From: Saccharothrix carnea
GTDB taxonomy: Bacteria; Actinomycetota; Actinomycetes; Mycobacteriales; Pseudonocardiaceae
Assembly: GCF_003014735.1 (NCBI RefSeq)
Contig: NZ_PYAX01000006.1
Span: 248,001 to 312,000 of the forward strand
Reading direction: 5' to 3'
Length of the DNA stretch: 64,000 bases
Shown here piece by piece: positions 1 through 64,000 of the stretch; the stretch's first letter is position 1; each line of letters starts with the position of its first letter. The translations under genes were made by a program, and so were the position numbers. The notes below the pieces were generated by a model. The model made no database searches, was not told the origin of the DNA, and saw nothing but the letters and a program-made list of their open reading frames with translations.

Positions 1-17
1 AGGTCGTGGGCGCACAG

Positions 18-50
18 CGGCCCGGTGACGCGCGTGGCGTCACCGGGCCG
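18..50. terminator. Perfect 14-bp hairpin, probable terminator
   Basis: The arms at 18-31 and 37-50 (CGGCCCGGTGACGC and its exact complement) enclose a 5-nt loop. It lies just downstream of the minus-strand LuxR-type gene and at the edge of the window, so it could serve that gene, a gene outside the window, or both. There is no clear T-run, which is common in high-GC actinomycete terminators. Confidence 0.65.
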
Positions 51-128
51 TGGCTGGAGGAAGGAGTGCCGGTGCGACTCGCCTGACGAGTCCGACGAGC
101 CTGGCCCCGAGCCTGTGCGTCCTGCGGA

Positions 129-726
129 CTAGGACACGAGACCGCGCCGGAAGCCGTGCGCGACGGCCTGCGCCCGGTCGCGCACGCCGAGCTTGCGGAA
201 CAAGCGCCGGGCGTGGGTCTTCACCGTGTCCTCGGACAGGTAGAGCTCACGCCCGATCTGCCCGTTGCTCTTGCCCTGGCTCATCCCGCGCAGCACCTGG
301 AGCTCGCGCTCGGTGAGCTGGACGCCCGGGTCCGACGGCTGGCGCGGCGCGGGCACGCTCGTGCTCGCGAGCGTGTGCGCCAGTGCGGCGACCAGCTCGG
401 GGCGCGAGGCGTCCCAACGCAGGTAGCCGCGGGCCCCGCCGGCGATCGCGGCGGCGATGCTGCCCGCGTCGTCCGGTGCGCCGAAGACGATGACGTTTGC
501 CTGCGGGTTGGCCGAGACGAGTCGCCGGGTCGCTTCGACCCCGGTCGGGACGGCGCGCTGGGTGCCAACCAGTACGACGTCGACCGGCTGCCGAGAGAAC
601 CGAGCCAACAACTCGTCACCGTGCGCTACGCAGTCGATGCGGCTAACCCCCTGGGACAGCCGACATCACGCGGGTGAGACCCTCCCGCACACTGCGCCGG
701 TCGTCGCAAATAAGGACCGTGGTCAC
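129..726 (-). CDS. LuxR/NarL-type response regulator, frame broken by one extra base
   Basis: Transcription factor with an N-terminal receiver-like region and a C-terminal LuxR helix-turn-helix (LTERELQVLRGMSQGKSNGQ, then LYLSEDTVKTHARRLFRKLG). A GTG at 726 preceded by AGGAAGGAG opens a frame reading MTTVLICDDRRSVREGLTRV and then a few residues before a stop. The remainder, from VSRIDCVAHGDELLARF to the C-terminus, lies in another frame. The two join if one C is removed from the run of five C at 647-651, and the total of 598 nt is 199 codons plus one base. Read as joined, the product is about 198 aa. Without the join, translation would need a poor internal start such as TTG at 611 and would lose the receiver N-terminus. 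This may be a real mutation or an error in a homopolymer. The partner kinase, if any, is not in the window. Confidence 0.8.
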
Positions 727-806
727 GGGGACTCCTTCCTGCAGCCGAGTGACGTTCCACATCCCCTATCGGACGCTAGAGGCCGAACCTTGACACGATC
801 CGGTGC

Positions 807-1712
807 TTAATCCGTCAAGAAGTTCGTCTCAGGGTCTGCGTTCGGGGGTTCCCCGGAACGGAGCAGCGCAGTCGGGATCCACGGCGATCGGTCCGCGAGA
901 CGGCGGCCCGACGGGTCGGCCCTGCGCAACACGCAGCTCAGAGCGTTTTCCGCGCGTTCCTTCACGTTTTCCGTGCCCGCAATACTGCGGTCTGCCTGGG
1001 CGTTTGCCACGACAAGCGCCGTCGGCCAGACCAACGAGAAAAGCCCTCGGCGGTCAGTGTGATTTAGGTCACACAGTAGCAGGTCCACCCCGCGATCGAC
1101 GCTTTCGGGTGTCCCCCACACCACGAGGGCGGTGCCGAGGACGAGGTCGGACTTGAGGATGTGTCGCGTTGCACCGGCCTCCCGAGCGGTCGCCGCGGCG
1201 ACCTCGGCCGGGTGCACCGCCTGCCCGGCGTGACCGCCGGCCAACGCGATCTCGGCGGCCAGCCACTGGTGCCGCACTCGGCTGCGCCAACCGTGTGGCC
1301 GGACCCTCGCGTGCAGCCGCCGTGCTTCGACGAGCCGCCCGGCACCGACCGCGTCGGCCGCGAGCCCGAGCAGCGCGTCGGCCCGCGCACCGGCCACGTC
1401 CACGTCGTCCGGGTCTTGGCCGCCGGAGTCCCGGTCTTCGGGCACCATCGCCAACGCCCGCCCGTCCAGCACCCGTGCCGCCGCGTGGCCGCCGAGCTGG
1501 CGCCGGTGCGAGGCCAGCGTGGAAGCCGCCAACGACCCGAACAGCCCACCGCGTCCGATCAACTCCCCGAGCACCGCGGCCGCCGCCGCGTAGTACCCCT
1601 GCCCCCCGAGCACCACCGCCGCCAACCACCGCTCTTCCACCCCACCGCCCAACGCACCCCACACCTCGGCCTCGGGCCGATCCCCGAACGCCGCCTCCCG
1701 CACCCCCACCAC
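807..1712 (-). CDS. Conserved actinobacterial protein, Rv3415c-like position
   Basis: About 301 aa, rich in Ala, Gly and Arg, with helical repeat-like segments (GQGYYAAAAAVLGELIGRGG, LAASTLASHRRQLGGHAAAR, ADALLGLAADAVGAGRLVEA) that resemble a TPR-type solenoid. I recognise no catalytic motif and no signal peptide. The frame stays open upstream to 1946, but the GTG at 1712 (or 1709) follows GGAGGGG, and upstream residues look non-coding, so I prefer 1712. The place between a regulator and whiB3/groEL1 matches that of M. tuberculosis Rv3415c, a conserved protein of unknown function. Function unknown; the start is uncertain. Confidence 0.7.
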   Translation of the reverse strand: MVGVREAAFGDRPEAEVWGALGGGVEERWLAAVVLGGQGYYAAAAAVLGELIGRGGLFGSLAASTLASHRRQLGGHAAARVLDGRALAMVPEDRDSGGQDPDDVDVAGARADALLGLAADAVGAGRLVEARRLHARVRPHGWRSRVRHQWLAAEIALAGGHAGQAVHPAEVAAATAREAGATRHILKSDLVLGTALVVWGTPESVDRGVDLLLCDLNHTDRRGLFSLVWPTALVVANAQADRSIAGTENVKERAENALSCVLRRADPSGRRLADRSPWIPTALLRSGEPPNADPETNFLTD

Positions 1713-1980
1713 CTCAACCCCTCCCCCCGGGCCGAGCCACCGCCGGCCACTCGCTCGCGGGTTATCCACAGGCAGCCGGCGGACACGTCGGAACGCCGGA
1801 CCCTCGTGGCAGGGTAGGTGCAGGCAGAACGCATGGAAGGGGGTGGATCGGACCGTGGCGCCGGAGGACCAGCGGCCCGAGCCGAGCAGTGCGGCCACGC
1901 CCAGCCAGACGGGTGAACCAGCAACCGGCTTGGCCGATGGGGCCACCCCCGCAGGCCTTCGGGCAACACTTTCGGGTGGT

Positions 1981-2052
1981 CATCGCCCAAAAATGTACGG
2001 AAACACTGTTCCGAATCCTCGGTTGAAAACCAGCGGAGCCCTCGCCAACCAC
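1981..2052 (+). repeat. Dispersed repeat, copy 1 (MYGNTVP element)
   Basis: About 72 bp from CATCGCCC to CTCGCCAACCAC that recurs, inverted, at 24762-24829. The core AAAATGTACGGAAACACTGT is shared and is followed in both by TCC..CTCGGTTGA. The inverted repeat around the core is degenerate in this copy and nearly perfect in the other. Both copies sit in gaps next to short tandem repeats. Confidence 0.75.
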
Positions 2053-2163
2053 AACCCCGTCAACACCCACCCCGACCACCGCGAACGACAGCGCCTGGAA
2101 GCGAAGCGGATCCGCAGCGAACGGGCCCGACGCGAACGGAGGTCCGGCGCGAACGGGTCCGCG

Positions 2164-2248
2164 GCGAGCAGGTCCGCAGCCACGAGCAGGTCCGCGACGA
2201 GCAGGTCCGCGGCGAGCAGGGACAGGGCGAGCAGGGACAGGGCGAGCG
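2164..2248 (+). repeat. Short tandem repeats, roughly 15-bp unit
   Basis: Repeated GAGCAGGTCCGC units (three copies) pass into GAGCAGGGACAGGGC units (two copies plus a partial), mostly spaced by 15 bp. It lies in the gap between the Rv3415c-like gene and the B12-type regulator. No gene function is visible. Confidence 0.75.
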
Positions 2249-2326
2249 GAGACGGGGATGCGAGGCCGGGATGAGCGATGGTCGGCGGCGCATGCCGCAG
2301 GGATCAGCAGACGGCCCGCTGGGTGA

Positions 2327-3337
2327 TCAGCAGACGGCCCGCTCGATCGCGTCCGCGGCCGAGGCGAGGTCGTTGATCCGCTCCGCCGGCTGCGGCACGA
2401 CGCCGCGTTCCCAGCCGGGGCCGCCGGCGAAGACGCGGACCTGTTGGCGGGTCCTCGGCAGCGCCGCCACGACACCCGGATCGGCGTAGCGCGGCAGCTG
2501 GGCCCACAGCACCACGGCCGAAGGTGCGGTGCGGCGGACGGCTGAGGCCAGGGCGTCGGCGGGTAGCGCCGCTCCGAGCTGCCGGGTGCCGAGCCCGCGC
2601 TGCGCGAGCACCGCCGCCAGCGGGTAGAGCGGCAGGTTGTGCCGTTCGTCCGGCATGCACGCCAGCAGCACGGGACGGTGGTTGCGCGGGCTCGTCACGA
2701 CCGGGGTGGCGCGGATGACGGCGGCCAGGACGCACTCCTCCACCAGGTGCGACACCTCGACCCCGGCGCCGGAGTGCTCCCACCTCGCGGCGATCGCGGC
2801 CATCACCGGGCGGACCACCTCGTCCCACGTCGTGACCACGCCGTCCGCCTCGATGGCGTCGGCCAGCAGCGACTGCACCGCGGCCGAGTCCATCGCCAAC
2901 GCCGCCCGCCCGACGCCCTTGGCCCGCCGGTTCTCCGCCTGCAGCTTCAGGCCACGCCCACCGGCCGGTGCGGAACCGCCGTCGAGCTCGCCGCCGGTCA
3001 ACGACGGGGGGACGGCGGTCAGCGGCGCCCGCAGGCGGCTGGTCAGGGCGTACTTGGCGGCCTCGGCGGACGACGCGCCGCGCAGCAGGGCCCGCTGCAT
3101 CAGCTCCAGCCGTGCTACGTCGAGTGGCGCGTATTTGCGGTGTCGCCCGGTTGTGTGATCACTGGGGCCGAGGCCGTACCGGCGGTCCCAGGTGCGCAGA
3201 GTGGCCGGCGCGACGCCGAGCCTGCGGGCCACGGCGGCCACCGAGAGGGTCACCGAATGCGCTGGATCGTCTTCCGCCGCAACGGTTTCCTGGTCGCCTT
3301 CCGGCACGGTCCCGGCGTGGTCGGGTGGCGTCATCAC
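2327..3337 (-). CDS. MerR-type regulator with cobalamin-binding domain (CarH/LitR-like)
   Basis: Predicted transcription factor of 336 aa. A MerR winged helix (about residues 30-80: VARRLGVAPATLRTWDRRYG, then GRHRKY) is followed by a helical bundle and a B12-binding-like fold. In CarH the bundle carries Wx9EH; here it is W186-x9-S196-H197, so the Glu is replaced by Ser. The lower cobalamin ligand motif E/DxHxxG appears as E231-R-H233-N-L-P, with the His kept and the Gly changed to Pro. Known family members use adenosylcobalamin as a light sensor and often control carotenoid genes, but none lie nearby, so the target is unknown. It is divergent from whiB3 across a 186-bp gap. The start is GTG at 3337 or the next ATG at 3334. 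The altered motifs make light or B12 sensing plausible but not certain. Confidence 0.85.
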   Translation of the reverse strand: MMTPPDHAGTVPEGDQETVAAEDDPAHSVTLSVAAVARRLGVAPATLRTWDRRYGLGPSDHTTGRHRKYAPLDVARLELMQRALLRGASSAEAAKYALTSRLRAPLTAVPPSLTGGELDGGSAPAGGRGLKLQAENRRAKGVGRAALAMDSAAVQSLLADAIEADGVVTTWDEVVRPVMAAIAARWEHSGAGVEVSHLVEECVLAAVIRATPVVTSPRNHRPVLLACMPDERHNLPLYPLAAVLAQRGLGTRQLGAALPADALASAVRRTAPSAVVLWAQLPRYADPGVVAALPRTRQQVRVFAGGPGWERGVVPQPAERINDLASAADAIERAVC

Positions 3338-3411
3338 GCTGACATCGTCCGTTCACCTGACGTCACCGGCAACTCCGGGTTTCAACTCCAAGCGATCACC
3401 CATCGTATGAA

Positions 3412-3421
3412 TTGCCGGCAA
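3412..3421. promoter_or_regulatory. Perfect 10-bp palindrome between divergent regulators
   Basis: TTGCCGGCAA lies 15 bp upstream of the proposed whiB3 -35 box. TGACGTCA at 3358-3365 is a second short palindrome in the same gap, close to the start of the B12-type regulator. Either could be an operator. No binding protein can be assigned from sequence. Confidence 0.3.
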
Positions 3422-3436
3422 AAGGCCCCGCACCCC

Positions 3437-3465
3437 TTGAACAAGTTTTGGCGCGGTTCTACGGT
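3437..3465 (+). promoter_or_regulatory. Candidate whiB3 promoter
   Basis: TTGAAC at 3437-3442 and TACGGT at 3460-3465 are separated by 17 bp, a good fit to a housekeeping sigma-70-type promoter in actinomycetes. Transcription would begin near 3472, giving a leader of about 50 nt before whiB3. Confidence 0.5.
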
Positions 3466-3523
3466 GGATCATCGTTAAGCCGAATGGAGCAGTTCTCGTC
3501 CATGGGCCAAGGAGGCGGTCTCG

Positions 3524-3820
3524 ATGGCGGACACCCGAAGGCTTCCCGGTCCCAACGCGGATCTGTGGGACTGGCAGATGCGCGGCTCGTGCCGCGGGAT
3601 GGACAGCGCGTTCTTCTTCCACCCGGACGGGGAGCGCGGACCGGCGCGGGCGCGACGGGAGGCACGGGCGAAGGCCGTGTGCCTGTCGTGCCCGGTGCTG
3701 GAGATGTGTCGGCGGCACGCCCTGGCGGTGCAGGAGCCCTACGGGATCTGGGGCGGCCTCTCGGAGTCCGAGCGGGACAGCATCATCAAGGCGCGCAAGC
3801 GGCAGTTGACGCCCGCTTGA
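3524..3820 (+). CDS. whiB3: WhiB-family iron-sulfur regulator, WhiB3/WhiD type
   Basis: A 98-aa Wbl protein. Four Cys ligands for a 4Fe-4S cluster are present: C23, C53, C56 and C62 (CLSCPVLEMC). The turn motif GIWGG follows, then a basic C-terminal tail. The N-terminus (LPGPNADLWDWQMRGSCRGM) and FFHPDGERG are characteristic of the WhiB3/WhiD branch, which acts with the principal sigma factor; in mycobacteria WhiB3 senses redox state, and in Streptomyces WhiD is needed for spore maturation. It sits next to groEL1, as whiB3 does in M. tuberculosis. Start ATG at 3524; GGAG lies about 10 nt upstream. It ends at a strong shared terminator facing groEL. Confidence 0.95.
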   Translation: MADTRRLPGPNADLWDWQMRGSCRGMDSAFFFHPDGERGPARARREARAKAVCLSCPVLEMCRRHALAVQEPYGIWGGLSESERDSIIKARKRQLTPA

Positions 3821-3831
3821 CGCCGAACGCG

Positions 3832-3868
3832 CGGGAGGGGCGGCACCTCGCGGGTGCCGCCCCTCCCG
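3832..3868. terminator. Bidirectional terminator between whiB3 and groEL1
   Basis: A perfect 16-bp stem (3832-3847 with 3853-3868, arm CGGGAGGGGCGGCACC) and a 5-nt loop lie in the 70-bp gap between the convergent whiB3 and groEL1 genes. Confidence 0.85.
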
Positions 3869-3890
3869 TTCGCTCTGCGCGACGACCTGG

Positions 3891-5522
<1,632 letters not shown>

Positions 5523-5600
5523 CTACGCCTCTCTTGATGCGAAACGCCCCGGGAGCCCCGGGAAGGGGATCGCCGGGGCGTCTTGCGTGTCAGCCGAGCG

Positions 5601-5894
5601 TCAGTTGATGACGGCCAGCACGTCGCGGGCGGAGAGGATGAGGTACTCCTCGCCGTTGTACTTGACCTCGGTGCCGCCGTACTTGGAGTAGATGACGACG
5701 TCGCCGACAGCCACGTCCACGGGGACGCGGTTGCCCTTGTCGTCGATCCGGCCGGGGCCGACCGCGATGACCTTGCCCTCCTGGGGCTTCTCCTTCGCGG
5801 TGTCCGGGATCACGAGGCCGGAAGCGGTCGTGGTCTCGGCCTCGCTGGCCTGGACGACGATCTTGTCCTCGAGCGGCTTGATGTTCACGCTCAC
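5601..5894 (-). CDS. groES: Co-chaperonin GroES (Cpn10)
   Basis: A 97-aa Cpn10 ring subunit that caps GroEL. The N-terminal [10 protein letters not shown], the mobile loop near [20 protein letters not shown] and [20 protein letters not shown] are classic. The start is taken as GTG at 5894, preceded by GGAGG at a fitting distance; the frame extends upstream, but those residues are not GroES. groEL1 follows after 81 nt in the same transcript. A CIRCE element and promoter lie about 100 bp upstream. Confidence 0.97.
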
Positions 5895-5995
5895 CGGGCT
5901 GACCTCCACGGTCGTCGAAAGCGTTGGCAGGTTGCGTTTACGGCTCCTGCCACCCCGCCGTCGCGGGGGTCGGGGCGGTTGCTGGTGCCGTGCAT

Positions 5996-6022
5996 CTAGC
6001 ACTCTACCCACGCGAGTGCCAA
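5996..6022 (-). promoter_or_regulatory. CIRCE operator of groES-groEL1
   Basis: CTAGCACTC (5996-6004), nine bases, then GAGTGCCAA (6014-6022) match the CIRCE consensus TTAGCACTC-N9-GAGTGCTAA at 16 of 18 arm positions. This is the binding site of the heat-shock repressor HrcA, whose gene is not in the window. Confidence 0.92.
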
Positions 6023-6030
6023 CGCTTCAA
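6001..6030 (-). promoter_or_regulatory. groES-groEL1 promoter
   Basis: On the minus strand TTGAAG (6030-6025) and TAGAGT (6006-6001) are spaced by 18 bp. The CIRCE element covers the spacer and the -10 box, so HrcA binding would block RNA polymerase. Confidence 0.6.
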
Positions 6031-6119
6031 CGACCCCCCGCTACCGGCCGGGTGAACTCGTCCACTCGTGGCACACCGCCGTTCACCTGGTCGCCAACAT
6101 CGTCGGCAACGGTGTCCGC

Positions 6120-7637
6120 ATGACTGCGGTGACCCGACGTTCCCTGCTCATCGGCGGTGTGGCCGGTGTGGCGCTCGCCACCACCGGCGCGGGCTTCCCC
6201 AAGCTCGACGACCCCTTCACCCTCGGCGTCGCCTCCGGCGACCCCCGTCCCGACAGCGTGGTGCTGTGGACGCGCCTCGCGCCCCGCCCGCTGGAGGAGA
6301 ACGGCCTCGGCGGCATGCCCGACCGGGTCGTCCCGGTGCACTGGGAGCTGGCCGAGGACGAGCGGTTCCAGCGCGTGGTGCGGCGCGGCGTGCAGCCCGC
6401 CCGGCCGGACCTCGGGCACAGCGTGCACGTGGAGCCGTTCGGCCTGCGGCCCGGCCGCGAGTACTACTACCGGTTCCGGGTGGACGGCCACCTGTCCCCC
6501 GTCGGCCGCACCCGGACCACGCCCGAGCCGTGGGTCCTCTCTCAGGACCTGACCATGTGCTTCGCGTCGTGCGCGCACTTCGGCGAGGGCTACTTCACCG
6601 CGTACCGGCGGCTGGCCGAGGACCACCCGGACGTCGTGCTGCACCTGGGCGACTACCAGTACGAGTACGCGGCCAAGGCGGCGGACGTGCGCGCGGTCGT
6701 CGGCCCGGAGACCCGGACGCTGGCCGACTACCGGCTGCGGCACGCGCAGTACAAGACGGACGCGGACCTGCAGCTCGCGCACTCCGTGGCGCCGTGGCTG
6801 GTGGTGTGGGACGACCACGAGATCGAGAACAACTGGGCCGACGACGTGCCCGAGCAGCCGGACCCGGACTTCGCGGCACGGCGCGCGGCGGCGTTCCAGG
6901 CGTACTACGAGAACATGCCGCTGCGGCGCGGCGCACGGCCCAACGGCACCGACATGCAGCTCTACCGGCGGGCCCAGTGGGGTGGTTTGGTCAACTTCCA
7001 CATGCTCGACACCCGCCAGTACCGGGACGACCAGGCGTGCGGCGACGGGTGGAAGACCTGCGCGGACGCCGGGCTGCCGACCCGGTCGATCACCGGCGCG
7101 GAGCAGGAGGCGTGGCTGCTCGACGGGTTCCGGCAGTCCCGCGCGCGGTGGGACGTGCTCGGCCAGCAGGTGTTCTTCGCCGAGCGCGACCGCAAGGACG
7201 GGCCGGAGAAGGAGGTGTCGATGGACGGGTGGGATGGCTACCTGGCCTCCCGCGACCGGGTCACCCGCGGGTGGGTCGACGCTGGTGTGCGCAACGCCGT
7301 CGTGCTGACCGGTGACGTGCACGCGCACTACGCGGCGGACGTGAAGCTGGACTGGAACGACCCGGCGTCGTCGCCGACCGTGGGCACCGAGCTGGTGTGC
7401 TCGTCGGTGACGTCCGGCGGTGACGGCAACGACACGGTCGACCAGGTGCAGCTGCGGCTCAACCCGCACATCAAGCTGCACAGCAGGCGGCGCGGGTACG
7501 TGCGGACGAAGTTCACCGCGCGGGAGGTGCGGGCCGACTTCCGCACGTTGCCGTACGTGCGGACGGCCGGGGCGCAGGCCACGACGCTGAAGTCGTTCGT
7601 GGTCGAGGACCGCAACCCCGGCCTGAACCCGGTGTGA
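6120..7637 (+). CDS. phoD: PhoD-family alkaline phosphatase/phosphodiesterase, Tat-exported
   Basis: A 505-aa metallophosphatase. The N-terminus MTAVTRRSLLIGGVAGVALA is a twin-arginine signal (RRSLL), so the enzyme is expected outside the cell or at the cell surface, where PhoD enzymes release phosphate from mono- and diesters and use Fe/Ca. Motifs: FTLGVASGDP with VVLWTRLAP near the N-terminus, FASCAHF, HLGDYQYEY, WDDHEIENNW and VVLTGDVHAHY, which supply the metal ligands. Length is typical of the family. It is divergent from groES. No Pho box was identified. Its stop codon directly abuts the stop codon of the convergent oxidoreductase. Confidence 0.93.
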   Translation: MTAVTRRSLLIGGVAGVALATTGAGFPKLDDPFTLGVASGDPRPDSVVLWTRLAPRPLEENGLGGMPDRVVPVHWELAEDERFQRVVRRGVQPARPDLGHSVHVEPFGLRPGREYYYRFRVDGHLSPVGRTRTTPEPWVLSQDLTMCFASCAHFGEGYFTAYRRLAEDHPDVVLHLGDYQYEYAAKAADVRAVVGPETRTLADYRLRHAQYKTDADLQLAHSVAPWLVVWDDHEIENNWADDVPEQPDPDFAARRAAAFQAYYENMPLRRGARPNGTDMQLYRRAQWGGLVNFHMLDTRQYRDDQACGDGWKTCADAGLPTRSITGAEQEAWLLDGFRQSRARWDVLGQQVFFAERDRKDGPEKEVSMDGWDGYLASRDRVTRGWVDAGVRNAVVLTGDVHAHYAADVKLDWNDPASSPTVGTELVCSSVTSGGDGNDTVDQVQLRLNPHIKLHSRRRGYVRTKFTAREVRADFRTLPYVRTAGAQATTLKSFVVEDRNPGLNPV

Positions 7638-8498
7638 TCAGCTCCGCAGGACGTTGATCAGGGCGGTCCAGCTGTCCTTGCCATGCCCCGCCGCGATGGC
7701 GCGGTCGTAGAGGGACTGGACCGCCCTGGGCAGCTCGCTGTCGACCCCGACGGACTCGCTGGCGCCGACGATGTGGGCCGCGGTGGCTCCCATCATGGCC
7801 GCGTTGGCGAGGTCGCCGGGGTGCTCGTCGGCGTCGACGTGCTTGGCGGTCTCGGCCACGTACATCGACAGCGTGTTGAGGTTGTCGGTGAGGTAGGGCG
7901 CGTACCGCTCGGCCGTGAGGCCGGCCGACGTCACCAGGGCGATGCCGTGCAGCATCGCGGCCAGCGAGGTGAGGAAGACGTCCAGCTGCGCCTGGTAGAG
8001 CAGCTGCGCGAGGGTGTGGTCCTCGCCCAGGTAGTCGGGCCTGCCGATCACGGCGAGCGTGTCGGCGTGCCGGTCGAACACCTCGCGCGGGCCGCTGTAG
8101 AAGACGTACGCGGCCGGGTGGCCGACCATCTCGGCGTTCGCCATCACGCCGCCGACCAGCAGTTCCGCCCCCCGTTCGGCGAGCCAGGCGGCGGCCTTGA
8201 GGGTCTGGTCCGGCGTCTCGGAGCTGAGGTTGACCACGACGCGGCCGGCGAGGTCGTGCCCGTCGAGGATGTCGTACATGGCGGCGTAGTCGGTGAGGCT
8301 GAGGACCAGCAGCCGGTTCGCGGCCACGGCTTCGGCGGCGGTGGCGGCGCGGGTGGCTCCCAGGGCGACGACGGCGTCGGCACGGGCCGGGGTGCGGTTC
8401 CAGACCGTGGTCGGGTGGCCGGCGTCGAGGAACCTGGTGACCATGGCCTGACCCATCGGGCCGAGGCCGATCAGGGTCAACGGGGTCTTGGCAGTCAT
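7638..8498 (-). CDS. NADP-dependent imine reductase-like / beta-hydroxyacid dehydrogenase-family oxidoreductase
   Basis: A 286-aa protein. An N-terminal Rossmann domain has LIGLGPMGQAM and the NADP-type WNRTPARAD strand end. The C-terminal helical domain (LLYQAQLDVFLTSLAAMLHG; HPGDLANAAMMGATAAHIV) resembles imine reductases and reductive aminases more than 3-hydroxyisobutyrate dehydrogenases, and the conserved catalytic Lys of the latter is not obvious. The start is ATG at 8498, with AAGGAG eight bases upstream. It is divergent from a SARP regulator that may control it through the repeats at 8548-8587. The substrate cannot be told from sequence. Confidence 0.85.
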   Translation of the reverse strand: MTAKTPLTLIGLGPMGQAMVTRFLDAGHPTTVWNRTPARADAVVALGATRAATAAEAVAANRLLVLSLTDYAAMYDILDGHDLAGRVVVNLSSETPDQTLKAAAWLAERGAELLVGGVMANAEMVGHPAAYVFYSGPREVFDRHADTLAVIGRPDYLGEDHTLAQLLYQAQLDVFLTSLAAMLHGIALVTSAGLTAERYAPYLTDNLNTLSMYVAETAKHVDADEHPGDLANAAMMGATAAHIVGASESVGVDSELPRAVQSLYDRAIAAGHGKDSWTALINVLRS

Positions 8499-8547
8499 GT
8501 GTTCTTCACTCCTTCGTGTGAGTTCCACGGTGGACTGGGGCGCGCAC

Positions 8548-8597
8548 GGTCCGCTGTGGGTCCGCTGGGGGTCGGCTGACGGTCGCCCGGTTACGGT
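8548..8597 (+). promoter_or_regulatory. Four-heptamer SARP-type operator with overlapping promoter
   Basis: Heptamers GGTCCGC (8548), GGTCCGC (8559), GGTCGGC (8570) and GGTCGCC (8581) recur every 11 bp, separated by 4-bp spacers. This is the usual layout of SARP binding sites. TACGGT at 8592-8597 fits a -10 box and would start transcription at about 8604, the GTG of the SARP gene itself. The divergent oxidoreductase starts at 8498 and could share the operator. Confidence 0.65.
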
Positions 8598-8603
8598 CCG
8601 GGC

Positions 8604-11600
8604 GTGAGATTCGGGGTGTTGGGGCCGCTCGGGGTGTGGACGGCGGGCGGTGAGGCGGTCCGGGTGCCGGAGGCCAAGGTCCGGCTGCTGCTGGCGGACC
8701 TGCTCGCGCACGAGGGGCGGCCGGTGTCGGCGGACCGGTTGGCGTTCGACCTGTGGGGTGACGAGCCGCCCGGCAACCCGGTGAACACCCTGCAGACGAA
8801 GGTCTCGCAGCTGCGGCGGGCGCTGGAGGCGGCCGAGCCGGGTGGGCGCGAACTGGTCGCGCACGGGCCCGCCGGGTACGCGCTGCGGGTCGATTCGTCC
8901 ACCTTGGACGTTCTGCGGTTCCGGGAGCTGGTGGCGGCCGGGCGGTTCGGCGAGGCGCTGGCGTTGTGGCGGGGCGAGCCGCTGGCGGAGTTCGCCGACG
9001 CGCCGTTCCTGGCGCCGGTGGTGGCGCGGTGGGCCGGGGAACGGCTGGCGGCGCTGGAGGAGTTCGCCGAGTCGGGTGACGTGGACCTGGCTCCGGAGGT
9101 GGCGCGGCACCCGTTGCGCGAACGTTTGCGCGGACTGCACATGCGTGCCCTGTACCGGGCCGGTCGGCAGGTGGAGGCGTTGGCGAGCTACGCCGAGCTG
9201 CGCCGGATGCTGGTGGAGCAGGGGCTGGAGCCCGGTCCGGAGCTGGCCGAGCTGCACCGGGCGATCCTCAACCACGAGCTCGCGCCGGTCGCGCGGACGA
9301 ACCTGCCGGTGGCGGTGACCGGGCTGGTGGGCCGGGACCAGGCGGTGCGGGACCTGTGCGAGCTGCGTTCCCGGCTGGTGACGCTGACCGGTCCCGGCGG
9401 CGTGGGCAAGACGAGCCTGGCCCTGGAGGTCGCCCGGCGGCTGCCGGTGCCGGACGGGGTGTGGCTGGTCGAGCTCGCGGGCGTCGGCCGGGCCGAGCAG
9501 GTGGTGAGCGCGGTGGCCGACGTGCTCGGCGTGCGCGAGGACGCGTCGGGGACGGCGCTGGTGGAGGCGCTGCGCGGTCGCGAGGTGCTGCTCGTGCTGG
9601 ACAACTGCGAGCGGCTGGTCGAGCCGGTCGCCGAGCTGGTGTCACGGCTGCTGCGGGCCGTGCCGGGGTTGCGCGTGCTCGCCACCAGCCAGGAACCGCT
9701 CGGCTTGGCGTTCGAGACGGTGTGGGCGGTGCCGCCGCTGGACCTGGCGAGCGCGGTCACGTTGTTCGCAGCGCGCGCTGCCGCCGCCGCGCCCGGTTTC
9801 ACGGTGACGCCGGACAACGCGCCGGTGGTCGAGGCGATCTGCCGCCGGCTCGACGGGCTGCCGCTGGCGGTGGAACTGGCCGCGACGCGCGTGCGCGGGC
9901 TCGGCGTGACGGCGCTGCTCGACCGGCTGGACGACCGGTTCCGGCTGCTGGCCACCGGGCACCGGGACGCGCCCGCCCGGCAGCGCACGTTGCGCGCGAT
10001 GATCGACTGGAGCTGGGACCTGCTCGGTGACGCCGAGCGGATCGTGCTGCGGCGGTTGTCCGTGCACGTGGACGGGTGCGCGCCGGACGCCGCCGAGGCC
10101 GTGTGCGCGGGCGGCGGGGTGGCGGCCGACGAGGTGCTGGACGTGGTGACCAGGCTGGTCGACCGGTCGTTGGTGGTCGCGCCCGAGCACACCGGCCAGC
10201 CTCGGTTCCGACTGTTGGAGTCGGTCGCCGACTACGGGCGGGAACGGCTGCGCGAGGCCGGTGAGTTCGAGGAGGTGCGGGCCCGGCACGCGGCGTTCTA
10301 CCTGGGGTTGGCCGAACGCGCCGACCCGGAGCTGCGGGCGTCCGGGCAGTTGGCGTGGCTGGACCGGTTGGACGCCGACACGGCGAACCTGCGTGCCGCC
10401 CACGACGCGCTGGACCCGGCCGGCGCGGCCCGGCTGACCCGGGCGTCGACCTGGTACTGGTTCCTGCGGGGACGGCTGCGGGAGGGTCGGCGGCTGATGA
10501 CCGCCCCGGATCCGGTGACGGCGGCGTGGCGGGCGGGATTCGGGGTGCTGCTGGGTGAGGCGGCGGAGCCGTCGGCGATCACCGGGACGGCGGGGATCGA
10601 GGATCGGCGGGAACGGGCGCGGGCGCGGTGGTTCCTGGGCTACGTGCTGTCGACGGTCGGTGACATGCCGTCCGGCGAGGAGCTGACCGACCGGGCGTTG
10701 GCGGCGTTCGAGGAGCTGGGCGACCGGTGGGGTGTGGCAGCGGCGCACAGCGACCGGGTGAGCCAGGCACTGGCCCGGGGACGGGTCGACGAGGCGCGTG
10801 CGTCGGCTGCCCGGGCCGACGAGCTGTTCGTGGCGTTGGGTGAGCGGTGGGGTCAGCTGAAGGCGTCGTTCGGGTTGGGGATGCTCGCGCAGCTGGCCGG
10901 TGACCACGAGCGCGCGGAGGCCGTGCACCGGGACGGGCTGCGGGTGGCGGAGGAGCTGCGGTCGTGGCCGGAGGTGTCGTACAAGCTGTCCTGGCTGGGG
11001 CGGGTGGCGTTGCTGCGCGGTGACTACGCGCAAGCCCGTGAGCTGCACGAACGGGCTCGACGTGCGGCGGCTGAGCACGGGTTCTCGCCGGGTGAGGTGT
11101 ACGCGGAGACGGGGTTGGCGCTGGGCGCGCGGCGGGAGGGGCGGCTGGACGAGGCGGAGGCGCACTGGGAGCGGCTGCGGTCGTGGCACCGGCAGGTCGG
11201 GTTCGAGGCGGGTGCCACGTTGGTGCTGGCGGAGCTGGGGTTCGTGGCCGAGCAGCGCGGTGACGCGGCGCGGGCGTTGGAGCTGCAGTCGGAGGGGTTG
11301 GCGCTGGCCCGGCAGGTGGGTGATCCGCGGGCGATCGCGTTGGCGTTGGAGGGTGTGGCGGGTGCGCTGGCGTTGGCGGGTGACGCGGAGGCGGCGGCCC
11401 GGTTGCTGGGCGCGGCGACGGCGGCCCGTGCGTCCGTGGGCGTGCCGCTACCGGCCGGTGAACGCGGTGACGTGGACCGGATCGCCGCCGCGGCCCGTGC
11501 CGCGCTGGGCCCGGAGTCCTACGCCGCCGCCTTCACCACCGGCCACGCCGAAGGCCTGCACACCCGCGTGTCGAAGAGCGTTATTCAGAACTCACCAGCC

Positions 11601-11618
11601 TCGGCTGGTGAGTTCTGA
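8604..11618 (+). CDS. SARP-family regulator with NB-ARC ATPase and TPR domains
   Basis: A 1004-aa regulator of the AfsR type. Residues 1-about 90 form the OmpR-like winged helix (LGPLGVWTAGGEAVRVPEAK) and the BTAD domain continues to about 235 (RERLRGLHMRALYRAGRQVE). An NB-ARC ATPase follows, with Walker A GPGGVGKTS near residue 263, Walker B VLLVLDNCERL and GLPLAVELAATRVRGL. The C-terminal third is TPR-like. It belongs to a different subgroup from the six regulators at 35-51 kb (no WRGEPLSDVRSD). GTG start at 8604, probably leaderless. The last residues (SKSVIQNSPASAGEF) are encoded inside the arms of a terminator, so the ancestral stop may have been slightly upstream. Likely target: itself and the divergent oxidoreductase. 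Confidence 0.93.
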   Translation: MRFGVLGPLGVWTAGGEAVRVPEAKVRLLLADLLAHEGRPVSADRLAFDLWGDEPPGNPVNTLQTKVSQLRRALEAAEPGGRELVAHGPAGYALRVDSSTLDVLRFRELVAAGRFGEALALWRGEPLAEFADAPFLAPVVARWAGERLAALEEFAESGDVDLAPEVARHPLRERLRGLHMRALYRAGRQVEALASYAELRRMLVEQGLEPGPELAELHRAILNHELAPVARTNLPVAVTGLVGRDQAVRDLCELRSRLVTLTGPGGVGKTSLALEVARRLPVPDGVWLVELAGVGRAEQVVSAVADVLGVREDASGTALVEALRGREVLLVLDNCERLVEPVAELVSRLLRAVPGLRVLATSQEPLGLAFETVWAVPPLDLASAVTLFAARAAAAAPGFTVTPDNAPVVEAICRRLDGLPLAVELAATRVRGLGVTALLDRLDDRFRLLATGHRDAPARQRTLRAMIDWSWDLLGDAERIVLRRLSVHVDGCAPDAAEAVCAGGGVAADEVLDVVTRLVDRSLVVAPEHTGQPRFRLLESVADYGRERLREAGEFEEVRARHAAFYLGLAERADPELRASGQLAWLDRLDADTANLRAAHDALDPAGAARLTRASTWYWFLRGRLREGRRLMTAPDPVTAAWRAGFGVLLGEAAEPSAITGTAGIEDRRERARARWFLGYVLSTVGDMPSGEELTDRALAAFEELGDRWGVAAAHSDRVSQALARGRVDEARASAARADELFVALGERWGQLKASFGLGMLAQLAGDHERAEAVHRDGLRVAEELRSWPEVSYKLSWLGRVALLRGDYAQARELHERARRAAAEHGFSPGEVYAETGLALGARREGRLDEAEAHWERLRSWHRQVGFEAGATLVLAELGFVAEQRGDAARALELQSEGLALARQVGDPRAIALALEGVAGALALAGDAEAAARLLGAATAARASVGVPLPAGERGDVDRIAAAARAALGPESYAAAFTTGHAEGLHTRVSKSVIQNSPASAGEF

Positions 11619-11628
11619 ATAACGCTCT
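11575..11628. terminator. Very long bidirectional terminator overlapping the SARP stop codon
   Basis: A perfect 26-bp inverted repeat (11575-11600 with 11603-11628, arm beginning AGAGCGTTATTC) is extended further by a CGA/TCG pairing with one bulged A. It contains the TGA of the SARP gene (11616-11618) and faces tsaD from the other side. A CTCTTTCG run follows on the plus strand. Confidence 0.88.
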
Positions 11629-11644
11629 TTCGACTCGCGCGGGG

Positions 11645-12697
11645 TCAGAGGATTTGGATGGTGCTCACGGGCAGGCCGGGGGTGGTGGACAGGTCCAGGG
11701 CCGAGGGCTTCGCGCCGGCGGCCACCAGGTGGGCGCCGAGGGCGGCGATCATCGCACCGTTGTCCGTGCACAGCCGGGGACGCGGCACGCGCAGCTCGAT
11801 GCCCGCCTCCGCGCAGCGCTCGGCCGCGAGCCCGGACAGGCGCGAGTTCGCCGCCACCCCGCCGGAGATGACCAGGGTGTCCACGCCGAGGTCCTTGCAG
11901 GCCCGGATGGCCTTGGCGGTCAGCACGTCGGCCACCGCCTCCTGGAACGACGCGGCGACGTCGGCCAGCGGGATCTCCTCGCCCGCGCGCTCCTGCTTCT
12001 CGACCCACCGCGCCACCGACGTCTTCAGCCCGGAGAACGAGAAGTCGTACTTGGAGTCACGCGGCCCGGTCAGCCCGCGCGGGAACGCGATCGCGCAGCC
12101 GTTGCCCTGCTTGGCGAGCTTGTCGATCGGCGGACCGCCCGGGTAGGGCAGGTCGAGCAGCCGGGCCACCTTGTCGTACGCCTCACCCGCCGCGTCGTCC
12201 ACGGTGGACCCGATCTCGGTGATCTTCTCCGCCAGGCCCTCGATCAGCAGCAGCTGCGAGTGACCACCCGACACCAGCAGCGCCACGCACCGCTTCGGCA
12301 GCGGGCCGTGCTGGAGGGTGTCCGCGGCGACGTGCCCGGCGAGGTGGTTGACGCCGTACAGCGGCTTGTCCAACGCCGCCGCGTACGCCTTCGCCGCCGA
12401 CACGCCGACCAGCAGCGCGCCCGCGAGCCCGGGACCGGCGGTGACCGCGATGGAGTGCACGTCCCGCAGCTCGATCCCGGCCTTCTCCACGGCACGGCGC
12501 ATGGTCGGCACCATCGCCTCCAGGTGCGCGCGCGACGCCACCTCGGGCACGACGCCGCCGAAGCGGGCGTGCTCCTCGACGCTGGACGCCACCTCGTCGG
12601 CGAGCAGTTCCATCGACCCGTCCGGGCCGAGCCGGACGATGCCGACGCCGGTCTCGTCGCACGAGCTCTCGATACCGAGGATGAGCCGGTCAGTCAC
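11645..12697 (-). CDS. tsaD: tRNA threonylcarbamoyladenosine transferase TsaD
   Basis: Catalytic subunit (350 aa) that transfers the threonylcarbamoyl group onto A37 of ANN-decoding tRNAs, together with TsaB and TsaE. Kae1/ASKHA motifs: [16 protein letters not shown] at the N-terminus, the metal-binding [21 protein letters not shown], and [10 protein letters not shown] near the C-terminus. The GTG at 12697 is chosen because it overlaps the rimI stop by 8 nt and begins the conserved [11 protein letters not shown]; the longer open frame upstream reads through rimI in another frame. It is third in the tsaB-rimI-tsaD operon and ends against a strong terminator. Confidence 0.96.
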
Positions 12698-13148
12698 GGT
12701 TCGCGGGCCTTCCCATCGTGTACGCGTCGGCGCCCGACGGCTGGTAGTAGCGGCGGCGCACGCCCAAGTGCTCGAAGCCGTGCGCCAGGTAGAGGCCGAT
12801 GGCCCGCTCGTTGTCCGTGCGGACCTCCAGGAACACCGGCAGCCCCAGCTCGTCGGCCTTGGCGAGCAGGGCGCGCAGCAGCGTCTTGCCGACACCGCTG
12901 CCCTGGTAGTCGACCACGACCGCGATCGTGTGCACGCTGGCCTCGAAGTCGGTCAGGCCGAGCCCCGCGTACCCGATCAGCGCGTCGCCGACGTACGCGC
13001 CGACGTAGAAGTTGCCGTTGTCGAGCTCGCTGCGGAAGGCGTTCGCGCTCCACGGGTCGTCACCGGGGAACAGCTCCCGCTCGATCTGCGCGCACCGCGC
13101 CGCGTCCTGCCGGCGCAGCGGTGCGATCGTGACGGTCCCGGAGCTCAC
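12690..13148 (-). CDS. rimI: GNAT N-acetyltransferase RimI
   Basis: A 152-aa GNAT enzyme, named after the ribosomal protein S18 N-alpha-acetyltransferase, though actinobacterial RimI proteins may act on a wider set of N-termini. The acetyl-CoA loop is [18 protein letters not shown], followed by [20 protein letters not shown], the usual RimI motif. GTG start at 13148 overlaps the tsaB stop by 4 nt (GTGA). The tsaB-rimI-tsaD order is widely conserved. Confidence 0.93.
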
Positions 13149-13819
13149 GCCTTGGTCACCCGCTTGCGCCCGACCGGCTCGACCGCGTCGGGACGGCGCA
13201 GGTAGAGCGGGGTGAGCGCGGCCGGACGCGCACCGGCCAGCAACTCCTCGGCCGCCGCCGCGACCAGCGACACCGGTGACGGGTAGCGCGCCTCGACCAC
13301 CGGCAGCCCGATCACGTCGGCGTACATCTCGGCGCCCTCACCGGCGGCCTCGGCCACCGCGGGCAGCTTCGCGACCAGGTCCGCGGGCCGGTCCACGTGC
13401 GGCCCGTCGGTGCGCCGGCCGGCCGCGTCGTAGGCCGCCCAGTACACCTCCTTGCGACGCGCGTCGGTGGCCACCAGCAGCGGTTTGCCGGTGGCGGCGT
13501 CCAGCGCGACGGCGTCCGGGGTCGGCACGGGGTAGACGGGCCGGTTCAGCGCCTGGCCGAGAGCGGCGGCGGTGACCAGGCCGACGCGCAGCCCGGTGAA
13601 CGGTCCCGGGCCCGAGCCGCAGACGATCGCGTCGAGGTCCGACAGCCGGTGACCGGCCTCGGCCAACGCCTCTTGCAGGTGCGGTGTGAGCAGCTCACCG
13701 TGCGCCTTCGCGTTCACCGTCACCCGCTGGGCGAGCAGCCGGGGAGGTGCGCCGGGCGTCAGTTCGACGACACCGGCCGTGACGGCGGGGGTGGCGGTGT
13801 CCAAGGCGAGCACTAGCAC
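13145..13819 (-). CDS. tsaB: tRNA threonylcarbamoyladenosine biosynthesis protein TsaB
   Basis: A 224-aa partner of TsaD needed for t6A37 formation on tRNA. It has an ASKHA fold with VLALDTATPAVTAG, the segment ICVGSGPGPFTGLRVG (here IVCGSGPGPFTGLRVG) and the conserved VATDARRKEVYWA. First gene of the tsaB-rimI-tsaD operon; GTG start at 13819 with a weak ribosome site. In relatives tsaE lies immediately upstream in the same operon; here a MerR-matB-carboxyltransferase unit intervenes on the other strand. Confidence 0.94.
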   Translation of the reverse strand: MLVLALDTATPAVTAGVVELTPGAPPRLLAQRVTVNAKAHGELLTPHLQEALAEAGHRLSDLDAIVCGSGPGPFTGLRVGLVTAAALGQALNRPVYPVPTPDAVALDAATGKPLLVATDARRKEVYWAAYDAAGRRTDGPHVDRPADLVAKLPAVAEAAGEGAEMYADVIGLPVVEARYPSPVSLVAAAAEELLAGARPAALTPLYLRRPDAVEPVGRKRVTKA

Positions 13820-13859
13820 AACTGGAAAGAGTATCGGGTGGCGTGAGACACACTTGTGT

Positions 13860-13873
13860 TGACGTCCACGTCA
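13860..13873. promoter_or_regulatory. Dyad in tsaB/merR divergent promoter
   Basis: TGACGT-CC-ACGTCA is a perfect 6-bp inverted repeat in the 71-bp gap between tsaB and the MerR gene. It begins within TTGACG, which could act as a -35 box. Such dyads within the promoter are typical MerR-family operators, so autoregulation is plausible. Confidence 0.5.
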
Positions 13874-13890
13874 GGCCGGAGGATGGCCGG

Positions 13891-14262
13891 GTGCGCATCG
13901 GAGAACTGGCGCGGCGGGGTGGCACGACCACCCGTGCGCTGCGCTACTACGAGTCCCTCGGCCTGCTGACCGCGCGTCGGGGCGCGAACGGGCAGCGGGA
14001 GTACGACGAGGACGACCTGAGGCTCGTGCACGAGATCCGCTCGCTCGCCGGCATCGGGTTCGCGCTGGAGGACACCCGGCCGTTCGTCCAGTGCCTGCGC
14101 GAGGGTCACACGACCGGTGACGCGTGCGCGGAGTCCGTCGAGGTGTACCGGCGCAAGCTCGCCGAGCTGGACGACTGCATCACCCGCCTCCAGGCCGTGC
14201 GCGACCAGGTGCGCGCGCAACTGCAGGACGCCGAACGGCGAACCGACCCGTGCTCGCCTTGA
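13891..14262 (+). CDS. MerR-family transcriptional regulator
   Basis: A 123-aa MerR regulator. The winged helix VRIGELARRGGTTTRALRYY is followed by ESLGLLTARRGANGQREYDE and a C-terminal coiled coil. Cys residues occur in CLREGHTTGDAC and near the C-terminus, but no metal-binding pattern of a known sensor is clear. The start is GTG at 13891 with GGAGG eight bases upstream; an upstream ATG at 13843 would add residues that do not look like the family. It is divergent from tsaB and ahead of matB on the same strand, but 399 bp away. Confidence 0.88.
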   Translation: MRIGELARRGGTTTRALRYYESLGLLTARRGANGQREYDEDDLRLVHEIRSLAGIGFALEDTRPFVQCLREGHTTGDACAESVEVYRRKLAELDDCITRLQAVRDQVRAQLQDAERRTDPCSP

Positions 14263-14661
14263 CCGACGCCAGTTGTCCACAGGCACGGTAGTTGTCCACA
14301 GGGCGACCGTGATCGCGCCGAATCGTCGTGGTGTGCCGGCAGGATCAAGAACAGGGGACCCCCTGGCGGGGACGTCTGCGACAGCGAGGCCTCCCCCGGC
14401 GGGGGGACAGTCTGGGCAAACGTGGCTGCGCCCCAGCAGGGACGTCTGCGCCGGCGGAGACGCCTGGCGGCAGCGGGGCTCGGGCTGGCGGGGCCGACTG
14501 CGCCGGCATGGCTCGCCCCAGCGGGGACGTCTGCGGCAGCGGCCATCACCGGTGCGGATGTATGGCGGCAGCGGGGCCCACGACGGCGGGGATGGCTGGG
14601 GTGGCGTGGCTCGGGCCACAGTTGTGGTGCGCCCCGTGCCCCGGCCGGTCACTGTAAGGGG
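14263..14661. other. 399-bp gap with DnaA-box pair and degenerate repeats
   Basis: No convincing gene. The first 40 bp hold two TTGTCCACA boxes, listed separately. From about 14360 to 14620 the sequence has at least three copies of GGGACGTCTGCG and several GGCGGCAGCGGGG-like units, irregularly spaced. AAGGGG precedes the matB start. No promoter could be placed with confidence. Confidence 0.55.
14273..14300 (+). promoter_or_regulatory. Pair of DnaA-box-like sites
   Basis: TTGTCCACA occurs at 14273-14281 and 14292-14300, same orientation, 19 bp apart. It equals the preferred DnaA box of high-GC actinomycetes. There is no dnaA, dnaN, AT-rich unwinding region or further box cluster nearby, so this is not oriC. 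Confidence 0.45.
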
Positions 14662-15987
14662 ATGCTGCTGCCAGCGTTGGCCTCGCCGTCGTCCAAGGTC
14701 GCCCTGCGGTTCCCCGAGCGGGAGCTGACGTACGAGCAGTTGGCGCGCGAGGCACGTCAGGTCGCGTACGGGTTGGTGGGCAAGCGGCGGGTGGCGGTGT
14801 GGGCGCACGTCCGGCCCGAGACGTGCGTGGTGGTCGTCGGGGCGTTGTTGGCCGGCGTGCCGGTCGTGCCGCTCAACCCCAAGGTCGGGGAACGCGAGCT
14901 CGCGCACGTCCTCGCCGACAGCGAGCCCGACCTGGTCGTCGACGACGAACTGCCGTCCGGACCGCCGGTCGACCTGCCCGAGCCGGACGGCGAGGCGCCC
15001 GCGTTGATCGTCTACACGAGCGGCACCACGGGACCACCCAAAGGTGTGGTGCTGCCGAGGCGTGCGTTGGCGACGAACCTCGACGCGCTGGCGAAGGCGT
15101 GGGCGTGGACCGGGGACGACGTGGTGGTGCACGGCCTGCCGCTGTTCCACGTGCACGGCCTGGGCGTCGGGGTGATCGGGCCGCTGCGGCGCGGCGGGAC
15201 GGTGCACCACCTGGGGTCGTTCAGCGTGGTGAAAGCCGCCGGGGCGTTGCGGGACGGCGGCACGATGCTGTTCGGGGTGCCCACGATGTACCACCGGATC
15301 GCGGCCGAGCCCGAGCACGCGGAGGCGTTCGGGAAGGCGCGGCTGCTGGTGTCCGGGTCCGCGGCGCTCCCCGCTTCGGTGCACGAGCGCGTCGAGCAGC
15401 TCACCGGTCAGCGGGTGGTGGAGCGCTACGGGATGACCGAGACGTTGATGAACACCAGCGTCCGCGTGGACGGCGACCGGCGGCCGGGCACGGTCGGGCT
15501 GCCGCTGGACGGGGTCGAGCTGCGGGTCGTCGGCGACGAGCCCGGCGAGATCGAGGTGCGCGGGCCGAACCTGTTCCTGGAGTACCTGAACCGGCCGGAC
15601 GCCACGCGTGAGGTGTTCCGCGACGGCTGGTTCCGCACCGGTGACCTGGCCGTGGTCGAGCCGGACGGGTACGTGCGGATCGTCGGCCGACGCGCCACCG
15701 ACCTGATCAAGAGCGGCGGCTACAAGATCGGCGCGGGCGAGATCGAGAACGCCCTGCTGGAGCACCCGGCGGTGGCCGAGGTCGCGGTGACCGGCGAACC
15801 GGACGACGACCTGGGCGAACGGGTGGTGGCGTGGGTCGTGGTGCGCGGGGAGGCGCCCGAGCCGGAGGCGTTGAGCGACCACGTGGCCCGGCTGCTGTCA
15901 CCGCACAAGCGGCCGAGGGTGGTGCGGTTCGTGGACGCGTTGCCGCGCAACGACATGGGCAAGGTGCTGAAGCGGGAGCTGCGGTGA
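14662..15987 (+). CDS. matB: Malonyl-CoA synthetase (MatB-type acyl-CoA ligase)
   Basis: A 441-aa ANL-superfamily enzyme that would make malonyl-CoA (often also methylmalonyl-CoA) from the free diacid, ATP and CoA, in the cytosol. The AMP-binding loop is YTSGTTGPPKG and the second motif ERYGMTETLMNTSVR. The C-terminal hinge RIVGRRATDLIKSGGYKIGA carries the lid, and the catalytic Lys is in NDMGKVLKREL. These motifs are those of Streptomyces MatB. ATG at 14662 with AAGGGG just upstream. The next gene overlaps it by 4 nt, so the pair is coupled: MatB product may feed a carboxyltransferase or polyketide/fatty acid pathways. Confidence 0.9.
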   Translation: MLLPALASPSSKVALRFPERELTYEQLAREARQVAYGLVGKRRVAVWAHVRPETCVVVVGALLAGVPVVPLNPKVGERELAHVLADSEPDLVVDDELPSGPPVDLPEPDGEAPALIVYTSGTTGPPKGVVLPRRALATNLDALAKAWAWTGDDVVVHGLPLFHVHGLGVGVIGPLRRGGTVHHLGSFSVVKAAGALRDGGTMLFGVPTMYHRIAAEPEHAEAFGKARLLVSGSAALPASVHERVEQLTGQRVVERYGMTETLMNTSVRVDGDRRPGTVGLPLDGVELRVVGDEPGEIEVRGPNLFLEYLNRPDATREVFRDGWFRTGDLAVVEPDGYVRIVGRRATDLIKSGGYKIGAGEIENALLEHPAVAEVAVTGEPDDDLGERVVAWVVVRGEAPEPEALSDHVARLLSPHKRPRVVRFVDALPRNDMGKVLKRELR

Positions 15988-17198
15988 ACCCGCTCGGCTG
16001 GCCGGGGTACGAGGCACAGCTCGGCCGGGCGCGGGAACGGTCCGGCGGCGTCGAGTCGGTGTCGTGGCGGCGGCACCGGGACGCCGTGGTGATCACGTTC
16101 GACTTCCGGTTCCTGGGTGGTTCGGTGGGCACGGCGACCGGCGAGGTGATCGAGGAGGCGTTCACCGAGGCGCGGACCGCTCGGCTGCCGGTGGTGTCGC
16201 GGATCGCGACCGGTGGCAGCCGGATGCAGGAGGGGATGCTGTCGTTGCGGCAGCTCCAGCGGGTGGCGCGGCTGTGCGCGGCGCACCGGGAGGTCGGGCT
16301 GCCGCACGTGTCGGTGCTGGGTGATCCGACGACCGGTGGGCTGTGGGCGTCGCTGGGCGCGGGTGCCGACGTGGTGATCGCGGTGGCGGGGGCGCAGGTC
16401 GGGTTCGCGGGCAGCCGGGTGCGGCCGGTGGACGACCCCGCTTACACGGCGGAGGGGCAGTTCGCGGCGGGCACGGTCGACCTCGTGGTCCGGCCCGACG
16501 AGGTGGACGCGACCGTGGCACGGGTCCTCTCCTTGCTGACGCGCGGTGACGCCGTGCCGGCGGAGGTGCCGCGCGCTCTGGGTGCGTCGGAGTTGCCACG
16601 TGACGGGTGGAGTGCGGTGTCGCGGGCGCGCGCTCCGGAACGTCCCCGAGCGGCGGCTTACCTGGACGACTACTTCGATGTGCGGATGCCGATCAGCGGT
16701 GATCGTGCGGGCGGGGTGGACGCGGGGATGCTGTGCGGCATCGGGCGGCGGGGTGAGCGGGCGATCGCGTTCGCCGCGCAGACCGGCACCGCCACCACCC
16801 CGGCCGGTTTCCGCACGGCGGCGCGGCTCATCCGGCTGGCGTCGCGGTTCGCGCTGCCGGTGCTGACGCTGGTGGACACGCCGGGTGCGGCGAACGACGT
16901 GGCCGCCGAGAAGGCGGGGGTCGGTGCGGCCATCGCGGAGCTGTTCGGCGCGGTCGCCGAGGCTCGCGTGCCGATCACCACCCTCGTCATCGGCGAGGGC
17001 GGGTCCGGCGGCGCGCTGGCGTTGTCGTCACCGGAGCACACCTGGATCACGCCGGACGCCTACTTCTCCGTGATCGCGCCGGAACTGGCGGCGGCGATCC
17101 TCAAGCGCGACGACGTGCCCCAGCTGGCCGACGACCTGCGGCTGCGACCTCAGGACCTGGTCGAGCTGGGCGTCGTGCGCGGCATCTCGGAGCGCTGA
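15984..17198 (+). CDS. Fused acetyl-CoA carboxylase carboxyltransferase (AccD-AccA type), no zinc finger
   Basis: A 404-aa protein with two crotonase-like halves. The N-terminal half is AccD-like (FLGGSVGTATGEVIEEAF, SRIATGGSRMQEGMLSLRQL); the C-terminal half is AccA-like (TLVDTPGAANDVAAEKAG, VIGEGGSGGALAL). The four-Cys zinc finger that begins bacterial AccD is missing, and the length is below that of the usual acyl-CoA carboxylase beta subunits. No biotin carboxylase or biotin carrier gene is nearby. It starts with GTG overlapping the matB stop (GTGA). It may be the carboxyltransferase of a malonyl-CoA-using or -making reaction; the partner subunits are unknown. It converges on tsaE with only 4 bp between the stops. 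Confidence 0.82.
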   Translation: MNPLGWPGYEAQLGRARERSGGVESVSWRRHRDAVVITFDFRFLGGSVGTATGEVIEEAFTEARTARLPVVSRIATGGSRMQEGMLSLRQLQRVARLCAAHREVGLPHVSVLGDPTTGGLWASLGAGADVVIAVAGAQVGFAGSRVRPVDDPAYTAEGQFAAGTVDLVVRPDEVDATVARVLSLLTRGDAVPAEVPRALGASELPRDGWSAVSRARAPERPRAAAYLDDYFDVRMPISGDRAGGVDAGMLCGIGRRGERAIAFAAQTGTATTPAGFRTAARLIRLASRFALPVLTLVDTPGAANDVAAEKAGVGAAIAELFGAVAEARVPITTLVIGEGGSGGALALSSPEHTWITPDAYFSVIAPELAAAILKRDDVPQLADDLRLRPQDLVELGVVRGISER

Positions 17199-17202
17199 CC
17201 GG

Positions 17203-17676
17203 TCACGCCGGGAGTTCGCGGTCGACCCAGGTGCCGTGCGGGTGCAGGTGGGCGATGCGCACGTCGTCGTCCCGGCGTTCCAGCCTGATCAGCAGGTGGT
17301 CCTCGGACAACCGTTCGGCCGCGCCCTCGCCCCACTCCACGGCGACCACCGCGTCGACCAGGTCCGTGTCCAGGTCGAGGTCGTCCAACTCGTCCAGGTG
17401 ACCGCCGAGCCGGTAGGCGTCCACGTGCACCAACGGCACGCCGCGCCCGTCCGGCGCGGGGTCGTGGACGCGGGCGATCACGAACGTCGGCGAACTGACC
17501 CGACCCGTCACGCCCAGGCCGTCTGCCAGGCCGCGCACCAGCGCCGTCTTGCCCGCGCCCAACGGCCCGGACAGCAGCACCAGATCACCGCCACGCACCA
17601 ACGCACCCAGCTTGCGCCCGAACTCCTCGGTGTCGTGCACCTCGGGGAGCGTCACGCTCACGCTCGTCGCCACCAC
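17203..17676 (-). CDS. tsaE: tRNA threonylcarbamoyladenosine biosynthesis ATPase TsaE
   Basis: A 157-aa P-loop ATPase that drives turnover of the TsaBD complex in t6A synthesis. Walker A is GPLGAGKTALVRGLADGLG; then VSSPTFVIARVH, HVDAYRLGG and VVAVEWGEGAAERL, all family motifs. It overlaps the 3' end of the alpha/beta hydrolase gene by 19 nt and so is the last gene of the alr-hydrolase-tsaE operon. Confidence 0.95.
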   Translation of the reverse strand: MVATSVSVTLPEVHDTEEFGRKLGALVRGGDLVLLSGPLGAGKTALVRGLADGLGVTGRVSSPTFVIARVHDPAPDGRGVPLVHVDAYRLGGHLDELDDLDLDTDLVDAVVAVEWGEGAAERLSEDHLLIRLERRDDDVRIAHLHPHGTWVDRELPA

Positions 17677-18761
17677 CGCCGCCTGCTTTCCGACCGTTCG
17701 GCGGCACTGCGCCGAACCAATCCGACCAGGTGCCCGGTGACCAGGTCGGGTTGTTCCAACATGAGCATGTGGCCCGCCCCGGACACGCGGACCAGTTCGC
17801 CGTGCGGCATCTCCTCGGCCATCCGCTCGGCGTGCGAGAACGGCGTCAGCTTGTCGGCGTCACCGCTGATCACGAGGACCTCGCAGTGCCGGAGACCGGC
17901 CAGCGCCTTGTAGCGGTTGTGCGTGCCGAGGGTCTCCAGGAACTCCGTCAGCACCTGCACCGTGGCGCCGTTGATCATCTGCGCCATCAGGTCGACCAGC
18001 GACGGGCTGACCTTGCCGGTGCCGAACGCCAGCGCCCGGATCCCGCTCCAGGTGAGCGTGGACACCCGGCGCCGGACCCACTCCACCACGCCCGGCTGCA
18101 GGCCGGCGATCCGTCCGACGCCCAGCGTCACCGGGTTGTAGCGGGACAGCACGGACTTCGGCAGGCCCGCGCCGCCGACCGCGCCCGCCGCCGTGCCGAC
18201 GAGCGCGACACCGCGCACCCGGTCGGCGAACAGCTCGGGCCGCTGCTCGGCCAACGCCATGATCGTCATTCCACCCATCGAGTGACCGACGAGCACCAGC
18301 GGTCCTTCGGGGGCCATCGAGCGGATCACCGCGTCGAGGTCCTTGGCGCACTGGTCGATCGTGCTGCCCTCGGCGGTGGAACGACCGGACCGGCCGTGGC
18401 TGCGCTGGTCGTACAGGACTTGGCGGACGCGGGGACCGACGAGCCTGGCCAGGTCGCGGCGCTGGAAGTGCCAGCAGCGGCGGTCCAGGGCGAAACCGTG
18501 CACGAGGACGACCGTGACCTCGGGGTTCCCGCCGTCCTCCGGGTCGACCTCCTCGACCGACAGCGGCACGCCGTCGTCCGCCGCGACGGTCGACTCGCGG
18601 GTCGGGGTGAGGCGGCCCAGCGGTTCGTCGGCGAGCGGGTCGTCGAGCTGCCGGTCGTGCGAGACCTTCTTCTGGTTCGCGGCCACGCCCACCGCGACAC
18701 CGGTCGCGGCGGCGCCGAGGATGCCGCCGGCCCAGCCGACGGCTTTCCACACCGTGTTCAC
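17658..18761 (-). CDS. Alpha/beta-hydrolase with N-terminal membrane anchor
   Basis: A 367-aa hydrolase. Residues 1-about 30 (WKAVGWAGGILGAAATGVAV) form a hydrophobic signal or anchor. The hydrolase domain has VVLVHGFALDRRCWHFQRRD, the nucleophile elbow VGHSMGGMT, DQRSHGRSG, and a late Asp and His (ISGDADKLTP; VSGAGHMLMLEQP). The substrate is unknown; similar proteins are called lipases, esterases or haloperoxidase-like. GTG at 18761 overlaps the alr stop (GTGA), which decides the start; the longer frame upstream is inside alr. This gene often lies between alr and tsaE in actinomycetes. Confidence 0.87.
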   Translation of the reverse strand: MNTVWKAVGWAGGILGAAATGVAVGVAANQKKVSHDRQLDDPLADEPLGRLTPTRESTVAADDGVPLSVEEVDPEDGGNPEVTVVLVHGFALDRRCWHFQRRDLARLVGPRVRQVLYDQRSHGRSGRSTAEGSTIDQCAKDLDAVIRSMAPEGPLVLVGHSMGGMTIMALAEQRPELFADRVRGVALVGTAAGAVGGAGLPKSVLSRYNPVTLGVGRIAGLQPGVVEWVRRRVSTLTWSGIRALAFGTGKVSPSLVDLMAQMINGATVQVLTEFLETLGTHNRYKALAGLRHCEVLVISGDADKLTPFSHAERMAEEMPHGELVRVSGAGHMLMLEQPDLVTGHLVGLVRRSAAERSESRRRWWRRA

Positions 18762-19882
18762 CGGCGTGTCCCCACATACTTCCGGGTGACACGCGGCCGG
18801 TACATGCCGGTGACGATCTCGTAGTCGATGGTGCCGGTGGTGTCGGCCCACTCGCGGGCAGTCGGCTCGCCCCTGTCACCGGATCCGAACAGCACGACCT
18901 CGTCCCCCTCCGCCACCGCGTCGTCGCCGCAGTCGACCACGACCTGGTCCATGCAGACCCGGCCGACGACCGGGCGGCGACGTCCGGCCAGCCAGACGTC
19001 CATCCGGTTCGACAGGCTGCGCGGCACGCCGTCCGCGTAACCCACGGGCACCAGGGCCAGGTTCGTGTCGTCCCGCGCGGTCCAGCTCAGACCGTAGGAC
19101 ACCGATTCCCCGGCCGGGATGCGCTTGGTGAGGGCGACCGCGGAGCGGAACGTCATGACGGGGCGCAGGTCGGTCGGCACGGGGACCGGGTTGAGGCCGT
19201 AGATCGCGATGCCCGGCCGGACCAGGTCTAGGTGGAGGTCGGGGCGCGTGATGAGGGCGGCGGAGTTCGCGATGTGGCGGCGCGGGTCGAGGCCGGCGGC
19301 GAGGGCTTCGCGGTAGGCGTCGTCGAAGCGCTCGGCCTGGGCGTCGGTGCCGCGGTGGCCGATCTCGTCGGCGACGGCCAGGTGTGACCAGATCGAGTGA
19401 ACTTCGACGTTGTGGGTCTTGGCGGCGCGTTCGACCAGCTCCGACCAGCGGCCGGCCGGGCAGCCGCTGCGGGACAGGCCGGTGTCGATCTTGAGGTGGA
19501 CGCGGGCCCTCTTGCCCACCCTGTCGGCCGCCGCCGCGATCTCCTCCAGTTGGGTGAGGGAGGACGCGGCCAGGTCGACGTCCTGCTCGACACCCGGCGC
19601 GTAGTCCGTGCCCGGCGGGTCCAGCCAGGCCAGGATCGGCACGGTCAGCCCGGCCGCGCGCAGGGCCAGGGCCTCTGCGAGGGAGCAGGAGCCGAGCCAC
19701 GTCGCACCCGCCTCGACCGCCGCCCTGGCCACCTCCACGGCGCCGTGCCCGTACCCGTCGGCCTTGACGACGGCCATCGTGTCGGCGTTCGGCGCGAGGG
19801 CGGCGAGGTGGGCGACGTTGTGCCGGAGGTTGTCGAGGTCGATCACGACCTCAGCGCGAGGAGCAGCCATAACGCCGTTCAT
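18758..19882 (-). CDS. alr: Alanine racemase
   Basis: PLP enzyme of 374 aa that makes D-alanine for peptidoglycan. The PLP lysine is K40 in AVVKADGYGHGAVEVAR, and the partner catalytic Tyr region is GESVSYGLSWTARDD, followed by VPVGYADGVPRSLSN and GRVCMDQVVVD. ATG at 19882; a second in-frame ATG lies four codons on. It is the first gene of alr-hydrolase-tsaE but is separated from nnr by a 174-bp gap that holds a complex inverted repeat. Confidence 0.96.
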   Translation of the reverse strand: MNGVMAAPRAEVVIDLDNLRHNVAHLAALAPNADTMAVVKADGYGHGAVEVARAAVEAGATWLGSCSLAEALALRAAGLTVPILAWLDPPGTDYAPGVEQDVDLAASSLTQLEEIAAAADRVGKRARVHLKIDTGLSRSGCPAGRWSELVERAAKTHNVEVHSIWSHLAVADEIGHRGTDAQAERFDDAYREALAAGLDPRRHIANSAALITRPDLHLDLVRPGIAIYGLNPVPVPTDLRPVMTFRSAVALTKRIPAGESVSYGLSWTARDDTNLALVPVGYADGVPRSLSNRMDVWLAGRRRPVVGRVCMDQVVVDCGDDAVAEGDEVVLFGSGDRGEPTAREWADTTGTIDYEIVTGMYRPRVTRKYVGTRR

Positions 19883-19915
19883 GGTGACACAACCCCACCG
19901 ACCCCGATCGCGCGA

Positions 19916-20053
19916 GTCGAACGTCCAGGTCCCGCGTGTCGAACACTCAGGTACCCCGAATTCAACGCTCAGTCCCGAGTGCCGGCGTCGCGAGCGTTGA
20001 CTTCAGGGGGCCTGGACGTTCGACACGCGGGACCTGAGTGTTCGACACGCGGG
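19916..20053. repeat. Complex inverted repeat between nnr and alr
   Basis: CCCGCGTGTCGAACACTCAGGT (19931-19952, as two halves CCCGCGTGTCG and AACACTCAGGT) returns perfectly inverted at 20032-20053. GTCGAACGTCCAGG (19916-19929) returns inverted at 20011-20024, and a TTCAACGCTC-like unit (19961-19970) returns as GAGCGTTGA (19992-20000). So three related GTCGAAC-type units point one way and three the other. It could form a large cruciform or act as a terminator between nnr and alr. Confidence 0.75.
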
Positions 20054-20056
20054 GGG

Positions 20057-21451
20057 TTAGAGGGGGCGGACGGCGCGGATGGCGTCGGGGAGGGCGGCCA
20101 GCAGCGAGGTGGCGGGGATCGGGGCGCCGTCAGAGGCCAGGTCGGCGGCCAGGGCGTGGACCTTGGCGGCGCAGCCCGCGGCCAGGACCGGGTCCAGGCC
20201 CGCGGCCAGGAGGGAGCCCAGGACGCCGGACAGGACGTCGCCGGAGCCCGCCGTCGCGGCCCACGAGGAGCGGGCGCGGTTGACCAGGACGCGACCGTCC
20301 GGGCCGGCGATGACGGTGGCGTGGCCCTTGAGCAGCACGACGGCGTTGTAGCGTTCGGCGGCCTTCCGCGCGGCCGTCACCCTGTCAGTGCCCACAGGCC
20401 CGGCCAGCCGCTCGTACTCGCGGTCGTGCGGTGTCAGCACGAGAAGGGTGTCGGGGTCGCGCGCGTCCCACAGGTCGGGGTTGTTGGCCAGCATGGTGAT
20501 CGCGTCGGCGTCCGCGCACACCGGCACACCGGCTTCCAGCACCGTGCGCAGGACCGCCTCCGCGCCCAACCCCGTGCCCAGCCCGGGCCCGACGACCCAC
20601 GCCTGCACCCGGCCCGCGTCCGTGATCGAGCCCGTGCAGATCGACTCCGGCCACCGCGCCCGGACGTCCTCCGCCGCCGGACCGGCATACCTGACCAGGC
20701 CGGACGTCGACAGCAACGCCGCACCGGTCGCCAGCACCGCCGCGCCCGGGTACGTCGCCGAACCGGCCGCGATCCCCGTCACGCCCTGCGTGTACTTGTC
20801 GTCCTCCGGCCCCGGCACGGGCCACGCCACGCCGATGTCGGCGATGTCCAGCTCGACCAGGTCCGGTCCGTGCAGCTCGCCGTCCAGCCCGATGTCGACC
20901 AGCCGCACGTCACCGCAGTCGGCCAGCGCGTGCACGGGCTTGAGGCAGCCGAACGTCACGGTGGTGTGCGCGCGCACGGCGGGCCCGGAGACCGCGCCCG
21001 TGTCCGGGTCGACACCGCTGGGCAGGTCGACCGACAGGACCGGCGCCTCCAGGTGCGCCACGTGTTCCGCGGCGTCCGGGCGCAACGGGCCGCGGGCGGA
21101 GAGGCCCACGATGCCGTCGATCACCAGGTCGACGTCGCGCAGTCGCGGGACCACCCGGCCACCGACGCGACGGAACGCGGCCAGGCCCTCGGCGTGCACA
21201 CGATCAGGTGTCAGCAGGACGGCTGACACGGCAACGCCGCGTTTGCGGAGGTAGTAGCCCGCCCACAGCGCGTCGCCACCGTTGTTGCCCGCGCCGACGA
21301 GCAGGCCGACCCGTCGCTTGCCCGCCAGCAGCTCCGCCGCGACGACCGCCACGCCGAACGCCGCCCGGCGCATCAGCGCGCCGGCCGGCACGACCGCCAT
21401 GACGCGTTCTTCCGCCGCCCTGACCCGATCCGTGGTCCAGAAACCCCGCAT
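20057..21451 (-). CDS. nnr: Bifunctional NAD(P)HX epimerase/dehydratase
   Basis: A 464-aa repair enzyme for hydrated NADH and NADPH. The N-terminal YjeF-type epimerase (about 1-200) has LLVGAGNNGGDALWAGYYL; the C-terminal ribokinase-like ADP/ATP-dependent dehydratase has VVGPGLGTG and the catalytic GSGDVLSGVLGSLLAAGLD. Both domains are complete. It starts 15 bp after the glmS stop, so it is probably in the same transcript. In M. tuberculosis the nnr gene also lies between glmS and alr. Confidence 0.94.
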   Translation of the reverse strand: MRGFWTTDRVRAAEERVMAVVPAGALMRRAAFGVAVVAAELLAGKRRVGLLVGAGNNGGDALWAGYYLRKRGVAVSAVLLTPDRVHAEGLAAFRRVGGRVVPRLRDVDLVIDGIVGLSARGPLRPDAAEHVAHLEAPVLSVDLPSGVDPDTGAVSGPAVRAHTTVTFGCLKPVHALADCGDVRLVDIGLDGELHGPDLVELDIADIGVAWPVPGPEDDKYTQGVTGIAAGSATYPGAAVLATGAALLSTSGLVRYAGPAAEDVRARWPESICTGSITDAGRVQAWVVGPGLGTGLGAEAVLRTVLEAGVPVCADADAITMLANNPDLWDARDPDTLLVLTPHDREYERLAGPVGTDRVTAARKAAERYNAVVLLKGHATVIAGPDGRVLVNRARSSWAATAGSGDVLSGVLGSLLAAGLDPVLAAGCAAKVHALAADLASDGAPIPATSLLAALPDAIRAVRPL

Positions 21452-21466
21452 GGGGCCAAGCGTGCC

Positions 21467-23329
21467 CTACTCGACCGTGACCGACTTGGCGAGGTTGCGC
21501 GGCTTGTCCACGTCGTAGCCGCGACTGCGGGCGATCTCCGCGGCCAGCACCTGCAGCGGCACGGTGGAGATCAACGGCTGCAGCAGCGTCGACACCGCCG
21601 GGATCTCGATCAGGTGATCCGCGAACGGGCGAACCGTCTCGTCACCCTCTTCAGCGATCACGATCGTGCGAGCGCCCCGTGCCTGGATCTCGGAGATGTT
21701 CGACACCAACTTGGAGTGCAGCACCGCCCGGCCCTTCGGCGACGGCATCACCACGACCACCGGCAGGCCCTCTTCGATCAACGCGATCGGGCCGTGCTTC
21801 AACTCGCCCGCCGCGAAGCCCTCGGCGTGCATGTAGGCGAGTTCCTTGAGCTTCAACGCGCCTTCGAGCGCGACCGGGTAGCCGACGTGGCGGCCGAGGA
21901 ACAGCACCGCCTTCGAGTCGGCCAGCTCCCGACCCAGCGCGCGGACCTGCTCGACCGTGCCCAGCACCTTCTGCACGGCGGCCGGCATGGCCTCCAGCTG
22001 GTGGAACTCCTGGGCCACCTCGTCGGGGTACTTCGTGCCGCGCGCCTGCGCCAAGGCCAGGCCGACCAGGTAGTTCGCCGCGATCTGGGCGAGGAACGCC
22101 TTGGTCGACGCGACGCCGATCTCCGGACCGGCGTGCGTGTAGAGCACGGCGTCGGACTCGCGCGGGATCTGCGCGCCGTTGGTGTTGCACACCGCCAGCA
22201 CCCGCGCCTTCTGCGACCGTGCGTGCCGGACCGCCTCCAACGTGTCGGCGGTTTCACCCGACTGGGAGACGGCGACGACGAGCGTGTCGCGGTCCAGCAC
22301 CGGGTCGCGGTAGCGGAACTCACTGGCCAGCTCGACCTCGACGGGCAGCCGCGTCCAGTGCTCGATGGCGTACTTGGCGACCAGGCCGGAGTGGTAGGCC
22401 GAACCGCAGGCGACGACGAAGACCTTGTCGACGTCACGCAGATCCTGGTCGGACAGCCGCTGCTCGTCCAGCACGATCCGGCCGTCGCGGAAGTGGCCGC
22501 GCAGCGTGTTGGCCAGCGCTTCCGGCTGCTCCTCGATCTCCTTGAGCATGAAGTACTCGTGGCCGCCCTTCTCGGCGGCCGACAGGTCCCAGTTGACCGT
22601 GAACGGCTTGGCCTGGGCGTCCGCGCCGTCGAAGTCGGTGACGCGGTAGCCGTCGCGGTCGATCACCACGAGCTGGTCCTGGCCGAGCTCGACGGCCTCG
22701 CGGGTGTGCTCGATGAACGCGGACACGTCGCTGGCGACGAACGTCTCGCCCTCGCCCACGCCCACTACCAGCGGTGACGAACGGCGCGCGGCGACGACCA
22801 CGTCCGGGTGATCCGCGTGCGTGACGACGAGGGTGAAGGCGCCTTCGAGGCGGCGGACCACCGTGCGGACGCTGGCTTCGAGGTCGCCCTTGGTGTCGCC
22901 GTCGTCGTACGCGCGGGCGATGAGGTGCGCGGTGGTCTCGGTGTCGGTGTCGCTGGCCATCTCGACGCCGACCGCTTCGAGCTCGGCGCGCAGGGCGGCG
23001 AAGTTCTCGATGATGCCGTTGTGGACGACGGCGACGCGGCCCGTGACGTCGCAGTGCGGGTGGGAGTTGCGGTCGATCGGCGCGCCGTGGGTGGCCCAGC
23101 GGGTGTGGCCCATGCCCGCGGTGCCGGTGAAGGCGTCGCGGCCGACCTCGTCCAGGCGTGCCTCCAGGTTCGTCAGGCGACCGGCCTTGCGTTCGACGGC
23201 CAGGCCGCCGTCACCGTCGAGGACGGCGACGCCCGCCGAGTCGTAGCCCCGGTACTCCAGCCGTCGCAGCCCGTCGAGCACGACGTCCAGCGCCGACCTG
23301 TGGCCCACATATCCCACGATTCCGCACAC
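21467..23329 (-). CDS. glmS: Glutamine--fructose-6-phosphate aminotransferase (isomerizing)
   Basis: A 620-aa enzyme that makes glucosamine-6-phosphate, the first step to UDP-GlcNAc for the cell wall. The N-terminal glutaminase begins with Cys after the initiator (CGIVGYVGHRSALDVVLDGL). Two SIS isomerase domains follow (VVAVSQSGETADTLEAVRHA), and the C-terminus is PRNLAKSVTVE, which is characteristic. The start is GTG at 23329 because Cys must be residue 2; the frame is open further upstream. A DasR-like site lies 76 bp upstream and a half site (CTAGACCAG, 23344-23352) just before the start. glmM lies 6 kb away, so the pathway genes cluster loosely. Confidence 0.97.
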   Translation of the reverse strand: MCGIVGYVGHRSALDVVLDGLRRLEYRGYDSAGVAVLDGDGGLAVERKAGRLTNLEARLDEVGRDAFTGTAGMGHTRWATHGAPIDRNSHPHCDVTGRVAVVHNGIIENFAALRAELEAVGVEMASDTDTETTAHLIARAYDDGDTKGDLEASVRTVVRRLEGAFTLVVTHADHPDVVVAARRSSPLVVGVGEGETFVASDVSAFIEHTREAVELGQDQLVVIDRDGYRVTDFDGADAQAKPFTVNWDLSAAEKGGHEYFMLKEIEEQPEALANTLRGHFRDGRIVLDEQRLSDQDLRDVDKVFVVACGSAYHSGLVAKYAIEHWTRLPVEVELASEFRYRDPVLDRDTLVVAVSQSGETADTLEAVRHARSQKARVLAVCNTNGAQIPRESDAVLYTHAGPEIGVASTKAFLAQIAANYLVGLALAQARGTKYPDEVAQEFHQLEAMPAAVQKVLGTVEQVRALGRELADSKAVLFLGRHVGYPVALEGALKLKELAYMHAEGFAAGELKHGPIALIEEGLPVVVVMPSPKGRAVLHSKLVSNISEIQARGARTIVIAEEGDETVRPFADHLIEIPAVSTLLQPLISTVPLQVLAAEIARSRGYDVDKPRNLAKSVTVE

Positions 23330-23404
23330 GCCGCACAGCGTAACTAGACCAGGGGCGTCACTCGAACGGGCCACTTTGCCGCGTTTGCGCTGGTCAGGAC
23401 GCGA

Positions 23405-23420
23405 ATTGGTGTAGACCAAT
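23405..23420. promoter_or_regulatory. DasR-like (dre) operator upstream of glmS
   Basis: ATTGGTGTAGACCAAT matches the core of the dre consensus (TGGTCTAGACCA) at 11 of 12 positions. It lies 76 bp before the glmS start and 44 bp before the divergent hydrolase. DasR is the GntR-family sensor of glucosamine-6-phosphate and GlcNAc-derived signals in actinomycetes. A partial site CTAGACCAG is at 23344-23352. Confidence 0.6.
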
Positions 23421-23463
23421 CTGACCGTGCGCGCCGCCACCACGATCGACTACCGTTCGCGGG

Positions 23464-24279
23464 GTGAGCGGCTACTCGGCGAAGCAGGTGCTCGACCAGC
23501 TCAGCAGGCCCGGTGAGCACCCCGTGCTGCGCGGCGACCTGGCGTTGGTCGGGCTTCCGGGCCTGGTCTACACGCCCGCGGTCGGGTTGGGGCTGCCCGC
23601 GGTGGCGTTCGGCCACGGCTGGTTGCAGCCGGTCAACCGCTATCGCGCGCTGCTGCGGCACCTGGCGTCGTGGGGTTTCGTGGCCGCCGCGCCGTGGACC
23701 CAGCGCGGGCTGCTGATGTCGTCCCGGCTGCTGGCCGGGAACCTGCGGACGGCGCTCGACGTGTGCACCGGCGTGCGGCTGGGTGACGGCGGGATCAGCG
23801 TGGACGCGTCACGGCTGGCGGTGGCGGGTCACTCGATGGGTGGAGGCGCGGCGGTGCTCGCGGCGGCGGACGACCCGCGCGTGCGCGCGGTCGTGACGCT
23901 GGCCGCATCCGAGACCCGGCCGTCAGCGCTCGACGCGGCCCGCCGGGTGACCGTGCCAGGGCTGCACCTGGCCGGCGGGGAGGACCGCATCGCGCCGCCG
24001 GTCGGGCACGCGGAGGCGATCGCGGAGGCGTGGCAGGGGCCGGTGCAGCTGCGGTCGTTGCCGAAGACCAGCCACCTGGGGTTCGCGGAGGGGCGGCACT
24101 GGAGCGAACTGCTGCTCGACGGCAAGGGTGAGCGGGCGGCGCAGAAGTTGGCGCGGGCGCTGATGACGGCGTTCCTGCTGCGGACGCTCAAGGGCGAGAA
24201 GAAGTGGGACGCGCTGCTCGACGGCGACGTGAAGGGCGCTGTCCTCACCGTCCAGCGCGGACCGCTGGTCCGCCACTGA
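23464..24279 (+). CDS. Alpha/beta-hydrolase, dienelactone hydrolase/chlorophyllase-like
   Basis: A 271-aa hydrolase of the polyester/dienelactone type. AVAFGHGWLQP holds the oxyanion region, VAGHSMGGGAAVLAA the nucleophile Ser, LAGGEDRIAPP the Asp and TSHLGFAEG the His. There is no signal peptide, so it is likely cytosolic. GTG at 23464; no strong ribosome site. It is divergent from glmS and shares the gap that carries the DasR-like site. Substrate unknown. Confidence 0.85.
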   Translation: MSGYSAKQVLDQLSRPGEHPVLRGDLALVGLPGLVYTPAVGLGLPAVAFGHGWLQPVNRYRALLRHLASWGFVAAAPWTQRGLLMSSRLLAGNLRTALDVCTGVRLGDGGISVDASRLAVAGHSMGGGAAVLAAADDPRVRAVVTLAASETRPSALDAARRVTVPGLHLAGGEDRIAPPVGHAEAIAEAWQGPVQLRSLPKTSHLGFAEGRHWSELLLDGKGERAAQKLARALMTAFLLRTLKGEKKWDALLDGDVKGAVLTVQRGPLVRH

Positions 24280-24541
24280 ACCACTCCCCCTGACCGCCAC
24301 CGAGCCGCTCTCCTGATCCCGCGCGCCCTGCCGAATGCGGTGGCCGATCGAGGGTCGGGGCGGAAGCCGGTGGCCGGTCGGGGTCAGGTCGGGGCGCAGT
24401 AGCCGGCCGGGGTCGGGGTGCGGTCGGTCGGGGTGCGGTCGCGGTGGGTGCCGGTCGGTCGGGGTGGTCGCGGGTCACGGTGAGGCTGGGGTGCGGCGGC
24501 GGGCCGGGCCGGTGCGGGGGTTCGGCGTGTGCTGCGGTGCC

Positions 24542-24628
24542 GTGTGCGAGTTCCTGCCGTGTGCGAGTCCCTGCCGTGTGCGAGTCCTGCCGTGTGCGAG
24601 TCCTGCCGTGTGCGAGTCCTGCCGTGTG
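24542..24628 (+). repeat. Tandem repeat, 16-17 bp unit, about five copies
   Basis: Units of GTGTGCGAGTCCTGCC follow one another; the first two are 17 bp (one extra base) and the next three are 16 bp and identical. The length changes shift the frame, so it is not a coding repeat. Confidence 0.85.
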
Positions 24629-24761
24629 GGCCGGGCTGTGGCATGGGCGGGTGGGTGTGGGTGGGGCTGGTCGTTGGTGCTGGGTCCTCCGGCCCCTCGA
24701 CGTCGTCTGGTGGTGGGTCGGTCGCCTGGTGGGCTGGCCGTCGTGGTGGTCGCGACGGGGC

Positions 24762-24829
24762 GTGGTTGGCGAGGCGGTCCATATCAACCGAGGTACGGGA
24801 ACAGTGTTTCCGTACATTTTCGGGCGATG
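24762..24829 (-). repeat. Dispersed repeat, copy 2 (MYGNTVP element)
   Basis: Inverted relative of 1981-2052, from CATCGCCC (at 24829) to CTCGCCAACCAC (at 24762). On the plus strand the core TACGGGAACA-G-TGTTTCCGTA (24794-24814) is a 21-bp palindrome with a single mismatch. Its sharp symmetry suggests a protein-binding site or a folded RNA/DNA structure. Confidence 0.75.
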
Positions 24830-24877
24830 TTCACCCGATTGGGTTGGCAGGCGACTGGTCGAGGGGCGGAGGGGTGG

Positions 24878-25333
24878 TCAGGTCAGCCAGCTCTGGCCGC
24901 CGAAGTCGTCGTCATCGTCCACCGGTGCCGGGCGGCGGGGGGCCGTTGGGCGGGGTGGTGGCGGCGGTGGGGCCGGCGCGGCCACGGGAGGTTGGGGTGG
25001 TGGCGGTGGGGTCGGGCTCCACGCCGTGTTCACCGGCGGCGGGGTTTCATAGGTCGGCTCGTCGTCTTCCGTGCCGAACTTGAACTCGCCGCTCTTCTTC
25101 TCCGTCGCCGCCTTCGTGTTCCAACCGCCGGCGGCCTTCTGCGCCTTCTCGGCCTCGTTCAGCCGCTCGACGATCTTCTGCGCGGTCTGCCCCTGCTTGG
25201 CGAAGCTGTCGCTCGCCTGCTCCTTCGCCTCACGCGTGCGGCGCTCGCGCAGCTCACGCCGGTCGGCGTGCTCACGCGAAATCTGGTCCATGCGGCTCAT
25301 CGCCACGGCCAACCTGTCCGACGCGACGCTCAT
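24878..25333 (-). CDS. Small ESX-associated protein with coiled coil and acidic C-terminal tail
   Basis: 151 aa, not a recognised family. The first 70 residues are charged and helical (REHADRRELRERRTREAKEQ), then a Pro-rich stretch (PPPPPQPPVAAPAPPPPPPR), and a tail DDDDDFGGQSWLT. No signal peptide or membrane segment. Its ATG overlaps the stop of the 982-aa gene by 4 nt, so it is last in the WXG100-like/982-aa/151-aa operon. The 140-aa gene at 32672, next to esxU, has the same plan and a similar tail, which suggests a chaperone- or adaptor-like role for ESX substrates. Confidence 0.72.
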   Translation of the reverse strand: MSVASDRLAVAMSRMDQISREHADRRELRERRTREAKEQASDSFAKQGQTAQKIVERLNEAEKAQKAAGGWNTKAATEKKSGEFKFGTEDDEPTYETPPPVNTAWSPTPPPPPQPPVAAPAPPPPPPRPTAPRRPAPVDDDDDFGGQSWLT

Positions 25334-28278
25334 CGGCCCTCCTCACCGAGCACACCCTGGACGCGGCTGAGGCTGACGTCGTCGTCGAAAAGCGACCCGG
25401 TCGTGCGCCACTGCCCGGGACTGCTGCGCTCGTTGTCGCCGCCGCCACCCTGCTGACCACCGCCGGCCATGCCGCCACCCATCATCCCGCCGCCCATCAT
25501 CCCGCCACCGACAGCCGAACCGCCGGACTGGCCCGCGTGGGACTCCTGCATCGACGGGAGCACGGCGGAACCGGCCTGGCCCGCCTGCGAGGCGTTGGTG
25601 TCCGACGCCAGGCCCTGGTCGGCGGAACTGGCCGGAGGGCTGTTCCACGTCTGGTCCGAACCCGACGACGACGAACCGCCGCCCAGCACCGAGTCCGCGC
25701 CGTTGAAGCCGGAACCGCCGCCGAGCACCGACGCGCCGGACGTCGACGTCGTCCCCTCGGTGTTGGGCTGGCCGAAACCACCACCCCCACCGTCGAACGC
25801 GGCTGGGGCCGATGGGAAGCCCATGGCCTGGAACGACTGCGAGGGCGGGCCCTGGAACGCCGAGGGCTCGGTGAAGCCGCCGCTGACCGGGGCCGCGGCG
25901 ACGCTGCCCGCGAAGCCCGAGTTGTCCGGTGCGGGCATCGTGGTGAACTGCGGTTCGGTGAAGCCGCGGCTGAAGCCCGGGTCGGGCGCGGTCGGCGGGC
26001 TGAACTGCGGCTCGGTGAAGCCACCGCCACCCGCACCACCGGAGAAGCCCGGGTCGGGCGCGGACGGAGGGGCGGACTGCGGTTCGGTGAAACCGCCACC
26101 GGAGAAGCCCGGGTCCGGCGCCGTGGGCGGGGCGAACTGCGGCTCCGTGAAGCCACCGCCGCCCGCGAAGCCCTGGTCCGGGGCGAACTGCGGCTCGGTG
26201 AAGCCGATGGCCGGTTCCGGTTGGCCGATCAGCGGTTCCGCCGGGGCCGGCATGGTGGTGACGTCGGACGGCAGGTCGCCGCTCGGCACGTCGGCGGGCA
26301 GCGGCACGGCGTTGTCCAGGCCCGGGACGGTCGGCATCTCACCGGCGCCGGAGTCGGGGGTGTCCTCGCCGAACTCCACGCCGTACTCCTCGGGCGTGCC
26401 GTCGCCGTTGTCGACGGTGAGGTTGATCTCACCGGTCAGCGGGTCGACCTCGGCGGTGATGGCCAGGCCGTCCAGCTCGATCAACGCCTTGCCGTCCGCG
26501 CCGGCCTCGATCGGAATCGCGCCGTTCGCGCCACCCTCGGCCGGGCCGCCGACCGCGCCGATCGCGGCACCGGGCGTACCGGGGGTGCCGCCGGCCGCGC
26601 CGGGCACGCTGACCGTGGTTGCCGTCGCACCGGCCAACGCGCCCGCCAGCGCCGCCCCGCCGTTCTGGCCCATGAGGGCCTTCAACGCGTCGGGGTTGTT
26701 GCTGAAGTCGACGTCGTAGGTCTTCGGCTCGCTCTGCGGCGTGTCGACGGTGATCTGCACGTGGCCGTTCTCGTCCGGCTCCGTGATCTTGATCTCGTTG
26801 TCGCCGCTCTTGATGGTGACGGTCTCCGGCGCCTCTTCGTCGCCCTTCAACCCGTCTGGCTTGCCGGCCTGGTCGTCCGGCTTGCCGTCGCCGTCGAGGT
26901 CGTCGATCTTGCCGTCGCCATCGGTGTCGCCGGGCAGCTTGATCTCGTCCGGCTTGCCGTCGCCGTCCTTGTCCAGCGGGTTCTCCGGCTTCGGCATCTC
27001 GGGCACGGACGGCGTGCCGCCGCCGCCACCGGAACCGCTGCCGCCGCCACCCGTGCCGCCACCGGTGCCGCCACCGCCACCGGTGCCACCGCCGGTGTCG
27101 CCACCCTTGTCCCCGCCCTTGTCGCCGCCTTCTTCACTCGCGGCCGCGGGGAACGGGTTCTCGAACTCCGCCATGTAGTTGGCGAGGGTCTCCCACTGGG
27201 CGTCCACGGAGGACTTGGTCTCCGTGCAGCACGTCTTGAACTGCTCGTAGAGCTGCCAGAACTCGCGGTTGAACGAGTCGCGGATCCACTTCTTGCACTG
27301 GTTGATCGCGTAGTCGCGGTTCTCGTCGTTCAGGGTGCAGTCGTCGGAGTGGATCCGGTCGGCGATGTTGCTGCCGGTCTTCGAGTCCACCCAGCCGGCG
27401 ATCTCCAGCACGCGGTCCTTGGAGTAGTCGCCCTCGCCGCGCGCGAACGACACGACCTTCTCCGCCATGTACGTGTCCGCCTGGCCGATCTGCTCCCGGT
27501 ACATGCCGAGGACCTCGTCGGCCTTGCTCTTGCACAGCTGGTACACGCCGCGGACCGCGGTGCGGGTCAGCTTGGCCGCGCCTTCGAGCGCGTCGCCGAG
27601 TTCCGTGATCTTCGGCGAGAGCTCGCCGGTGTAGTGCTCGTGGGACTTGGTGGCCGCCTCGCCCTCCCACTCGCCGTACAGGGCCTTGAGCTGACCGTCG
27701 ACGTCCGACTTCATGTCGTCGATCTTGGTCTTGGCGGTGCTGAACTCGTCGGCTTCCATGAGCAGCTTGTGGAAGTTGATCCCGCGCTGCTCGTCGTACG
27801 GCTTCTGGATCTGCTCGGCGTAGTTGATCGCCGTGGTGTTGCCCATGCAGTCGCCCGGCCGGTTGTTCCAGATGCCCTCGAACTTCTCGAACACCTTCAA
27901 GCCGGCCTTGCCCGCGTCGAACAGCTCGTCGGACAGCTTCACGCCCGCGCCGGACGACGTCGGCGGCTGCTTCGAGTCCAGGTCCTGCTGGCCGTCCTGG
28001 ACGGCCTTGGTCTGCTCCTGGCTGTTGTAGCTGTTGGACTCGCCCTCGGCCTTGGCCTCGTCGTAGCGGTTCTGCAGGCCGTCGTCGGCACCGGCGTGGT
28101 CGCCCCAGTCCCACAGGCTCGACGTGTCGTAGCGGTCCTTGTAGGTGTTGGCCTCGTCCGGGATGTTCCACGGCGCGGTCGAGGACACGTAGGCGTGCAT
28201 GAGCTCCGCCTTCTTGTCCTCCGACACGTTCGGGTCGTCGAGAACGGCCTTGACGTCGTTCCAGCTCGGCTCGGCCAT
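25330..28278 (-). CDS. Large candidate ESX substrate with WXG core, Ca-binding motifs and GFTEPQ repeats
   Basis: 982 aa. The helical N-terminal region (about 1-375) has a WXG100-like W-x-G at about residue 203 (LYGEWEGEAATKSHEHY) and several Cys. A Gly-rich linker (about 380-426) leads to Asp-rich motifs DKDGDGKPDE, DTDGDGKIDD and DLDGDGKPDD (about 430-468), the pattern of thrombospondin-type-3/dockerin Ca sites. A beta-type segment follows, then six GFTEPQ(F/S) units (about 690-805) and a Ser/Gly-rich tail with MMGGGMMGGGM and a final VLGEEGR. No signal peptide is seen. ATG at 28278 shares one base with the stop of the WXG100-like gene upstream. I infer export by the ESX machinery; this is not proven. 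No enzyme domain was recognised. Confidence 0.8.
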   Translation of the reverse strand: MAEPSWNDVKAVLDDPNVSEDKKAELMHAYVSSTAPWNIPDEANTYKDRYDTSSLWDWGDHAGADDGLQNRYDEAKAEGESNSYNSQEQTKAVQDGQQDLDSKQPPTSSGAGVKLSDELFDAGKAGLKVFEKFEGIWNNRPGDCMGNTTAINYAEQIQKPYDEQRGINFHKLLMEADEFSTAKTKIDDMKSDVDGQLKALYGEWEGEAATKSHEHYTGELSPKITELGDALEGAAKLTRTAVRGVYQLCKSKADEVLGMYREQIGQADTYMAEKVVSFARGEGDYSKDRVLEIAGWVDSKTGSNIADRIHSDDCTLNDENRDYAINQCKKWIRDSFNREFWQLYEQFKTCCTETKSSVDAQWETLANYMAEFENPFPAAASEEGGDKGGDKGGDTGGGTGGGGGTGGGTGGGGSGSGGGGGTPSVPEMPKPENPLDKDGDGKPDEIKLPGDTDGDGKIDDLDGDGKPDDQAGKPDGLKGDEEAPETVTIKSGDNEIKITEPDENGHVQITVDTPQSEPKTYDVDFSNNPDALKALMGQNGGAALAGALAGATATTVSVPGAAGGTPGTPGAAIGAVGGPAEGGANGAIPIEAGADGKALIELDGLAITAEVDPLTGEINLTVDNGDGTPEEYGVEFGEDTPDSGAGEMPTVPGLDNAVPLPADVPSGDLPSDVTTMPAPAEPLIGQPEPAIGFTEPQFAPDQGFAGGGGFTEPQFAPPTAPDPGFSGGGFTEPQSAPPSAPDPGFSGGAGGGGFTEPQFSPPTAPDPGFSRGFTEPQFTTMPAPDNSGFAGSVAAAPVSGGFTEPSAFQGPPSQSFQAMGFPSAPAAFDGGGGGFGQPNTEGTTSTSGASVLGGGSGFNGADSVLGGGSSSSGSDQTWNSPPASSADQGLASDTNASQAGQAGSAVLPSMQESHAGQSGGSAVGGGMMGGGMMGGGMAGGGQQGGGGDNERSSPGQWRTTGSLFDDDVSLSRVQGVLGEEGR
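25867..26220 (-). repeat. In-gene tandem repeats encoding GFTEPQ units
   Basis: Six units inside the 982-aa gene, 42-69 bp apart, encode GFTEPQ followed by F/S-x-P-x-x-A-P-D-P-GF in the best copies. Copy-to-copy changes are mostly in the Gly spacer, and the reading frame is kept throughout. Confidence 0.8.
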
Positions 28279-28580
28279 CAGTACTGGCTCCCCAAGTCCG
28301 CGGCGTTGGTGGATTCGACATCGCCGTAGGTCGAGGCACCGGAAGCGATCTTCCCGGCGAATCCGCCGAGCACGCTGGTCATGTTCGCGATGCCTTTGCC
28401 GAAGTTGTCGATGCCCGTTTTGTAGTTGGCGAAGTGCTGCTGGTGCGCTTCACCGAAATCACGGGCGATCGTCTGGGTCTGACCGACGTCCTTCAATCCG
28501 TCGGCCGTCTCCTTCGCCGCATCGGAAATGCCCTTCGAGGCTTTTCGCATCGCCTCGGTACTGGTGCCGTAACCGGCCAC
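28278..28580 (-). CDS. WXG100/ESAT-6-like protein without a clear WxG
   Basis: 100 aa, all-helical, the usual length of ESX WXG100 proteins. The N-terminus MAGYGTSTEAMRKASKGISD resembles that of the EsxU-like protein (MAGYATG). A WxG turn is not obvious, but the C-terminal secretion motif YxxxD/E is present as Y85-G-D-V-E. GTG at 28580 follows GGAGGGGAG. It is first in an operon with the 982-aa and 151-aa genes and shares an upstream motif with esxU. Confidence 0.8.
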   Translation of the reverse strand: MAGYGTSTEAMRKASKGISDAAKETADGLKDVGQTQTIARDFGEAHQQHFANYKTGIDNFGKGIANMTSVLGGFAGKIASGASTYGDVESTNAADLGSQY

Positions 28581-28716
28581 GGCGCTCCACTCCCCTCCGT
28601 GGCTCGAAGGCCACGCCCCAACTCGACGACTCGCCCCTTTTCGACGCGACGCTTCGGTGTGCGGTTCCCATCGTCGCAGCCCACCGGGCCGGCTGACGGT
28701 GGTTCTGCGCTGGTCC

Positions 28717-28732
28717 TTGCAGGTGTAAACGC
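28717..28732 (-). promoter_or_regulatory. Upstream motif of the satellite WXG100 operon
   Basis: On the plus strand TTGCAGGTGTAAACGC, about 136 bp before the WXG100-like start at 28580. It matches TTGCGGTTGTAAACGC at 32637-32652, upstream of esxU, in 14 of 16 positions and in the same orientation to the gene. Confidence 0.5.
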
Positions 28733-28751
28733 CGGCGCGCGGACGTCGGCC

Positions 28752-29066
28752 CTACCGGGGCGGTGGCGGCGGGCCGTTCGGCGGCTGGGGCGGCTGGTAG
28801 CCCTGGGGAGGCGGCGGGTTCTGGCCGTGGGGTGGCTGCGGGTACGGCGGCTGACCCGGGTACGGGCCGCCCGGCTGGGGACCGCCCGGGAACTGCTGAC
28901 CGGGGAACTGCTGGCCCGGGTAGGGCTGACCGGGGTGTTGGCCGGGGTGGGGAGGGCGAGGGGCCTGCTTGTTCCCGCTCTTCTTCACCAGCACGACGAT
29001 CCCCACGACGATGCCGATCACCACCAGCGCGATGATCACCATCTCGGCGTAGCCGATGTTGCCCAT
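28752..29066 (-). CDS. Small single-pass membrane protein with Pro/Gly/Gln repeats
   Basis: 104 aa. Residues about 8-28 (EMVIIALVVIGIVVGIVVLV) form one transmembrane helix, followed by KKSGNK and then PGQ-rich repeats (HPGQHPGQPYPGQQFPGQQF) ending in poly-Pro. It is probably anchored with the repeat tail in the cytosol (positive-inside rule). No family was recognised. It lies 27 bp upstream of the end of glmM's neighbourhood and on the same strand as glmM and the ESX cassette; a role in the ESX cassette is only a guess. Confidence 0.7.
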   Translation of the reverse strand: MGNIGYAEMVIIALVVIGIVVGIVVLVKKSGNKQAPRPPHPGQHPGQPYPGQQFPGQQFPGGPQPGGPYPGQPPYPQPPHGQNPPPPQGYQPPQPPNGPPPPPR

Positions 29067-29092
29067 CCCCGAACCCCCGAACGACTCGCCCG

Positions 29093-30427
29093 TCAGTGCA
29101 CCGAGGAAACCACACCGGCCAGTCGCTGTGCCGCGGACTCGGCCAGTTCGTGCGTGGCGGCCTCGACCATGACGCGCACCAGCTGCTCGGTCCCGGACGG
29201 GCGCAGCAGCACCCGGCCCGTGTCGCCCAGCTCGGCCGTCACGGCGGCGACCGCCTCGCTGACCGCGGCGTCCTTGGCCACCGCCGCCTTGTCGCCGACG
29301 ACCACGTTGATCAGCACCTGCGGCAGGCGGTGCATCACGGCCGCGAGTTCGGCCAGCGGCTTGCCGGTCTCCGCCATCCGCGCCATCAGCCGCAGCGCGG
29401 TCAGCAGGCCGTCACCGGTGGTGGCGTGCGCCGGGAGGATCACGTGCCCGGACTGCTCACCGCCCAGCGCGAACCCGCCCGCGCGCAGCTCCTCCAGCAC
29501 GTAGCGGTCGCCGACCGCGGTGGTCTTGAGGGCGATGCCGTGCTCGCGCATCGCCAGGTGCAGGCCGAGGTTGCTCATCACGGTCGCGACCAGCGTGTCG
29601 TCGGTCAGCTCGCCGGCTTCCTTCATGCCGAGCGCCAGCACCGCCATGACCTGGTCACCGTCGAGGTCGTTGCCGTCCGCGTCGACCGCGACGCAGCGGT
29701 CCGCGTCACCGTCGTGCGCGATGCCCAGGTCGGCGCCGTGCTCGACCACCGCGGCACGCAGCTTCGCGACGTGGTTGGAGCCGCAGTCGTCGTTGATGTT
29801 CAGCCCGTCCGGTGTGGTGTGGATCTCCACGACGTCGGCGCCCGCACGGCGGTAGGCGTCCGGCGCGGCCACGGACGCGGCGCCGTTCGCGCAGTCCACC
29901 ACGACCTTCAGGCCGTCCAGGCGGTGCGGCGTCACCTTCAGCAGGTGCTGCACGTACTGGCCCTCGGCGTCCTCGATGTCGCGGACGCGGCCGATGCCCG
30001 CGCCGGTCGGCCGGTGGTCGCGCTCGCCCAGCTTCTGCTCGATCTCGTCCTCGACCGCGTCGGGCAGCTTGTGCCCGCCCGCGGCGAACAGCTTGATGCC
30101 GTTGTCGGGCATCGGGTTGTGCGAGGCGGAGATCATCACGCCGACGTCCGCGCCCAGCGCCGACACCAGGTAGGCGACCGCCGGGGTGGGCAGCACGCCC
30201 GCGCGCAGCACGTCCGCGCCCGCCGACGTGAGGCCGGCCACCACCGCCGCCTCCAGCATCTCGCCGCTGGCCCGCGGGTCGCGGCCGACCACCGCGACCG
30301 GGCGGTGCGAGCGGTCGTGCTCGGCCAGCACCCGGGCCGCCGACGCGGCGATGGACAGCGCGAGTTCGGGGGTCAGGTCCGCGTTGGCGAGACCGCGTAC
30401 GCCGTCAGTGCCGAACAGCCGAGCCAT
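29093..30427 (-). CDS. glmM: Phosphoglucosamine mutase
   Basis: A 444-aa enzyme that converts glucosamine-6-phosphate to glucosamine-1-phosphate for UDP-GlcNAc. The active Ser loop is [17 protein letters not shown], the metal loop [12 protein letters not shown], the sugar loop GGEQSGHVI, and the phosphate loop [13 protein letters not shown]. The start is ATG at 30427 ([15 protein letters not shown]); the frame is open a little upstream. rpsI lies 116 bp upstream behind a terminator. glmS of the same pathway is nearby. Confidence 0.97.
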
Positions 30428-30474
30428 GATCGCCGTGACCTCCATGCACACAAAACAAACGGGGGAGAAAAGCA

Positions 30475-30517
30475 CTGCGGGAGCAGCAGTTCGACGAAGA
30501 ACTGACTGCTCCCGCAG
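30475..30517 (-). terminator. Intrinsic terminator after rpsI
   Basis: Stem of 30475-30492 with 30499-30517 (arm CTGCGGGAGCAG plus CAGTTC, one bulged base). On the minus strand the stem is followed by TGCTTTTCTC, a short T-run. Confidence 0.85.
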
Positions 30518-30543
30518 GGATGGTGCTCGCTCGACCAGGAAGG

Positions 30544-31161
30544 TCAGCGCTTGCTGTACTGAGGCGCCTTGCGGGCCTTCTTGAGACCGTACTTCTTCCG
30601 CTCCTTGACCCGGGGGTCACGGGTGAGGAAGCCGGCCTTCTTCAGCACCGGGCGGTCCTCGGAGTCGACGGCGATCAGCGCACGCGCGATCGCGAGGCGC
30701 AGCGCACCGGCCTGGCCGGTGGTGCCGCCGCCGCGCAGGTTCGCGATGACGTCGAACGTCTCCGGCTTCTCCGTCGTCACCAGGGGCTCACGGATGAGCT
30801 GCTGGTGCACCTTGTTCGGGAAGTAGTCCTCGAGGGACTTCCCGTTCAGGGTGAACTTGCCGGTGCCGGGGAGGAGCCGCACGCGGACGATGGCCTGCTT
30901 GCGCCGGCCGACCGTCTGCGCGAGGTGGTGCGCACCCGCGTTGAGGGTGTGCCGCACGACGGGCGCGGCCTCGACCTCGGCGTCCTCGACCTCGTCCGCC
31001 TCGGCGGCGGGGGTCTCGGCTTCGGTGGCCTCGGCCTCGGTGGCTTCCGCCTCGGTGGCCTCCGCCTCGACGGCTTCGGTCTCGACAGCGTCGGTCTCGA
31101 CGGCGTCGGTCTCGGCCTCAGGGGTCGTCACGTCGATGTCCTCGGTCTGCTGCTCGGTCAC
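30544..31161 (-). CDS. rpsI: 30S ribosomal protein S9 with long acidic N-terminal extension
   Basis: 205 aa. The S9 domain runs from about residue 75 ([20 protein letters not shown]) to the tRNA-contacting C-terminus [12 protein letters not shown]. In front is an extension of about 70 residues that is almost only Glu, Ala, Thr, Val and Asp with repeated EATEA units. Such acidic extensions occur on S9 in other actinobacteria but this one is long. GTG/ATG at 31161 overlaps the rplM stop by 4 nt. Second gene of rplM-rpsI. Confidence 0.96.
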
Positions 31162-31601
31162 TGGGCGACCTTCTTGATCTCGAACGGCTGCGGCTGCTGC
31201 GCAGCGTGCGGGTGGTTCGGGCCCGTGTAGACCTTGAGCTTGCCCGCGATAGCGCGGCCGAGGCGGTTCTTGGGCAGCATGCCCTTGATCGCCTTCTCGA
31301 CCAGCCGGTCGGCGCGGGTGTCGAGCACCTCGCCGAACGAGCGCTGGCTCAGGCCGCCCGGAAAACCGGAGTGCCGGTACACGAACTCCTGGTCACGCTT
31401 CTTGCCGGTCAACGCCACCTTGTCCGCGTTGATGACGATGACGAAGTCACCGGTGTCAACGTGTGGGGCGTAAGTCGGCTTGTGCTTGCCGCGCAGCAGC
31501 GTCGCGGCCTGGGTGGCGAGCCGACCGAGCACCACGTCCTGGGCGTCGATCACGTGCCAGGTTCGGGTCACCTCGCCGGGCTTCGGGCTGTACGTGCGCA
31601 C
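31158..31601 (-). CDS. rplM: 50S ribosomal protein L13
   Basis: 147 aa, full length. Motifs: [58 protein letters not shown], and [12 protein letters not shown]. First gene of the conserved rplM-rpsI operon, coupled to rpsI by a 4-nt overlap. esxT lies upstream on the same strand behind a terminator, as in M. tuberculosis (Rv3444c-Rv3443c). Confidence 0.98.
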
Positions 31602-31792
31602 GGGTCTACCTCGTCGTCACTTGCGTCTGGGGTCATTGCGGCGGCTGCTCAGGCCAGAGACCCCAGGTGGGCAGAGGACCAGAACACGAGGTACGCATAG
31701 TGCGCACCAGTTACCGCACAACAACGTAGGAAGATACCGGTTGAGGTCGGCGTGGGTCAAAACGGGGCCCCTCAACCGGGCCGGAACAGACG

Positions 31793-31827
31793 CGTGGCCC
31801 CGGAACCTCGAGGTTCCCGGGGCCACG
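31793..31827 (-). terminator. Terminator of the esxU-esxT transcript
   Basis: Stem of 31793-31808 with 31811-31827 (arm CGTGGCCCCGGAACCT, one bulged base), 28 bp past the esxT stop, separating it from rplM. Confidence 0.8.
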
Positions 31828-31854
31828 CGAGGGGTCACGCTGGGGTGACCTGGG

Positions 31855-32142
31855 TCACCAACGAGCGGAGTTCTTCTGCTCCGCCGCGTTGTAGGCGTCG
31901 TTGGCCGACGCGACCGCGGCACCGACCGACGCCAGCACCTGCTGGAGGTCGCCCGCCGACTGGTTCCACTTGGCCTGCGCCTCGGCGTAGGCGCCGGACG
32001 AGGCACCTTCCCACTGCGCGATGACCGGGTCGATGCGGGACTTCAGGTCGTCGAGGGCCTGCTGGACCTGGCTGGCCTGGCTGGCGATGTCACCCGCGGC
32101 CGTCCCGAGGGCCGCGAAATCAACCTTGATCATGTCGTTCAT
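31855..32142 (-). CDS. esxT: WXG100 protein, EsxT-like
   Basis: A 95-aa helical-hairpin secretion protein. The W-x-G turn is W44-E-G (VIAQWEGASSGAYAEAQAKW). The C-terminal motif YxxxD/E is Y84-N-A-A-E, the signal recognised by EccC in type VII secretion. It is expected to form a dimer with the EsxU-like protein encoded 71 bp upstream. Position next to rplM equals that of esxT in the mycobacterial ESX-4 locus. ATG at 32142; GGGGA lies upstream. Confidence 0.92.
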   Translation of the reverse strand: MNDMIKVDFAALGTAAGDIASQASQVQQALDDLKSRIDPVIAQWEGASSGAYAEAQAKWNQSAGDLQQVLASVGAAVASANDAYNAAEQKNSARW

Positions 32143-32213
32143 GGAATCCCCTTGAGGTCAAAACCGAAATGAGCAATTGGTGAACAGGTGGGGCGAGCGA
32201 AGAAAATGCTCGA

Positions 32214-32525
32214 TCAGCCGCCGAGGCGACCCATGATCTGCGACATCTCCTGCGCCTGCTCCTGCTCCTGCTGCACGTAGGTCTGCGTCGTGCCGGTGAT
32301 CTGCTCGGCGATGGAGACCAGGGCCTCCTGCAGCTTCGCGGCGTCGTCGTTGAAGCGCTCCATCAGCCGGCCGAACGCGGTGGCGGCCTCGCCCTTCCAC
32401 GCGCCACTCACCGAGTCGATGGTGTTGCGCAGGTTGTTCAGGATGCCCTGAACGCCGTCGTTCGTGGACATGATGTCCTTGGCAGCGTTCTCGAGCTCCG
32501 GAATTCCGGTTGCGTAACCAGCCAT
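32214..32525 (-). CDS. esxU: WXG100 protein, EsxU-like
   Basis: A 103-aa WXG100 protein. The turn is W43-K-G (VSGAWKGEAATAFGRLMERF), and the YxxxD/E signal is Y83-V-Q-Q-E, followed by a tail MSQIMGRLGG. It forms the first half of an esxU-esxT pair. ATG at 32525 with AGGGGG eight bases upstream. The gap before it holds a 7-bp inverted repeat and the motif shared with the WXG100 operon at 28.6 kb, so it probably has its own promoter. Confidence 0.92.
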   Translation of the reverse strand: MAGYATGIPELENAAKDIMSTNDGVQGILNNLRNTIDSVSGAWKGEAATAFGRLMERFNDDAAKLQEALVSIAEQITGTTQTYVQQEQEQAQEMSQIMGRLGG

Positions 32526-32618
32526 TGGTCGCGACCCCCTAGGTCGTTGAGATCAGGCGTTCTTGGTTCGTACGCCTCTTACGACGCAGACCCTGCCATG
32601 GTCGGTTCCGTGCTGTCG

Positions 32619-32652
32619 CGACTTCTCGGGAAGTCGTTGCGGTTGTAAACGC
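32619..32652 (-). promoter_or_regulatory. esxU upstream control region
   Basis: CGACTTC-TCGG-GAAGTCG (32619-32636) is a perfect 7-bp inverted repeat. TTGCGGTTGTAAACGC (32637-32652) directly abuts it and matches the motif at 28717-28732 in 14 of 16 positions. Both lie about 95-127 bp before the esxU start. Confidence 0.5.
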
Positions 32653-32671
32653 GCCGGGTCGCCGAGCACCC

Positions 32672-33094
32672 TCAGTAGAGGATTCGCGCTTGCGAAAAGT
32701 CCTCGTCATCGCCCCTTTCGGGGGGCAGTTGACCACTGGGGCCCGCCACCGCGCGGGAACCGAGCACCGGGCGCGGTGGAACCGCATTTGCATTCGCGTC
32801 CGTTTGCTCTCGCGATTTCTCGGGCGAGAGCAGTTCGGCGCCCGGTGGCAACTGCTCCACCGGCAGGCCGCGGTGCTGCCGGAAACCGGTGGCGACCCGC
32901 TGGACGTCCGGTGACGTGGGCGCGTGCCGGTCGGGCTGGACCTGCCGCGCCTTGGCCTGCTCGGCGAGCCGCCGGTTCCGCTCGCGCTGGGCGGCGTTCT
33001 TCTCGCCCGCGGCGGCGGCCGCGCGCCGGCCTCTGGTCACCGCCGCTTCGAGGTCGGAGCGGAACCGGGCGAAGGCCTCCGGGATGCCGGTCAT
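32672..33094 (-). CDS. Small ESX-associated protein with acidic C-terminal tail
   Basis: 140 aa, no recognised family. A charged helical N-terminal half (FARFRSDLEAAVTRGRRAAA; AAQRERNRRLAEQAKARQ) leads to a Pro-rich part and the tail DDEDFSQARILY. This is the plan of the 151-aa protein at 24878 (tail DDDDDFGGQSWLT). The start is ATG at 33094, 16 bp after the stop of the Hsp70-like gene with GGGGA in between; an in-frame GTG lies at 33106. It is probably cotranscribed with that gene. The reading frame ends before the esxU promoter region. Confidence 0.7.
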   Translation of the reverse strand: MTGIPEAFARFRSDLEAAVTRGRRAAAAAGEKNAAQRERNRRLAEQAKARQVQPDRHAPTSPDVQRVATGFRQHRGLPVEQLPPGAELLSPEKSREQTDANANAVPPRPVLGSRAVAGPSGQLPPERGDDEDFSQARILY

Positions 33095-33110
33095 CACATT
33101 CCCCACAAAG

Positions 33111-34907
33111 TCACTTGGTCACGGTCAGCGTGCCGACCACCTGCTCGCACGCGGGGCGGACCCGGTCGTGCCCGTCCCGCGGGTACTGGCACCCGACGCT
33201 GACCTGGACGTCGTCCTGGAACAGCACGTACCAGTCGATGACGGCCGACCCCACCTCTTCCCGGTAGTAAACGACATCCTTGGCGGCGAAGTCGGCGGAA
33301 GGGTCGAAATCGGACACGTTCTCGCGCTGGTCGTACTGGCCGCGCAGCTCGGCCTCGGCCCGCGGCCGGTCGTCGGTGGCGTTGTAGTTGAGCACCCGCT
33401 CCTCCACCGCGATGACGTCCAGGTCCGACTCGGGCGCCTCGGGTTTGAGCAGCACCTTGCGGGTCTCGACCTGGCCGCCGGTCTGCTGCCAGCCGCTGGG
33501 GGCGACGAAGCTGTAGTCGTACTGCGCGATGGTCTTGCCACCGGCGGTGGTGGACGGGGTGGTGGGACCGCCGGTCGTGGTGTCGTCCCTGGTCAACGCG
33601 TACGCCACGGACGCACCGACGACAGCGACCACCACGGCGGCGACGACCACCAGCAGCGGCACCCGGCTGCGGCGCGGCGGCACGGGCGCGGGACCGGTGG
33701 CGGTCGGCGGGAAGTAGGACGGCTGCGGGAACCCGGCCGGCGGCGAGGGCGGCGTGATCCGCCGGGTGATCTTGCGGGTCTGGTCGTCGGTGATCTTCTG
33801 GGTGACGTCGCCCTGGCCGGGCGGGAGCGCGCCGGTGCGCAACGGGTCCACGCTCACCGCCCGCAGCGCGCCGCGGGCCACCACGGTCTCCGGCTGGTCG
33901 ATGCTCGTCGGCACCACGCCGGACTGCTCCAGCACCAGCCGCGCCACCAGCGGGATGCGGCTGGAACCGCCGACCAGGAACACGCCGGCGAGGCCGCGCG
34001 GGTCGAGGCCCGCGTCCCGCACCGCGGTCACCACGAGCGCGGCGGCGCGGGTGAGCGGCGTGGTGATCAGGCGTTCCAGGTCGGTGCGGGTGACGTGGGC
34101 GTCGGGGAACGGCGGCGGCATCGGCACGTCGGTGTAGGCGTGCCGGGACAGCGTCTCCTTCGCGCCGCGCACGTCCTGGCGCAGCACCCGGCGCTTGCGC
34201 CGGTCGGCCAACTCCCGACCCTCCACGAGCTGCCGCCACGCCTCCGGGTCGCCGGGCGAGACCAGCGAGCCGACGTGCTCCAGCAGCGCCTGGTCGACGT
34301 CCGCGCCGCCGAAGCCGGGGTCGCCCTTGGTGGCCAGCACGCGGAACGTGCCGCCCCGGCGGGCCACCACGCTGGCGTCGACCGTGCCGCCGCCGAGGTC
34401 GAGCACGGCCAGCGCCGCGCCGTCCGGGATGGCGTGGGTCGCCGAGTGGAACACCGCCGCCGCGACCGGCTCCGGCACCAGCCGGACCTCCTGGCCGAGG
34501 CCCCGTGCGGCCTGCAGCAGCACCCTCGTGCGGATCGCGCCCCAGTCCGCCGGGTGGGTGAGCACGAGCAGGTCGACCCTGGCGCCGCCCGCCACCCGCC
34601 GCGCCTCGTCCACGGCCCTGGTCAGCACGGCCCGCACGACGTCGACCACCGGCAGCACGCTCGTGCCGAGCAGCAGTTCGCGCTCGTCGACGCGGCGCTT
34701 GGGGTGCGGCTCGTAGCGGGACGGGTCCACCGCCGCCTGGCGCTCGGCCTCCTGGCCGACGAACAGCGTGCCGTCCGCCGCCGCGAACACCGCGGAGGGC
34801 ACGATCGGCTGCCCGTCGACCACCACGACCTGCGGTTCGCGACCGTGGCGCGACAGGGCGACGCAGGTGCTGGACGTGCCGAAGTCCACCGCCACGTGCA
34901 AGCTCAT
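33111..34907 (-). CDS. Type VII secretion-associated Hsp70-like membrane protein (Rv3446c family)
   Basis: 598 aa. The N-terminal 360 residues are an Hsp70/actin-type ATPase (VDFGTSSTCVAL, VLDLGGGTVDASV, FLVGGSSRIPLV) without the substrate-binding domain of DnaK. A Pro-rich linker, one transmembrane helix (about 414-438, PLLVVVAAVVVAVVGASVAY) and an outside domain of about 160 residues (VAPSGWQQTGGQVETRKVLL) follow. The outside domain is the Rv3446c-type C-terminal domain linked to type VII secretion. Position between esxU and the ecc genes equals that of Rv3446c in ESX-4, apart from the inserted SARP array. ATP-driven signalling across the membrane is an inference. ATG at 34907. Confidence 0.88.
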   Translation of the reverse strand: MSLHVAVDFGTSSTCVALSRHGREPQVVVVDGQPIVPSAVFAAADGTLFVGQEAERQAAVDPSRYEPHPKRRVDERELLLGTSVLPVVDVVRAVLTRAVDEARRVAGGARVDLLVLTHPADWGAIRTRVLLQAARGLGQEVRLVPEPVAAAVFHSATHAIPDGAALAVLDLGGGTVDASVVARRGGTFRVLATKGDPGFGGADVDQALLEHVGSLVSPGDPEAWRQLVEGRELADRRKRRVLRQDVRGAKETLSRHAYTDVPMPPPFPDAHVTRTDLERLITTPLTRAAALVVTAVRDAGLDPRGLAGVFLVGGSSRIPLVARLVLEQSGVVPTSIDQPETVVARGALRAVSVDPLRTGALPPGQGDVTQKITDDQTRKITRRITPPSPPAGFPQPSYFPPTATGPAPVPPRRSRVPLLVVVAAVVVAVVGASVAYALTRDDTTTGGPTTPSTTAGGKTIAQYDYSFVAPSGWQQTGGQVETRKVLLKPEAPESDLDVIAVEERVLNYNATDDRPRAEAELRGQYDQRENVSDFDPSADFAAKDVVYYREEVGSAVIDWYVLFQDDVQVSVGCQYPRDGHDRVRPACEQVVGTLTVTK

Positions 34908-34963
34908 CCGTCATCCCCTCGTCGGCCGGGGCGGGCCTGCATATGCATACCTCACCGCACCGA

Positions 34964-34998
34964 CGCCCCGCCGCCGGGTCGCGGTGGTCGGCGGGGCG
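34964..34998 (-). terminator. Hairpin after the SARP array
   Basis: CGCCCCGCCG (34964-34973) pairs perfectly with 34989-34998 across a 15-nt loop, between the last SARP gene (ends at 35082) and the Hsp70-like gene. TGCATATGCA at 34939-34948 nearby may belong to the promoter of the latter. Confidence 0.5.
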
Positions 34999-35081
34999 CG
35001 GTGATCGGCGGGGTGCGCCGGTGGTCGGCCGTCGTGCTCGGCGTGGGCCTGCGGTTCCGCGGCCGGTGGTGGGTACGTGCG

Positions 35082-37832
35082 TCACCCCACCTTGGGCCGG
35101 ATGCGGTCCGCCGCGCTGTGCCCCAGGTCGTCCAGCACGACCACCGCTTCCTGCCACCTCCGCCGCGCCGCCGCACCGTCGCCCGCGGCGTGGAGGGTGT
35201 CGCCGAGGCGGTCCAGGGTCATCGCCTCCTCGAAGCGCTCCCCCACGGCGCGGTACTGCGCGAGGGCGTTCTCGTAGCAGCGCGCGGCTTCGCCGAGGTC
35301 GTCCAAGTGGTGGTTGATGTAGCCCAGGCTGTCCCAGATGGCCGCCTCGCCGGCCTGGTCGTCACCGGTCTCCTGGTGCAGCGCCAACGACCGCAGGCAG
35401 TGGTCGAGCGCGGTGCGGTGGTCGCCGAGCAGGGCGTGCAGCCAGCCGACGGAGTTCAGCATGCGGCGGTAGGACGCGGCGTCACCCAGTTCCTCCCGGA
35501 GCCGGAGGGCCTGTTGGGCGTGGTGCAGCGCGTCGGCGTGCCGTTCGTCGTACTCGTAGAGGATTGCGAGGTCGCCGTGCAGGTTGGCCCGGGCCCTCGG
35601 GTCACCCGCCGCCAGCTCCAGCGCCTGTTCCAAGTGCGATTCCGACTCGCCGGAGTGCTCCAGCGTGCGGTGGATCCGCCCCAGCCCGCGGTGGGCCGTC
35701 GCCTGCGCCGCGTCGTCGCCGAGCCGGCGGGCCGCGTCGAGGGCGAACCGGTGACACCGCAGGGCCTCCTGCCAGTAGCCCCGCCTGCCGCAGAACGACG
35801 TGATCGACGCGGTGAGCCGCCAGGTGTGCGCGTCGAAGCCGTGCCGGAACGCGTGCTCGACCACCCGGAACACCGTGGCCTTCTCCAGTTCGAGCCAGGC
35901 CAGCGCGTCGTCGTGGTCGGCGGCACCGGTGACGACGACGCCCGGCAGCGGCGGGTCGAGGACGACTTCGGTGTCGCGGTAAGGGGCGCGCACGCTCTCC
36001 ACGGCCGCCACCGCGTGCAGGTAGTGGTCGAGCAGGCGGTGGACGGCGGCGCGGCGCGCGGGCTCGTCGACGCGCTCGGCGACCACCTCGCGGGCGTAGG
36101 TGTGCACGAGGTCGTGCAGCGAGAAGCGGCTCGGGCGGTGCTCGACCAGCAGGTTCATCCCGCTCAGCTCGCGCAGGCAGGCACGCGCCTCGCGCACCGC
36201 GATCCCGGCCAGGCTCGCGACCGCCGGGACCGACACCTCCGGGCCGGGGTGCAGGCCCAGCAGCTCGAACACCCGGCGCGCGGCCGGGGTGAGCCGTTCG
36301 GACGACCAGGAGAAGACGGCCTTGACGCTGACCGCGTCGTCACCGATGTCCAGGGCGTCCAGCCTCGTGCGCTCGTCGGCGAGCTCGTCGGCCAGCGCCC
36401 GCAGCGGGAACTCCGGGTGCGCGGCGGCCCGTGCGGCGACCACCGCCAACGCCAGCGGCAGCCCCGCGCAGTGCTCGACCACGTCCCGCGCGGCCCCGGG
36501 CTCGGCCGCCACCCGGTCCGCGCCGAGCTGCCGTTCGAGCAGCGCGAACGCGTCGGCGTCGGCCAGCACGCCCAGCGCCAGCGGCCGGGCGCCTTCCCGG
36601 ACGATCAGCCCGTCCAGCCGGCGGCGGCTGGTCACCACGGTGAAGCACCCCGGTCCGCTCGGCAGCAGTGGGCGGACCTGCTCGCTGTCGCAGGCGTTGT
36701 CCAGCACGACCAGGATCCGCCGGTCGGCCATCGCGCCCCGGTACAGGTTGACCAGCTCGTCCGACGTCGACGGCAGCCCTTCCCGCGCCACGCCCAACGC
36801 GCCGAGGAAACCCCGCAGCGCCTCGTCGGGGCCCACCGGGGCGCCGCTCGGGTCGAACCCGCGCAGGTCGACGTAGAGCTGCCCGTCCGGGAACCGGTCG
36901 CCGTGCCGCGCGGCCCAGTGCAACGCCAACGTGGTCTTGCCGATGCCGGCCGCACCGTCGACCGCGGAGATCACCACCGCGCCGCCGTCCGCCGGTGCCG
37001 CGTCGAGCAGCCCGCCCAGCACGTCCAGCTCGTGCCGGCGACCGACGAAGAACCTGGTGTGCACCGGGAGCTGCCGCGGCACGGGCACCGCCTGCCCGCC
37101 AGCCGCGGCCGTCGGCCCGGACGTCAGGATCCGCTGGTACAGCTCCTGCAACCGCGGCGCCGGGTCCACGCCGAGCTCGTCGACCAGCCGCCCGCGCAGC
37201 GCGTCGTAGGCGGCCAGCGCCTCCGCCTGCCGGTCGGACCCGGCCAGCGCCAGCATGAACTGGCCCCAGAACCGCTCCCGCAACGGGTACCGCCCGGTCA
37301 GCACGCGCAACTCGGCGACCAGCTCGCCCGTCCGGCCCGCCGCCAGGTCGGCGTCGATCCGGCGTTCCAGGGCGGTCAGCCGCTCCTCCAGCAGCGGCGC
37401 CACGGCCTCGGCGTGCAGCACGTCCGACCGCACGTCCGACAGCGGTTCGCCCCGCCACAGCGCCAGCGCCTCGGCGAACCGGCCCCGCCCGGCCAGGTCG
37501 CGGAACCGGGTGAGGTCGAGTGCGTCGGGCGGGACCTCGGCCAGGTAGCCGTTCGTGGTCGTGCGCACGACGTTCGCCTCGCCCAACGCCTGGCGCAGCC
37601 GCCGCACCACCATCTGCAACGTCGCCTTGGCCCGGTCCGGGTTCGGCACCCGGCCGTCCCACAGCCGGTCGACCAGGTCGTCCGCCGGCACCGGCCGGTT
37701 GGCGTCCAGCAGCAGGACCGCCAACAGCAGCCGGGCCCGACCGGCGGGAACCGGCACGAGCACGTCGCCGTGCCAGACCTCCAGCGGACCGAGGACGTTG
37801 AACCTGGTCGTCGTCTTCCCCACCGCGGTCAT
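35082..37832 (-). CDS. SARP regulator, array member 1 (BTAD-NB-ARC-TPR)
   Basis: 916 aa. N-terminal winged helix (FNVLGPLEVWHGDVLVPVPA) and BTAD domain to about 245 (LRERFWGQFMLALAGSDRQA), with the array signature WRGEPLSDVRSDVLHAEAVA. NB-ARC has Walker A DGAAGIGKTT near residue 294, Walker B RILVVLDNACD, and LVTSRRR-type sensor VVTSRRRLDG. Residues about 600-900 are TPR repeats (AQATAHRGLGRIHRTLEHSG; ANLHGDLAILYEYDERHADA). ATG at 37832 overlaps the member-2 stop (ATGA), so members 2 and 1 are translated together. Last gene of the array. SARPs activate secondary-metabolism or export genes; the ESX setting suggests a local target. Confidence 0.93.
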   Translation of the reverse strand: MTAVGKTTTRFNVLGPLEVWHGDVLVPVPAGRARLLLAVLLLDANRPVPADDLVDRLWDGRVPNPDRAKATLQMVVRRLRQALGEANVVRTTTNGYLAEVPPDALDLTRFRDLAGRGRFAEALALWRGEPLSDVRSDVLHAEAVAPLLEERLTALERRIDADLAAGRTGELVAELRVLTGRYPLRERFWGQFMLALAGSDRQAEALAAYDALRGRLVDELGVDPAPRLQELYQRILTSGPTAAAGGQAVPVPRQLPVHTRFFVGRRHELDVLGGLLDAAPADGGAVVISAVDGAAGIGKTTLALHWAARHGDRFPDGQLYVDLRGFDPSGAPVGPDEALRGFLGALGVAREGLPSTSDELVNLYRGAMADRRILVVLDNACDSEQVRPLLPSGPGCFTVVTSRRRLDGLIVREGARPLALGVLADADAFALLERQLGADRVAAEPGAARDVVEHCAGLPLALAVVAARAAAHPEFPLRALADELADERTRLDALDIGDDAVSVKAVFSWSSERLTPAARRVFELLGLHPGPEVSVPAVASLAGIAVREARACLRELSGMNLLVEHRPSRFSLHDLVHTYAREVVAERVDEPARRAAVHRLLDHYLHAVAAVESVRAPYRDTEVVLDPPLPGVVVTGAADHDDALAWLELEKATVFRVVEHAFRHGFDAHTWRLTASITSFCGRRGYWQEALRCHRFALDAARRLGDDAAQATAHRGLGRIHRTLEHSGESESHLEQALELAAGDPRARANLHGDLAILYEYDERHADALHHAQQALRLREELGDAASYRRMLNSVGWLHALLGDHRTALDHCLRSLALHQETGDDQAGEAAIWDSLGYINHHLDDLGEAARCYENALAQYRAVGERFEEAMTLDRLGDTLHAAGDGAAARRRWQEAVVVLDDLGHSAADRIRPKVG

Positions 37833-40537
37833 GCCTGTTCTCCGAGTTCGCGTCGCACATCGTCGGCCGCAGGGTGCCGGAGGTCCTCGAAGATGGCCAG
37901 CGCGTTGCGCAGCGCGGCACGGGCCGCTTCCCGGTCACCCGCGCGCCGGTGCGTCTCGCCGAGGTCCCGCCACACGCCGGCTTCGTAGTACCGGTCTCCC
38001 GACCGCGCGAAGAGGTCCAGGCTCTTGCGGATCATGGTCAGCGCGTCGTCCAACCGGCCCAGTTCGCGGTAGGCGAGGCCCAGGGTGCCGAGTGCGGCGG
38101 CGTGCCCGGGCAGATCGGTCAGCTCCTCGTACCGCTCGATCGCGTCCGCCGCGTGGCGCACCGCCTCCTCGTGCCGGCCGAGCAGGTGGTAGCTCCACGA
38201 ACTGGACGTGAGCGCGCGGGCCTGCCCGTGCGCGTGGCCCAGTTCCCGGAACAGCTCCAGCGCGTCCAGTTGCAGCGGCAGCGCCTCGGCGGACGCCTGG
38301 TGGACCCCGCTGAGGTTCACCAGCACGTAGCCCTCCGAGACGCGGTCGCCGAGGTCGTGGAACAGGCGCCGGGCGGTGTCGAGGTGCTCTCCCGCCTCGG
38401 TCCACCGGTGCAACAACGTCGCCGCCCGGCCCAACCCGCGGTGCATGCCGGCCTGCCCGCGGACGTCGCCGAGCCGTTCCGCCGCGCGCAACGCCTTCCG
38501 GCACGCCTCCAGCCACTCCGGCCAGTGCCCGCTGGAGTGGAAGTACGTCGCCGTGCACTCGGGGATCAGCCAGGCTCGGGCGTCGGACGCGTGCTCCGCC
38601 GCGTGGCCCGCCACCGCGAGCAACGTCCGGAACTCGGCGCGGTACCAGTCGAGGGCGGCGGCGTGCGACTCGACGCGCTCGGGGCGCACGCCCGGTCGCG
38701 GCGGTGGCGGGTCCACCGGCTTGCGCTCGGGGTAGAGCGCCTTGTCGGCCTGCTCGGCGGTGTGCAGGAAGTGGTCGACCAGGCGGGTACCGGCCTCGCG
38801 GAGGTCGGCGGCCGGGTGCTGGTCGGCGACCAGGTCGGCGGCGTACGCGCGGAGCAGGTCGTGCAGCGCGTACCGGCCCGGCACGTGCTCGGCGACCAGG
38901 TGCGCCCGCGTCAGCTCCACGAGCGCACGGCGTGCCTCGGTGACCGGGAGCGCGGCCAGGCTCGCGGCGGCGGCCGCGGAGAGGTCCGGGCCGGGGTGCG
39001 GGCCGAGCAGCCGGAACAGCCGGGCGGCGGTGTCGCCCAGGTACCGGTAGGACCACGAGAAGACGTCCCGGACCGACGTCAGCCGGTCACCGGTGTCCAG
39101 CGCGTCGAGCCGCGTGTGGTCGGCCGCCAGTTCGTCGGCGAACGCGCGCAGCGGCGCCGAGGGTTCCGCCGCCGTGCGGGCCGCCACGACGGCCAGCGCC
39201 AGCGGCAGGCCCGAGCACCGGGCGACGAGCCGGTCCACCGCTTCGGGCTCGACCGCCGACCGGGCCCGTCCGACCCCCGCCTCCAGCAGCGCCACGGCCT
39301 CGTCCCGGTCGAGCAGGTCCAGCCGGACCGGCCGGGCGCCTTCCCGCACGACCAGGCCGGTGAGCCGGTCGCGGCTGGTGACCAGCACCAGGCAGCCCGG
39401 CGTGCCGGGCAGCAGCGGGCGGACCTGGTCGGCGTCACGGGCGTTGTCCAGCACCACCAGGACCTTCCGGTCGGCCAGCAGGCTGCGGTACAGCGACGCC
39501 TGCGCCTGCACCGCCGGCGGTATCCGGGACGGCGGCACGTCGAGCGCTTCGAGGAAGCCGCGCAGGGCGTCCGTCGGCGACATCGGCCGGCCGGACGGGT
39601 CGTACCCGCGCAGGTTGACGTACAGCTGGCCGTCCGGGAACCGCGGTGCGACCTCGTGCGCCCAGTGCACCGCGAGCGCCGTCTTCCCGATGCCCGCCGG
39701 GCCGTTGATCGCCGAGATCCCCACCGTGGAGCCGGAGACGGCGGCGTCCAGCTCGCGCAGGGCGCGGTGACGTCCGACGAAGATCCGCGGCCGGACGGGC
39801 AGCTGGCGCGGTACCCCGGCGCGGTGCGGCGGCACGGCCGGCTCGTCGGTCAGGACCCGCTGGTGCGCCTCGCGCAGCGCCGGACCCGGTTCGACCCCGA
39901 GTTCCTCGGCCAGCAGCGAACGCACCTCCCGGTAGGCGGCCAGCGCCTCCGCCTGCCGCTCCGACCGGTACAGCGCCAGCACCAGCTGCGCCCAGAACCG
40001 CTCCCGCAACGGGTGCCGCCGGGTGAGCACCCGCAGCTCCTCCACCACCTCCGGCGCCCGACCCGCCGCCAGGTCGGCGTCGAGGCGTTGTTCGAGCACG
40101 CCCAGTCGGTGCTCCAGCAGCGGCACGACCTCCTCGCGGTGCAGCAGGTCCGACCGCACGTCCGGCAGCGGGTCACCGCGCCACACGGCCAGCGCCTCGG
40201 CGTACCGGCACTGCCCGGCCGACGCGCGGTACCGGTGCAGGTCCAGGCTCCCCGGAGGCACCTCGGCCACATACCCACCGGTGGCGGTGCGGATCACGTT
40301 CGCCGCACCGAGCGCCCGGCGCAGGCGGGCGACCGCCATCTGCAACGTCGCCCTGGCCCGCTCGGGGTTGGGCGGCTCGCCGTCCCACAGCCAGTCGACC
40401 AGCCGGTCGGAGGGCACGACCTCGCCGGCGCGCAGCAGCAGAGCGGCCAGCAGCGTCCGGCCCAGGCCCGCGGGCACCGGCACGCCACGGCCGTCGACCC
40501 GCACCCGGAGCGGGCCGAGGATTGCGAACTCGATCAC
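37829..40537 (-). CDS. SARP regulator, array member 2 (BTAD-NB-ARC-TPR)
   Basis: 902 aa. Winged helix FAILGPLRVRVDGRGVPVPA and BTAD with WRGDPLPDVRSDLLHREEVV. NB-ARC has Walker A NGPAGIGKTALAVHWAHEV near residue 281 and Walker B KVLVVLDNARDADQV. TPR repeats fill the C-terminal third (GQAGMHRGLGRAATLLHRWT; GHAAALGTLGLAYRELGRLD). The gap of 62 bp after member 3 has no clear promoter, so read-through is likely. It overlaps member 1 by 4 nt. Compared with member 1 the BTAD and NB-ARC cores are strongly alike, which points to tandem duplication. Confidence 0.93.
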   Translation of the reverse strand: MIEFAILGPLRVRVDGRGVPVPAGLGRTLLAALLLRAGEVVPSDRLVDWLWDGEPPNPERARATLQMAVARLRRALGAANVIRTATGGYVAEVPPGSLDLHRYRASAGQCRYAEALAVWRGDPLPDVRSDLLHREEVVPLLEHRLGVLEQRLDADLAAGRAPEVVEELRVLTRRHPLRERFWAQLVLALYRSERQAEALAAYREVRSLLAEELGVEPGPALREAHQRVLTDEPAVPPHRAGVPRQLPVRPRIFVGRHRALRELDAAVSGSTVGISAINGPAGIGKTALAVHWAHEVAPRFPDGQLYVNLRGYDPSGRPMSPTDALRGFLEALDVPPSRIPPAVQAQASLYRSLLADRKVLVVLDNARDADQVRPLLPGTPGCLVLVTSRDRLTGLVVREGARPVRLDLLDRDEAVALLEAGVGRARSAVEPEAVDRLVARCSGLPLALAVVAARTAAEPSAPLRAFADELAADHTRLDALDTGDRLTSVRDVFSWSYRYLGDTAARLFRLLGPHPGPDLSAAAAASLAALPVTEARRALVELTRAHLVAEHVPGRYALHDLLRAYAADLVADQHPAADLREAGTRLVDHFLHTAEQADKALYPERKPVDPPPPRPGVRPERVESHAAALDWYRAEFRTLLAVAGHAAEHASDARAWLIPECTATYFHSSGHWPEWLEACRKALRAAERLGDVRGQAGMHRGLGRAATLLHRWTEAGEHLDTARRLFHDLGDRVSEGYVLVNLSGVHQASAEALPLQLDALELFRELGHAHGQARALTSSSWSYHLLGRHEEAVRHAADAIERYEELTDLPGHAAALGTLGLAYRELGRLDDALTMIRKSLDLFARSGDRYYEAGVWRDLGETHRRAGDREAARAALRNALAIFEDLRHPAADDVRRELGEQA

Positions 40538-40599
40538 CAGACCCCCCTAATGCCGTGACCGGGAACCCTCGCCGCGTCTGCCGACGCCCGGCAGGGCGG

Positions 40600-42513
40600 C
40601 TAGCGGGTTGTCCCGGCACGGACCAGCAGCACGAAGGCCTCCCACTCGGCGTCGAGCCAGGCGGAGGCGTCCTCGGCCGACGTGAACTCGTCCGGCCGCA
40701 CGCAGTCGTGCGCGGGCAGGACCGGCGCGGCCTCGTCGGTCAGCCACCGCACGGCGTTGGCCGCGGTGTGCGCGTACCAGGTCAGCGCACGCCGGTCGGC
40801 GGCGTCGACGTCGTCCCCCTCGGCGTCGGCCAGCTCGGCCGCGTACCGCCGCAGCAGCGGGTGCATCGAGTACCGGCCCGACGCGTGCCCGGACAGCAGG
40901 TGCGCGGCGGTCAGCTCCGCGATCGCGGCCTCCGCGTCGGGCACGGGCAGGCCGGCCACCGCCGCCGCGGCGGACACCGACGAGCTCGGCACCCGGTGGT
41001 GGCCGAGCAGCCGGAACACCCGCGCCGCCATCGGACCCAGCAGCCGGTACGACCACGAGAACACCGTGCACAGCCGGGCGTCCTCCTCGCCCGTGTCCAT
41101 GTGGTCCAGCAGCTCCTGGTCCACCGCCAACTGGTCGGCGACGTCCGCCAGCGTGAAGTGCGGGTTGACCGCGGCCCGCGTCGCCACCACCGCCAACGCC
41201 AGCGGCAGGCCGGCGCACAGCTCCACCAGCGTGCCGGTCGCCGCCGCCTCCTCGGCCAACCGCTCCGGGCCGAGCCTGCGCTCCAGCAGGGCACGCGACT
41301 CGACGTCGTCGAGCGGCTCCAGGGTGATCGAACGGGCGCCCAGGCCCGCGAGCCGGTCACGGCTGGTGACCACGACGAACGCGCCGTCCGGCACCAGGGG
41401 CCGCACCTGCTCGGCGTCACGGGCGTTGTCGAGCACGATCAGCAGCTTGCGGCCCTCGACCGCGCGGCGGAACGCGGCGACCTGGGCCTCGAACCCCGCC
41501 GGGACGGACGGCACGTCCAGCGCGTCCAGGAAACCCCGGAGCACCTCACCCGGCGGCACGGGCTCGGCGGACGGGTCGAACCCGCGCAGGTTCGCGTACA
41601 GCCGGCCGCCGGTGAACGCCTCCGCGGCCAGGTTCGCCCAGTGCACGGCGAACGCGGTCTTCCCGACGCCCGCCATGCCGCCGACCACCACGACACCCGG
41701 ACCCGCCTCGGCACCCGCGGACAGCTCGGCCGACTCCTCGTCACGGCCGACGAAGTACGGCCCGCGCGAGGGCAGCAGGTGCGGCACCACCGACCGCGCC
41801 GGCACCAGGTCCGGGTTCGCGAGCAGGATCCGCTCGTGCAGCTCGCGCAACTCGCGCCCCGGCTCGACGCCCAGTTCGCCGGCGAGCACCTCCCGTGCCT
41901 CGCGGTAGGCCGCCAACGCCTCCGCCTGCCGCTCCGACCGGTACAGCGCGAGCATCAGCTGCGCCCGGAACCGCTCGCGCAACGGGTGCGCCCTGGTCAA
42001 CGACCGCAGCTCGGCGACCAGCTCGTGCGCCGCGCCCGCGGCCAGGTCGGCGTCGATCCGCCGGGCCAGCGCGTCGAGGCGTTCCTCCTCCAGCGGCACG
42101 ACCTCCAGCCGGTGCAACGCGTCCGACCGCACGTCCGACAGCGGCGCGCCACGCCACAGCGCGAGCGCCTCCGCGTACCGCCCGGCGTCCACCAGGGACC
42201 GGAACCGGTGCAGGTCCAGCGCGTCGGCGGGCACGTCGGCGAGGTAGCCGCCCGCGGCGGTGCGGACCACGTTCGCCTGGCCGAGCGCGCGGCGCAGCCT
42301 GGTCACGGTCATCTGCAGCGTGGCGCGGGCGCGGGCCGGGTCGGGCGCACCGCCGTCCCACAGCCGGTCGACCAGTTCCCCGGCGGTGACGACCTCGCCC
42401 GCCCGCAGCAGCAACGCGGCCAGCAGGACCCGTGACTTGCCCGCCGGGACGGCCACCGGCCGGCCCGCGTGCCTGACTTCGAGGGGTCCGAGCACCCTGA
42501 ACTCAGTCGTCAC
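40600..42513 (-). CDS. SARP regulator, array member 3 (BTAD-NB-ARC, no TPR)
   Basis: 637 aa, about 270 shorter than its neighbours. Winged helix FRVLGPLEVRHAGRPVAVPA, BTAD with WRGAPLSDVRSDALHRLEVV, Walker A GGMAGVGKTAFAVHWANLA near residue 279, Walker B KLLIVLDNARDAEQV. The protein stops (VLLVRAGTTR) shortly after the winged-helix end of NB-ARC and the start of a helical segment (EDASAWLDAEWEAFVLLVRA), where the others continue into TPRs. The stop is followed at once by member 2, with no TPR remnant, so the loss is clean. It starts 54 bp after member 4. Without the TPR sensor domain it may answer to a different signal or act with a partner. Confidence 0.92.
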   Translation of the reverse strand: MTTEFRVLGPLEVRHAGRPVAVPAGKSRVLLAALLLRAGEVVTAGELVDRLWDGGAPDPARARATLQMTVTRLRRALGQANVVRTAAGGYLADVPADALDLHRFRSLVDAGRYAEALALWRGAPLSDVRSDALHRLEVVPLEEERLDALARRIDADLAAGAAHELVAELRSLTRAHPLRERFRAQLMLALYRSERQAEALAAYREAREVLAGELGVEPGRELRELHERILLANPDLVPARSVVPHLLPSRGPYFVGRDEESAELSAGAEAGPGVVVVGGMAGVGKTAFAVHWANLAAEAFTGGRLYANLRGFDPSAEPVPPGEVLRGFLDALDVPSVPAGFEAQVAAFRRAVEGRKLLIVLDNARDAEQVRPLVPDGAFVVVTSRDRLAGLGARSITLEPLDDVESRALLERRLGPERLAEEAAATGTLVELCAGLPLALAVVATRAAVNPHFTLADVADQLAVDQELLDHMDTGEEDARLCTVFSWSYRLLGPMAARVFRLLGHHRVPSSSVSAAAAVAGLPVPDAEAAIAELTAAHLLSGHASGRYSMHPLLRRYAAELADAEGDDVDAADRRALTWYAHTAANAVRWLTDEAAPVLPAHDCVRPDEFTSAEDASAWLDAEWEAFVLLVRAGTTR

Positions 42514-42567
42514 CCGGCCCCCCTTGCACGGCCACGAGTGTACCGGCGCCGATCACGGGCCGTGACG

Positions 42568-45279
42568 TCACGACGACGGTCGGCTGATCTCATCGCGCAA
42601 CGCCTCGGCCGCCGCGGGATCCAGCTCGGTGAAGATCGCCAACGCCTGCCGGGCCGCCTCCTCCGCCTCGCCGACCGCGCCCCGGTCCCTCTCGGCCCGC
42701 GCGAGCCGGCGCAGCGTGTTCGCCTCTTCCTCCCGCGCACCGGTCTCGCGCCACAGGGCGACCGCCGCGCGGAACCGCTCGACCGCCTCGGCCGGCCTGC
42801 CCGAGTGGTGCAGGGCGTGCCCGAGGCTGTCGAGGGCGTGCGCCTGGCCGGACCGGTCGCCCTCCGCGCGGAACACCTCCAGCGCCTCGCCGCAGCACGC
42901 CAGGGCGGCGGCGTGGTCGCCCAGCAGGGTGCGGAACCAGCCGACCGCGTTCACCGCGCCCGCCACCGTGCACGGGTCACCGGTGCCGCGCGACAGCTCC
43001 AGCGCGCTCACGCACTCGCGCAACGAGTCGGCGTACCGGCCCTGCCGCTCGAACACCGCCGCCAACCCGCGGTGCGCGCGGGCCCGGCCGGACGCGTCGC
43101 CCAGCTCGGCGGCCAGCTCCAGCGCACGGCGGTAGTGGCCCACCGCCTGGTCCGGCTCACCCTCCTCGGTCAGCGCGAGGCCAAGCTCGCGGTGTGCCCG
43201 GACCTGCGCATCCAGGTCGCCGAGCCGTTCACCCGACGCCAACGCGATCCGCTGCGTCGCCACCAGGTCCTGCCAGTGGCCGCGGCGCCGGAAGTAGGCG
43301 GCGCCCGCCCACGCCAGCCGCCACGCGTGCGCGGGGAAACCGCGGTCGTGCGCACGCCCGACGAGGGTCACCAGCGCCTGGTGCTCGGCCTCGAACCAGG
43401 CCAGCGCCTCGCGGTCGTCGGCGAACGGGGTCAGGACCACCGCGTCGTCGGCCGGGTCGAGGTCGAGCGGGTCGCGCCGCGGGTGGAGCAGCCGGTCGGC
43501 CCGGTGGGCGGTGTGCACGTAGTGGTCCAGCACTCGGCGCAGCACCTCGTGCCGCTCGGCGTCGTCGTAGTGCTCGCGCGCCTGGTCGGCCGCGTACAGG
43601 CAGACCAGGTCGTGCGACGTGATCCGGTCGGGCGAGACCTGGGACAGCAGCCTTGACCGCACGAGCTCCCGCAACGCCTCGCGGGCTTCCGCCAGTGGCA
43701 GGGCGGCCAGGCTCGCGACCGCTTCCGCGGTCCGCTGCGGACCGGGGTGCAGGCCGAGCAGGCGGAACACCCGCACGGCGGGCTCGCTCAACTGGCTGCT
43801 GGACCAGGACAGCACGGCCCGCACGTCGGTGGTCGGGTCACCGCCGTCCAACGCCGCCAGCCTCGTGCGCTCGTCGGCGAGTTCGGCCGCGAGCGCGCTC
43901 AACGGCAACGAGGTGTCCGCCGCGGCACGGGCCGCGACGACCGCCAGCGCGAGCGGCAACCCGCCGCAGTGCGCCACCAGCGCGGCGAACGCCTCCGGTT
44001 CGGCGTCCGACCGCGACGCGCCGAGCTGCCGGGCCAGGAACGCCCGCGCCTGCGACTCGGTCAGCAGGTCGAGCGCCAGCGGCACCGCTCCCTCGCGCAC
44101 GACCAGGCCGCTCAGGTCGTTGCGGCTGGTGACCAGCACGAACGACCGTGCGCCGCCGGGCAGCAGCGGCCGGACCTGGTCGCTGTCGCGCGCGTTGTCC
44201 AGCACCACCAGCACCCGCCGGTCGGCCAGCGCGGTCCGGTAGTGCGCGGCGCGGGCGTCCAGCCCCACCGGCACCCGGTCCGCCGCCACGCCGAGCGCCT
44301 CCAGGAAACCGCGCAGCGCCTGGTCCGGCGGCAACGGCTCGGCGACCGGGTGGAACCCGCGCAGGTCCACGTACAGCTGCCCGTCCGGGAACCGGTCGGC
44401 CACCTGGTTCGCCCACTGCACGGCCAGCGTCGTCTTGCCGACGCCCGCCGCACCACCGATCGCGGAGATCACCACGGCGCCCGCGTCGGCGTCCAGCAGG
44501 CCGGTCAGCTCGCGCAGCTCCTCCTCCCGACCGGCGAAGAAGCCGTTGGGCGACGGCAGCTGCCGCGGCACGGGCCGCGCGCCGAGCAGTTCCCGGTGCA
44601 GCCGCTGGACGTTCGGGCCCGGCACGACGCCCAGCTCGTCGGCGAGCCGGGACCGCAGCTCCTCGTACGCGGCCAGCGCGAGGTCCCGCCGACCGGCTCG
44701 GGACAGGGCCAGCATCAGCAGGCCCCAGAACCGCTCCCGCAACGGGTACCGGCGGGTCAGCGACCGCAGCTCGGGCACCAGCTCGTGCGCCGCGCCCGCC
44801 GCCAGGTCCGCCTCGATCCGCCGTTCCCGCACCACCAGGTGCTCCTCCAGCAGGGGCGCGACGTCCTCGGCGTGCAGCACCGGCGACGGCACGTCCGACA
44901 GCGGCTCGCCCCGCCACAGCTCCGACGCCGCCGCGAACTCGCCCGCCGCCGCCAGCTCGCGGAACCGCTCGAGGTCCAGCGCGCCGGGCGGGACCTCGGC
45001 CAGGTAGCCGTTCGCGGTCGTGCGCACCACGTTCGCCTCGCCCAGCGCCCGCCGCAGCCGCGTCACGACCATCTGCAGCGTCGCCCTGGCCCGGCGCGGG
45101 TTCGGCGCGTCACCGTCCCACAGCCGCTCGACCAGGTCGTCCACCGCCACCGGCCGGTTCGCGCGCAGCAGCAACGTCGCCAGCAGCACGCGGGCGCGGC
45201 CCGCCGGCACCGGCACGGGCCGGTCGCCCAGCCGCACGTCCAGCGGTCCGAGCACGCCGAACCGGGTGTCCGCCGTCAT
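42568..45279 (-). CDS. SARP regulator, array member 4 (BTAD-NB-ARC-TPR)
   Basis: 903 aa. Winged helix FGVLGPLDVRLGDRPVPVPA and BTAD with WRGEPLSDVPSPVLHAEDVA. NB-ARC has Walker A GGAAGVGKTTLAVQWANQV near residue 276 and Walker B RRVLVVLDNARDSDQVRPLL. TPRs cover about 640-890 (ALELAAELGDASGRARAHRG; HALDSLGHALHHSGRPAEAV). ATG at 45279. It follows a 338-bp gap with a terminator and a three-repeat CTCAC element, so it probably begins its own transcript, covering members 4, 3, 2 and 1 (gaps 54, 62 and -4 bp). Confidence 0.93.
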   Translation of the reverse strand: MTADTRFGVLGPLDVRLGDRPVPVPAGRARVLLATLLLRANRPVAVDDLVERLWDGDAPNPRRARATLQMVVTRLRRALGEANVVRTTANGYLAEVPPGALDLERFRELAAAGEFAAASELWRGEPLSDVPSPVLHAEDVAPLLEEHLVVRERRIEADLAAGAAHELVPELRSLTRRYPLRERFWGLLMLALSRAGRRDLALAAYEELRSRLADELGVVPGPNVQRLHRELLGARPVPRQLPSPNGFFAGREEELRELTGLLDADAGAVVISAIGGAAGVGKTTLAVQWANQVADRFPDGQLYVDLRGFHPVAEPLPPDQALRGFLEALGVAADRVPVGLDARAAHYRTALADRRVLVVLDNARDSDQVRPLLPGGARSFVLVTSRNDLSGLVVREGAVPLALDLLTESQARAFLARQLGASRSDAEPEAFAALVAHCGGLPLALAVVAARAAADTSLPLSALAAELADERTRLAALDGGDPTTDVRAVLSWSSSQLSEPAVRVFRLLGLHPGPQRTAEAVASLAALPLAEAREALRELVRSRLLSQVSPDRITSHDLVCLYAADQAREHYDDAERHEVLRRVLDHYVHTAHRADRLLHPRRDPLDLDPADDAVVLTPFADDREALAWFEAEHQALVTLVGRAHDRGFPAHAWRLAWAGAAYFRRRGHWQDLVATQRIALASGERLGDLDAQVRAHRELGLALTEEGEPDQAVGHYRRALELAAELGDASGRARAHRGLAAVFERQGRYADSLRECVSALELSRGTGDPCTVAGAVNAVGWFRTLLGDHAAALACCGEALEVFRAEGDRSGQAHALDSLGHALHHSGRPAEAVERFRAAVALWRETGAREEEANTLRRLARAERDRGAVGEAEEAARQALAIFTELDPAAAEALRDEISRPSS

Positions 45280-45544
45280 GCCGGGTTCACCTCCGCGCCG
45301 CCCCGTCGTTCCCCCGCAGCATGTGTACCGGACCTCGCGTCCCGCGTCGCCGGAGATTCCCGCACGGCGGTGAGTCCGCCGTGAGCCGTTTGTGAGGTCG
45401 TTCGCGCACAGTGGTGACGTTCACCGCCGCGACCCCCAGGGGCCGCGGGGCCTGGCTGGAGATCGAGGGGGGAAGCCGGTCCCGGTGGCAGGTGGGTCGT
45501 CGGGGGGCGACGCGCCGGCCCGGCCCACGCCGCGGTGACGACCG
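45280..45544. other. Gap upstream of SARP member 4
   Basis: Part of the 338-bp gap between members 5 and 4. It holds the CTCAC-repeat element (45370-45412) and a GTACACATG-type -10 candidate near 45320. No gene was seen. Confidence 0.55.
45370..45412 (-). promoter_or_regulatory. SARP-type operator upstream of array member 4
   Basis: In gene orientation: ACTGTG (45412-45407), ten bases, CTCAC (45396), CTCAC (45385), CTCAC (45374), repeating every 11 bp. After the last heptamer (CTCACCG) an 8-bp spacer leads to GAATCT, a possible -10. The first three elements match the spacing found before member 6 exactly. Confidence 0.6.
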
Positions 45545-45590
45545 GACCGCGGGCGTCCCCGACTCCTCCCCGTCGGGTACGCCCGCGGTC
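45545..45590 (-). terminator. Terminator after SARP member 5
   Basis: GACCGCGGGCGT (45545-45556) pairs perfectly with 45579-45590, with a further CCGAC/GTCGG pairing inside. It lies 27 bp past the member-5 stop. Confidence 0.75.
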
Positions 45591-45617
45591 GTCGCTCCCA
45601 TGCCGACCGCGGGCCGT

Positions 45618-48341
45618 TCACCCCAGTGCCGCCAGCCGGGCGCGGATCTCGGCCTCCTGCGGGAAACCGGCCTTGACGCACAGGTCCAGGGCGTCGGCCA
45701 GGTGGGTCCGGGCGGTGCCCGGGTCGCCGAGCCGCAGCAGCAGGTCCGCGTAGTTGAGGTGGGTCCGCATGGCCGACAGGCTGTTCAGGTCGCCGACACC
45801 CCGCGCGAAGATCCCCTCGTAGGTCGCCGCGGCGTCGGCCAACCGGCCGAGGCCGACGAGGACCTGCGCCAACGTCTCCTCCACCGCGCCGAGCGACACC
45901 CGGCCGGGCAGCTGCCGGCACAGCTCGACGGCCCGCAGGCACACCTCCAGCGCCTGCTCGTGCCGACCGGCGTGGCTCAACGTCCCGGCGTGGTTGTTCA
46001 ACGCCAGCGCCAGCCCCGGCAGGTCGCCCAGCCCCGCCCACAGCCCCACCGACCGCTCGCCGTACCGCACGGCCTCGTCGTAGCGGCCGAACGACTCGTA
46101 GGCGCCCGCGAGCTCCAGGCAGCTGGCCGCCATGCCGCGCACGTGGCCGATCTCCTCCCGCAGCGCCAACGCCCGGTGCAGGTGCTCCAGAGCCTCCTCG
46201 AACCCCATGTTGCGGGTGATGCCGCCGAGCGTGTGCAGGGCCACCGCCTCGGCGAACCGGTCACCCAGGTGACGCGCGGAGGCCAGCGCGATCTCGGTGA
46301 ACCGCCGCCATTCGGTCCAGACGTAGTGGCGGTACAGGTAGCCCCACAGCGCGGTCGGGATCTGCCACGCGTGCTCGTGCCTGCCGTGCTCGCCCGCGTG
46401 CGGGATGACCAGCCGCAGGTTCGGCATCTCGCCGTCGATCCAGGCCACCGCCTCCGCACCGTCGGCGAACGACAGCAGGGGCACGGTGTCGGCGATCGGG
46501 GTCAGCGGCAGCTCGGTGCGGGTGGTGCGCAGCAGCCGGTCCGCGCGGTCGATGTTGTGCAGGTAGAAGTCCAGCAGCCGCTCCACCGCGCGCCCGCGCT
46601 CCTGCTCGGGCTCCTCCGCCTTCGCCGAGGTCTCCGCGTGCAGCCGCAGCAGGTCGTGCAGCACGAACCGGCCCGGCCGCGGCTGCTCCAGCAGGTGCGC
46701 CCGGAACAGCTCGTCCACCGAACGGCCGGCCCGCTCGACGTCCACGCCGGCCAGCGCGGCCACCGCCTCGACCGTGAAGTCGCGGCACGGCGCCACGCCC
46801 AGCAGCCGGAACACCCGTTGCGCGGCCGTCGTCAACGCCCGGTACGACAGGCAGAACGTGCTGCTGACGGCCGAGGCCGGATCGCCGGCGACCACCAGCT
46901 GGGCGAGCGGGTCCCCGGCGCGCAACGCCGTCACGTAGTCGGCCACGCCGCGCGGCTCGCCGGCCAGGTTCGCGGCGGCGACCCGCAGCGCCAGCGGCAA
47001 CCCCGCGCACACCCGCACCAGCTCGGCGACCGCGTCCGGCTCGGCGTCCACCCGCTCCGCGCCCAGGATTCGGCGCAGCAGGTCCACCGCCTCGGCGCGG
47101 GCGAGCGCGTTCAGCCGGACCAGCACGGCGTCGTCGAGCGCGACCAGCCCGCGCAGGTCGTTGCGGCTGGTGAGCACGGCGAAGTTGCCCGCGCCCGATG
47201 GCAGCAGCGGACGCGCCTGCGCCACGTCGACCACGTTGTCCAGCACGATCAGGATTCGGCGGTCGGCCAGCACCGACCGGTACAGCGCGACCTGCTCGTC
47301 CAGCGCCGCGGGCACCCGCTCCGCGGGCACGCCCAGCGCGGCGAGCAGCTGGGTCAGCGCCTGCTCCGACGTCAACGGCGGGAACTCCGGGTCGTGGCCG
47401 CGCAGGTTGACCAGCAGCTGCCCGTCCGGGAAGTCCGCCGCCACCCGGTGCGCCCAGTGCACGGCCAGCGCGGTCTTGCCCAACCCGCCCATGCCGGTGA
47501 TCGCGACCGCCGTGGCGCCCCGCGCCCGCGCCGCCAACCGGTCCAGCGCGCCCACCTCCTCACGCCGCCCGGTGAAGCTGCGCACGTCCGCGGGCAGCTG
47601 CCGGGGCGCGATAGCCCCACCCGGCGGCTCCGGCACCGCGCCCAGCGCCAGCCGGTGCGCCTCGCGCAACTGCTCGCCCGGGTCCACGCCCAGCTCGTCG
47701 GCCAGCAGTGCGCGGACCTCCCCGAACGCGGCCAGCGCCTCCGCCGTGCGGTCCGAGCGGTGCAGGGCCAGCACCAGCGCCGCCCAGAACGGCTCGCGCA
47801 GCGGGTGCTCCCTGGTCAGCGCGCGCAGCTCCGGCACCAGCTCGGCGGCCCGACCCGCGTCCAGGTCGGCCGCGATCCGGCGCTCCAGCACCGCCAGCCG
47901 CTCCTCCAGCAGCGGCGCCACCTCCTCGGCGTGCAGCACGTCCGACCGCACGTCCGACAGCGGCGTGCCGCGCCACAGCGCCAGCGCGTCGGCGAACCGG
48001 CCCCGCGCCGCCAGGTCGCGGAACTCGTGCAGGTCCAACGCACCCGGCACGACGTCGACCAGGTAGCCGTGCGTCGCGGTGCGCACGACGGTCGGGTCGC
48101 CCAACGCCTGACGCAGCCGCGCCACCACCATGTGCAGCGTCGCCTTGGCCCGCTGCGGGTTGGGCTGGTCGCCGTCCCACAGCCGCTCGACCAGCTCGTC
48201 GACCGTCACCACCTGGCCCGCCCGCAGCAGCAGCGCGGCCAGCAGCGCCCGGCCCCGGCCGGCGGGCACCGCGACCGGCTCGTCGCCCCGCCACACCTCC
48301 AGCGGTCCGAGGACGGCGAAGCGGGTCACCGGCGCGGTCAC
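45618..48341 (-). CDS. SARP regulator, array member 5 (BTAD-NB-ARC-TPR)
   Basis: 907 aa. Winged helix FAVLGPLEVWRGDEPVAVPA and BTAD with WRGTPLSDVRSDVLHAEEVA. The NB-ARC Walker A is GMGGLGKTALAVHWAHRVA near residue 281 and differs from the other members (GLGKT in place of GVGKT/GIGKT); Walker B is RRILIVLDNVVDVAQ. The TPR part (about 650-900) has AVALHTLGGITRNMGFEEAL and CLELAGAYESFGRYDEAVRY. Its start overlaps the member-6 stop by 4 nt, so 6 and 5 form a unit that ends at the terminator 45545-45590. Confidence 0.93.
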   Translation of the reverse strand: MTAPVTRFAVLGPLEVWRGDEPVAVPAGRGRALLAALLLRAGQVVTVDELVERLWDGDQPNPQRAKATLHMVVARLRQALGDPTVVRTATHGYLVDVVPGALDLHEFRDLAARGRFADALALWRGTPLSDVRSDVLHAEEVAPLLEERLAVLERRIAADLDAGRAAELVPELRALTREHPLREPFWAALVLALHRSDRTAEALAAFGEVRALLADELGVDPGEQLREAHRLALGAVPEPPGGAIAPRQLPADVRSFTGRREEVGALDRLAARARGATAVAITGMGGLGKTALAVHWAHRVAADFPDGQLLVNLRGHDPEFPPLTSEQALTQLLAALGVPAERVPAALDEQVALYRSVLADRRILIVLDNVVDVAQARPLLPSGAGNFAVLTSRNDLRGLVALDDAVLVRLNALARAEAVDLLRRILGAERVDAEPDAVAELVRVCAGLPLALRVAAANLAGEPRGVADYVTALRAGDPLAQLVVAGDPASAVSSTFCLSYRALTTAAQRVFRLLGVAPCRDFTVEAVAALAGVDVERAGRSVDELFRAHLLEQPRPGRFVLHDLLRLHAETSAKAEEPEQERGRAVERLLDFYLHNIDRADRLLRTTRTELPLTPIADTVPLLSFADGAEAVAWIDGEMPNLRLVIPHAGEHGRHEHAWQIPTALWGYLYRHYVWTEWRRFTEIALASARHLGDRFAEAVALHTLGGITRNMGFEEALEHLHRALALREEIGHVRGMAASCLELAGAYESFGRYDEAVRYGERSVGLWAGLGDLPGLALALNNHAGTLSHAGRHEQALEVCLRAVELCRQLPGRVSLGAVEETLAQVLVGLGRLADAAATYEGIFARGVGDLNSLSAMRTHLNYADLLLRLGDPGTARTHLADALDLCVKAGFPQEAEIRARLAALG

Positions 48342-51109
48342 GGCAGACCGGCCACTTTCGCCCGCAACGCCGCCACGTTGCCGTGGCCGACCTGTTCCAA
48401 GATGTCCAGCGCCGCCTGCCAGACCTCACGGGCCGCGTCGTGGTCGCCCGCCAGCACGTGCGTGTCGCCCAGCCGTTGCAGCGTCGCGGCTTCCTCCCAC
48501 CGGTCGCCGCTCTCCCGGTACCGCGGCAACGCCTCCCGGTAGCAGCGGACGGCCTCGTCCAGCTCGCGCAGCCGGTGGTGCACGTAACCGAGGCTGTCCC
48601 ACGTCGCCGCCTCCGCCAGCAGGTCGTCGACCTCGCGGCACAGCTCCAGCGCCCGGCCGCAGTCGGCCAGCGCGCGGCGCAGGTCCTCGCCCAGCATCGC
48701 GCGGGCCCAGCCGACGGCGTTGAGCGCGCGGGCCGTGCCGGGGAGGTCGCCCAGCTCCTCGAACACCGCCAGCGCCTGCTCGGCGTGGTGCAGCGCCTCG
48801 GGCAGCCGGTCCCACGCCTCGTACAGCCCGCCGAGGTGGCGGTGGATGTGCGCCTGGCTCTGCCGGTCGCCCAGCTCGCGCACCAGGTCCAGCGCGGCGG
48901 TGAGGTGCGTCTCGGACTCGGCGAACCGGCGCAGCACCACGCAGATCCGGCCGAGGCCGCGGTGCGTCGAGGCGAGCGCGACCCGGTCGTCCAGCCGCCG
49001 TGCCGCGGCCAGTGCGACCTCCAAGCACCTCGCCTGCTCGTGCCAGAACGACCGCAGGCGGGCGAACGCCGTGGTGGCCCACGCCAGCTGCCAGGCGTGG
49101 ATGTCGAAACCGTGCGCGGCGGCGTGGCCGACCGCGGCGGACAGCGACGCGTGCTCCAGGGTGAACCAGGCCAGCGCGTCGGCCCGCCCGGTCAGCTCCG
49201 TCACCACCGCGCCGGGCGCGGGCCGCGCGAGCCGCACCTCCTCGCGCTGCGAGTACAGCAGCCGGTCGGCCGCGTCCGCGGTGTGCAGGTAGTGGTCGAG
49301 CACCCGCCGCAGGGCTTCGCGCGTGCCGTCCCGGTCGTCGTGCGCGGCGACCAGGTCACGCGCGTAGGCGTGCACCAGGTCGTGCAGCGTGAAGCGGCCC
49401 GGCACCGGCTCGGCGATCAGGTGCAGCCTGCCCAGCTCGCCCAGGGCCTGGCGGGCGGCGCGCACCGGCACACCGGCCAGGCTCGCCGCCGCCGGGATCG
49501 ACACCTCAGGCCCGGCGTGCACGCCCAGCAGCAGGAACATCCGGGCCGCGGCCGGGCTCAACCGCTCGTAGGACCACGAGAACACCGTCTTGACGCTGGT
49601 CGTCGCCTCACCCGTGTCGAGCGCCGCCAGCCTGGTCCGCTCGTCGGCCAGCTCACCGGCCAACGCCCGCAGCGTGAAGCCGGGGTGCGCCGCCGCCCGT
49701 GCCGCGACCACGGACAGCGCCAGCGGCAGCCCCGCGCAGTGGCCGATCAGCTCGCGCACCGCGTCCGGCTCGGCGCCGACCCGCTCCGCGCCGAGCTGCC
49801 GCACCAGCAACGCGGTCGCCTCCTCGTCCGACAGCACGCCGAGCGGCAACGGCCGCGCGCCCTCGCGCACCACCAGCCCGTCGAGCTGGTTGCGGCTGGT
49901 CACCAGGGCCAGGCAGCGCGAACCGCTCGGCAGCAGCGGCCGGACCTGCTCGCTGTCCGCGGCGTTGTCCAGCACCACCAGCACCCGGCGACCGGCCAGC
50001 AGGCTCCGGTACAGCGCGACCTGCTCGTCCAACCCGGACGGCACCCGCTCCGGCAGCACGCCCAACGCGCACAGGAAACCGCTCAACGCCTCGCCCGGGC
50101 TCGTCGGCACGCCCGTCTGGTCGAACCCGCGCAGGTTCACGTACAGCTGCCCGTCCGGGAACCGGTGCGCGTTCCGGCTCGCCCACCGCAACGCCAACGC
50201 CGTCTTGCCCACGCCCGCCGTGCCGTGGATCGCCGAGACGACCACCGCGCCCTCCTGACCGGCCGGCGCCGAGTCCAGCAGCGCCGACAACACGGCCAGT
50301 TCGCGCTCGCGCCCGACGAAGAGCCGGGTGTGCATCGGCAGCTGCCTCGGTGCGGGCACGGCCCGCGGTGCGCTCGGGGTGCCCGAAGGCACGCCCTCGG
50401 CGAAGTCCGGTGCGGCGGTGAGGATCCGCTGGCGCAGCTCCTGCAACCGCGGTCCCGGGTCGACGCCAAGCTGCTCGGCCAGCAGCCCGCTCACCGACCG
50501 GTAGGCGGCCAGCGCCTCGGCCTGCCGGTCGGAGCGGGACAGCGCTTCCATCAGCTGACCCCAGAACCGCTCCCGCAACGGGTGCTCGCGGGTCAGCGAC
50601 CGCAGCTCGGGCACCACCTGCGCGGCCCGACCCGCCGCCAGGTCCGCGTCGAGCCGCCGTTCCAGCGCGTCGAGCCGTTCCTCCAGCAGCGGCGCGACGT
50701 CCTCGCCGTGCAGCAGGTCGGACGGCACGTCCGACAGCGGCTCGCCACGCCACAGGTCCAGCGCCTCGGTGAGCCGGTCGCGGTCCACCAGCTCGCGGAA
50801 CCGGTGCAGGTCGAGCGCACCCGGCGGCACGTCCGCCGCGTACCCGCCGGTGGCGGTGCGCACCACGTTCGCCGTGCCGAGCGACTGGCGCAGCCGGGTC
50901 ACCACCATGTGCAACGTCGCCCTGGTCCGCGCCGGGTCGACCGACCGGCCGTCCCACAGCCGGTCCACCAGGACGTCCATCGGCACCACGCTGCCCGCGC
51001 GGAGCAGCAGGCTGGCCAGCAGCACCCGCGCCTTGCCCGCGGGCAGCGCCACCTGCCTGCCGCCGTGCCAGACCTCGAGGGGCCCGAGCACCTTGAACTC
51101 GGTCTCCAC
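48338..51109 (-). CDS. SARP regulator, array member 6 (BTAD-NB-ARC-TPR)
   Basis: 923 aa. Winged helix FKVLGPLEVWHGGRQVALPA and BTAD with WRGEPLSDVPSDLLHGEDVA. Walker A is GTAGVGKTALALRWASRNA near residue 295; Walker B is RRVLVVLDNAADSEQVRPLL. TPRs are at about 650-910 (ALASTHRGLGRICVVLRRFA; SQAHIHRHLGGLYEAWDRLP). The start is GTG at 51109, after AAGGGGG; the frame is open to 51244 but the extra part has no SARP sequence and covers the promoter. Members 1 and 6 are alike along their whole length. It begins the array in transcription order, 297 bp after eccC. Confidence 0.93.
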   Translation of the reverse strand: METEFKVLGPLEVWHGGRQVALPAGKARVLLASLLLRAGSVVPMDVLVDRLWDGRSVDPARTRATLHMVVTRLRQSLGTANVVRTATGGYAADVPPGALDLHRFRELVDRDRLTEALDLWRGEPLSDVPSDLLHGEDVAPLLEERLDALERRLDADLAAGRAAQVVPELRSLTREHPLRERFWGQLMEALSRSDRQAEALAAYRSVSGLLAEQLGVDPGPRLQELRQRILTAAPDFAEGVPSGTPSAPRAVPAPRQLPMHTRLFVGRERELAVLSALLDSAPAGQEGAVVVSAIHGTAGVGKTALALRWASRNAHRFPDGQLYVNLRGFDQTGVPTSPGEALSGFLCALGVLPERVPSGLDEQVALYRSLLAGRRVLVVLDNAADSEQVRPLLPSGSRCLALVTSRNQLDGLVVREGARPLPLGVLSDEEATALLVRQLGAERVGAEPDAVRELIGHCAGLPLALSVVAARAAAHPGFTLRALAGELADERTRLAALDTGEATTSVKTVFSWSYERLSPAAARMFLLLGVHAGPEVSIPAAASLAGVPVRAARQALGELGRLHLIAEPVPGRFTLHDLVHAYARDLVAAHDDRDGTREALRRVLDHYLHTADAADRLLYSQREEVRLARPAPGAVVTELTGRADALAWFTLEHASLSAAVGHAAAHGFDIHAWQLAWATTAFARLRSFWHEQARCLEVALAAARRLDDRVALASTHRGLGRICVVLRRFAESETHLTAALDLVRELGDRQSQAHIHRHLGGLYEAWDRLPEALHHAEQALAVFEELGDLPGTARALNAVGWARAMLGEDLRRALADCGRALELCREVDDLLAEAATWDSLGYVHHRLRELDEAVRCYREALPRYRESGDRWEEAATLQRLGDTHVLAGDHDAAREVWQAALDILEQVGHGNVAALRAKVAGLP

Positions 51110-51136
51110 GCGCCACCCCCTTACCCGCGCGCCGAA

Positions 51137-51202
51137 GCATAGGGCAGCACACCGACAGCCGAGAGTGAGCGTGAGTCGACTGTGAGTGCCGTCCGGCACA
51201 GT
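51137..51202 (-). promoter_or_regulatory. SARP-type operator and promoter upstream of array member 6
   Basis: In gene orientation: ACTGTG (51202-51197), ten bases, CTCAC (51186), six bases, CTCAC (51175), then a third CTCAC at 51169 out of phase. ACTGTG and the first two CTCAC have the same spacing as before member 4. TATGCT at 51142-51137 is a good -10 box, placing the start of transcription about 20 bp before the GTG. Confidence 0.6.
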
Positions 51203-51357
51203 CACCCGCGTCCACCGCACCGGCCGCACGGCGATCCGCGACACCGGGGGGTATCGCCGTTCGGGCAGGTCGGACGGGCGGGCGGGGCGACGGCGGCCCG
51301 TGCCGCGACCCGACGCGCGTCGAGCCCGGCACGGGCCGCCGACTTCCCGCCGGAACG

Positions 51358-51389
51358 CGGGAAGGCCCCGCCGGAGCGAGGCCTTCCCG
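51358..51389 (-). terminator. Terminator after eccC
   Basis: CGGGAAGGCC (51358-51367) pairs perfectly with 51380-51389 across a 12-nt loop, 17 bp past the eccC stop. Confidence 0.75.
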
Positions 51390-51406
51390 TCGTGCTCGAG
51401 GACCGG

Positions 51407-54400
51407 TCAGTCCGGGTCGATCCACGCCAGCTGGATGCGCTGCTCGCCCAGCTTGCGGGTGACCAGCGTGCCCCGGCCGGGAGGCTGCGGCGACGGCTTG
51501 AGGTTGCCCACGATCGCGCCCTCCTCCTTCGAACCGGAACCCACCATGATCGGTGCCGAGATCTCCTTCAGCTTGCCCAGGATCGGGTCGTACATGGCCC
51601 GCGACGCGCCACCCATGCGGCGCACCGCGACGATGTGCAGGCCGACGTCCTTGGCCTGCGGGATGAACTCCGCCAGCGGCTGCAGCGGGTTCGCCCCGCC
51701 CTGCGGCGCGACCAGGTCGTAGTCGTCCACGACCACGAACAGCTCGGGGCCCTTCCACCAGGAGCGGTTCTTCAGCTGCTCCTGGGTGACGTCCGGGCCG
51801 GGCAGGCGGTTCACCATCGAGCCGCGCACGTCCTTGATCATGTCCGTGAGCTGCGCCGACGACACCGCGTAGGACAGCAGGTGGTCGGTCTCGATGTAAC
51901 CGAGCATGGTGCGCCGGTAGTCGACCAGCATGATCAGCGCCTCGGTCGAGGTGTAGCTGGTCATGATGCCGCGCACGATCGTGCGCAGCAGGTTGGTCTT
52001 GCCCGACTCGCCGTCGGCCAGCGACATGAAGTGGGGGTCGGCGTCGAAGTCCAGGTACACCGGCGCCAGCTCGTCCTCGTTGACGCCGATCGGCACCAGG
52101 TGGCCCCGGTTCGGCCGCTGCTGCTGCACCTGCGCAATGAAGTCCGGGTACGGCAGCAGGTCGGGCAGCAGGCGGACCTGCGGCGCACGCCGGCCACGCC
52201 AGGCGGCGGACACCTTCGCGATCATGTCCTGCACGCCCGCCGCCACGTTCTCCGCGTCCGAAGACGCGTCGATGCGCGGCAGCGCGGTGAGGAAGTGCAG
52301 CTTCTGCGGCGACAGACCGCGACCCGGCCGACCCGGCGGCACGTTGACCGCGACCTTCCGGTCCACCTCGGACTCGCTGACGTCACCGAGGCGCAGCTCG
52401 AACCGCGTGCCGAGCAGGTCCTTCATCGCGGGCCGGATCTCCGCCCACCGGTTCGCCGCCACGACCACGTGCACGCCGTAGGACAGACCCTGCGCGGCCA
52501 GCGCCTGGACCATCGGCTCCAGCGCCTCGAACTCCTGCCGGAAGTTCATCCAGCCGTCCACGATCAGGAACGCGTCACCGAAGTTGTCGTCCCGGATCTC
52601 GCCGCGCCGCCTGCGGTTGCGGAACTCGACCATCGAGTCGATGCCCTGCGCGCGGAACCTCAGCTCGCGCTCGGAGATCAGGCCCGACAGCTCGGCCACC
52701 ATCCGGCGCGCCTTGTCCACGTCCAACCGGCTGGCGAAACCACCGACGTGCGGCAGGTTCTCCAGCGACGCCAGCGTGCCGCCACCGAGGTCGAGGCAGT
52801 AGAACTGCACTTCCTCGGGCGTGTGCGTCAACGCCATGGACGTGATCAGCGTGCGCAGCATCATCGACTTGCCCGCCTGCGGGCCGCCGACGATCGCGCC
52901 GTGACCGGCCGCACCGGAGAAGTCCGCCCACAGCAGGTCGCGCCGCTGCTCGAACGGCTTGTCCACCACGCCCAGCGGCACCTGCAACTTGCCGTTGGAG
53001 AAGAACCCGGGCGCGGTCAGGCCGCGGTCCTCGGTCGGCTGCAACGGCGGCAGCAGCGTGTCCAGCGACGGCGGCTCGTTCAACGGCGGCAGCCACACCT
53101 CGTGCGCCGGCGGGCCCTGGCCCACCAGCCGCTCGACGATGACCTCGAGCTCCGAGGGCTCGTTCGAGTCCTCTTCCTTCTTCTCCTGCTTGACCGGCTC
53201 GATCGGCCGCACCGGCTCCTTGGGGATCTCGATGTAGTCCGGCACGAAGTAGCGCGGGCGCTTGTCGCTGGTCACCGGCGCGGACGGGCCCGCGACCTGC
53301 AACCCGGCGGGCCGGTACGGGCCCGACACGTACAGCGCCTTGAACCGGGTCAGCGGCGAGCCCTGCACGCCCAGGTACCCCGAACCCGGGATGGGCGGCA
53401 GCTCGTAGGCGTCCGGCACGCCGATCGCGGCACGCGACTCGGCGGCGGAGAACGTCTTCAGACCGATCCGGTAGGACAGGAACGTGTCCAGACCGCGCAG
53501 CTTGCCCTCTTCCAGCCGCTGCGACGCCAGCAGCATGTGCATCTGCAGCGACCGGCCGACGCGGCCGATCTGGAGGAAGATGTCGATGAAGTCCGGCTTC
53601 GCCGTCAGCATCTCGGAGAACTCGTCGATGCAGATGAACAGCGCGGGCAGCGGGTCGAGGTCGGCGCCGTTCTCGCGCGCCTTCTCGTAGTCCCACACGT
53701 TCTTGTAGTTGCCCTTGGCCAGCACTTCCTGGCGCCGGGACACCTCACCGGCGATGGCGTCCTTCATGCGGTCGACCAGGGTCAGGTCGCCCGCCAGGTT
53801 GGTGATCGTCGCGGCGACGTGCGGCGCCTTGTCCAGGCCGAGGAACGTCGCACCACCCTTGAAGTCGACCAGGATCATGTTGAGCGAGGTCGAGGAGTGC
53901 GTCGCCAGCATGCCGAGCACCAGCGTGCGCAGGAACTCGGACTTGCCGGAACCGGTGGCGCCGATGCACAGGCCGTGCGGGCCCATGCCCTCCATCGCCG
54001 CTTCCTTGATGTCCAGCTCGACCTGCTGGCCGAACTCGCCGATGCCGAACGGCACCCGGTAGCGGTCGCGCACCGGCCGCGGCCGCCAGGCCGCCTGCAC
54101 GTCGAAGGTCATCGGGTCGCCGGGGATGCCCAGGAACTCCAGCAGCGGCGGGTTGTTGCTCATCGACAGCGGGTCCTCGTCGCTGCCGCCCGCCTCGACG
54201 CCGCCGATCCGGTACGGCGACAGCCGCCGGGCCAGCGCCTCGGCCTCGACCACGCTCAGCCAGTCCGGTGCGCCGAACCACTCGACGCCGCTGGCGCTGC
54301 GCGCGCCGAGCTTGCCGTCCTCGATCACCAGCCGCAGGCCGCGGCGGGCGGTGAGGTTGCCCAGCGACTCGGACAGGTCGAGCAGCGTGACGCCGACCAG

Positions 54401-55411
54401 GCCCTCTTCCAGGATGATCTGCTCTTCGCGGGTGACGTCGCCGTCGTCGATCACGATCACGACGTGCGGCTGGTCGGCGGGCGGCGGCGCGTTGCGGGTG
54501 AACCGCTGCCGGTCGCGCAGCTGCTCGTCCAGCATCTGCTCGACCTCGGTCAGCGAGCCGGCCATCATCCGCATCTGGCCGATGCCGTCGACGATCGTCG
54601 GGTGCTGCACGTGCGGCAGCCACTTCATCCACTCCCACTCGGCCTTGGTGCGACCGGTGGTGACGACCGCGATCAGCAGGTCGTCCGGCGAGTGGAAGGT
54701 GACCATCTGGGCCAGCAGGGCGCGGGCCAGGCCGCGCTTCTCGTTGATCTCGCCGAGCAGGCCGACCGCGGCGAAGCCGCGCAGCGCGATGGAGATCGGG
54801 AGGTCGGGCACGAGCGAGTGGGCGCGCACGAACCGGCGCAGCGCCAGCGTCGCGATCGGCTCCAGCTCCTCGACCGGGCCGGTCTGCGGCGGCACCAGCC
54901 GGGTGGCCAGCCGCTGCGAGCCGCGGCCCGCGCGCAGGTGGCAGAAGTCGGGGTCGTTCTGCCGGCGCTCCCACATGCGCCGGGTGGTGGCCAGGGACCA
55001 CAGCATCTGCGGGTCGGGGTGCACCCACTCGCGCTCGGCGCGCTGCTCGTTGGCGGCTTCGCGGGCGCGGTCGCGCATCTGGCCGAGGTAGCGCAGGTAG
55101 TCCTTGCGGTCCTCGTTCATCTCGGCCTTCTTCTGGCCCTTGCCGCTGCCCATGCCGCCGGCCATCATGCCGATGGTCGACACCAGCATCATGCCCGGCA
55201 TGATCATCGCCGCCGGGCTGCGATTGCTGTAGCTGAACATCAGCACCATCATCCCGACCGACGACACGATCATGACGACCGGCATCGCCTTCATCATGAT
55301 GTTGCCGGGGATGACCCGGGGCACCTCGGGTGGCGGTTCGAGGTGGACCTCACCGCCCGGCGGGCGGGGAGCGGCGAGGCGTGCCGTGCGCTTGAACTGC
55401 AGCGTGCTCAC
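51407..55411 (-). CDS. eccC: Type VII secretion ATPase EccC (EccCa-EccCb fused)
   Basis: 1334 aa, an FtsK/SpoIIIE-like motor that recognises WXG100 substrates and drives export. Two transmembrane helices lie at about 40-85 (IMMKAMPVVMIVSSVGMMVL; AAMIMPGMMLVSTIGMMAGG). Three ATPase domains follow: the first with a good Walker A GATGSGKSEFLR near 482 and Walker B ALFICIDEF, the second with GGPQAGKSMM near 842, the third with DGESGKTNLL near 1132. In known EccC the first ATPase is the active one and the third binds the substrate signal. The unsplit form is that of ESX-4 and most non-mycobacterial ESX systems. GTG at 55411. It is divergent from eccD. Confidence 0.96.
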   Translation of the reverse strand: MSTLQFKRTARLAAPRPPGGEVHLEPPPEVPRVIPGNIMMKAMPVVMIVSSVGMMVLMFSYSNRSPAAMIMPGMMLVSTIGMMAGGMGSGKGQKKAEMNEDRKDYLRYLGQMRDRAREAANEQRAEREWVHPDPQMLWSLATTRRMWERRQNDPDFCHLRAGRGSQRLATRLVPPQTGPVEELEPIATLALRRFVRAHSLVPDLPISIALRGFAAVGLLGEINEKRGLARALLAQMVTFHSPDDLLIAVVTTGRTKAEWEWMKWLPHVQHPTIVDGIGQMRMMAGSLTEVEQMLDEQLRDRQRFTRNAPPPADQPHVVIVIDDGDVTREEQIILEEGLVGVTLLDLSESLGNLTARRGLRLVIEDGKLGARSASGVEWFGAPDWLSVVEAEALARRLSPYRIGGVEAGGSDEDPLSMSNNPPLLEFLGIPGDPMTFDVQAAWRPRPVRDRYRVPFGIGEFGQQVELDIKEAAMEGMGPHGLCIGATGSGKSEFLRTLVLGMLATHSSTSLNMILVDFKGGATFLGLDKAPHVAATITNLAGDLTLVDRMKDAIAGEVSRRQEVLAKGNYKNVWDYEKARENGADLDPLPALFICIDEFSEMLTAKPDFIDIFLQIGRVGRSLQMHMLLASQRLEEGKLRGLDTFLSYRIGLKTFSAAESRAAIGVPDAYELPPIPGSGYLGVQGSPLTRFKALYVSGPYRPAGLQVAGPSAPVTSDKRPRYFVPDYIEIPKEPVRPIEPVKQEKKEEDSNEPSELEVIVERLVGQGPPAHEVWLPPLNEPPSLDTLLPPLQPTEDRGLTAPGFFSNGKLQVPLGVVDKPFEQRRDLLWADFSGAAGHGAIVGGPQAGKSMMLRTLITSMALTHTPEEVQFYCLDLGGGTLASLENLPHVGGFASRLDVDKARRMVAELSGLISERELRFRAQGIDSMVEFRNRRRRGEIRDDNFGDAFLIVDGWMNFRQEFEALEPMVQALAAQGLSYGVHVVVAANRWAEIRPAMKDLLGTRFELRLGDVSESEVDRKVAVNVPPGRPGRGLSPQKLHFLTALPRIDASSDAENVAAGVQDMIAKVSAAWRGRRAPQVRLLPDLLPYPDFIAQVQQQRPNRGHLVPIGVNEDELAPVYLDFDADPHFMSLADGESGKTNLLRTIVRGIMTSYTSTEALIMLVDYRRTMLGYIETDHLLSYAVSSAQLTDMIKDVRGSMVNRLPGPDVTQEQLKNRSWWKGPELFVVVDDYDLVAPQGGANPLQPLAEFIPQAKDVGLHIVAVRRMGGASRAMYDPILGKLKEISAPIMVGSGSKEEGAIVGNLKPSPQPPGRGTLVTRKLGEQRIQLAWIDPD

Positions 55412-55570
55412 CTGACAGGCACCTCTTCAGCGTCGATCCCGTTGCGATCCTCCCGACCCGGCAGGACCGGGTGGACGGGCGGGCCACCAGCGGCAGGGGA
55501 GCCGCCCGCGGCAACCGACACTATGGCGCATCGGAACCCCGCACGACGGGGGGTCGGGCAAATCCGCGGT

Positions 55571-55590
55571 CAACGTGTTGCAACGGGTTG
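55571..55590. promoter_or_regulatory. Tandem palindromes between eccC and eccD
   Basis: CAACGTGTTG and CAACGGGTTG follow each other without a gap; each has CAAC/GTTG arms, and GTTGCAAC at the junction is also a perfect palindrome. They lie 160 bp before eccC and 142 bp before eccD, in a 320-bp divergent gap, so one regulator could control both. Confidence 0.5.
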
Positions 55591-55731
55591 CGCGGAACGG
55601 CCCTGCCGCGATGGCCGCTGCCCTCATACTGGGCTCGCTCCTGGAGAGGGGCGGACGAAGCACGTCCGACCGGACCAATAAGGTCGGGGCGGAACCACGG
55701 CACACACTCATCGGGACTTTAGGGGGCGCTG

Positions 55732-57126
55732 GTGGCGACCGGAACGACGGTGTTCAGCCGGGTGACGGTGGTTGCGCCGCGAACGCGTATCGACGTCGCG
55801 CTGCCCGCCGACGTCGCGGTGGCCGACCTGCTGCCGATGCTGCTGGACATGGCCAAGGAGGCCACTCCGGACGGTGGCGTGCGGCACGGCGGCTGGGCGT
55901 TGGCCAAGCTGGGCGACGGTCCGCTCGACCCGAGCCGCACGCTGGCGTCGCTCGGCGTGGTCGACGGCGAGCTGCTCCAGCTGCGCAAGCGCAACGAGAA
56001 CCCGCCGCCTCCGCTGTACGACGACGTGGTCGACGCGATCGCCGAGTCCGACCCGGACAGCTTCCGCCCGTGGACCAAGGACACGGCTCGGCGCTACGGC
56101 CACCTCGCGGGCGCGTTGGCGCTCATCACGGCCGCGATCGCGGTGCTGATGGCCGGTCCGCTGGCGGGCGGCGGCAACCTCGCGCCGGCGATCTGCGCGG
56201 GCGTGGTCGCCATCGCGGCGATGGCGGCTGGCGCGGTCGTGGCGCGGTCCTACGCGGCGACGGGCACGGGCGTGCTGATCGCCGCGGCGGGCGGGCTGCC
56301 GATGGCCTACGTCGCGGGCCTGTACATCGTGCCGGGACCGATCGGCCGACCGAGCCTGCTGCTGGCCAGCGTGCTGGTGCTGATCTTCGCCTCGGCCGCG
56401 ATCATGCTGATCGGCCGCGGCATCACGGTGTTCATCGCGGCGGCCACGGCGGGCGCGCTCAGCGCCCTCGCGTTCCTCGTCGGCATCTTCGTCGACCACC
56501 CCGTGCAGGGCATCGCGGCGGCCACCACCGCGGTCTCGCTGGCGGCGCTGTCCGTGCTGCCCCGGTTGACGATCCAGCTGGCCAAGCTGCCGCTGCCGAC
56601 CGTGCCGGGAAGTGCCGAGGACCTCAAGGAGGACACCGGTTTCCCGGAGTACTCCGTGATCGAGCGGCGCACCGCCAACGCGCACGAGTACCTGACCGGC
56701 ATGATCATCGGCTGCGGTGGCATCGCCGCGGTGTTCGCCGTGATCGCGGCGGGCAACGGCACCATCTGGGGCCCGCTGCTGGCGATCGTGGTGACGCTGG
56801 TGCTGCTGCTGCGCGGCCGTGCCTACGCCAACGGCGCGCAGGCGGTGGCACTGCTGGCCAGCGGCATGGTCGCGGGCACGGGCGTGCTGCTCGGGTGGCT
56901 GGTGCAGTCCTCGGCGGGCGACCGGCTGCTGTACGTGTTCGGCACGCTGGTGATCGTCGGCGCGGCCGCGCTGGTGCTCGGCGTGATCTTCCCGAACCAG
57001 AAGTTCTCCCCGGTGCTGCGTCGCACGGTCGACATCCTGGAGGCCATCCTCATCGCCGCGGTGCTGCCGCTGGCGCTGGCGGTGATGGACCTCTACGTGG
57101 CCATGCGCCAGCTCATCCCCGCGTGA
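55732..57126 (+). CDS. eccD: Type VII secretion membrane channel protein EccD
   Basis: 464 aa. An N-terminal ubiquitin-like domain (about 1-85: FSRVTVVAPRTRIDVALPAD) is followed by about eleven transmembrane helices (for example LAGALALITAAIAVLMAGPL; LLLASVLVLIFASAAIMLIG; ILEAILIAAVLPLALAVMDL). EccD forms the bulk of the membrane pore vestibule in ESX complexes. GTG at 55732 with AGGGGG upstream. mycP follows after 7 bp, giving an eccD-mycP operon. Length and layout are normal for ESX-4-type EccD. Confidence 0.94.
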   Translation: MATGTTVFSRVTVVAPRTRIDVALPADVAVADLLPMLLDMAKEATPDGGVRHGGWALAKLGDGPLDPSRTLASLGVVDGELLQLRKRNENPPPPLYDDVVDAIAESDPDSFRPWTKDTARRYGHLAGALALITAAIAVLMAGPLAGGGNLAPAICAGVVAIAAMAAGAVVARSYAATGTGVLIAAAGGLPMAYVAGLYIVPGPIGRPSLLLASVLVLIFASAAIMLIGRGITVFIAAATAGALSALAFLVGIFVDHPVQGIAAATTAVSLAALSVLPRLTIQLAKLPLPTVPGSAEDLKEDTGFPEYSVIERRTANAHEYLTGMIIGCGGIAAVFAVIAAGNGTIWGPLLAIVVTLVLLLRGRAYANGAQAVALLASGMVAGTGVLLGWLVQSSAGDRLLYVFGTLVIVGAAALVLGVIFPNQKFSPVLRRTVDILEAILIAAVLPLALAVMDLYVAMRQLIPA

Positions 57127-57133
57127 GGCCCTG

Positions 57134-58606
57134 ATGCGCATCCGCAAGATCGCCGCGCTGAGCGCGGTGGCGGCCACCCTGGTGTCCGCTCCCGGCGCGT
57201 TCGCCCAGCCGTCGACGACCACGCCCAAGGCCACGACGACGACCGCGGCGCCGGCGACGACCACCGCGAACGCGGCCGCCCGGCCGAACTCGCAGCCACC
57301 GCCGGTGAACCGGTCGTTCCTGCGTGGGCCCGAGGCGCCTCAGGAAGACGTCCCCTACACGCAGAAGACGCAGTGCGTGACCTCGGGCGCGGACCGCCCG
57401 ATCCCCAACAAGCCGTGGGGCCAGATGCAGCTCCGGCTGGAGGAGGCGCACCGCTTCGCCACCGGCAAGGACGTCAAGCTCGCGATCATCGACACCGGCG
57501 TCAACGCCAACCACCCGCGGCTGGCGAACCGGGTCATCCCGGGCGGCGACTACGTCGAGACCGAGAAGAAGGGCGTGCACGACTGCGACGGCCACGGCAC
57601 CGAGGTCGCGGGCGTGGCGGCGGCCAGCCGTGACGAGGCGACCGGTTTCGTCGGCGCCGCGCCCGACGCGACGGTGCTGGCGTTCCGCCAGACCAGCGAC
57701 AACTTCGAGTTCAAGGACCCGACGGGCAAGGACTCCCGGGAGACCGCGGGCAAGGTCGGCACCTTGGCGAAGGCCATCGTCTCCGCCGTCGACCAGGGCG
57801 CGAGCGTGATCAACATTTCGCTGACCTCGTGCGGCGACCCGACCGAGCCCAGCGACCAGGAGCGCGAGCTGCAGGCCGCGATCGACTGGGCGGTGAACGA
57901 CCGGAACGTGGTCATCGTCACGGCCGCGGGCAACATCGACTCCGAGGGCGGCTGCCGGGCCCAGAACGACAACGAGGACCCGAACCGGGTCAACGTGGTC
58001 GCGTCGCCGCCGTGGTACGCCGACAACGTGCTCTCCGTGGCGTCGGTGGGCCAGAACGGCCAGGTGTCGTCGTTCTCCGTGTGGGGCCCGTGGGTCAGCG
58101 TCGCCGCGCCGGGCGAGGACATCGTCACCCTCGACCCGAACGGCCAGGGCCTGACCGACGCGAACCGCGACCCGCGGAGCAAGCAGCTCGCCAAGATCCA
58201 GGGCACCAGCTTCGCCTCGCCGTACGTGGCGGGCGTCGTCGCGCTGGTGCGCCAGCGGTTCCCGGAGCTGAAGGCGAAGCAGGTCATGGAGCGCATCACG
58301 GCGACCGCCCAGCACCCGGGCAACCCGACCGGCCGGGACCACAAGGTCGGCTACGGGATCATCAACCCGGTGGCCGCGCTGACCGCCGAGCTGCCGTCCG
58401 AGCGTCCCGGCGCCAAGCCGGTCGTGCCGGAGCAGCTGATGACCGACCTGGGTCCGCTGAACCCGCCCAGCAGCACGCCGATGATCGTGGCCCTGTCCGG
58501 CACGGGCGCGGGCGTCGGCCTGCTCCTGCTGACGATGTTCATCGTGCACACCGTGAGCCGCAACCGCGCCAGGCGCGTACCCGCTCCGAAGCGCTCCTCG
58601 ATCTAG
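57134..58606 (+). CDS. mycP: Mycosin, type VII secretion serine protease
   Basis: 490-aa subtilisin-type protease anchored outside the membrane. A signal peptide (MRIRKIAALSAVAATLVSAP) and a Thr-rich linker are followed by the catalytic triad D120 (IIDTGVN), H154 (CDGHGTEVAG) and S359 (GTSFASPYVAG), with the oxyanion Asn in TAAGNIDS. A C-terminal helix (PMIVALSGTGAGVGLLLLTM) and a basic end complete the mycosin layout. MycP stabilises ESX membrane complexes and cleaves some substrates. ATG at 57134, 7 bp after eccD. Confidence 0.95.
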   Translation: MRIRKIAALSAVAATLVSAPGAFAQPSTTTPKATTTTAAPATTTANAAARPNSQPPPVNRSFLRGPEAPQEDVPYTQKTQCVTSGADRPIPNKPWGQMQLRLEEAHRFATGKDVKLAIIDTGVNANHPRLANRVIPGGDYVETEKKGVHDCDGHGTEVAGVAAASRDEATGFVGAAPDATVLAFRQTSDNFEFKDPTGKDSRETAGKVGTLAKAIVSAVDQGASVINISLTSCGDPTEPSDQERELQAAIDWAVNDRNVVIVTAAGNIDSEGGCRAQNDNEDPNRVNVVASPPWYADNVLSVASVGQNGQVSSFSVWGPWVSVAAPGEDIVTLDPNGQGLTDANRDPRSKQLAKIQGTSFASPYVAGVVALVRQRFPELKAKQVMERITATAQHPGNPTGRDHKVGYGIINPVAALTAELPSERPGAKPVVPEQLMTDLGPLNPPSSTPMIVALSGTGAGVGLLLLTMFIVHTVSRNRARRVPAPKRSSI

Positions 58607-58626
58607 CCACAGCACTCGAAAGACCA

Positions 58627-58665
58627 GAAGAGCGGAAGCGTCCTCACCGGACGCTTCCGCTCTTC
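58627..58665. terminator. Bidirectional terminator after mycP
   Basis: A perfect 17-bp stem (58627-58643 with 58649-58665, arm GAAGAGCGGAAGCGTCC) with a 5-nt loop, between the convergent mycP and the 354-aa ESX gene. Confidence 0.9.
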
Positions 58666-58696
58666 CTCGCTTGCGAACCAGTGGGCGGCCTTCGCG

Positions 58697-59761
58697 TCAG
58701 TCCTCACCGAGAACCGGTGGCGCCGACTTCTTGGGCTTGCCGAACACCTGCTCGGTCGACCCGGCCAACTGGACCTTCGACTTGTGCTCCTTGTCGCCAC
58801 CCTGCTGGCCACCGGCACCCATGCCGCCCATCATCCCGGCGCCCATCATCCCGGCACCGCCCGCCGCCGGCCCTCCCGGACCCGCCGCCGCGGCAGCCGC
58901 CGGACGCGCGCCCGGCTCCACGGGCCGCGGCTCGGACACGCCCGTCGACCCGCCGGGCTGCATCCGCTCCGCGGGGTCACCACCGGGCAGCCCACCGCCA
59001 CCGGGCACACCACCGCCACCGCCGGGCACACCGCCACCGCCACCACCCGGCACGCCACCACCGGACCCGCCGGACCCGGCCGGCTTCGTGTCGGCGGGCG
59101 GCGTGGTGCCGAGCGGCTCCGGAGCACCCGGCTTCGCGGGCGCGGTGAAAGTCCAGTTCTGCTCGGGGTAGGGGTGCTCCATCTTCACGTCGGCGAAATC
59201 GTCCGAACCGGACACCCCGTCGCACAACCGCAGGAACGCCTCCAGCACGTCCCGCACCGACTCGTGCAGTTCCTTCGCCGGGTCGTGCAGCTCGTCCAAC
59301 GCCTCCACCACGCGCCGGTCGCCGTCCAACGGCAGCGCCGCCGCGCCGGACACCGTCTCGGCCGCCTCGGCGAACACCCGGGACATGTCCTGCACGATCC
59401 CGCGGATGCCCTCGGCGGTCTGGTCCAGCGCCTCGCCCATCGCGTGCATCGCGTCGGACATGTCGTGCCCGGCCAGCCCGACCTTCTGCATGTGCTCCAC
59501 GAACGCGTCCGCGTCCTTGCCCTGCCACGCCGAGTCGAGCTTGCCCAGCGGCTTGGTCAGGTCACGCGTCACGTGCTCGGCGACGAGCCCGGCCTTGCGC
59601 CAGCGCTCCGCCTCCTCCTGGAGGTCGTTCCAGTCGCCCACGACGGGCGTGAAGTAGTCCGCCACGAGGTCGCGCACGCCGAGCCGGCGGCTGATCCCGG
59701 ACAGGTAGTCCAGCTCCGGCCCGACCTCGGCGGCGATCTGCCTGCCGTCCTTGCCCCGCAT
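58697..59761 (-). CDS. Long WXG100-type ESX protein with Gly-rich C-terminal region
   Basis: 354 aa. A helical N-terminal WXG100-type domain of about 190 residues has W-Q-G near residue 78 (LDSAWQGKDADAFVEHMQKV). A Pro/Gly linker (GGGVPGGGG repeats) and a tail with GMMGAGMMGGMGAGGQQGGD and a final PVLGED follow. This tail resembles the end of the 982-aa protein. No signal peptide; probably exported by, or a partner of, the ESX complex. The start is ATG at 59761, which shares one base with the stop of the gene upstream; the open frame further upstream is not part of the gene. It is last in eccB-118 aa-354 aa. Confidence 0.83.
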   Translation of the reverse strand: MRGKDGRQIAAEVGPELDYLSGISRRLGVRDLVADYFTPVVGDWNDLQEEAERWRKAGLVAEHVTRDLTKPLGKLDSAWQGKDADAFVEHMQKVGLAGHDMSDAMHAMGEALDQTAEGIRGIVQDMSRVFAEAAETVSGAAALPLDGDRRVVEALDELHDPAKELHESVRDVLEAFLRLCDGVSGSDDFADVKMEHPYPEQNWTFTAPAKPGAPEPLGTTPPADTKPAGSGGSGGGVPGGGGGGVPGGGGGVPGGGGLPGGDPAERMQPGGSTGVSEPRPVEPGARPAAAAAAGPGGPAAGGAGMMGAGMMGGMGAGGQQGGDKEHKSKVQLAGSTEQVFGKPKKSAPPVLGED

Positions 59762-60117
59762 CAGCTCAACCCCGCCCGCCGGTCGACCGCCTTGATCAGC
59801 GCCACCGCGTCCTCGTCCTGGGCGCCGTAGTGCTCGGCCACCTCGTGCAGGCCCTTCGCCGCGGACGTCAGCACCTCGCACGCCCGGTCGAGCTGCTGGT
59901 TGAGCAGCCCGGCGGCCCGGCCGTACGCCTCGGCGTTGCGCAGCGTGCGACCCAGCTCGCCGAAGCTCTGGGGGCGCATCGGCGTCTCGCGCAGCTCCGC
60001 CCGCGCCCGGGTCAGCTCCTCGGCCGCCTCTTCGACGCGCTTCGCGTACAGCTCGATCCAGCGCGGGTCGACCGAAACCTGCCTGCCGCCCGCCGGCCCA
60101 CGTGTGACCTCGTTCAC
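59761..60117 (-). CDS. Small helical WXG100-type ESX protein
   Basis: 118 aa, helical, with no WxG but with a YxxxD/E motif late in the chain (Y97-G-A-Q-D). DPRWIELYAKRVEEAAEELT and LLNQQLDRACEVLTSAAKGL are typical of ESX-1-type helper proteins and long WXG proteins. GTG at 60117 is preceded by GGAGGTG. It lies between eccB and the 354-aa gene on the same strand and may be the dimer partner of the latter. Confidence 0.8.
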   Translation of the reverse strand: MNEVTRGPAGGRQVSVDPRWIELYAKRVEEAAEELTRARAELRETPMRPQSFGELGRTLRNAEAYGRAAGLLNQQLDRACEVLTSAAKGLHEVAEHYGAQDEDAVALIKAVDRRAGLS

Positions 60118-60142
60118 CCGGACACCTCCTGGTCCCTCTGAC

Positions 60143-60166
60143 GGGAACCGGCCCACGCCGGTTCCC
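60143..60166 (-). terminator. Hairpin between eccB and the 118-aa gene
   Basis: GGGAACCGGC (60143-60152) pairs perfectly with 60157-60166 across CCAC. No T-run follows, so it may be a processing or attenuating hairpin within the operon. Confidence 0.4.
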
Positions 60167-60190
60167 CCAAAGGGCTCAGCAACACGGGGC

Positions 60191-61834
60191 TCAGCCGCCC
60201 TGCTTCCGGGCCTTCTCCTCGGGCAGCAGTCCTTGGTCCTTCGGCACCGGGATCGCGTCCCAGCTGCGGGAGGCGTCGTTGCGGTTGAGCTGCGGCCCGT
60301 TGGGCAGCAGCCGCAGGATCGACTCCGGTCCGGGCGAGAACCCGTCCGCGCCGAGCCCCAGCGCACCGCTGGTGGTGACGTCCGGGATGCCGTACTTCAC
60401 ACCGCGGCCGGTGATCAGGTGGATCGGGCCGCTGGCGAAGTCCTGGGTGGACGTCGCGCTGCGCACCACGGCCGACTTGCCCGGCGCCATCGCGAACTGG
60501 CTGACGATCTCGCCGGTCGCGCCGACCTGGTTGATCTCCACCGGCACGACGTCGGACGGGATCGGCAGCGACGGCGCGATGGTGACCTTGGTGTGCTGCG
60601 ACTTGTTGGCCGACGACACGTTCTGCGCCTGCCAGCCCAGGCAGATGACCCGGTTGTTCTGGTTGGGCTCCAGCACCTCGGGCACGTCCGGCGGGTAGTC
60701 GGCGAAGTCGAGCTGCTCGACGGTCGGCGCGCTGTTGGTGCGCGCGATGTCGACCAGCTTCGGCTCGGCGCCCTGCGCGTAGGCCGCGCGGATCAGGTCG
60801 GCCGCGGCCCGGCTGATCTTCTGCAGGCCTTCCTTGAGCACCACGTGGAACTCGGAGTCCGCGCCCGCGCGGCGGACCTCGATCACGGCGCCGACCCGCA
60901 GGTTCTCGCCCTGGATGTAGGTCACGTTCTGGCCGCGGCCCGGGATCTCGGGCGCCACCAACGGCTTCGCCTCGGGGATCGCGTTGAGCAGGCCGGAGCT
61001 GATCGCCCGCGGCTTCTTCTGGCTCAGGTTCAACGCGGTGCGGACCTCGGCGTTGGTGAGGTCGACCTTGGCGCGCACGGTGGACGTCGAGGTGATCTTG
61101 GAGTTCACCGGCGCCTTGTAGATCAGGTACGCCTGCTTGTCGTCGGTGCCCGCGCGCACCAGCAGGGCGCGGTTGCCGTCGAGCAGCTCGCCGCCGCCGC
61201 TGTAGCCCGCGAGGACGGTGGTGGTGAACTTGCCCGGCGCCGACGGGTCGTTGAGCGACTCGTCCAGCTGGAGCGTGTCGCACACCGACCAGTCCGGCCC
61301 GATCCGGTCGGCGGGCTTGGGCAGCACGTCCGGTCCGTCCGGGATGCCGGTCAGCCGGCCCTTGGGCAGCTTCGCCAGTGCCTTCTCGCTGACCAGCTTC
61401 GGCTCGCCGCCCGCGGCCTGCGGCGGTCCCGCGTTCACCTGGCCCGCCGCCGCGTCACCGCCCGCGACCGCGGCCTGGCCCTTGTCCGGGTTGGACCGCT
61501 GGAGCAGCAACAGCCGCGCGGACGCGAGGTTGGTCATCGGGATCAACGTCTTCGTGTTGTTGACCACGTGCACGACGTAGACCTGGCCGGTCTCCTTGGA
61601 GATGGCGATCTGCGTCTGGTCGTCGACCTGAGGGTCCGGCGAGAAGAAGCCGAAGATCAGGAACCCGATCAAGCCGATCACACCGAGCAGGACGCCCACC
61701 GCGGTCGCGCGCGAGTGCGTGCGCATCGGGTCGTGCAGCATCACCGCGTCTCTGCGCACCAGGGCGGACTGCATCCTGCGCAGCACGAAGCGGTAGGCCT
61801 GGACCTGTGACTTGGTGGTGGGTGTTGATGCCAT
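60191..61834 (-). CDS. eccB: Type VII secretion protein EccB
   Basis: 547 aa. A short cytosolic N-terminus with the family motif KSQVQAYRFVLRRMQSALVR and RRDAVMLHDPMR, one transmembrane helix at about 43-65 (AVGVLLGVIGLIGFLIFGFF), and a large outside domain with GFFSPDP just after the helix and the repeated R-domain layout of EccB (GYSGGGELLDGNRALLV; YGIPDVTTSGALGLGADG). ATG at 61834 begins the conserved part; the frame is open further upstream. It is divergent from eccE across 129 bp, where each gene must have its own promoter. Confidence 0.95.
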   Translation of the reverse strand: MASTPTTKSQVQAYRFVLRRMQSALVRRDAVMLHDPMRTHSRATAVGVLLGVIGLIGFLIFGFFSPDPQVDDQTQIAISKETGQVYVVHVVNNTKTLIPMTNLASARLLLLQRSNPDKGQAAVAGGDAAAGQVNAGPPQAAGGEPKLVSEKALAKLPKGRLTGIPDGPDVLPKPADRIGPDWSVCDTLQLDESLNDPSAPGKFTTTVLAGYSGGGELLDGNRALLVRAGTDDKQAYLIYKAPVNSKITSTSTVRAKVDLTNAEVRTALNLSQKKPRAISSGLLNAIPEAKPLVAPEIPGRGQNVTYIQGENLRVGAVIEVRRAGADSEFHVVLKEGLQKISRAAADLIRAAYAQGAEPKLVDIARTNSAPTVEQLDFADYPPDVPEVLEPNQNNRVICLGWQAQNVSSANKSQHTKVTIAPSLPIPSDVVPVEINQVGATGEIVSQFAMAPGKSAVVRSATSTQDFASGPIHLITGRGVKYGIPDVTTSGALGLGADGFSPGPESILRLLPNGPQLNRNDASRSWDAIPVPKDQGLLPEEKARKQGG

Positions 61835-61963
61835 TCTCGGCTCGCTGCTCTCCCAGTCGCGGTACGGTCTGCACGATAGCCGGACGGCGGGTGGTCCGTG
61901 TGCGGGTTGGTGAGACCCGGTCGGTCCACCCGGCGCACGTCGACGGAAAGAGAACCAGAGCGG

Positions 61964-63301
61964 ATGTCCGTGACCACCCCACATCCGGGCCAGCCCAACC
62001 CCGCCATGGCACGCGCGCAGGCGGCAGGTGGTGCCGTGCGCGCCGCGCTGCTCCGGGCGCGCCGTCGCACCGAAGGCGCGAGCCTGGGCGCGCTGCCGGT
62101 CGCCAACCTGGTTGTCCTCGAGGTCGGTGTCGCCATCGGCCTGGTCCTGATCGCCGTCGGCGCCACCGGTGACAGCGTCGAGCCCGTGCTGATGTACACG
62201 GCCGGCGGCATCGTTCTCATCGCGTTGATCCTGGCGTTCACCCGGTCACGGGGCCGCTGGCTGACCCAGTGGATCGGCCTGGTGGTGCGCTACAGCTTCC
62301 GCTCGCACGGCCGCACGGCCAAGCGCTCCGGCCCGGTGGAGATGAAGCCGCCCTCGGAAGAAGAGTCCTCGGTCATCGGCCCGGACGACCCGCGGGTGGC
62401 GTTGCTGCGCCTGGCGGTCCCGGACCTGGTGGTGGCACGGGGCGTCGACCACGAGCGCCGTCCGCTCGGCATGGCCTGGCACCAGGGCGCGTGGACCGCG
62501 GTGCTGCTGGTCGACCCGGCGCCCGGCCTGATCACCGCGGTGGGCAGCGCGCCGTCGCTGCCGCTGGGCGCGCTCGCGCCGACGCTGGAGGACCGCGGTG
62601 TGGTGCTCGACGCGATCTCGGTGATCTGGCACTGCTACCCGGGCAGCGCGGCGCTGCCGGTGAACGCGCCCGCGCTCAACGCGTACATGGAGGTGCTCGG
62701 CCCGCTGCCCGCGGCGGCGCGGCGGACCACCTGGATCGCGGTGCGGCTGGACCCGCGGCGGTGCGCGGCGGCGATCCGGGAACGCGGCGGCGGCGTCGTC
62801 GGCGCGCACCGGGCGCTGATCGGCGCCCTGTCCCGGGTGCGCAACGCGTTGGAGTCGACGGGTGTGTCGATCCGGCCGCTCGACCCCGACGAGCTGATCC
62901 GCGCGGGCATCTCGGCGGCCGAGCTGACCTCGGTGGCCGGGTCGAACAACTCGGTGTCGTTGCGGGAGAAGTGGTCCGGTGTGACGGCGGGCGGCGTCGG
63001 CCACGCCAGCTACGCGATCACCGGCTGGCCGTCCAAGGGGATGCGCAACAACCTGAACGCGCTGACCGGCGTGCGGGCGCTGTCCTCGACGCTGTCCATG
63101 ACGATCTCGCCGAGCAGCGAGCAGGGCCAGGTCGGGCTGCGCGGCATGGTCCGGGTGAGCGCGCGGACGCCGTCCGAGCTGGACCGGGCCGACGACCGGC
63201 TCAAGGCGCTGGCCGACAAGCTCGACATCACGCTGACCCCGTTGAACGGCCTTCAGGTCGCCGGCCTGGCCGCGACGCTGCCGCTGGGAGGTGTGGCGTG
63301 A
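61964..63301 (+). CDS. eccE: Type VII secretion protein EccE
   Basis: 445 aa. Two transmembrane helices near the N-terminus (VANLVVLEVGVAIGLVLIAV; LMYTAGGIVLIALILAFTRS) and a cytosolic domain (RVALLRLAVPDLVVARGVDH; TWIAVRLDPRRCAAAIRERG) fit EccE, the outer component of the ESX membrane complex. Mycobacterium tuberculosis ESX-4 lacks eccE, whereas other ESX-4-like systems keep it. ATG at 61964. It overlaps the next gene by 4 nt (GTGA). Confidence 0.88.
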   Translation: MSVTTPHPGQPNPAMARAQAAGGAVRAALLRARRRTEGASLGALPVANLVVLEVGVAIGLVLIAVGATGDSVEPVLMYTAGGIVLIALILAFTRSRGRWLTQWIGLVVRYSFRSHGRTAKRSGPVEMKPPSEEESSVIGPDDPRVALLRLAVPDLVVARGVDHERRPLGMAWHQGAWTAVLLVDPAPGLITAVGSAPSLPLGALAPTLEDRGVVLDAISVIWHCYPGSAALPVNAPALNAYMEVLGPLPAAARRTTWIAVRLDPRRCAAAIRERGGGVVGAHRALIGALSRVRNALESTGVSIRPLDPDELIRAGISAAELTSVAGSNNSVSLREKWSGVTAGGVGHASYAITGWPSKGMRNNLNALTGVRALSSTLSMTISPSSEQGQVGLRGMVRVSARTPSELDRADDRLKALADKLDITLTPLNGLQVAGLAATLPLGGVA

Positions 63302-64000
63302 GCAACTCCCGGTTGATGGACTCGCGCGGCAAGGGCGTGGCGCCGGAGTTCCTGGTGTCGCCGCAGATGCTGGACGTGGTGAGCCCGTCCGGCGACCGCG
63401 GCGGCATGGTGCTCGGCTCGGGCTTGCAGGGCGAGCCGCTGACGATCTCCGTGCTGCGGTCCGCGCCGACCCGCATGGTCGTGGTCGGCGGGCTGTACCT
63501 GGCCAGGCAGATCGCGCTGCGGGCGATGGCGACCGGCGCGTGGATCACCATCGCGACGGGCCGCCCGGCGGCCTGGCAGCCGGTGGTGCGCGCAGCGGGT
63601 GCGGGTGCGGACGGTCGGCCCTCGCCGCTGGTGCAGCTGCGCCGGCTGAGCCCGGTGGAGCTGCCGCGGCCCTCGGAGGACACCCCGCTGCTGGTCGTGC
63701 ACGACGGCGGCCACGTGCCGCAGGAGTTGTTCCCGCCGCGGTCGCCGTGGCAGACGACGATGTACGTGTTGCCCTATTTGCACCCCCAGGCGGCGACCAC
63801 GGCGAATTCCGCGGACCTCGTGCTGCTGCAGCGGCTGCCGGTCGGGCAGGCGCAGTTGGCGAGCCAGATCTGGCGGCTGCCGCCGCAGATGGCGCACCAG
63901 CTCACCACGCTCAAGGACGACCAGGTGATCGCGCTCGGCACGAACCTGTGGCGGCCGTTGCGGCTGGTCACCACGCCCGGTGAGCAGCAGATCCTCGGTG
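63298..64000 (+). CDS. Conserved ESX-linked protein, cut by the window end
   Basis: At least 234 aa, incomplete at the 3' end. It starts with GTG overlapping the eccE stop (GTGA), so it belongs to the same transcript. It begins with polar residues, has no signal peptide, and has alternating strands and helices (GEPLTISVLRSAPTRMVVVG; VDHHRDG-free in this frame) and QLRRLSPVELPRPSEDTPLL. A Rossmann- or ATPase-like fold is possible, but no motif was recognised. Function unknown; coupling to eccE makes a secretion-related role likely. Confidence 0.72.
   Translation, partial: MSNSRLMDSRGKGVAPEFLVSPQMLDVVSPSGDRGGMVLGSGLQGEPLTISVLRSAPTRMVVVGGLYLARQIALRAMATGAWITIATGRPAAWQPVVRAAGAGADGRPSPLVQLRRLSPVELPRPSEDTPLLVVHDGGHVPQELFPPRSPWQTTMYVLPYLHPQAATTANSADLVLLQRLPVGQAQLASQIWRLPPQMAHQLTTLKDDQVIALGTNLWRPLRLVTTPGEQQILG

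Follow-up and report, generated by a model that had tools for sequence, protein, structure and literature searches.

A copy-variable array of AfsR-like large SARP genes with a shared predicted operator inside an ESX-4-like secretion locus of Saccharothrix and Lentzea

Large SARPs have mostly been studied as single switches of antibiotic clusters. In the AfsR-like type, ATP or phosphorylation relieves the NB-ARC and TPR inhibition, and the last repeat of a large-SARP operator lies 8 bp from the -10 element. Two other systems invite comparison with the locus described here: the mycobacterial ESX-4 locus, in which a Rv3446c-type gene, eccC, eccD, mycP and WXG100 genes lie near rplM-rpsI, and the plant NLR clusters, which are tandem, copy-variable sets of NB-ARC sensor genes with LRR repeats. 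For an 11-bp box geometry, for dimer binding and for an effect of ATP, the precedent is AfsR of Streptomyces coelicolor (PMC10936776).

The window, a stretch of 64,000 nucleotides of Saccharothrix carnea (contig NZ_PYAX01000006.1, positions 248,001 to 312,000), holds a six-gene array, called from ORFs and Pfam, that fills 16 kb with co-oriented genes on the minus strand (Table 1). The surrounding locus is, by gene content, an ESX-4-like type VII secretion locus: eccC, eccD, mycP, eccB, WXG100 genes and the Rv3446c-type gene occur together, with eccE, rplM, rpsI and glmM also nearby, mycP being what we take the subtilase to be from its Peptidase_S8 domain and position. Two things set it apart from the mycobacterial locus: a SARP array separates the Rv3446c-type gene from eccC, and eccB and eccE lie close by.

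Table 1. Coordinates of the array genes, the flanking secretion genes and the predicted control elements in the window
Feature	Coordinates	Strand	Description	Basis
WXG100 protein B	31855..32142	-		profile match
WXG100 protein A	32214..32525	-		profile match
small conserved ORF	32672..33106	-	144 aa	without Pfam or NCBIfam match
hsp	33111..34907	-	Hsp70-like, Rv3446c-type, T7SS-associated	TIGR03931 T7SS_Rv3446c, 95.5 bits (cut-off 47.6)
-10-like motif before hsp	34943..34949	-	TATGCAT, downstream border of the array	sequence
SARP1	35082..37832	-	916 aa, DBD-BTAD-NB-ARC-TPR	Pfam; full-length AfsR match
SARP2	37829..40537	-	902 aa, DBD-BTAD-NB-ARC-TPR; overlaps SARP1 by 4 nt	ORF, Pfam
SARP3	40600..42513	-	637 aa, DBD-BTAD-NB-ARC without TPR	Pfam
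SARP4	42568..45279	-	903 aa, DBD-BTAD-NB-ARC-TPR	Pfam
SARP box upstream of SARP4	45370..45396	-	three direct repeats (CTCAC x3, period 11)	sequence, putative
SARP5	45618..48341	-	907 aa, DBD-BTAD-NB-ARC-TPR; alternative start 48329	ORF, Pfam
SARP6	48338..51109	-	923 aa counted from GTG at 51109; longest ORF reaches 51244; DBD and domains as in text	ORF, Pfam
candidate -10 before SARP6	51136-51141	-	TATGCT	by eye
SARP box upstream of SARP6	51171..51186	-	two repeats (CTCAC-N6-CTCAC)	sequence, putative
hairpin just 3' of eccC	51359..51388	-	strong GC hairpin, putative terminator	folding energy
eccC	51407..55411	-	EccCa + EccCb, both above cut-off	Pfam, NCBIfam
eccC-eccD divergent promoter region	55412..55731	.	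kept in array-bearing and array-less species; box not found

Pfam and NCBIfam agree with the preliminary description that six paralogous BTAD-NB-ARC genes, five of them with TPR, lie between the Rv3446c-type gene and eccC. Pfam found BTAD in all six proteins (E 1e-31 to 9e-38), together with Trans_reg_C and NB-ARC, and TPR in every one except SARP3, so that five have the large-SARP architecture (OmpR-type DBD, BTAD, NB-ARC and TPR in about 900-1000 aa). The reported WRG-x-PL-(S/P)-DV and Walker A (GxxGxGKT) motifs recur in all six in the alignment; as to the two 4-nt overlaps, that of genes 2/1 stands, while that of 6/5 hinges on the choice of a GTG start, the alternative start leaving an 8-nt gap. 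The premise that SARPs are usually single genes needs correcting for this genome, in which they are abundant rather than rare singletons, with at least 55 BTAD matches in 8.9 Mb among the 150 of 176 candidates scored. The array is nonetheless not a product of chance, because six of these 55 follow one another within 16 kb, and SARPs are found in the same slot in related species.

The array proteins resemble AfsR in domain order (DBD-BTAD-NB-ARC-TPR), in full-length similarity (SARP1 matches AfsR, 8k60, over its full length, E 2e-105), in 11-bp direct repeats and, as would be expected, in a STAND/ATP switch. They differ in their box (CGCTCAC, against CGTT(T/C)ATC for AfsR), in being multi-copy and, on our reading of the alignment, in a Met of the recognition helix at the position of AfsR Thr88; the two proteins scanned, SARP1 (490.8 bits) and SARP3 (366.8 bits), fall below the 1430-bit cut-off of the NCBIfam AfsR equivalog NF053617. 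SARP3 resembles the medium SARPs such as CpkO and FdmR1 (about 600 aa, SARP + NB-ARC; PMC10972967). Unlike them, it groups in trees with the array's large SARPs, and it looks like a large SARP that lost its TPR; SARP3-type short orthologs are present in L070, L071 and L072 too. SARP-LAL regulators such as PimR have three heptameric repeats with 4-nt spacers, as in the array boxes, but they differ in their C-terminal half and act, in the described cases, on a regulator and on biosynthesis genes instead of an array of their own (PMC10972967).

The slot is SARP-specific. Across 35 Saccharothrix and Lentzea loci, 95% of the eccC-to-hsp gap (248,994 of 261,322 bp, in a non-self comparison of gaps above 3 kb, with the rearranged L144 and loci cut by contig ends set aside) is SARP-like, which rules out an insertion hot spot for any gene. 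In the 24 outgroup loci the gap measures 2-582 bp and none holds a SARP; placement at random with respect to ESX, which the preliminary description had named as a refuting outcome, is thus not what is seen. Copy number ranges from 0 to 6 in the two genera, three of 96 array rows are inverted relative to eccC, and the history of the slot comprises gain, loss, broken copies, truncation and inversion; array-less Lentzea albidocapillata retains a 291-bp relic there, and among array-less species loss is settled in this one only. The literature searched yielded no described example of such an array in a type VII secretion locus, in keeping with what had been said earlier.

The tree proposed in the preliminary description was run, and it upholds the six genes as a local expansion: they are 44-61% identical over their full length, and on a tree of 67 rows (30 from arrays, 34 from SARPs outside arrays, 3 others; IQ-TREE, quick) the array label requires only two changes, a single array clade not being rejected (p-AU 0.108). 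Ten non-array SARPs fall among array rows in FastTree (rooted on one divergent row) and four in IQ-TREE (quick); trees and alignments left out 13 loci (repeat genomes or set aside) and rows with fewer than 200 filled columns. Array subfamilies are common to Saccharothrix and Lentzea. In 13 pairs of orthologs dN/dS lies between 0.17 and 0.71 in every domain; the array proteins are therefore held by selection, and positive selection is ruled out, with no domain exceeding 1. Because array and other SARPs are not cleanly separated by it, HMM score was not used as a classifier, array copies reaching down to 736 bits. Array-like SARPs elsewhere in array-less species have best scores within the range of ordinary SARPs among the 45 candidates scored per genome, with the exception of one Umezawaea endophytica gene (1009 bits), and no strong box was found near three array-type SARP genes of array-less species.

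Heptamer direct repeats with an 11-bp period precede many array genes, and period 11 outscores 8, 9, 10, 12, 13, 14 and 22. A TCAC triple score of at least 12 is reached by 33 of 73 array upstream regions, by none of 43 upstream regions of SARPs elsewhere in the genome and by none of 1460 shuffles, a score that was derived from the array boxes, so that the comparison of array with non-array genes tests this box only. A strong box is absent from 40 of the 73, and two of the six genes in the window have one. When heptamers are scored without this bias, period 11 is the maximum for the non-array SARPs too, although a weaker one (5.86, compared with 6.60 for the array), and autoregulation may therefore be common to SARPs. 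The box upstream of SARP4 is the sole exact CTCAC triple in its genome, where the second of two exact TCAC triples sits in a palindromic stretch. In 24 genomes from the same genus as the window, exact CTCACN6CTCACN6CTCAC falls inside arrays in 8 of 10 matches; in 20 Lentzea genomes, CGCTCACANNNCGSTCACA falls in the gap in 28 of 30 exact matches and 27 of 42 with one mismatch. Box matches number 59 in the gap against 0 in the rest of the locus in 18 Lentzea loci, and 14 against 0 in 7 Saccharothrix loci; no box was found outside the gap in these loci, whether at the eccC-eccD promoter or at another ESX promoter, in stretches that take in WXG100 genes in 14 of the 18 and all 7. The recognition helix TL[QH]MxVxRLR is shared by 75 array rows out of 96 (one of the 75 has no letters there) and by none of 43 other SARPs. 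Most of the sites that the array regulators probably bind are found upstream of array genes. From the last repeat to a TANNCT there are exactly 8 nt in 9 of 33 boxes and 5-7 in 11, and 13 have no TANNCT.

We propose that the array may be its own transcription unit, counting on the hairpin after eccC. This folds below each of 15 shuffles in all 18 Saccharothrix array loci and all 18 Lentzea loci, and also in 4 of 6 array-less Saccharothrix loci and, among the 10 outgroup loci whose gap is at least 90 bp, in 7; it is therefore not special to array species. At the other border, the -10-like motif before hsp is kept in most loci, so that read-through is not required, and in the window a GC hairpin between SARP1 and hsp could halt it.

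Outside the arrays, the 20 Lentzea genomes hold 17 box matches (2 exact, 15 with one mismatch) against 1 for the reversed control, and real targets elsewhere are therefore possible in Lentzea; in the window's genus the two figures are much alike, 26 and 22. Surroundings were inspected for 11 of the 17. One exact match, in array-less Lentzea albidocapillata, precedes a solitary SARP-like gene (Trans_reg_C, NB-ARC and TPR; BTAD absent by Pfam), and the other overlaps an opposite-strand NB-ARC/TPR/LuxR-type gene at its called 5' end. Matches L271 and L272 come from two genomes and share their position, with a gene for a large RHS-repeat protein (in L272 also with Laminin_G_3) on one side and an Indigoidine_A-type gene on the other. 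The gene for a 1300-aa Laminin_G_3 protein has match L275 77 nt upstream of it, L276 lies upstream of a subtilase, and the pair L273 and L274 is located at or inside a DUF2252 gene; the remaining examined matches form no clear pattern. Noticed post hoc, these surroundings are suggestive.

We suggest, with moderate confidence, that the array is an autoregulated, probably cross-regulating bank of AfsR-like STAND sensors in a fixed slot between the eccC hairpin and hsp. Each SARP, as in AfsR, would stay inactive as long as its NB-ARC/TPR part has not detected a signal and bound ATP, and once activated would bind as a side-by-side dimer to CGCTCAC-type repeats before array genes and turn them on. 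Self-activation and mutual activation are probable because one recognition-helix type and one box type are common to most paralogs, and a single sensor might then be enough to turn on all of them. Duplication, loss, truncation and inversion reshape the repertoire. Output might pass by read-through into the hsp-WXG100 genes or through a small number of sites elsewhere, of which some adjoin large secreted proteins in Lentzea, and control of type VII secretion by the array is possible. It is a more tentative extension, and on the whole a doubtful one, that the circuit is nearly closed, with a private operator mainly before the bank, a firing sensor igniting all of it, output through hsp-WXG100 read-through and the RHS and Laminin_G operators, and hence an OR gate over many signals.

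The preliminary description had envisaged dedicated or combinatorial control of type VII secretion. That the array SARPs act directly at ESX promoters we consider improbable: the 35 loci that have the array inside the ESX locus speak for it, as do 5 of 13 second type VII loci of the genus in which SARP-like sequence lies no farther than about 8 kb from eccC, where about 1 would be expected at 50 SARPs per 9 Mb (a rough estimate for related, non-independent loci), but the loci scanned have no box outside the gap, the eccC-eccD promoter is equally conserved with and without the array, and the locus is retained in seven array-less species, L118 and six from the window's genus. What stands of the earlier proposal is that a combinatorial, multi-sensor system is plausible, its clearest DNA target being the array.

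It is also conceivable, if unlikely, that AfsR-like genes merely duplicated in an insulated gap, with the secretion genes as neighbours and the boxes as ordinary autoregulation. Genomes rich in such genes (about 50 BTAD matches here; across 20 genomes at least 16-45 strong AfsR-like matches each, with 45 candidates scored per genome), the broken copies and losses, the hairpin after eccC and the weak period-11 signal of non-array SARPs would all fit passive expansion; selection on the proteins, gaps with hardly any sequence other than SARPs and subfamilies kept across two genera argue against it. Least probable, in our estimation, is an NLR-like surveillance bank for phage, toxin or competitor signals, with diversifying TPR parts and secreted proteins as its effector arm. 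The NB-ARC-TPR architecture, the turnover in copy number, a paralog identity that drops from 63-78% in the DNA-binding part to 30-51% past residue 520, and the outside boxes adjoining RHS or Laminin_G_3 proteins are consistent with this; yet dN/dS stays below 1 throughout, and PADLOC returned generic TPR-protein models only for the array, by which a known anti-phage defence system is rejected. The array would differ from plant NLR clusters in having a DNA-binding activation domain as output and TPR in place of LRR.

What is new here is a copy-variable bank of large SARPs, with a shared predicted operator, inside a secretion locus, and we note that genes lying within a locus do not necessarily control it. 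Species with 0 to 6 copies amount to natural knock-outs and, together with a compact predicted operator, would make sensor diversification, cross-activation among STAND paralogs and the possible signal control of type VII secretion testable in soil actinomycetes.

The Saccharothrix carnea genome that holds the window, 8.9 Mb in size, carries six large SARP genes in tandem, all encoded on the minus strand and flanked by eccC and the Rv3446c-type Hsp70-like gene (hsp); we refer to them as SARP1 (beside hsp) to SARP6 (beside eccC). BTAD, OmpR-type DNA-binding and NB-ARC domains are matched in all six products and TPR in five, and AfsR aligns with SARP1 along the entire length of the latter. The type VII neighbours are eccC, eccD, a mycP-like subtilase gene, eccB, eccE and WXG100 genes, followed by rplM, rpsI and glmM. 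Domain matches and neighbouring genes thus bear out the preliminary description, which had read the array as six tandem BTAD-NB-ARC regulators, five with TPR, inside a type VII locus. Judged by EccC, the nearest named relatives of the genome are Saccharothrix species, with 98% identity to Saccharothrix sp. S26 (records very near the window were possibly excluded). SARP3 (40600-42513) is the member without TPR; since its S. yanglingensis ortholog (L082) is called at 914 aa, the TPR part may have been lost. A seventh BTAD-TPR protein of the window (8604-11618) has AAA instead of NB-ARC matches and falls outside the array clade.

The eccC-hsp slot is conserved and SARP-specific. Among the 24 Saccharothrix and Actinosynnema loci with both gap ends (the window, L069-L090 and L109), the gap contains SARPs in 18 and none in six, the window having the highest count, six genes. 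SARP genes occupy it in 17 of 18 such Lentzea loci, with only a 291-bp relic in the other, and recurrence of the same slot in both sets supports a non-random position of the array relative to ESX in relatives. In the outgroup genera (Umezawaea, Goodfellowiella, Labedaea, Kutzneria, Actinophytocola, Amycolatopsis and Solihabitans) the gap measures 2-582 bp, with no SARP sequence in 24/24 loci. Across the 35 loci with a gap above 3 kb, 248,994 of the 261,322 bases in the gaps align with SARPs from other genomes. Array copies are broken or truncated at five loci (L085, L111, L150, L151 and L153), and 3 of 96 array SARPs are inverted.

The six proteins share 44-61% full-length identity, rising to 63-78% in the DNA-binding part and falling to 30-51% after residue 520. 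That they would cluster together was borne out on a tree of 67 rows (30 array SARPs, 34 other SARPs of this genome and three others), where the array label requires 2 changes, compared with 22 on average after shuffling; the AU test did not reject a single array clade (p-AU 0.108). That clade takes in, or groups with, four other SARPs of this genome and the two Solihabitans rows, and a 142-row FastTree phylogeny places ten different non-array SARPs inside it, so that its exact border is unsure. The latter tree contains subfamilies common to Saccharothrix and Lentzea, and hence a multi-gene array probably predates the split of these genera. The array SARPs are under purifying selection, with pairwise dN/dS by domain of 0.17-0.71 over 13 ortholog pairs, and evolve faster than eccC (80-86% vs 98% identity to the nearest relative).

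Downstream of eccC lies a strong hairpin, lower in energy than all 15 shuffled versions in 18/18 Saccharothrix array loci and 18/18 Lentzea loci, and it would set the array apart as its own transcription unit. By the same test it occurs in four of six array-less and seven of ten outgroup loci, and is therefore older than the array. A -10-like TA(T/A)GCAT lies at most 60 nt from hsp in 40 of 46 loci, being absent from L080, L083 (array-less), L084, L085 (array-bearing), L117 and L127, and the eccC-eccD promoter is conserved in loci both with and without the array, which argues that the array is not needed for these promoters. Between the end of the last SARP and the downstream hsp, the median distance is 104 nt (44 nt in five species; in S. 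obliqua the two overlap), short enough that transcription may continue into hsp and the WXG100 genes.

Several other features of type VII loci were observed. At 5 of 13 second type VII loci of the same genus (L312, L316, L318, L319 and L320), SARP-like sequence lies about 8 kb or less from eccC. A second eccC-like sequence, incomplete, is present in S. deserti (L158), and a SARP lies about 8 kb from it (408-3071 and 10889-13486); similar partial eccC matches occur in two other genomes (G002 and G019). WXG100 protein A, of the pair at 31855-32525, is 80% identical to that of S. tamanrassetensis vs 66% to that of G020, a nearest relative by EccC; this departs from the species order that other genes follow, and the pair was possibly exchanged. 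At 24878-28580, small same-strand ORFs flank the gene of a 982-aa protein that contains a WXG100-like domain internally; this protein resembles a large type VII substrate, and the ORFs its partner genes.

Upstream of array genes we find heptamer direct repeats with an 11-bp period, which stands out against periods of 8, 9, 10, 12, 13, 14 and 22. The typical Lentzea box is CGCTCAC-N4-CGCTCAC-N4-CG(A/G)TCAC, often with a TAnnCT -10 after it. A TCAC-based triple score, derived from the array box itself, is at least 12 in 33/73 array upstreams, in 0/43 upstreams of this genome's other SARPs and in no shuffle; by an unbiased heptamer score, non-array SARPs peak at period 11 too, more weakly (5.86 vs 6.60). 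Across 20 Lentzea genomes, where one triple box may give two matches, CGCTCACANNNCGSTCACA has 30 exact matches, 28 of them in eccC-hsp gaps (about 120 kb in total), and 42 one-mismatch matches, 27 in gaps. Among 24 genomes from the genus of the window, CTCACN6CTCACN6CTCAC has ten exact matches, eight in arrays and two in array-less genomes. Within loci, all matches fall in the gap: 59 across 18 Lentzea loci, with up to 2 mismatches allowed, and 14 across seven Saccharothrix loci, against none in the rest of the scanned stretches, which include eccB, eccD, eccE and hsp in all, and WXG100 gene A in 14/18 and 7/7, respectively. In the window, two genes have predicted boxes; none of SARP1, SARP2, SARP3 and SARP5 is itself preceded by a clear box.

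Predicted SARP boxes in the window
Feature	Position	Status
SARP box upstream of SARP4	45370-45396	putative
SARP box upstream of SARP6	51171-51186	putative

The recognition helix TL(Q/H)MxVxRLR is found in 75 of 96 array SARPs (one without letters there) and in 0/43 other SARPs of this genome. The corresponding AfsR helix contacts bases through Arg92 and Thr88 (PMC10936776); by alignment the Arg is kept in the array type, whereas the Thr position is Met. The AfsR repeat is CGTT(T/C)ATC (PMC10972967); the array box CGCTCACA departs from it at positions 3 and 7 as well as at the last base. A common helix and a common box suggest that array members may activate each other.

The Lentzea box pattern has 17 matches outside arrays vs 1 for its reversed control, and the operator is thus not fully private; in the window's genus, outside matches and control are about equal (26 vs 22). 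We inspected the surroundings of 11 of the outside Lentzea matches. Two (L271:6673 and L272:6331) occupy the same place in two genomes, adjoining a large RHS-repeat protein, and another (L275:6238) precedes the gene for a 1300-aa Laminin_G_3 protein by 77 nt. In array-less Lentzea albidocapillata (L269:6332-8869), an exact array-type box stands just upstream of a lone SARP-like gene in which Pfam matches no BTAD. Sites beside SARP-like, RHS-repeat and Laminin_G_3 genes are leads for the output of the array, as candidate targets.

The preliminary description knew of no described example, and no paper on such an array was listed in the literature that combines type VII secretion with SARP/AfsR, with BTAD and NB-ARC, or with Saccharothrix/Lentzea, most subscription literature being outside coverage. 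The array proteins belong to a known type; what is new is the bank, together with its slot and its common predicted operator.
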